Positions 1 to 22,933 of a stretch of DNA of 22,933 nt are shown here, piece by piece; positions within the stretch are counted from its first letter, which is position 1, and every line of letters starts with the position of its first letter. The notes under the pieces were generated by a model. The model was not told the origin of the DNA. It did no database searches and was given only the letters and a program-made list of their open reading frames with translations. The stretch comes from a virus: the IMG/VR virus record IMGVR_UViG_3300036820_000647, positions 1-22,933 of that record; one strand, 5' to 3'. A program made the translations under genes and the position numbers.

Positions 1-194
1 CGGCTTCCTTGCTGGGGTTGCGGCGCGCGTGCTTTCTCGGCGGCGAGCACCACCGGGTCGGAGACAGCATGGACTTCGTCGTCCGTGATGCTGATCATCG
101 CTTGCGCCCACGACGGCACCTTGGCTTTGATGAGCACATTGATCGCAGCCTTCGCTGCGACGAATCCGGCATCGAGTTCGGCTTGCGTTGCCAT
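1..194 (-). CDS. Small hypothetical phage protein (3' end outside window)
   Basis: The reading frame opens with ATG at 194 and stays open for 64 codons to the left edge, so the C-terminus is missing. A strong Shine-Dalgarno GGAGG lies five bases upstream of the ATG, which is the main reason to accept the start. The visible protein begins MATQAELDAGFVAAKAAINV; it is Ala-rich and probably helical at first, then Pro/Gln-rich near the edge. I recognise no family. It follows the phosphorylase-like gene by 82 bases on the same strand and is probably the next gene of the late operon. Function unknown. Confidence 0.6.
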   Translation of the reverse strand, partial: MATQAELDAGFVAAKAAINVLIKAKVPSWAQAMISITDDEVHAVSDPVVLAAEKARAPQPQQGS

Positions 195-276
195 ACCAGC
201 CTCCATTTGTGTTGATCGCGGCATGGGAAGCTATGCCGGGGGTGCATTGCGATCGCCGCCGGCGTGGCGCGCGCCA

Positions 277-1008
277 TCACGCTTGCAGCATGCCGCTCAG
301 AACCACTGCCGCCGCTTGCAGCGTGGACAACGACGCATCGAAGTCGGCCGCGATCAGCGCGAGATCGAGCGTCTGATAAAGTGGCTCCTTGCCGATTTCC
401 TGCAGCAGATAGTCGATGTTCGCCGAGCCGTCGGCGTTCATGATCGCGCCACGCGCCGCCAACGGCAGCGTGTCGCTGGCGTCGTCGCTGATGGACCGCA
501 CGATGTTGAACGGAATGCCGCGCGCCGCAGCGAGCTTGGCGCCCCAATAGGACTCATCGTCGATTGCCCACGCGCCCGTTGCGGTAAAGAGCGCGGTGCG
601 TTGCAACCGTGTGTCGGCCTGATCCGTGACGCCGGACGAATACCAGGGCACGCGCTGCACTCGCGACGCCCATGCAGCGGGTCGCGTGTCGTACTGGCTG
701 CCGATGTCGCCGACACGAGGCACTGTTGCGGAGCGCAATGCGGCGAGCACTCGACTGCTCCAATTTCCATCGATCTTCGATGAATTGACGCCATCGGTGA
801 GACTGGCCGCCACAACCACGTCACTAATCCGCAAGCCATAGGACAGGCCACCCGCCAGCCCGAACGAGACGATGCGCGTGCACGTGGCCGGGACGAGTGC
901 CGGCAGATTGAGCTTGTCGGTGCCGCTGAGGATCAGCACATCGGGTGCGAACGCCGCCTTGGCGATGGCGGCTTCCTGCGGCATGCCGCAGAGAACCGCG
1001 ATGCTCAC
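277..1008 (-). CDS. Nucleoside phosphorylase/nucleosidase-like protein
   Basis: A 243-residue protein that starts VSIAVLCGMPQEAAIA from a GTG. The GTG overlaps the TGA of the endolysin gene (GTGA), so a longer upstream frame is rejected. Visible family marks are the N-terminal PQEAAIAK segment, the glycine loop SFGLAGGLSYGLRISDVVVA, and a late IDDES followed by IPFNIVRSISDDASDTLP. These match the PNP/UDP phosphorylase fold, especially the hopanoid-associated phosphorylase-like (HpnG) and MTA/SAH nucleosidase branch, where the late motif is usually VDMES. Here Met is replaced by Asp while the Glu is kept. Enzymes of this fold cleave the N-glycosidic bond of nucleosides in the cytoplasm; the substrate here cannot be read from sequence. 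The position right after an endolysin gene suggests a prophage accessory gene rather than a lysis function. Confidence 0.75.
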   Translation of the reverse strand: MSIAVLCGMPQEAAIAKAAFAPDVLILSGTDKLNLPALVPATCTRIVSFGLAGGLSYGLRISDVVVAASLTDGVNSSKIDGNWSSRVLAALRSATVPRVGDIGSQYDTRPAAWASRVQRVPWYSSGVTDQADTRLQRTALFTATGAWAIDDESYWGAKLAAARGIPFNIVRSISDDASDTLPLAARGAIMNADGSANIDYLLQEIGKEPLYQTLDLALIAADFDASLSTLQAAAVVLSGMLQA

Positions 1009-1496
1009 GGATGCACCCGCGCCGCCTGGACGTGCATGGCGTCGATCGAGCCGGGTGACCAGTCGCCGCCCCAGATCCAGCCTTCCTCCTTGAACTTCAC
1101 CACCAGGAGGCTGTCGTCGCGGAACAGATGCTTTTGCGCATGCTGCGCGTTGTCGGCCGCGTCCCAATCGATGGCGGCGGCAAAGGCGTGCATGGACAGC
1201 ACGCCGCCGGTCGAACCGCGGATCGGCCGGTAATTGTAGCTGCCGTCATAGCGGTCATAGCGAAGCTGCTGGATCGTCGTCAGACTTTTGCCGGCCGCGT
1301 CCCAAATAGTGTTGAGCACCCGTGCCAGGCTTTCCGCACACTTCTTGTGGATGAGGATGTGCGGAGCGGCGATGCTGCCCATGTGCAGCGGCCATGGGCA
1401 CGGCACATCGACGGTGTTGGCATGCAGCCAGTTCGCTTGGCGCGGATCGCCATAGAAGGCACGGCATTGCGATTGCAGCGGCCAGACATTGTTCAT
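1005..1496 (-). CDS. M15-family peptidase, probable endolysin
   Basis: A 163-residue protein with the zinc-peptidase layout of the M15 (VanY/L-Ala-D-Glu or D-Ala-D-Ala peptidase, Peptidase_M15_4-like) family. Candidate zinc ligands are His103 and Asp110 in SMHAFAAAIDWD and His155 in DAMHVQ. Asp152 fits the catalytic acid, and the GWIWGGDW segment before it is typical of phage members. Such enzymes cut peptide bonds in peptidoglycan, so lysis of the host at the end of the phage cycle is the likely role. No signal peptide is seen, so a holin or other export route would be needed, and none is identified nearby. The ATG at 1496 lies two bases after the stop of the secreted-protein gene, and the end overlaps the next gene by GTGA. 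A longer frame to 1565 would overlap the upstream gene and is not used. Confidence 0.85.
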   Translation of the reverse strand: MNNVWPLQSQCRAFYGDPRQANWLHANTVDVPCPWPLHMGSIAAPHILIHKKCAESLARVLNTIWDAAGKSLTTIQQLRYDRYDGSYNYRPIRGSTGGVLSMHAFAAAIDWDAADNAQHAQKHLFRDDSLLVVKFKEEGWIWGGDWSPGSIDAMHVQAARVHP

Positions 1497-1498
1497 GG

Positions 1499-1852
1499 CT
1501 ACGCTCCAGCGCCGGGCAGGAAGCAACGGATTTGCGTCTTGCCATCCGAGTCCTGATACGGCCACACGACGGCCCGCCCGAATTTGTTAGGTTCGGTGAC
1601 TAGCGCTTCGTCGGGCACGTTGATCCACTGCCCGGCGATGCGGACGCGATAGCGCCCGGCGGGACCGTTGGTGTCCCAATCGACATCCTCGATGGCAACG
1701 CCGTCCGCGAACGAGCAGCACAGGCCTTTGCCGCTGGCGAGCTGGTCGAACCAGGCCTTCATTGGCGAATTTGCGAATTGTCCGTCATCGCGCGCGACGC
1801 ATGGCTCGATGACGCAGACACAAAGCATCAACGCGGCGAAAAGTGCTCGCAT
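1499..1852 (-). CDS. Small secreted cysteine-containing protein, function unknown
   Basis: A 117-residue protein with a hydrophobic N-terminus (MRALFAALMLCVCVIEPCVA) that looks like a signal peptide cleaved near residue 20. The predicted mature part has three cysteines, C45 and C46 in GLCCSF and C110 in IRCFLPG, plus several Trp. I believe similar proteins sit next to endolysin genes in Bradyrhizobium-type prophages, but I cannot name a domain. It is the first gene of a tight group with the M15 peptidase (two-base gap), so a periplasmic role in the lysis period, for example a spanin-like or peptidase-helper role, is possible. That is inference from position only. Confidence 0.75.
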   Translation of the reverse strand: MRALFAALMLCVCVIEPCVARDDGQFANSPMKAWFDQLASGKGLCCSFADGVAIEDVDWDTNGPAGRYRVRIAGQWINVPDEALVTEPNKFGRAVVWPYQDSDGKTQIRCFLPGAGA

Positions 1853-2222
1853 GGGTCACCTGTTCGATTGTCGACGAAAAGTCGTGCCGCGGGAGTAGCC
1901 GAGGGACATGGCCCGCAACGGCGAAGCCCGCCGCTTCTTCAGCGGGGCGGATTTTGAGCGTTTCGACGGCGGGTGTTAGCTGAAGCCCGCTCGATACGGA
2001 AAGCGCGCGTGGCCTTATTCGAGCGAGCGGAGCGACAGGCCGATAAAAATTCGCGCCGAGAGCCAACCAATGGCCCACGCTCCCCTGCAGGCGCAGAAAT
2101 AACCGGATTCCGCGCCACTGGCAGCGCAAGGCGTGACGGTGTAGCGCACGCGAAACCAAGACGGTACTTTGCAAGTTGGGTAAAGTGGATCGAGGCGACC
2201 AGGAATGCGACCGGGAATAGTC
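1853..2222. other. 370-base stretch with no convincing gene
   Basis: This stretch separates the minus-strand secreted-protein gene from the small plus-strand gene at 2223. Several frames are open on both strands, but none shows a good start with a ribosome site or a recognisable protein. One minus-strand frame (about 2015 to 2220) yields a Trp- and Cys-containing, partly hydrophobic C-terminus and could be a decayed gene, but there is no real support. A short hairpin CCGCT-TCTTC-AGCGG occurs near 1938 without a T-tract. The promoter of the plus-strand gene should lie at the right end, but I see no clear -35/-10 pair. Confidence 0.5.
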
Positions 2223-2498
2223 ATGAGAAAGCTAGCAACGCTATCTGCAGTCATCGGTATGTGTCTCTTCCCTGGCCTTGCGTTGGCGCAGACGACCGGG
2301 TCGGTAAGCCTGATATTGGTGACCTGGGTGCAAGCGAAGGCGGGGGCGGAAGCGGCGCCGGGATTAGGCCCAACCGCACAGTCGGTCGTCGGTTCATTCA
2401 ATGATTTGCCGACCTGCGTCGAAGCCGCCAAAAAGGCGCTGATGTCGGACGGCGCCACGGCGCTCGCGTTCAATTTCATCTGTGTACCAAACAAATAG
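2223..2498 (+). CDS. Small exported protein on the opposite strand, function unknown
   Basis: A 91-residue protein beginning MRKLATLSAVIGMCLFPG with a textbook signal peptide: basic start, hydrophobic core, and cleavage after ALA at about residue 23. The mature chain of roughly 68 residues holds two cysteines (in LPTCVEAA and NFICVPNK), well placed for one disulfide in the periplasm. The start at 2223 is preferred over an ATG at 2205 because it begins the signal peptide and has GGGAA just upstream. The gene reads against the tail operon and ends 38 bases from the convergent end of the tail-fibre gene. It is probably an accessory (moron-type) gene with its own promoter. I do not recognise the family. 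Confidence 0.65.
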   Translation: MRKLATLSAVIGMCLFPGLALAQTTGSVSLILVTWVQAKAGAEAAPGLGPTAQSVVGSFNDLPTCVEAAKKALMSDGATALAFNFICVPNK

Positions 2499-2536
2499 CA
2501 GACGAGTGCGCGAGCGTCGGGTCGAACCGATAGAGA

Positions 2537-4015
2537 TCAAAGTTCCGCGCTGGCGGTGTAGGAGCACATGAAGTAGCCGCCTCCGGTAGCGTTTGGCGTG
2601 CGTTGAGCAAACAGGTGATCGGCCTGAATCTCGGTGTAGCCAAAAGGCAGGGCCGCAAAAGAAACCGCCGTCACGGTATCAGCAAAGGTGCAGGTCGGCG
2701 CCGCACGCATCGGCGCGCCGAAGACCACGATGACCCCACAAGGGGTGGCGTTAGACACGTACCCCATGTAGGACAGCGCCCGCGTCGTGCCCACTTGGTA
2801 GTAGCGCATGCAGAACGACAGTGCGGCGCCGATCGGCGACAGCTCGGGCGGGGGCGGGCTTGAATTGAGCCCGGTCGAGACCCCGGGCGTCACGCGGATG
2901 TCGCACTCGGTGATCTGGACGGTTTTGGTGTTGGCGCCGAAATTGTTGCCGAAGTCGAAGCTGACTTCGAGTCCATTGAAGGACGACGCACTCGCCGAGA
3001 AGGTATAGGCAACCTGCGTCCAGCTGCTGGCGGGGCATGACTGCAAGCTGACCGCGCTGACATCCGTTGTCGCGCCGGACCAGTTATCGACGCTGCCCGC
3101 ATGCTTGACCGTAAGCGCGGGCGTGATCGAGCCACCGCTGCCGTTGTAGACCTGCGCTTGCGCCGTCACCGTCTGGCTGCAATAGCGCGCCGCGATCAGG
3201 CTTTCGATCCGTTGCTTGATGACCAGATCGGTGACCGAGGTCGCGCCGGTCACCTGCAGGCTGTTCTTGGTCGTCAGCCGGCCGCTGGCTTGCGCCCAGG
3301 CAACGCTGGCCCCCGTCGGCACGATGTACCAGCCATCCGGTCCGATCTGCGTCGATGGACCGGCGGTCGTCGTCGCTGTTCCCGACGTGCCGCGCTGCCA
3401 AACATCCATCGCCGGATTGTAACAGCCATTGCGGCTTCCTCCCGGTTCGCCGATCGTCACGGTGCTGCCGGACGCCGTGACGGTGCTGCCGCCGCTCGCC
3501 CCGATGGTGACGGCGCCGCTCAGCCCGTTAACTGTCGTGCCGACCCGGTCGATGATGGTCCACTTGTTGTAGCCGTTCGATTCGATGGCAACATAGCCGT
3601 AAGCGGCGTTGATGACGGCGCTGGCCACGCCGTCGATGAGGTCGGAGCCGGCGGCGGCGAGCGTGATCGTCACCGTCGCCGAGCAGGCGCCGGATTCGTC
3701 GACAACCAACAGCCGCGATCCGGTCGGGAACGTACTGGCCGCAGGCAGCGAGACGGTGCGCGCCGCGGTGATCGTGATATAGGCCACCGTGCGGTCGGTG
3801 GTCAGCGCGGAATAATTACCGTCAGTGACCTGGGTTCTGGTGTTGGTGACAACCTCGGCAAGTTTTGCTGCCGACCAGCCGCCGGCCGTGGCGCCGTCCT
3901 GCACGACAACCCGGTTGGCGGTGGTATCGATGACCATCTCTCCGGCGGCGCCGACAAAAGCGGCGACTTGCGACGACGATCCGCGCCGGTATTGGACTTG
4001 AACTGCTGTTGTCAT
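2537..4015 (-). CDS. Tail fibre protein with Mtd_N-like N-terminus
   Basis: A 492-residue protein. Residues about 5 to 47 (VQVQYRRGSSSQVAAF, then GEMVIDTTANRVVVQDG) match the N-terminal domain of the Bordetella phage major tropism determinant (Mtd_N), used to attach fibres to the tail. The middle is Gly/Ser/Thr-rich beta structure, including VNGLSGAVTIG near residue 162. NPAMDVWQRGT near 200 opens a sugar-binding-like beta domain common in phage fibres. PELSPIGAALSFCMRYYQ from residue 390 is the usual C-terminal signature of such fibres. The ATG at 4015 has GAGGAG six bases before it, nine bases after the hub gene. The role is host receptor binding at the tail tip. The C-terminus is not the C-type lectin of true Mtd, and no reverse transcriptase is nearby. 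Confidence 0.85.
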   Translation of the reverse strand: MTTAVQVQYRRGSSSQVAAFVGAAGEMVIDTTANRVVVQDGATAGGWSAAKLAEVVTNTRTQVTDGNYSALTTDRTVAYITITAARTVSLPAASTFPTGSRLLVVDESGACSATVTITLAAAGSDLIDGVASAVINAAYGYVAIESNGYNKWTIIDRVGTTVNGLSGAVTIGASGGSTVTASGSTVTIGEPGGSRNGCYNPAMDVWQRGTSGTATTTAGPSTQIGPDGWYIVPTGASVAWAQASGRLTTKNSLQVTGATSVTDLVIKQRIESLIAARYCSQTVTAQAQVYNGSGGSITPALTVKHAGSVDNWSGATTDVSAVSLQSCPASSWTQVAYTFSASASSFNGLEVSFDFGNNFGANTKTVQITECDIRVTPGVSTGLNSSPPPPELSPIGAALSFCMRYYQVGTTRALSYMGYVSNATPCGVIVVFGAPMRAAPTCTFADTVTAVSFAALPFGYTEIQADHLFAQRTPNATGGGYFMCSYTASAEL

Positions 4016-4024
4016 CTCGTCTCC

Positions 4025-6190
4025 TCACGTCGTGCCAAAATCGAGGTCGCACTCCACCGCAAGCGCCAAGCTGCCGAAATCGTCACCGGTGGCGGCCGTG
4101 GTCGTCACCAGACCGAAATCCCACGATCCGCCGCTGAGCAGGATCGCCTGCGCCACCGGGTGATCGACGGCCGCGCCGGTCGGCGTGTAGGTGTAGGCGG
4201 TGCAGCTCGACAGCGCCTGCAGACCGCCGCCGAACACATTGAAAGACTGGAATTTCAGATAGAGGGTCTTGCCGACATATTGCGGCGGCAGGTCGTATTC
4301 GAAGATCGCTAAGTCGAGCCGTGCAAATGGCGCACCCGACGCATGCGATCCCACCGCCGTGCCGTAGAGGCCACGATAGAGCGTCGTCAGCGCATAGCAG
4401 TTGGCCGAAGTCAGCGTCGCCGTCTGATAGGACACCAGCTCCGACCCGACGACGCACAAGGTGTTGCCGAGCTGGGCATCGAGAGCGCTGCCGCTCGCCA
4501 GCGCGCCGCCGCTTTCCGCCAGATCGACGGCAATGGCGTCGGACGTATCCGGGTTGAGCCCGCTATAGGATGCCAGCGCAGCCGTAAGCACGCCTTGCCG
4601 CGCCGGCGCGTTGACGGTGCCGATCTGGCTATAGGTTGTGCCGTCAAGCGACAGCCACACCTCGGCGCCGCCCCAGTTCGGATCGGCGACGCCGCCGCCG
4701 CCACCGGAAACCGCAAGCCAGATTTGCGGAGTGCCCCCGACCAGCGCCGACGGCGGCTCGATGATGACCGGCGCATTGACGGAATCGGTTCCGACATTCC
4801 GATTGATCGGATTGTTGCTGACCGGCTGCGTGGCATAGCGCGTCGCCGTCGCGGCGCCCAGCGGGAACTCCTCGGCAGTGACGCTCAAAAAGCCGTTCTC
4901 GTCTTCCTCGATCTCGGTGATGCGGATCGGCGCGTTCGACAGTCCCAGGATGACATCCGACACCGTGACGAGATCCATGGGATCGAGCAGGCAGTATTCC
5001 CATGATAGCCGGAACTTGTAGGTGTTGCGGATATAGACGGCGCGCTGAAGAATGAGCTGCCCGGATATGAGAGCGACATTCTGATCGCAGATCTCGTGTG
5101 CGGTCACGACCGGCGCGATGCGCATACCGTAAAGCTCGATGGCATTTTGGTCGCGCGACTCAACGGTCGTCAGATTGTAGGCGTTATCGCGCTCGGCGAT
5201 CTCCAGACGCCAGACGTTGTAGGCCTCGTACGGATCGGAGCGCGAGACCTGCAGCGGATCTTCATTGCTTTCGATCTTGTAGTCGTCATCCCCCAGATCG
5301 TAGATCGGCGTGATATCGGGGCTGAAGGTGATGCCGTTGCCGGTGATGGCGCTGTCACCATAAGGAATGAAACGCAACAGTCCGCCGGACCAGACCGCCG
5401 CCGTGTTCGTAAGCTGCAGCCATCTTGCCAGGATGCTTGAAGCCTGTTCTTGGTCGACCAGCGCCGGGCTCAATGCCAGGCCGTTGGCGCGGCAATAGGT
5501 TTGATAGGAGGCATCGTTGCCGCCGGTCGGGCTGAACAGCGTCGTTGCGTCAATGCTGCCGCTCGGGAAGCCGACACCGAACTGCGCATTGGTGAGGAAG
5601 TCTTCCACCACCAGCGCCGGGTCGGCATCGACAAAGCCATAACCGCTGCCGCTGCCGGTGGCATCGGAGGAATTGTATTGTAGCTGACCGTAACCGCTCC
5701 CATAGCGAAGGCCCTGGACCTCGAAGTTGTGATTATCGAGGGTGGCGCTGTCGCTGAGGTCGTAATTCTCGGCCGCGACATAAGCGGTGGCCTGATAAGC
5801 GAGCGCCTGCGCGGGATAGGCAGCTTCGAGATAGCTCCAGGGGCTCTGCGGCGTCGAGCCGTTGAACAACGATAGCCCGAGCCCGCTAAGCGTGTAGATC
5901 GATTGCCCCTTCCAAATCTGATTGATGCCGGCAATCGGTCCTTCGCAAAGCGCCATGATGACCGATGCGCTATAGGTATATTCAGTGCTGGCGCCGCCAA
6001 ACAGGCCGCCCTTGCCGCCGCTGCTGCCGCCATGGGTTTGAAAGTCATCGTACCAAATGACGTTCGGCGCGAGCTTGGACAGGCCCCACACCACCGGGAT
6101 CGGCAGCGTGTTGACCGCGGTCTGGATTTGCAGGCCGGTATAATCCGGCGTGGTCGACTGCGCCGACCCGCCACCAAACAGGCCGCTCAT
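4025..6190 (-). CDS. Tail hub/tip protein, Phage-tail_3 type (C-terminal part of GTA gp15)
   Basis: A 721-residue protein starting MSGLFGGGSAQ at an ATG overlapping the peptidase stop by ATGA; the longer start at 6205 is rejected. The N-terminus (TPDYTGLQIQTAVNTLPIPV, then a Gly-rich GGSSGGKGGLFGG loop) is typical of alphaproteobacterial phage baseplate hubs. The middle section with NVWRLEIAERDNAYN, VESRDQNAIELYGMR and a following LDPMDLVTVSD fits the Phage-tail_3 domain. Fibronectin-like beta repeats and GGGGG linkers follow. In the Rhodobacter capsulatus GTA this domain shares one polypeptide (gp15) with a TIM-barrel domain. Here the TIM barrel is absent from this gene and is found instead at 8132 to 10627. 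The likely role is the distal hub carrying the fibre encoded next. Confidence 0.85.
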   Translation of the reverse strand: MSGLFGGGSAQSTTPDYTGLQIQTAVNTLPIPVVWGLSKLAPNVIWYDDFQTHGGSSGGKGGLFGGASTEYTYSASVIMALCEGPIAGINQIWKGQSIYTLSGLGLSLFNGSTPQSPWSYLEAAYPAQALAYQATAYVAAENYDLSDSATLDNHNFEVQGLRYGSGYGQLQYNSSDATGSGSGYGFVDADPALVVEDFLTNAQFGVGFPSGSIDATTLFSPTGGNDASYQTYCRANGLALSPALVDQEQASSILARWLQLTNTAAVWSGGLLRFIPYGDSAITGNGITFSPDITPIYDLGDDDYKIESNEDPLQVSRSDPYEAYNVWRLEIAERDNAYNLTTVESRDQNAIELYGMRIAPVVTAHEICDQNVALISGQLILQRAVYIRNTYKFRLSWEYCLLDPMDLVTVSDVILGLSNAPIRITEIEEDENGFLSVTAEEFPLGAATATRYATQPVSNNPINRNVGTDSVNAPVIIEPPSALVGGTPQIWLAVSGGGGGVADPNWGGAEVWLSLDGTTYSQIGTVNAPARQGVLTAALASYSGLNPDTSDAIAVDLAESGGALASGSALDAQLGNTLCVVGSELVSYQTATLTSANCYALTTLYRGLYGTAVGSHASGAPFARLDLAIFEYDLPPQYVGKTLYLKFQSFNVFGGGLQALSSCTAYTYTPTGAAVDHPVAQAILLSGGSWDFGLVTTTAATGDDFGSLALAVECDLDFGTT

Positions 6191-6645
6191 GGCTTGCTCG
6201 CCCAATAGCTGAAGTATCGCGGCTTGCGAACGGGATCGCTGAGCACGCTGTTATGCGCGATGTCCTCCTCGAAAACGCGGCGGGCCGGGAAATAAGCGTG
6301 CACGATCTTGAGCGGCGCGACGCTTGTCACGATGCCGCCGTGCGAATAGCAGCGGCCGTAGCGGAACACCATGACGTCGCCGGGCTCCGGATTGTCGACT
6401 TCGGCACAGCGCTCGAACACAAAGCCGAGGTAGCGTTCCTCGCTGCGGTGCAGATGCCAGTCGGGCGCATAAGGCCGCGGGTCGAACGGCGCGCACAAGC
6501 CGGTATCGACGAACACGCGGACGATGAGCATGCCGCAGTCGACGCCGACGCCCTTGAGATCGGCGCAGTTGTGGTACGGCGTGCCGATCCAAGATCGCGC
6601 CGCCGTGACGACGGCGCCGCGCTGTGTTGTTGCGATGTCGTGCAT
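6187..6645 (-). CDS. NlpC/P60 cell-wall peptidase of the tail tip (GTA gp14 type)
   Basis: A 152-residue single-domain NlpC/P60 cysteine peptidase of the phage class (TIGR02219-like). Cys37 in GVGVDCGM, His102 in YSHGGIV and a third polar residue His116 in VHAYFP form the expected catalytic set, with WIGTPYHNCADLKG before the Cys. It is probably a virion component that cuts peptidoglycan cross-bridges when the tail tip crosses the cell wall. It therefore differs in role from the M15 lysis enzyme. The ATG at 6645 abuts the stop of the DUF2163 gene with no spacer, and its own end overlaps the hub gene. The order DUF2163, NlpC, hub is that of the GTA and lambda-like L-K-I-J region. Confidence 0.92.
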   Translation of the reverse strand: MHDIATTQRGAVVTAARSWIGTPYHNCADLKGVGVDCGMLIVRVFVDTGLCAPFDPRPYAPDWHLHRSEERYLGFVFERCAEVDNPEPGDVMVFRYGRCYSHGGIVTSVAPLKIVHAYFPARRVFEEDIAHNSVLSDPVRKPRYFSYWASKP

Positions 6646-7521
6646 TTAGACGGCCATCTGCGGCGGCGGCACATAGGGGAAGCCGCGAAAATTTGTGAGA
6701 TTGTTGAACTTGCTCTGGCAGGTGCCGGGGGTGTGATCGCAGCCGGAATAGACCGTGAATGTGTCACCAGGCGCCGGCACGCTTTCCAGCGGATAAAGCA
6801 ACGCCAGCGATACCCCGGCCACGACCGAGCCGACTGTCGCGGTGGCGCCGATATTGACGCCCGACGTGAAAGCGATCGACCCCTGCTGAAAGTTCTGGCT
6901 CGCGCCCGACCAGTTGATAACCGACGCAGTCGACACGCCGCCGACCGCGCCATTGGTGCCATAGGCATTCTTCACCAGCGTGCAGCCGGAATCGTAGAGC
7001 GTGTGCAGGCAGGTCGGCTGATAGACATTGCGCGGCATATCGATGTCGAGCAGCACAAGGTCGGAATTGATCGTGAGCTTGGCGCTGCTACGGCCGATCT
7101 GATCGACGGTGCCGAGCCGGCCTTTGAATAATGTCACCGCACCGATCGCCGTGCCGCCGATGAAGTCCAAGAAGAAAATGCGCTGACGCGTGATTTCGCA
7201 GCCGTCGAATGATCCGTCGCGCAACGCCTGCAGAAACGGCACGCCGCCGCTAATGGTATCCGTGGACCGAGCCGCGACCGTGATCTGTTGCTGATCGACC
7301 TCTAGCCCAACCGAAGCCTTGTACTTGAGGCCGTCGACCAGGACCGAATTGGCAAGATAGGTGCTGCCGTCGTAACTGAACGTTACGTCGACGTTGGTGT
7401 AGCACAATGTCAGGCCGGACAGCATCGCGAACGTGAATGCATCGGCCATGCACAGCGGCGCGTCCGGCACGCTGCGCGCGTTGTTCAGATGAGTGACGAG
7501 CGCAGGGGATGCCGGCTTCAT
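6646..7521 (-). CDS. DUF2163/phage BR0599-family minor tail protein (GTA gp13 type)
   Basis: A 291-residue protein starting MKPASPALVTHLNNARS at an ATG that overlaps the DUF2460 stop (ATGA); an earlier start at 7560 lies inside that gene and is rejected. The N-terminal half holds DAFTFAMLSGLTLCYTNVDV, as in DUF2163. The C-terminal half carries the BR0599 signature: YQPTCLHTLYDSGCTL, YPLESVPAPGD, SGCDHTPGTCQSKF and NFRGFPYVPP. The conserved cysteines in these motifs probably bind a metal or iron-sulfur cluster, as in lambda gpL-type hub-distal proteins; that point is from family knowledge. It links the distal tail ring to the hub. Confidence 0.92.
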   Translation of the reverse strand: MKPASPALVTHLNNARSVPDAPLCMADAFTFAMLSGLTLCYTNVDVTFSYDGSTYLANSVLVDGLKYKASVGLEVDQQQITVAARSTDTISGGVPFLQALRDGSFDGCEITRQRIFFLDFIGGTAIGAVTLFKGRLGTVDQIGRSSAKLTINSDLVLLDIDMPRNVYQPTCLHTLYDSGCTLVKNAYGTNGAVGGVSTASVINWSGASQNFQQGSIAFTSGVNIGATATVGSVVAGVSLALLYPLESVPAPGDTFTVYSGCDHTPGTCQSKFNNLTNFRGFPYVPPPQMAV

Positions 7522-8135
7522 GACTTCACGCTGCGAAATTTCATGCTGTCGAGCTTCCACAGGTTCGACATGAATTCCTCAAAATCGATCTGGTCGTCGA
7601 GAAAGCGGCAGTTGAATGCGTAGGCAAAGTCCGCCGACAGTGCCGTTCCCGCGCCCGGAGCCGCGGTGAACGTCAAGTTATTCGGCGTCGTCAGGCTGTA
7701 GCTCGACACCGACTGCACCGCGCCGTTGAGATAGACATTGGTGATTGTGGTCACCCAGCCGACCGGCTCAAGGAAACCGCCCAGCGAGCGCATCATGGTG
7801 AACGCGGTGGTGCTGCCGTCGCCGGTCGCAAACGCCTGGCCGGTGACCGCGTCATCATCGGGATCGGCGTAGAGAAACGTGCCGAACTGGCCCTGGAGCT
7901 GAAGAAAGAATCCCATCAGGCTCTGCAAGCTCGATGCGCCCAGGCCGGCGAATGCGCTCGCCGCCGAGCTAAGGCCGCTATAGACCGCCTCGAACTCGTA
8001 GAGCGGATAGCTCATGAGCGCGACGCGAACCTCGCGGCCGGAAACGTGTGCCGCCACCCGCGTCGCAAAGCCCGGCTTCTTGTGCCGCGACCAGGTGAGC
8101 CCAGGCAGGGTAGGCAGAAACGGCGGAGCGCTCAT
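7518..8135 (-). CDS. Free-standing DUF2460 distal tail protein (GTA gp12 type)
   Basis: A 205-residue protein starting MSAPPFLPTLPGLTWSRHKK. It contains HVSGREVRVALMSYPLYEFE, a GDGSTTAF loop, NVYLNGAVQS and a C-terminal CRFLDDQIDFEEFMSNLW. All are standard DUF2460 marks (the distal tail ring of GTA-like tails). The ATG overlaps the stop of the preceding TIM-barrel gene (ATGA). The same domain occurs as the last 195 residues of that preceding gene, and both end in the very similar KLRTVRS or KFRSVKS. This is therefore a tandem, diverged duplicate. In the usual GTA order only one such gene follows the tape measure. Confidence 0.9.
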   Translation of the reverse strand: MSAPPFLPTLPGLTWSRHKKPGFATRVAAHVSGREVRVALMSYPLYEFEAVYSGLSSAASAFAGLGASSLQSLMGFFLQLQGQFGTFLYADPDDDAVTGQAFATGDGSTTAFTMMRSLGGFLEPVGWVTTITNVYLNGAVQSVSSYSLTTPNNLTFTAAPGAGTALSADFAYAFNCRFLDDQIDFEEFMSNLWKLDSMKFRSVKS

Positions 8136-10627
8136 GAGCGCACCGTGCGCAATTTCAACGATTGCAGCGCATAGAGTGTCGTCATGAATTCCTCCACGTC
8201 GGCGCTGTCATCATCGAAGCGGCATAGCAGGCACCAATGGAAATCGGCCGAGATGACGGCATCTGCGGCCGGTGCCACAGCGAACATCACGGCCGCCGCG
8301 AATGGGGTGGTATTGATGGTGTAGCCGCCCGACTGCGCCACGCCGTTGACATAGACTGCCGACACCGCACCGAGATTTGCCGGCGTCAGCACAAAATCGC
8401 CGATTGCAACACCGAATGGGAACGAGGTCGATATCCCGTCGCCGATGCCGAGCGGCTGCGCCGCAACAGGCGACAATGTCGGCGGCTCGAACAGGAACGA
8501 AGCGCCCTCGCCCCGACATTGTGCAAAAAAGCCGATGATCGCTTGCAGCTCGCTGTACGGCGCCGCCATGCGCAGCAAGTCGTAATTCAGCTCAATCTGC
8601 CAAAGCGGCGCGACGTATCTGGCCGCGCGCAACTCCCGGCCGGAGACATGCAGCGCCGTCGCGGTCGAAAAGATCGGCGAATGCGTGACCGACCATCCGA
8701 GCGTCGGCACCGATGGAAAGGTCGCATAGGACGGCGGCGCCGGCGGATCATCCGGCACCGGCGTCGCGATGAACGGTCCCTTGCCGCCAAGCCAATTCCC
8801 CGACGCCCAATTGGCTGCGTCGCCCCACACGCCGTCCAGTTGCGGAAACGCCGGGAATGGTCGGGCGTCCCAATTCCAGACCGACATGAACGCGGTCTGC
8901 AGCATCGGCATGCCGCCGCTCGAGGTCTCATTGTTGCCGTCGGTCACCCAGTATTGGTAGATGGCCTGCAACGCGAGCAGATAGAGACTATCGTCGCGCC
9001 GCGGCCAGTAATCATTGGCATCGCTTTGAGCCGGGTCCCAGACCGACCAGAACGGGGTAAAGCTCTCGGTGGAGACCGGATCGAAGAAGACGTTCGGTTG
9101 GTTGGTGGCGCGGTCGCAGGCCGGAAAGCCATATTCTGCAAACGTGATCGACTTCGATTGCGCTATCCACGCGGTAGCGGGGCCGTGCGGCGCCCAGCCG
9201 GAGCCGTCGCCATCGTCATAAATCGCCTGGTGTGGATTATTCCACCACCAGCGCAGTTGCTTGTTGGCGAGAAGTTGCTGATTTGCCGCGTAACTGCTTC
9301 GCGATTGCGCGAGCCGGTCGCCCTGCGGCAACGAAACGCGCAGATCGGTGCCATTCGGATCGAGCCCAATTCCGAGATTGGTGCTGTTGTTGTAATACCA
9401 GTTGAATTTCTCGCCGCCTTCGATGTTCGCCTTGAGATAATCAAGACTGTAGATGGTCGGCTGGCCGCTCAGGCCAAGGCCGCCACAGATTGTCGATGAC
9501 GGCGGCCAGCTTCCGGCAGGCACCGGCTCGAGCCAGTTCTGTGCGTCGAGGCCGCCGTCGCCGGTGGTCCAATCCGACAGCGGTAGATAATTGTCGAATG
9601 AGACGAGATCGATGTTGTCGTGGGCATAAAGCTGATCGAGGTGCGGCCATTGGCCGTTTTCTCCCGGATGCTGATAACCCATCCACGCCGACCAATCGGC
9701 GGAATAACTGATGAGATTGTGCAGGCCGGTGGTGTCTTTGGTCAGGCCGGCGCCGTCGAAGATGCCGCGCACGTCGTCGGATAATTGCATCAAGCCGGCG
9801 ACAAACGGATAGTCCCAGGTCACCTTGCCATCGCCGCCAGTGGTGCCGGCCTTGGTCCAGCCGGGGCCGCGGATCGCCTCCAAGCCGCGCAACTCCGAGC
9901 CGATCAGGAACAGATCGACGCCGCCGGCGACCACGCATAAATTCGCGTAGTGCAGGATCATCCGCCGCCATGTGAAATCGGTCGGCGCGCCGGAATAGGC
10001 GACCGTCAAATTCGTAGCGTCGCGGGTAAACTCCGACGCCGACGCCGCGCCGAGGAAGGCAGTGACGGCCGCCGTCGCAGCGCTCGATATGTCACTGCCG
10101 TTGTAGGTGATGCGACCGCGCCACGGCTGTCCGACAGCCGTCATGAGGAGAAAAGGATAGAACACGACGCGCAGCCCGCGCGATTTCAGATCCAGGATGC
10201 AGCGGACGATCGACTGATCGGACGGCGTGCCGCCATAGATAAAGTCGCCGGCTGCATCGGTTGGAATGGCGATCAGCCCCGGCGACGCCTGCGTAAGACC
10301 CGAGCAACGCCAGACGTCCGAGGCGCCGGATGCCCGCATGAACGAGCCGCCGATATAGGTGGTGGACGGGTAGATCTGGCACGCAGTGATGTCGGTCGCG
10401 TTGCCGAACCACGACACCACCATGGCAACGGTGGTGCAGCCTGGAAATTCAGCCTGCAGGTTGTCGAGCGAGATGGTGTAGTCGGTGACGGCTCCGGCGC
10501 CGCCGGACGCATAGCGGTTGATCGACGTGAAACTCGATTCTGTGACGCGCCGTCCCAGATAAGCAATCGTGTCGTAGGTGAATTCGCCGGTCGACGGCAG
10601 CAGATTGACGCCGTTAATGTAACCCAT
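8132..10627 (-). CDS. GTA TIM-barrel-like domain fused to a C-terminal DUF2460 domain
   Basis: An 831-residue protein. Residues about 60 to 610 resemble the GTA TIM-barrel (glycoside-hydrolase-like) domain. Marks include IVRCILDLKSRGLRVVFYPF, WRRMILHYANLCVVAGGVDL, FLIGSELRGLE, NIDLVSFDNYLPLSDW, SITFAEYGFPACDRATNQPN, and WVTDGNNETSSGG. The Glu residues in GSELRG and FAEYG sit where hydrolase acids lie in TIM barrels. A proline-rich linker (VPDDPPAPPSY) leads to residues 637 to 831, a full DUF2460 domain with HVSGRELRAARY and CRFDDDSADVEEFM. The gene follows the tape measure by nine bases and overlaps the next DUF2460 gene. It would be a virion tail-tip protein that may bind or cut surface or wall glycans. 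In classic GTAs the barrel belongs to gp15, so this is a rearranged layout. Confidence 0.88.
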   Translation of the reverse strand: MGYINGVNLLPSTGEFTYDTIAYLGRRVTESSFTSINRYASGGAGAVTDYTISLDNLQAEFPGCTTVAMVVSWFGNATDITACQIYPSTTYIGGSFMRASGASDVWRCSGLTQASPGLIAIPTDAAGDFIYGGTPSDQSIVRCILDLKSRGLRVVFYPFLLMTAVGQPWRGRITYNGSDISSAATAAVTAFLGAASASEFTRDATNLTVAYSGAPTDFTWRRMILHYANLCVVAGGVDLFLIGSELRGLEAIRGPGWTKAGTTGGDGKVTWDYPFVAGLMQLSDDVRGIFDGAGLTKDTTGLHNLISYSADWSAWMGYQHPGENGQWPHLDQLYAHDNIDLVSFDNYLPLSDWTTGDGGLDAQNWLEPVPAGSWPPSSTICGGLGLSGQPTIYSLDYLKANIEGGEKFNWYYNNSTNLGIGLDPNGTDLRVSLPQGDRLAQSRSSYAANQQLLANKQLRWWWNNPHQAIYDDGDGSGWAPHGPATAWIAQSKSITFAEYGFPACDRATNQPNVFFDPVSTESFTPFWSVWDPAQSDANDYWPRRDDSLYLLALQAIYQYWVTDGNNETSSGGMPMLQTAFMSVWNWDARPFPAFPQLDGVWGDAANWASGNWLGGKGPFIATPVPDDPPAPPSYATFPSVPTLGWSVTHSPIFSTATALHVSGRELRAARYVAPLWQIELNYDLLRMAAPYSELQAIIGFFAQCRGEGASFLFEPPTLSPVAAQPLGIGDGISTSFPFGVAIGDFVLTPANLGAVSAVYVNGVAQSGGYTINTTPFAAAVMFAVAPAADAVISADFHWCLLCRFDDDSADVEEFMTTLYALQSLKLRTVRS

Positions 10628-10636
10628 CGGTCGCGA

Positions 10637-11842
10637 TCACGGATTGACGGCGCGCAACCCGAGATGGGCGCCGCGCTTGACCGCGTCATTGATGGCACGC
10701 AGCATGTGCCTCGAATTGTCATTGAAGAAACGCGCCACGCTTTGCGAATCGAGCGCGGAGACGTTGATGCTCACCGGCGCATGGATTTGCGCTCCCATAT
10801 TCGCTCCGGTGTACGGACCCGAGCCTCGCGCCGCCGGCACGATGGTCTCGCCGGGATGGATGAGAGCGAGGCCGCCGCGCACGACATAGTCCGTGCCGAC
10901 ATCGAAGATCGCCGCGGCCGAGACCGAGGCCTGCGCCGCCGCTGCGGGCCCGGCGGCCGCCGGCCCCATGGTCGGCGCCAGAAAAGCGAAAACGCCGGCG
11001 AAAGCCTGGCCGGCATCGGTCATGATCGCCCTCATGGCTGCCGCGGCGTTGGCCAGAATGCCGGTACTCGACGCCGACTCGTCGGCGGCGGCGCGGGCCG
11101 CCGCACCGGTCGTAGTGGCCGTGGTCTGGGCGATTTCCGCCGCAAGCCATTTCACCACCATCTGCTCGGCCATCTCGATGAACTTGATGGTCAAATCCTC
11201 GAGCACTTTCTTCATCGCCGTCTGCCAGCTCGTGGTTCCCTCCAACAGGCCGCGGATTTGCGAGTTGAACGCACTCGTCAGGCTCGAGAGATAACCGTTC
11301 CACAGCGCTTGCTGCGCGGCGATCGATTGCTCGTCGAGCCGAAGCATGTCGGTGCGGTGCTTGGCCTCCAGTTCCGCGATCCGGTCGATCACGTTTTGGC
11401 GTTGACTGAGGCTCAGGCTGTCGAGGCCTGCTTCCTGTTCCAGGAGAGCGAGCTGCGCCTGGTATTCCTTCTGCGTTTCCGCTTCCAGCAGCGCGAATTT
11501 CTGGTCCTGGGTGATCTGGAACTGGCTGACCTCGGCATCGAGCACAATCTTCTTCTGCGCAGCGCCTTGCTGCAGCACCTTGATCTCGGTGCCGATCGCC
11601 TTGACCTGCGCGGCGCTGCGTTGCGCCGCCGTGCCCATGTCGGCGAAGGCTTTGGCGCATTCGGACAGCTTATCGGCCGGGAGTGCCGCACCGAACGCTT
11701 CGCTCAATCGACCGAGGCTGCTGCCGAGGCCTGCCACCGGCGCGGTTAGTCCGGCAAGCGAATCGCGGACTTGCGCAATGCCGGCCAGCGCATCGTCGGT
11801 CGAAGCGCCGAAGTGAATTTCAACGTCATTGTCGTCAGCCAT
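10637..11842 (-). CDS. Short tail tape measure protein (GTA gp11 type)
   Basis: A 401-residue protein starting MADDNDVEIHFGASTDDALA, with AAGGA-type ribosome site about seven bases before the ATG. Residues about 85 to 180 are Lys/Glu/Gln-rich coiled coil. A central segment (WQTAMKKVLEDLTIKFIEMA, then MVVKWLAAEIAQTTA) and an Ala/Gly-rich stretch may be the membrane-active part. The C-terminal VGTDYVVRGGLALIHPGETI and VPAARGSG is the standard end of this tape-measure family. The protein sets tail length and helps DNA entry; 401 residues implies a short tail compared with lambda's 853. It lies 18 bases after the GT-like ORF and just before the distal tail genes, the expected place. Confidence 0.88.
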   Translation of the reverse strand: MADDNDVEIHFGASTDDALAGIAQVRDSLAGLTAPVAGLGSSLGRLSEAFGAALPADKLSECAKAFADMGTAAQRSAAQVKAIGTEIKVLQQGAAQKKIVLDAEVSQFQITQDQKFALLEAETQKEYQAQLALLEQEAGLDSLSLSQRQNVIDRIAELEAKHRTDMLRLDEQSIAAQQALWNGYLSSLTSAFNSQIRGLLEGTTSWQTAMKKVLEDLTIKFIEMAEQMVVKWLAAEIAQTTATTTGAAARAAADESASSTGILANAAAAMRAIMTDAGQAFAGVFAFLAPTMGPAAAGPAAAAQASVSAAAIFDVGTDYVVRGGLALIHPGETIVPAARGSGPYTGANMGAQIHAPVSINVSALDSQSVARFFNDNSRHMLRAINDAVKRGAHLGLRAVNP

Positions 11843-11860
11843 GGCGTGTCCTTTGCCGTC

Positions 11861-12061
11861 TTATCGGATGGCGCCGCTCGGAAACATCGCGAGGAGTTCG
11901 TGATAGTTTTTCGACTGCCTGGCGCGCGGCTTGTAGCCAAGGTAAGCGGCGGCCATTCGGCGCAGCGGCGGGCATTCCGCCCAAGCGCGGTTGAGATCCT
12001 CGAGAAAGCGGATGTCGACCTGGTCGAGGACCTGATCGCGGGTCCAATGCAGTTCGATCAC
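11861..12061 (-). CDS. Tail assembly chaperone, GT-like second ORF
   Basis: If started at the GTG at 12061, which overlaps the chaperone stop as GTGA, this encodes 66 residues (MIELHWTRDQVLDQVDIRFL onwards, with LRRMAAAYLGYKP later). The same frame is open well upstream. It reads sensibly as protein (GGGERFDAFDWRALVADLV) for about 15 codons before the GTG, inside the upstream gene. This suggests that the true product may be an extension of the chaperone made by frameshift, as with lambda gpG/gpGT. Small W/L-rich proteins of this kind between chaperone and tape measure are usual in GTA-like tails and are thought to guide tape-measure and tail-tube assembly. It ends 18 bases before the tape-measure start. 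Confidence 0.75.
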   Translation of the reverse strand: MIELHWTRDQVLDQVDIRFLEDLNRAWAECPPLRRMAAAYLGYKPRARQSKNYHELLAMFPSGAIR

Positions 12062-12453
12062 GAGATCGGCGACGAGCGCACGCCAGTCGAAGGCATCGAA
12101 GCGCTCGCCGCCACCGTTTCCCCCGCGGTGGCGTCCACCTTTCGGCCGCCGGCCTGTTCGATTACCACCGGCAGCGCCGCAACCAGTTCGGCGATGGTGA
12201 TAGGAAGATCAAAAAATTCGTCGCGGGTCAGGCCGGGATAGGCGCGGCGAAGTCCATGCCAGAGCACCTCGGCCAATGGGATGAGCCGCTCGCCGGACAG
12301 ATTCTCCGCCGTGATTCCGGACAGCTTTGGCACGTAATCGGCAATGGCTAGGATCTGCCGCAAGCTCAGTGGCGCAATATGAAAGTCATGCCCGCCAAGC
12401 CGCACCAGGCGGGCTGTGGTCGGGTCAACCGAATCATCGCGAGTGACGGGCAC
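12058..12453 (-). CDS. Tail assembly chaperone (gpG/gp10-like)
   Basis: A 131-residue protein if started at GTG 12453, which has a perfect AAGGAGG eight bases upstream; this start is preferred. An ATG at 12480 in frame has no ribosome site, and a much longer frame to 12858 runs antisense through the nucleotidyltransferase gene. Key text: VRLGGHDFHIAPLSLRQILA, VLWHGLRRAYPGL, TRDEFFDLPITIAELVAALP, then a low-complexity tail rich in Ala/Ser. This is the pattern of tail chaperones that bind the tape measure during tail assembly. The ancestral upstream neighbour should be the tail tube gene at 13649, now separated by the plus-strand nucleotidyltransferase insertion. The C-terminal region is also open in the -1 frame (see the frameshift candidate). 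Confidence 0.82.
   Translation of the reverse strand: MPVTRDDSVDPTTARLVRLGGHDFHIAPLSLRQILAIADYVPKLSGITAENLSGERLIPLAEVLWHGLRRAYPGLTRDEFFDLPITIAELVAALPVVIEQAGGRKVDATAGETVAASASMPSTGVRSSPIS
12116..12124 (-). promoter_or_regulatory. Candidate -1 frameshift site in the chaperone gene
   Basis: The minus strand reads GGGGGAAAC here. In the chaperone frame the codons are GGG GAA ACG. A one-base backward slip lets the GGG tRNA re-pair perfectly on GGG and leads into GGA AAC GGT GGC, the frame of the ORF ending at 11861. The canonical heptamer GGGAAAC is present but out of phase with the usual X-XXY-YYZ rule, so efficiency is uncertain. Support comes from coding-like sequence in the -1 frame before the GTG of the second ORF, and from the known lambda gpG/gpGT mechanism. 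Confidence 0.35.
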
Positions 12454-12461
12454 CTTTAGAG

Positions 12462-12468
12462 CCTCCTT
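12462..12468 (-). promoter_or_regulatory. Shine-Dalgarno site that sets the chaperone start
   Basis: The minus strand reads AAGGAGG, a perfect anti-16S match, eight bases before GTG 12453. It marks the left limit of the inserted sequence: everything between it and the nucleotidyltransferase start is AT-richer than the phage genes. Confidence 0.7.
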
Positions 12469-12490
12469 CACGTCCAGCATTAAGCTGATT

Positions 12491-12594
12491 TTCAACAGCT
12501 TGGGATGAACTATCATTCGACTGTTGAAGTCATTGATGTTACGCAATAAATTCTGTTTCACCAGTTCAGCATAGAACCTCATGGAACTGTTGAA
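12491..12594. repeat. Three copies of an 8-base CTGTTGAA repeat upstream of the nucleotidyltransferase
   Basis: TTCAACAG lies at 12491 to 12498 (inverted), CTGTTGAA at 12521 to 12528 and again at 12587 to 12594. The first and second form an inverted repeat with a 22-base spacer. The first and third pair over nine bases (TTTCAACAG with CTGTTGAAA). The middle copy overlaps the proposed -35 box and the third ends at the start codon. The spacing suits an operator bound by a dimeric regulator or by the gene product itself; this is inference. Confidence 0.45.
12524..12552 (+). promoter_or_regulatory. Candidate sigma-70 promoter of the nucleotidyltransferase gene
   Basis: TTGAAG at 12524 to 12529 and TAAATT at 12547 to 12552 are separated by 17 bases, the ideal spacing. 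The -10 box ends 42 bases before the ATG at 12595. The surrounding sequence is unusually AT-rich for this window. The promoter would let the gene be expressed from the quiescent prophage, against the late operon. Confidence 0.4.
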
Positions 12595-13620
12595 ATGCTT
12601 TATTTTCAAGAACTTAACGTTGATCAGTGCCGCGAAGTCGTTAACACCCACCAGCGCTATGCGACGTATCGCGCCGCCGCTGACCGGGCAAAGTCCTACC
12701 GGGGTTCCATGGTCTGGAACGAGATCAACGGACGCGACTACTTGGTACGAGGCCACTACGACAAATCCGGTCTTCGGCGCCAAACGTCGCTTGGCGTCCG
12801 GTCCAAGAAGACCGAGGCGATCAAGCACGAATTCGATCGCGCTCGATCCGAAGCGCAAGACGAACTCAAAAATCTGAAGGCCGTTATCGCCAGACAGTCG
12901 GCGATCAATCGCGCTATCGGGTTGGGCCGGGTGCCGTTACTGGGCGCCAGGATTATGCGGGCGCTTGACCAGGCCGGCATGCTCGGCGCCGGTATTCGCA
13001 TCCTCGGCACCAATGCCATGTATGCCTACGAAGCTGCATCGGGCGTGCGCATCGACCCTGGTCTGACCACCAGTGAAGACATCGACCTTCTGTTCGATGC
13101 CCGCGGCGGGCTGACATTCGCAGCCGACGAGGAGATATCGCACCAGTCGCTGTTGCGTCTGCTTCAGAAGATCGATCACAGTTTTCGGCGTTCAAATGAG
13201 ACGTTCCGCGCCAGCAACCGTGATGGCTATCTGGTCGATCTGATCAAACCGCTGCGCAATCCTTCATGGCGCGATGAGAAGCGGCAGCTGAGCGAAGATA
13301 TTGGCGATCTTCTCGCCGTCGAAATCGAGGGCCTTACCTGGCATGAAAGTGCGCCTGCTTTCGAAGCCGTTGCCATCGATGAAAGAGGCGAACCATTCCG
13401 CATTGTTGCGACCGACCCGCGGGTATGGGCGGCCCACAAACTTTGGGTCGCACAACGCCCGGATCGCGAGCCGATCAAACGCCGACGCGATGAAGCACAG
13501 GCGCGCGTCGTTGGCCGGCTGATTGCGGAGTACATGCCGCACCTGCCCTATGACGCGGATCAGTTGCGCATGCTACCCAAGGCCGTGTTCGACCAAGCGG
13601 TACCGTTGTTTCGTACATGA
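12595..13620 (+). CDS. Nucleotidyltransferase-fold protein (NTP_transf_8-like), cargo gene
   Basis: A 341-residue soluble protein. Residues about 130 to 170 hold the nucleotidyltransferase core: RILGTNAMYAYEAASGVR with the G138-T139 turn, then SEDIDLLFD with D162 and D164 as metal-binding acids. D215 in YLVDLIKP fits the third acid. The C-terminal DPRVWAAHKLWVAQRPDREP followed by KRRRDEAQA is typical of NTP_transf_8 (PF12281). The N-terminal 110 residues are basic and helical. Such enzymes may transfer NMP to a protein or RNA; targets are not known to me. The gene lies antisense between tail tube and chaperone, which are adjacent in related phages, and ends 28 bases from the convergent tube gene. 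Only a weak GGAA ribosome site precedes ATG 12595, but no other in-frame start fits. A prophage-encoded defence, toxin or exclusion role is plausible but unproven. Confidence 0.82.
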   Translation: MLYFQELNVDQCREVVNTHQRYATYRAAADRAKSYRGSMVWNEINGRDYLVRGHYDKSGLRRQTSLGVRSKKTEAIKHEFDRARSEAQDELKNLKAVIARQSAINRAIGLGRVPLLGARIMRALDQAGMLGAGIRILGTNAMYAYEAASGVRIDPGLTTSEDIDLLFDARGGLTFAADEEISHQSLLRLLQKIDHSFRRSNETFRASNRDGYLVDLIKPLRNPSWRDEKRQLSEDIGDLLAVEIEGLTWHESAPAFEAVAIDERGEPFRIVATDPRVWAAHKLWVAQRPDREPIKRRRDEAQARVVGRLIAEYMPHLPYDADQLRMLPKAVFDQAVPLFRT

Positions 13621-13648
13621 TGCCGGATGTTCAGCGGCCCGAGGTCGC

Positions 13649-14389
13649 TTATTCGCTGAGGCTGATGGTCCCAATGTTGTTCGAGGCGTCGGCGATGGCC
13701 TGAAAGTCGAACTCGGCCACAGTGAATTTCTGGTTCGAGAACGGCAGCGACAGTTTTGGCGAAACGCAGGCATTGAGCTTCACCAGTAGGTCTTTGCTGA
13801 CGCCGAAGTAACTGAACGTTTCTTTGAGCGAAATCTCGAACATCGGCAGCGGGCCGGTGAGCTGGTTGGTCAGGCTGATCTTGTTGCCCGATGCGACCGT
13901 GTAGCTGTAATAGATCAAGACCGCGGTGCTATTGTCGGCCGAGTCGAAGCTGTAGACCCCGCTCGCCACGCTGTACTGGCCCTGCGTCGGTGAAGACGCG
14001 ACCGGCGAAAGTTGTGCGCCTGTCGTGGCATAGAACACGCCATAATCCTCGACGAAGCCCGAACTGTTGGTGACGGTGACAGATCCGGACGCGACGGTGT
14101 CGCTCTCTCCGGTCGTCATCTCCAGCATGCTGTTGGCGGTCAGGGTCTGGCCGAGGAAAAGATTGTTGATCTGGGTTGCCTGCAGGCGCGCGAATTTAGC
14201 CTTGCCGGTAATCTTGAACTCGCCGCCGCCGGCAGCGACCGCCATGTTGTATTGCCCGAGCAGGGTCTCGATCTTACGATCGAAGTCGAGCGAGACATCC
14301 TGCAGGGTGCCGAGGAGGCATGGCGGTGTACCGGTCACGTCGGTGCGTTTGCCGATCAGGGTGCCGCTGCCGAAGGCGAATTGGGTCAT
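13649..14389 (-). CDS. Major tail tube protein
   Basis: A 246-residue protein starting MTQFAFGSGTLIGKRTDVTG from ATG 14389, with AAGGAG nine bases upstream. The segments LQDVSLDFDRKIETLLGQYN and EFKITGKAKFARLQATQINN are standard for the tail tube family found with GTA-like tails. TGPLPMFEISLKETFSYFG and a beta-rich end support this. Residues about 112 to 165 (GVFYATTGAQLSPVASS, GQYSVASGVYSFDSAD, VLIYYSYT) form an added beta module. The same kind of module is present in the connector protein at 16945. The protein polymerises into the tail tube through which DNA passes. Its position between tail terminator and chaperone is as expected, apart from the inserted nucleotidyltransferase. Confidence 0.88.
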   Translation of the reverse strand: MTQFAFGSGTLIGKRTDVTGTPPCLLGTLQDVSLDFDRKIETLLGQYNMAVAAGGGEFKITGKAKFARLQATQINNLFLGQTLTANSMLEMTTGESDTVASGSVTVTNSSGFVEDYGVFYATTGAQLSPVASSPTQGQYSVASGVYSFDSADNSTAVLIYYSYTVASGNKISLTNQLTGPLPMFEISLKETFSYFGVSKDLLVKLNACVSPKLSLPFSNQKFTVAEFDFQAIADASNNIGTISLSE

Positions 14390-14506
14390 GGATGGATTCT
14401 CCTTGGAGTGTTTGGGGAGCGATTGGCGAGGGGTGAACAGCGAGCAAGTGCGGATCGGGCGAGCCGCCCTCCTCAGCCGCCGTTGCCGCTCGCTATTCGA
14501 AATCTG

Positions 14507-14950
14507 TCAGGGGACGAGTATCTGGAACGGAATCGCGGCGACGGCTTTGCCGTCGACGTCGCCGGTGTCGATGAAAACTGGGCCGAGCGGATAGCAATGC
14601 GCGACCAGGCCCCCGAGGGTCTGCTTATTGCCGTTGAGCGCATCGGCCCCGTTCGGTGCCACCGCCGCGTCGATCGCATCAAGCAGCGTGTTCATCGCGG
14701 TATCCGGCACATCCTGCGGGTCCATTCCGGCGGAGAGATAGATGAAGACGTGGGCATTGACCGTGAGCGTCGGCAGCCCTTCGCTCTGTCGGCCGCGCAC
14801 CTCGCCGGTCTTGAGCAGGGTGAGAAACGGCATCTGCGTTTCATTGACCTGATCCCAATGCACGAAGCGCCGGCTGGTCGCGGTGAAATCCGCCGCGCCG
14901 GCGACGAGATCAAAGAAAGCGACCGAAATCTGTTCGCGAGTGATCGGCAT
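14507..14950 (-). CDS. Tail terminator/tail completion protein
   Basis: A 147-residue protein starting MPITREQISVAFFDLVAGAA from ATG 14950, with AAGGA about eight bases upstream; an upstream start at 14986 adds an unlikely leader. Marks are FTATSRRFVHWDQVNETQMP, LTLLKTGEVRGRQSEGLPTL, VFIYLSAG and the C-terminal IPFQILVP. They fit the gpU-like tail terminator family that caps the tail tube at the head side. Its location directly before the tail tube gene and after the gp10-like protein agrees. The 117-base gap before the tube gene carries no gene that I can support. Confidence 0.75.
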   Translation of the reverse strand: MPITREQISVAFFDLVAGAADFTATSRRFVHWDQVNETQMPFLTLLKTGEVRGRQSEGLPTLTVNAHVFIYLSAGMDPQDVPDTAMNTLLDAIDAAVAPNGADALNGNKQTLGGLVAHCYPLGPVFIDTGDVDGKAVAAIPFQILVP

Positions 14951-15036
14951 AAAACATCCTTGCGTGGCCGATTGGCAGATTCTCAACGCACTGTGTCAGG
15001 CACGAAAGCAGGTTGACGCGCCGGCGGGAGCTGCGT

Positions 15037-15510
15037 TTATCGCGTGGCTTCCCCCACTGCTTCGCTTAAGCCGTCGCGGATTTCGTCCGCCATCTCGGCA
15101 AGCGACGAGCGCATATACGAACGTTCCGGCATGGTCACCGCCGGCAAGTTGACGCGCGCCGCGAACACCTGCTTGCCGCCAATGGCAAAGGCCAGCGCCT
15201 TCGCTTTGTTCGGCACGATCTGATGCGGCGGAATGGTGCCGCCGTATTCGTGGATGGCGGCGTATTTCACCTCGGCGGATGCGGCGACGCGTACCGACAC
15301 GCCGTTGGGGATTTCCTCCACGCTGGCAACGATCGAACCGAGCAGCGCGCCGCTTTTTTCATTCAGCACGTCCCCGGACAGCTTTTGCCGGATCTTTTCC
15401 TGCAGCGCTGCCGCGAGCGCGTTCGCCTTGTCCGACAGCGCCTGCCGCAGCCGGTCCGGCATGGCATCGAGCTTGGCGGCATAGTCATTGCGCAGGGAAA
15501 GTGCGAGCAT
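15037..15510 (-). CDS. HK97 gp10-like head-tail joining/tail completion protein
   Basis: A 157-residue protein starting MLALSLRNDYAAKLDAMPDR from ATG 15510 with GAGGG eight bases upstream. The longer frame to 15774 overlaps the small membrane gene and is rejected. Features are LQEKIRQKLSGDVLNEKSGA, LLGSIVAS, YAAIHEYGGTIPPHQIVP, and RSYMRSSLAEMADEI. The HEYG motif followed by a basic stretch and a C-terminal PERSYM helix is the usual sign of HK97 gp10-like proteins. These sit at the neck and are needed to join the tail. The next gene (tail terminator) starts 86 bases later. Confidence 0.85.
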   Translation of the reverse strand: MLALSLRNDYAAKLDAMPDRLRQALSDKANALAAALQEKIRQKLSGDVLNEKSGALLGSIVASVEEIPNGVSVRVAASAEVKYAAIHEYGGTIPPHQIVPNKAKALAFAIGGKQVFAARVNLPAVTMPERSYMRSSLAEMADEIRDGLSEAVGEATR

Positions 15511-15533
15511 CGCGAATGCCCTCGGTCTTGAGC

Positions 15534-15710
15534 CTAAAGCGTCCCCAGCCATATGATGAGGATCGAAATGCAGAAGCCGCCAGCGGCTGCGACAGCCAAA
15601 GCGGCCGCGGCATAGGCGGCCGGTGGCGACCGCGCAACAGCCAGCATTCGCGCGGCGAGCACAAAGCCGCCCGCGCAAAGAACAGCGACGACCAGTCCGA
15701 GCGAACACAT
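15534..15710 (-). CDS. 58-residue two-helix membrane protein
   Basis: This small gene was found by reading the minus strand between the joining-protein and lipase genes. ATG 15710 has AGGAG eight bases upstream, and the frame ends at TAG 15534. The protein starts MCSLGLVVAVLCAGGFVLAA, has a short turn ARSPPAAY near residue 27, then a second hydrophobic stretch ending ISILIIWLGTL. Two membrane-spanning helices of about 18 to 20 residues are predicted, with little else. It ends 23 bases before the gp10-like start, so it is probably transcribed with the virion operon. It is divergent from the lipase gene with only 30 bases between start codons. It could be a holin-like protein, a membrane partner or immunity factor for the lipase, or an unrelated phage small protein. 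No family is recognised. Confidence 0.7.
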   Translation of the reverse strand: MCSLGLVVAVLCAGGFVLAARMLAVARSPPAAYAAAALAVAAAGGFCISILIIWLGTL

Positions 15711-15740
15711 CGAAATTGCTCCTGATCCAAGAGGCGAGAC

Positions 15741-16922
15741 ATGCCTGAAGCGCTAGCGATTTCGAAGCCGACACAGCAGAAAAGGCTTGCCGTGTTCCTG
15801 GACGGCACCTGGAACAATGTCGGCGACGACACGAACGTATGGCGGTTGAAGTCGCTGTGCGCGCCGACCGGTACCGACGGACTGTCCCAGCTTGCGTACT
15901 ATGAGAGAGGCGTCGACGGTTTCCTCGGCGGGTGGTTCGGCAAGGGCTTGGACCAGAACATCACCAATGCCTACCAATGGCTGATTGATCACTACGACTC
16001 TGGCGACGACATATTCATCTTCGGCTTCAGCCGCGGCGCCTATACGGCGCGGAGCCTGGCCGGCTTCATCGCGAAGTGCGGTTTGCTCAGAGCCGGCGGC
16101 GCGCTCGGCGTGACGCAGCTTTACCAAAGATACCGCCGTACCGACGCAAGGACGCTATGGGCGCTTCTGGACGCGGGCGGCACCGGCGCCGACCTGACCC
16201 GCGAAGAGCAATGGATGTTGAAATACTCGATGCCGGTGCACATCAAGCTGGTCGGCGTCTGGGACACGGTCGGTGAGCTGGGTATTCCGCTGTTGAGTAT
16301 TCCGGGCATCAGCCGTTCGACGCTCGGCTTTCTCACCACCGGATTGCGGCGGCCGATCGATAGCGGATTTCATGCCTTGGCTATCGACGAACACCGGCGC
16401 GCCTTCTCGCCGACGCTGTGGACGGTGCGAAGCTCGGGCAATCCGGGTCCCGACGATCCGCCGCCGCGCGCCTTATCCAGTGTCGAACAACGCTGGTTCG
16501 TCGGCGCCCATGCGAACGTCGGCGGCGGATACGAGAGCGATCCGCTGCCGCAAATTCCGCTGCGCTGGATGATGAGGAAAGCGTCGCTCCACGGACTTGC
16601 CTTCCGCAACGACATCGAACTCGACGGCGACGAGGTCAAAGCGGATATTTGCGATTCCTATCGCGACTTCATGTATGGCCTCTATCGCTGGTTCAGCCCG
16701 CCTTATTACCGGCCGATCGGCGCACCGCCGACGCCCACCGCGGACGGCACCCATTGCAACGTCAACGAGACGATCGATGCTTCCGTTTTTGAGCGCTGGA
16801 ACAATGACACCAGCTATCGGCCACCGAATTTGGCCGAGTGGGCCGCACGCAACCGGGTGGGAATTTCGACGCTGACGAACTCGGTATTGACTGACAAACC
16901 GGACACCGCCGCGCCGGATTGA
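15741..16922 (+). CDS. DUF2235 alpha/beta-hydrolase (Tle1-like phospholipase), cargo gene
   Basis: A 393-residue protein of the DUF2235 (T6SS Tle1-like catalytic) family. The N-terminal RLAVFLDGTWNN is the family opening. The nucleophile elbow GFSRGAYTAR places Ser97 in G-x-S-x-G. Asp175 in VGVWDTVGELG and His257 in FVGAHANVGGGY complete the probable Ser-Asp-His triad. DEHRRAFSP near 216 is also conserved. Family members hydrolyse membrane phospholipids and serve as type VI effectors; others are stand-alone. No signal peptide, VgrG or PAAR partner is seen here. ATG 15741 is preceded by GAGG at good spacing. The gene reads against the head operon, 22 bases from the end of the connector gene. 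It is most likely prophage cargo; whether it acts in lysis, exclusion or competition is open. Confidence 0.88.
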   Translation: MPEALAISKPTQQKRLAVFLDGTWNNVGDDTNVWRLKSLCAPTGTDGLSQLAYYERGVDGFLGGWFGKGLDQNITNAYQWLIDHYDSGDDIFIFGFSRGAYTARSLAGFIAKCGLLRAGGALGVTQLYQRYRRTDARTLWALLDAGGTGADLTREEQWMLKYSMPVHIKLVGVWDTVGELGIPLLSIPGISRSTLGFLTTGLRRPIDSGFHALAIDEHRRAFSPTLWTVRSSGNPGPDDPPPRALSSVEQRWFVGAHANVGGGYESDPLPQIPLRWMMRKASLHGLAFRNDIELDGDEVKADICDSYRDFMYGLYRWFSPPYYRPIGAPPTPTADGTHCNVNETIDASVFERWNNDTSYRPPNLAEWAARNRVGISTLTNSVLTDKPDTAAPD

Positions 16923-16944
16923 GACTGTCTGCGGCTGAGCTCGA

Positions 16945-17781
16945 TCACATTCCCACCACGCTGCGGTACGGATCGAGCGAGCCGCGGACAAAATCCGGCA
17001 TGTCTTTGAGGCTGTACGACGCTGTTTGCTGGCCCTGCACCGTTTGCGCGCTCTGCCCGACACGGGTGCGGTAGCGGTAGCGCTCCGCCACCCATTCGAT
17101 GCAGGCATTGTTGATCGCGGCTGGAATGAAGCCGTAGGAGATCAGCACGCCGGCGCCGGCATCGGCCGCGGCGAAGGTATAGACGCCGCCCGATACATTA
17201 TATTGGCCCGCGCTGGGAGCGCCGGCCACCGCCGCCACCGCCGCGCCGTCGGCGTAAGTGACGCCGGCATCGCTCGCCCAGGGGCCGAACGGCGCGGCGG
17301 CCGTCACCGCATAAGGGCCGGGCACCGCCGGGACTGCCGCGGCTTCGTTCTCGACCGCATAGCCCGCGGTGTAATCCACCAGCACGTTCTGCCGGCCGTT
17401 GCGATAAAAGGTATGGAACACATCGAGCGCCTGCGGCCGGCCGGGCGGCAGACCGTCCCAACGCTCGACCAGATAGCCCTTCGCCCAGGGCGTGCCGGCG
17501 GCGGGTATCGGTGCCGCGGAAATCGAGGCGCGATCAATCACCAGCGACGACACCGCCAGCACCGGATAATGACGCAGGTAAAGCCGCGTTTTGCCGTTGC
17601 CGTCGAGCCGTTCGACGAACAGGTGCGGCATGAGCGCCGGCCGGCCGAGATAGGCGGTGATCGCGCCGCTCACGTCGGTGATCAACCGCGCGATCAGCGC
17701 GTCGTCGGACGAGCCGATACCACTCGAACCTGAGAGCCAGGCTTTGATGTCGGCAAGCGCCGCGAGGTCGGATGCAGCCAT
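16945..17781 (-). CDS. Head-tail connector, HK97 gp6-like
   Basis: A 278-residue protein starting MAASDLAALADIKAWLSGSS. The first 140 residues (DDALIARLITDVSGAITAYL, GKTRLYLRHYPVLAVSSLVI, LVDYTAGY) and the last 60 (INNACIEWVAERYRYRTRVG, SYSLKDMPDFVRGSLDPYR) make the helical gp6-like connector that rings under the portal. Residues about 150 to 220 are an insertion: a Pro/Ala-rich linker, then a beta module (GVTYADGAAVAAVAGAP, GQYNVSGGVYTFAAAD, VLISYGF). That module resembles the one in the tail tube. ATG 17781 lies four bases after the stop of the small upstream gene; a longer frame overlapping that gene is rejected. Confidence 0.85.
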   Translation of the reverse strand: MAASDLAALADIKAWLSGSSGIGSSDDALIARLITDVSGAITAYLGRPALMPHLFVERLDGNGKTRLYLRHYPVLAVSSLVIDRASISAAPIPAAGTPWAKGYLVERWDGLPPGRPQALDVFHTFYRNGRQNVLVDYTAGYAVENEAAAVPAVPGPYAVTAAAPFGPWASDAGVTYADGAAVAAVAGAPSAGQYNVSGGVYTFAAADAGAGVLISYGFIPAAINNACIEWVAERYRYRTRVGQSAQTVQGQQTASYSLKDMPDFVRGSLDPYRSVVGM

Positions 17782-17785
17782 GGTC

Positions 17786-18004
17786 TCAGTTCTCCGCTGA
17801 CCTTTTCCTGGCGGGCGTTCTGCCACGCCGCGGCGTGCTGGCGCCGCCGCCCGCCTTGACCGCGATCTCGACCTGGACGAAGCCGAAGCATTCGATCAAC
17901 AGTGCGCCGACCTCGGGTTCGACCTCGTAGATGCCGCCGCGCGGCGTAATCGCGACGCCGGCAACGCACGGGTCGCCGACCCCGTCCGGGGCTTTGAGTT
18001 TCAT
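17786..18004 (-). CDS. Small head-associated protein, function unknown
   Basis: A 72-residue protein starting MKLKAPDGVGDPCVAGVAIT with GAGG seven bases before ATG 18004. The middle (RGGIYEVEPEVGALLIECFG) looks like a small beta domain, and the C-terminus is basic and disordered (PRRGRTPARKRSAEN). Small proteins of this shape often lie between capsid and connector genes in alphaproteobacterial phages and may decorate or stabilise the head; this is by position. It is followed after four bases by the connector gene. Upstream, 1.2 kb of foreign-looking sequence separates it from the capsid gene. Confidence 0.7.
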   Translation of the reverse strand: MKLKAPDGVGDPCVAGVAITPRGGIYEVEPEVGALLIECFGFVQVEIAVKAGGGASTPRRGRTPARKRSAEN

Positions 18005-18369
18005 GACAAACCTCGTTTGATGGGTAAGCCGCCCGCATGGCGCTCTTCGGCGCCGAGAAAGCGCGCGGCGGCCAGTCTGGCGGCGCGAAACTGTGCGGTA
18101 TTATGGCGTAAACGTCACAAGCAACGGGCGCTTACTTCGGTACAAAGACACCGCAATTAAGATTCCACAACGACATACCGGCGTCTCCAGCTTGTGGTTG
18201 AAGACGCGAGTCAACTATAGCCTGCAGCATTCGTCTCGCCGTTGCCGGTTCGACCGCCAAAGTCGCCTTTCCGCGTAGATAGTCTCTTGGCGACAAATTC
18301 CTAGGCATTATGCCGCTGATGCTCCTTTAAAGGAGCGTCAGCCGAGTACGAAGAACAACAATTTTCTTG
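18005..18369. other. 365-base non-coding stretch with abutting palindromes
   Basis: No frame on either strand has both a credible start and a recognisable product; short plus-strand frames at 18093 and 18367 look random. Much of the stretch is less GC-rich than the virion genes, and it contains two back-to-back palindromes at 18304 to 18342. Together with the DUF2019 and toxin remnant to the right it forms an island between two head genes. It may be the flank of an insertion. Confidence 0.5.
18304..18342. repeat. Two abutting palindromes
   Basis: The first is GGCAT-T-ATGCC (18304 to 18314). The second starts at the next base: arms GCTGATGCTCCTTT (18315 to 18328) and AAAGGAGCGTCAGC (18329 to 18342) are complementary except for one T-G pair. 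In a plus-strand RNA this gives a 12-pair stem with a TTAA loop and one U-G wobble. No T-tract follows on either strand, so it is not a standard terminator. Confidence 0.7.
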
Positions 18370-18741
18370 TCACTTCGGCGAGAATATACCGCGATCGAGC
18401 ATCGTAAGACACATCCCCGCGTCACCGGCCTGCGGCTGTCGACCCGAATTAGCGATTGTCTCGATTGTTCGCCGCGATTCCTTTGGTGCTACCGCCAGAG
18501 TCATTCGTGCTGCCTGCAAGCGAACTTGCGTATCGGGATGATCGAAAAGGGTAAGTAAAGCAGTACGTTCGTCTCCCGGGCGGTTCTTCAATTCATCGCG
18601 GATTGCTACCATACGATCAAACAGACGATTGAACTTCCCTATATCACCTGCAAACAAGGCCCTGCTTTGCTCTACACAGATTGCAGCAAAGCGCTCCACC
18701 AGTTTCGCAACCGTCAATTTGGCAACGTAGTCGCGCTTCAT
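18370..18741 (-). CDS. DUF2019 protein, putative immunity partner of the broken toxin
   Basis: A 123-residue helical protein starting MKRDYVAKLTVAKLVERFAA. Marks are FNRLFDRMVAIRDELKNRPG, DERTALLTLFDHPDTQVRLQ, AARMTLAVAP and QAGDAGMCLTMLDRGI. This is the DUF2019 pattern (HEAT-like helices). ATG 18741 overlaps the stop of the frame-restored toxin C-terminus (ATGA), so the pair was translationally coupled. I infer an immunity or antitoxin role from that coupling; DUF2019 has no proven function that I know of. The frame is intact and complete, unlike the toxin. A longer frame to 18801 lies antisense to nothing useful and is not needed. Confidence 0.8.
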   Translation of the reverse strand: MKRDYVAKLTVAKLVERFAAICVEQSRALFAGDIGKFNRLFDRMVAIRDELKNRPGDERTALLTLFDHPDTQVRLQAARMTLAVAPKESRRTIETIANSGRQPQAGDAGMCLTMLDRGIFSPK

Positions 18742-19099
18742 GGTATCAACACTCTGAACTGGACAAGCGCATCCTTTCCGACGCGTATACGCTCCTCCCA
18801 AGACTTGCCTCGCAGATAATCTCTGGGCGATTGATAATCAAAATCCGCATTTTTCGTAGCAAACAATGTTTCAGCGTGGGAACAAGAACCAAGTTATCCG
18901 GACCATCGATCACACTTTGAGGAAATCCATCCTGAGCAGCCGAAGTCTGCTCGACGATATGATGGACATCATATCCCGATTGAGGGCTTTGTGCAGCCTC
19001 CTCCAATTCCTCCAAGGTCTTTGGTGGATCAAGATAGGAGTAGACTAAGGAAAGAACCGGCAATCCGTACAGCTTAGAGCTTGGAAAAGTTGGATCACC
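18738..19099 (-). pseudogene. HNH-type toxin C-terminal domain, truncated and frameshifted
   Basis: The first part (about 19099 to 18866) encodes YGLPVLSLVYSYLDPPKTLE, then SGYDVHHIVEQTSAAQDGFP and PDNLVLVPTLKH. The HH, N and H of these motifs match an HNH/His-Me finger nuclease of the polymorphic-toxin type. After LKH the original frame runs into unrelated residues and stops at 18746. A second frame from 18863 continues the family pattern: FATKNADFDYQSPRDYLRGK, SWEERIRVG, ending at 18738 in an ATGA with the DUF2019 gene. The expected W..W segment between KH and FATKN is missing, so a small deletion at about 18864 to 18868 probably caused the shift. No start codon or N-terminal delivery domain is present; the right limit is uncertain and abuts the capsid gene end at 19174. 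Confidence 0.72.
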
Positions 19100-19173
19100 G
19101 GGTCGCGGCGTTGCGCGCCGGCCCGGTGATGACGAATACAGAAATGGTGAGGCGGGATTGGCCGCCGTGCACC

Positions 19174-20748
19174 CTACCCCGCCGCGATATTGGCAATCAC
19201 CGTCAGGGACGGCGGGAAATAGTGCTGCAGCACCTCGTCGGCGTAAACGCCGGTCTCGTAGCGGCGGGCCCGCGGCGGCCATTCGATCTGATAGTAGTCC
19301 TGCCGGGTGCGGATCTGCACGACATTGCCGACATTGGACAACGGATAGGGCAAGGTGCGCGCCGTCATCAGCACGGTGCCGGCCGGCATGTTTGGATGCA
19401 CGCGGATGTCGATGGTCTTCGGCCCGGCCATCGAGAACTTGTTGAGGTAGGTGCGCACCATGACGCCGCCGCCCAACGCGCCCTGGTCGCTTTCGAACAC
19501 GAAGCGCTGCGCGGCATTGGCGTTGCCGGCGAGGATCTTGGTCGACAGATCGTTGGCGACCTGCGAGCCGACCCACATGGTGTCCGGCGACAGCCGATAA
19601 TTATCCCAGCGGTTCTTCAGGGCGGCGTCGATCTCGACCACGCCGCCGGCGCCGTCGCCGGTCAGCGTCGAGCCGGTCCCGGCGCTGCCGGTCGCGAGGT
19701 ACTGGACGTAGGCGTTCGAACCCGACTTGAAGGCCTGATAGAGCAGGCCGTCGAACACCAGCGCGTTGGTTGAGTTGTCGCTCGATCCCAAAGAGGCTGC
19801 GGTCTGCGTGCCGGCAGCATTGGCGGTGATCACCAGCGAATTGATGGTGGTGATGGCGCCCAGCACTTCCGAGCCCGCCGCGCCCCAGAACCAGGCGTAG
19901 CCCATGGCACCGCTGACCGAAGCAACGGTTGCGGCAATCGAGCCGGCAGTGCCGGAGCTGATCGAGGCGGTGGCATTCGCCGACTTGCCGGCGGCGCCGC
20001 CGCCGAACGTGTCGGAAGAGCCATCGGCATTGCTGCGCGTGATCGCACCTTGAATGCCAGCGGTGACGCTGCCGTTGACAATGCCGTCGAGCGCGAGCGC
20101 AACGCAGATCACGCTATAGGGGCTGGCACTCGCGGTGAGGCTGCCGCCGGAGGTCGACGGCGCCAGCGACGGTGTCGGCGTGGTGCCGAGCGGCACCGAG
20201 GTGTTGCCGCCGAGAATGAGCAACTCCTCGCCGAGCATGCAGGCTTCGAGCCCGATCTTGGCGCCGATCGCCTTGACGTCATCGAAACCCATGCCGGCAT
20301 ATTGCGCTTCGAAATCGACCGATGTCTCGATGCCGATGCCCTTATAGGCGGCACTGTAATCCTGCGTCGTCACCGCCTGCACGCCGCCGCGATTGCCGCC
20401 GGAAACGCCGATGCGGAGCCCCGTGGTGTTGACGCCGGTCACGGCGCGCCAATTGGCCTGGATGCCGCCTTTGCCGGAGACGCGCGGGATCTCATTGCGC
20501 AGTGGCGTGAGCAGCGGATAGACGAATTTCGCGCCGGTCTCGAGGTCGTAATACGTCAAACCCGAGGTGGGCGACGTCGATTCCGAAAATGTGCTCTTGG
20601 CGAGCGGATCGCCCGGCATCGGATTGGCGTGCGCCTTCTCGATCTCGCGCAAAAAGCTGCCGGCGCCGGTGAGCGCGGCGTCGTAATCCTGGACGCTGCG
20701 CGCCAGGGCCGACTTGGCAATAATATGCTGCAGATTAGGCTGATACAT
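19174..20748 (-). CDS. Major capsid protein
   Basis: A 524-residue protein starting MYQPNLQHIIAKSALARSVQ at ATG 20748, with a GGGAACG ribosome site; a start at 20793 adds an unlikely leader. The N-terminal third (NPMPGDPLAKSTFSESTSPT, LTYYDLETGAKFVYPLLTPL, RNEIPRVSGKGGIQANWRAV) and the end (TYLNKFSMAGPKTIDIRVHP, ARTLPYPLSNVG, WPPRARRYETGVYADEVLQH) fit the capsid family of this phage type. The middle (about 200 to 340) is a Gly/Ser/Ala-rich Ig-like insertion with GYAWFWGAAGSEVLGAITTI. It follows the prohead protease, as in HK97-like heads. The assignment rests on length, position and recalled family text. Confidence 0.8.
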   Translation of the reverse strand: MYQPNLQHIIAKSALARSVQDYDAALTGAGSFLREIEKAHANPMPGDPLAKSTFSESTSPTSGLTYYDLETGAKFVYPLLTPLRNEIPRVSGKGGIQANWRAVTGVNTTGLRIGVSGGNRGGVQAVTTQDYSAAYKGIGIETSVDFEAQYAGMGFDDVKAIGAKIGLEACMLGEELLILGGNTSVPLGTTPTPSLAPSTSGGSLTASASPYSVICVALALDGIVNGSVTAGIQGAITRSNADGSSDTFGGGAAGKSANATASISSGTAGSIAATVASVSGAMGYAWFWGAAGSEVLGAITTINSLVITANAAGTQTAASLGSSDNSTNALVFDGLLYQAFKSGSNAYVQYLATGSAGTGSTLTGDGAGGVVEIDAALKNRWDNYRLSPDTMWVGSQVANDLSTKILAGNANAAQRFVFESDQGALGGGVMVRTYLNKFSMAGPKTIDIRVHPNMPAGTVLMTARTLPYPLSNVGNVVQIRTRQDYYQIEWPPRARRYETGVYADEVLQHYFPPSLTVIANIAAG

Positions 20749-20921
20749 GATGTCGTTCCCGTCGTTGGTTGGTTGGTGGCGTCGATTGTTCACTCATCAT
20801 TTCGGAGCGGCGCCAGGCGTCGAATCCGAAAATTCTTAACCGGCAGACCGCGATCAGCGAGCCCCGGGCCCTTGCTTCGCTCGGCCCGCATGACGACGAT
20901 CAGGCGGAGATCGCGTTACTC

Positions 20922-21953
20922 TTAGCGCGCACGAAAGCCCGGAATGGCCCGCATCGGATTGGCTTGCGCCTTGCGGATGGCGGCTTCCGCCAATGCTTCG
21001 AGCGCGCCGGGCTGATCGAGCAGCGCGTCGGATTTGGGAAAGATCGAGTCGTCGCTCTTCTCGGCGATCCGTACCGACGTGGTGCCCAGCGGCAACGGCT
21101 GATCTTCGATCTTCTTCAAGCGCGTCGACACATCGTCGAGGCGCGCATTGAGGCCGTGGAGCGCCTTCGTCAGCGTATTTTCAACCGAGCGCGTGAGGAC
21201 TTTGACGAGCTTTTGCGTTGTCTCGCCGTCTACGGTTTCTTCGGCGCCCTCCCCCGCCTGCGGAGAAAATTTCGGCTGTGGATCGACTTTGGCGCCAGCG
21301 ATAGGGCCGGCGGCGGCGCAGCAGTCGGGATCGAGCTCGACCAACAAATCGTGGCTTTGCTTGATACGCTGCTTGTCGAGCTTGGAATGGCGAGCGCCTA
21401 TCTTGGCAAGCGCCGCGGCCAGCGCATCGCCATTCGGCAGCAACGCAGCATCCTTGAATTTACGCAGCTCGGTGGAGCCATCCACCTTGATCACCGCAAA
21501 GGTCGCCTCCGGCAGGCAAGGATAATCGACGAGCGACACTTCCAGCGGCTCGGCGGTATAGCGCGTGAGCGCCGGCTCATCCGGGTCCGGCCAGCGTTTC
21601 AGATAGCGCCCGCCTTGGGAGAACCCGGTATAGACCCCCTCCTCGACCTTCTGCCACTCGGCATCGTCGACCACCTTGCCGCAAATCTCGATGCGCTTTT
21701 GCTCGTCGTTGAACGCGATCTCAATAAGCTTGCCGGCCGCGACGTTGGAGTGCATGGCGCGAAGGTTGCCAAGACTTCTGCCTTCGGTCGCGCTGGCAAA
21801 ATTCTGCGACCAGGTCTGATAGCGCGGCTTGGTGGTGGCGTAATCGCACACCTCGCCGGCGACATCCGGCTTCTCCGCGGTGACAACGCCATAGACCAGG
21901 CGTTGCGCCGCATCGATCTTGGTAATGGGTACGAAGATTTTCATGTCATCCAT
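20922..21953 (-). CDS. Prohead protease with scaffold-like C-terminus
   Basis: A 343-residue protein starting MDDMKIFVPITKIDAAQRLV at ATG 21953, with AGGAG seven bases before it; longer frames lack support. Residues about 1 to 165 form the protease domain. RAMHSNVAAGKLIEIAF contains the candidate His, GVYTGFSQGGRYLKRW is a conserved core, and EPLEVSLVDYPCLPEATF contains the candidate Ser. This is the XkdF/HK97-protease-like layout. Residues about 165 to 343 are charged and helical (LTKALHGLNARLDDVSTRLK), like an internal scaffold that is later digested. It would cut scaffold and capsid N-termini during head maturation. The capsid gene starts 173 bases later. The 254 bases upstream to the methyltransferase hold no gene that I can support. 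Confidence 0.82.
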   Translation of the reverse strand: MDDMKIFVPITKIDAAQRLVYGVVTAEKPDVAGEVCDYATTKPRYQTWSQNFASATEGRSLGNLRAMHSNVAAGKLIEIAFNDEQKRIEICGKVVDDAEWQKVEEGVYTGFSQGGRYLKRWPDPDEPALTRYTAEPLEVSLVDYPCLPEATFAVIKVDGSTELRKFKDAALLPNGDALAAALAKIGARHSKLDKQRIKQSHDLLVELDPDCCAAAGPIAGAKVDPQPKFSPQAGEGAEETVDGETTQKLVKVLTRSVENTLTKALHGLNARLDDVSTRLKKIEDQPLPLGTTSVRIAEKSDDSIFPKSDALLDQPGALEALAEAAIRKAQANPMRAIPGFRAR

Positions 21954-22207
21954 CGTGCACTCCTGTTTGGATGTTTGCGGCGCGAGATTGCAGCCAAGGA
22001 ATTCGAAAGCGCTTATGCCCATTGTGAGATTTCGCGCCCACCTTTCGAGCGAGCAGCGGGAAGCGAAGGTCACGGGCAATGCTATAAGGTCGTCAGAGCC
22101 GCGGAGCGGTTCCCCACCGACGAGGTCATGAGCGCGGTCGCAAATGCAAAATGCTCAACCGCGAATGGGCCAGGCTCGAAGCGACAGCCTGGTAGCGACA
22201 CCGTCGT

Positions 22208-22933
22208 TCAACGGTGAACCCGGATATAGAAGTGGCCGATCGAGTTGAAAAACAGGAATTCAAATCGCAGGTGAGGCACGGTAGGTTGCCATTCGACGAA
22301 TGCCCGCAATTCTCCTCGCGACAGGTCGTAACACCAGTCATCAAAAACGAGTATTGCGCCGTTACTCAATCGATCCGACAAAAACGCCAGGCACGAAACC
22401 GCGGGCTCATAGAGATCGCAGTCGATCCGCGCAAAGCTGACCGCCGCAATATCGTGCATGGCAGGCAGGGTGTCGGAAAACCAGCCGGGAACCAGCGTCA
22501 CTTGCGGATCATCGGCAAAGCGGGACGATACTTCCTCATAGGCTACGGCATAATCGCCATCTTTCCACCAATCGTGATCGCGGTTGGGGTCCGGCGGCGA
22601 AAGTCCCGCAAAACTGTCAAAGCCGTAAACGCGCCGCGAGAAGCCGATGTCCTGCATGGCGAAAGACAACCGCCATAGCCAGTCACCCTTATAAACCCCG
22701 AATTCGACGACATCTCCGGGAACGTCGGCTGCTTTCAGGCCGGCCAAAAGTTCCTTTACCGCCTCGAATTCGGCCATCACCATGGCGTCGTTGATCATTC
22801 GGCCGAAACGATCCCGCGGGGTGAAGCTCGTAGCCGGATTCGTAGTTGGCGCCACGCCTTCCATCCCGAATACGGATGCAAACCAACTCGTATAGCTCGG
22901 TCGGACTACGGCCGGTCGACGGCGAAAAAACAT
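22208..22933 (-). CDS. TylF-like SAM-dependent O-methyltransferase
   Basis: A 241-residue protein whose ATG is the last codon of the window (22933), so its upstream control is not visible. Marks of the TylF/MycF macrocin-methyltransferase family are VVEFGVYKGDWLWRLSFAMQ (SAM-binding loop), RRVYGFDSFAGLSPPDP, TLVPGWFSDTLPAM, SFARIDCDLYEPAVSCLAFL and ILVFDDWCYDLSRGELRAFV. The Asp residues in DCDLY and FDDW match the metal-binding acids. Such enzymes methylate sugar hydroxyls on antibiotics or glycans. In a prophage head region, upstream of the protease where a portal gene is usual, it may modify host surface polysaccharide and alter phage adsorption. That is inference. It reads with the virion operon. 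Confidence 0.85.
   Translation of the reverse strand: MFFRRRPAVVRPSYTSWFASVFGMEGVAPTTNPATSFTPRDRFGRMINDAMVMAEFEAVKELLAGLKAADVPGDVVEFGVYKGDWLWRLSFAMQDIGFSRRVYGFDSFAGLSPPDPNRDHDWWKDGDYAVAYEEVSSRFADDPQVTLVPGWFSDTLPAMHDIAAVSFARIDCDLYEPAVSCLAFLSDRLSNGAILVFDDWCYDLSRGELRAFVEWQPTVPHLRFEFLFFNSIGHFYIRVHR

Follow-up and report, generated by a model that had tools for sequence, protein, structure and literature searches.

The locus described here raises the question of how a TIM barrel of the kind found in GTA-type megatrons came to be attached to a distal tail protein (Dit), next to a hub that lacks it, and what it might do there. The window, i.e. the whole 22,933-base viral contig analysed in this work, comes from a soil phage, probably with alphaproteobacterial hosts. 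We propose, with a probability of roughly 0.65, that the protein encoded at 8132..10627 is a Dit with an N-terminal GH113-like glycosidase barrel, which was more probably gained on a duplicated Dit than lost from a megatron.

Gene content of the window

The tail genes considered below are all encoded on the (-) strand:

2537..4015 (-): tail fibre with Mtd_N domain (profile matches)
4025..6205 (-): barrel-less megatron-like hub, with adhesin-like, central (Phage-tail_3) and fibre-binding (Rcc01698_C) parts
6187..6645 (-): NlpC/P60-type tail peptidase (weak matches to TIGR02219 and CHAP/NlpC)
6646..7560 (-): gp13-type baseplate hub protein (TIGR02218; profile matches)
7518..8135 (-): free DUF2460 distal tail protein, 205 aa (Pfam, E 1.9e-38)
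8132..10627 (-): barrel-Dit fusion, 831 aa (Pfam, NCBIfam, AF2 model, structure matches)
8135..8719 (-): C-terminal DUF2460 (Dit) domain of the fusion (Pfam)
8783..10618 (-): barrel domain of the fusion, approximately residues 4-615 (model and alignments)
~9134-9136 (-): codon of Glu498 of the fusion (model and alignments)
~9893-9895 (-): codon of Glu245 of the fusion (model and alignments)
10637..11842 (-): short tape measure protein (TMP), 401 aa (phrog_2854, E 7.6e-16)

The TMP gene adjoins the fusion gene immediately upstream, while the free DUF2460 gene lies immediately downstream, the two ORFs overlapping by 4 bases, and is followed by gp13, NlpC and the hub. The barrel gene is therefore located four genes upstream of the hub and not five positions, as given in a preliminary description of this DNA, in which the ordinary DUF2460 protein (7518-8135) that persists beside the fusion went unmentioned. 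No tRNA was found in the window, and a search for direct repeats at the fusion junction revealed nothing notable.

Elsewhere in the window, the head-tail adaptor ORF (16945-17826, (-)) matches phrog_8234 with its C-terminal residues 166-233 and the ORF in the tail-tube position (13649-14389, (-)) matches it over the full length; an inserted beta domain (GQYxVxxGVYxF...) is seemingly common to both. The 539-aa protein encoded at 19174-20793 (-), from PHROG family 13692, is by its position probably the major capsid protein, and its gene adjoins a head-protease-like ORF (20922-22079). At the contig end, a TylF-type methyltransferase (22208-22933, (-)) is possibly an accessory or host gene.

Domain composition of the fusion protein and of the hub

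The domain search agreed with the preliminary description in finding a TIM-barrel/DUF2460 fusion at 8132-10627 on the (-) strand: the Pfam family GTA_TIM (PF13547) matches residues 219-595 (E 2.6e-100, 336 bits versus a cut-off of 27) and DUF2460 (PF09343) matches residues 637-830 (E 1.3e-29, 103.5 versus 30.4 bits). The barrel extends N-terminally of the Pfam match, with residues 4-364 corresponding to residues 214-559 of the megatron in the NCBIfam model NF048004 and PHROG 4271 spanning residues 4-615. The 831-aa ORF can be divided into the barrel (~4-616), a linker (~616-634) and DUF2460 (637-830). The barrel is the complete equivalent of the "peripheral domain" of the GTA and roseophage megatrons, which in RcGTA comprises residues 230-744 (PMC7296036). 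The linker is rich in proline (PFIATPVPDDPPAPPSY), as had been noticed earlier. The Dit motifs SGRE, GDG and the C-terminal CRF-DD-EEFM are present in both fused and free Dits. With both the barrel and the Dit domain complete in one ORF, the fusion is real, and since its layout is conserved in more than 100 loci (see below), it results neither from chance nor from misassembly.

The hub was likewise found to be as described: Pfam matched Phage-tail_3 and Rcc01698_C in the protein encoded at 4025-6205, and no barrel. It aligns to the megatron on either side of the peripheral domain and not to the domain itself, with residues 7-152 corresponding to megatron residues 39-188 in NF048004. The hydrophobic N-terminus of the megatron (~50 aa) is missing both in the fused-type and in the barrel-less hubs, where a median of 10-12 residues precedes the first hub domain. 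In NF048004, the model by which a megatron is recognized as a single protein with more than 800 bits, the fusion scored 418 and the hub 155, from two separate genes.

Fold of the barrel and its putative active site

An AlphaFold2 model of the fusion was built from 89 natural relatives (pLDDT 87, pTM 0.75); its confidence is lowest in residues 590-596 and in the linker, where residues 615-628 fall below pLDDT 50. Residues 1-627 of the model align to residues 215-957 of the R4C megatron (8gtc_M; Rcc01698 in RcGTA) with Z 34.3 and 35% identity, the homology extending across the entire barrel. Residues 3-616 align to the GH113 beta-mannanases, including AaManA and BaMan113A, with Z 22-24, followed by GH5 and other families with Z of at most 14.5. 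The C-terminal domain matched the R4C Dit (8gtc_G) in Foldseek (E 3.8e-9, TMt 0.65), and the sequence profile of the fusion retrieved from the PDB the Dits of R4C (5e-9) and RcGTA (5e-7) as well as the megatrons, but no GH113 chain. The GH113 likeness of the barrel comes from structure comparison and profile-profile comparison only. The barrel has the same fold as the GH113 enzymes, but differs from them in its large insertions, in an identity of only 16-21% and in a Pfam GH113 score of 20.2, below the cut-off of 27, which among its relatives only those in loci L049 (33.4) and L169 (31.3) exceed.

In the model, Glu245 directly follows strand beta-4 (239-244) and Glu498 is located within strand beta-7 (494-499), where enzymes of clan GH-A carry the acid/base and the nucleophile. 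Judging from the model, the domain is a GH-A barrel with Glu at the catalytic positions of both strands. Both occur without exception in the fused barrels (129 of 129) and in those of megatrons (46 of 46; 175 sequences in all), and numerous polar and aromatic residues around them are also invariant in these two distant clades. The GH113 enzymes share the conserved beta-4 Glu and also possess a beta-7 Glu. According to hhalign, the IGSEL motif of Glu245 pairs with the invariant IGTEL (the GTE motif) of GH113; the local alignment stops before beta-7, and the beta-7 Glu was matched to GH113 by position only. The fold and the invariant Glu pair favour the prediction that the barrel is catalytic on a mannan-like or another beta-glycan, and make the earlier suggestion of a glycan-acting decoration of the distal tail plausible; a mannan-like substrate is our guess.

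Distribution of the fusion

The layout TMP, barrel-Dit, Dit, gp13, NlpC, barrel-less hub, fibre is shared by ~140 distinct loci from IMG/VR contigs and Hyphomicrobiales genomes. The first IMG/VR scan with the fusion yielded 73 relatives, and further scans brought the fused loci to 147, a few of which were fetched twice. The series TMP-Dit-gp13-NlpC-hub is common to three layouts, with the barrel in the hub and one Dit (69 loci), with no barrel and one Dit (90 loci, including elements of Acinetobacter, Herbaspirillum and Brevundimonas), or with the barrel on a Dit (147 loci); these counts, for which barrel or hub sequences served as search seeds, do not amount to an unbiased census. Among the 110 fused loci that have gp13 and the hub, none carries the barrel in the hub and 107 possess a second, free Dit. 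This number includes L006, in which the free DUF2460 and gp13 share one 511-aa frame (9876-11408), due to either a fusion or a frameshift. No locus among those compared has the barrel in both the hub and a Dit. In L049, L169 and L203 (the latter two near-identical, hence two distinct elements) the lone Dit bears the barrel, which indicates that the pairing of fused and free Dits is not obligatory. L049 was also considered as a case of barrels on both Dits; this was ruled out, as it encodes one barrel-bearing Dit (9998-13468) with two CBM-like loop inserts and no second DUF2460.

In one GTDB scan the fused form was found only in Hyphomicrobiales or in unplaced alphaproteobacterial or proteobacterial bins; the taxa include Methylobacterium, Beijerinckia, Methylocella, Methylocapsa, Rhodoblastus, Roseiarcus and Xanthobacteraceae bins. 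The barrel is present in 37 of 385 sampled alphaproteobacterial genomes, with a clear fused-type frame only in the centre genome of the sample; the other frames are nearly all megatron-sized, and a few are short or truncated. In the family of Beijerinckia mobilis the barrel occurs in 155 of 199 genomes, mostly in megatron-sized frames, and in at least ~16 genomes the frames measure 750-860 aa and show the long barrel span that characterizes the fused form. Methylobacterium tarhaniae has one fused-size and one megatron-size barrel gene in separate places. Among the cultured phages of INPHARED, 69 records matched the fusion, none over 80% of the query; each of the 12 examined has the barrel in one large gene, which can be recognized as a megatron in 11 of them and is a diverged frame of 2,030 aa in the jumbo phage LucasX. 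The fused form was found in none of the plasmids searched.

Some phages with a J-like hub (L168:10001-12574 and L071:10001-12472; also Methylocella silvestris TVC, L118) carry the barrel joined to a phrog_1302 domain, and the gene in question follows the hub and lies close to the fibre gene. The annotation of phrog_1302 is "distal tail protein", and its reading as a second Dit family relies on the phrog_1302 profile match alone; the L168 C-terminus, of which only two close relatives were found, gave a model with a pLDDT of 36.5.

The preliminary description had left room for the arrangement to be common and already described. Common it is (>100 loci), whereas we found no description of a barrel-Dit fusion in the part of the open literature that was searched; public domain databases may list the architecture. 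Apparently, then, the arrangement is conserved, widespread in one host group and undescribed, its parts themselves being known. A parallel is provided by the evolved Dits (evoDits) from siphophages of Gram-positive bacteria, which likewise combine a Dit with a sugar-directed module, by which the phage copes with surface polysaccharide (PMC10688798, PMC7291167). However, evoDits carry carbohydrate-binding modules within the Dit loops, which the fusion lacks, whereas the fusion carries an entire enzyme-like barrel at the N-terminus and retains a plain Dit paralogue; in L049 the barrel is combined with loop inserts. PHROG 2913, which is matched by plain DUF2460 proteins, bears the name "glycoside hydrolase"; this label, like the PSI-BLAST remark in the R4C paper, may stem from barrel-Dit fusions.

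Evolutionary history of the barrel, the Dits and the hubs

In the careful tree of the Dits, those of the fused type (100/99) and those of the free type (100/98) form sister clades, joined with 97/89 support, so that one duplication preceded their spread; according to the trees, the two are ancient paralogues. The Dits of L049 and L169 nest within the free-type Dits, and by this topology their barrel represents a secondary move, i.e. a derived case. In the barrel tree the megatron barrels (1.0) are set apart from the Dit-borne ones, and the L071 barrel nests inside the Dit-borne group (0.89), which would make the barrel on the phrog_1302-annotated family a derived case as well.

GTA/R4C clusters and the window share the same neighbours (TMP, Dit, gp13, NlpC, hub), but the megatron has its barrel inserted between the adhesin-like and central hub domains and is accompanied by a single Dit, whereas in the window the barrel is attached to the N-terminus of one Dit out of two, and the hub has neither a barrel nor the hydrophobic N-terminal stretch. 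The preliminary description explained this by a barrel that had left the hub gene, and in such a scenario a GTA-type megatron would have lost its barrel to a Dit copy within the same cluster. The matches of hub and fusion to NF048004, which jointly cover most of the megatron, are in line with this scenario, and a grouping of the fused-type hubs with the megatrons is not rejected by the AU test (p 0.271). Nonetheless, in the unconstrained hub tree the megatrons split off alone on a long branch (100/100), while the fused-type hubs appear as a single clade (98/95) among the barrel-less hubs; in the Dit tree, too, the Dits of the fused lineage are placed with those of barrel-less phages. The fused-type hubs also share with the barrel-less hubs the absence of the megatron N-terminus. 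As these hubs are nearer to barrel-less phage hubs than to megatrons, we regard the departure of the barrel from the hub as unsupported and excision from a megatron as unlikely. It is more probable, judging by the trees, that the lineage gained the barrel on a duplicated Dit; given the outcome of the AU test, such a gain is favoured only.

The Brevundimonas phage vB_BpoS-Strzyga (L215), too, combines a barrel-less hub with a Dit whose N-terminus is considerably extended. Its hub is among the nearest relatives of the fused-type hubs in a quick tree, a point on which the careful tree gives no resolution. However, its single Dit (L215:7366-9816) has a ~540-aa extension with a glycine-rich ALK_LTK_GRD domain and without the barrel.

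It is tempting, if speculative, to regard the barrel as a mobile glycosidase cassette of tail tips, which is integrated in the hub in GTAs and was joined several times to distal tail proteins (to a duplicated Dit, to one of the unfused type and to a member of a second Dit family). In the lineage of the window, the ring would then be a mixed one of armed and plain subunits, i.e. of the two ancient paralogues, in keeping with the threefold hub.

Possible arrangement in the baseplate and function

The Dits of RcGTA and R4C form hexameric rings below the tube and over a threefold hub. In RcGTA both termini of the Dit touch the baseplate, and odd and even subunits differ in their contacts to the hub and megatron (PMC7296036). 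The DUF2460 domain of the fusion would dock beneath the tail tube like other Dits. If its N-terminus points to the baseplate, as it does in RcGTA, the Dit-borne barrel should hang beside the hub, kept by the flexible linker approximately at the site of the megatron's peripheral domain. There it would bind, and probably cleave, a mannan-like or other beta-linked glycan of the capsule or exopolysaccharide, and might help the tail tip to reach the outer membrane. With a free Dit encoded by the next gene, a mixed ring with three barrels, or two rings, is as possible as a ring of six barrels. The fused and free Dits probably share one ring, with three subunits each to match the threefold hub, or make two rings; we slightly favour the mixed ring. 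An attractive reading is that alternating fused and free Dits would present three barrels, as in the megatron trimer.

The fused DUF2460 could instead be an anchor only, with the entire ring built by the free Dit, the better conserved of the two (61% versus 48% in median identity, and ahead in 93% of the locus pairs). We consider this improbable, as the full set of Dit motifs, also that of the C-terminus, is retained in the fused domain, and in L049, L169 and L203 a barrel-bearing Dit is the sole Dit found. A barrel with a binding or structural but no catalytic role, both in the megatron and on the Dit, is a rather unlikely alternative to the predicted glycosidase, but one with arguments of its own: the RcGTA authors list megatron sites among oligosaccharide-binding sites (PMC7296036), the domain also helps to hold a tailspike according to a 2026 preprint, in which its function is called unknown (PMC13420450), and the GH113 score of the window fusion is under the cut-off. 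Against such a role stands the invariance, in two distant clades, of both Glu at clan GH-A catalytic positions and of the polar and aromatic residues around them.

Implications

In the same preprint, function is given as unknown for the TIM barrel of the megatron and for the insertion domains of hub and Dit (PMC13420450). The role of the peripheral barrel is an open question of the GTA field that phages with a Dit-borne barrel make accessible to testing, since in them the module is separable and can be expressed, assayed and removed with the hub untouched. The invariant pair at the catalytic positions and the GH113-like fold lead to a concrete prediction, i.e. glycan cleavage, with candidate substrates. 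The locus further shows that one sugar-directed module has been reused at two different sites within a shared baseplate plan, and that after the duplication of a Dit only one of the copies may be decorated.
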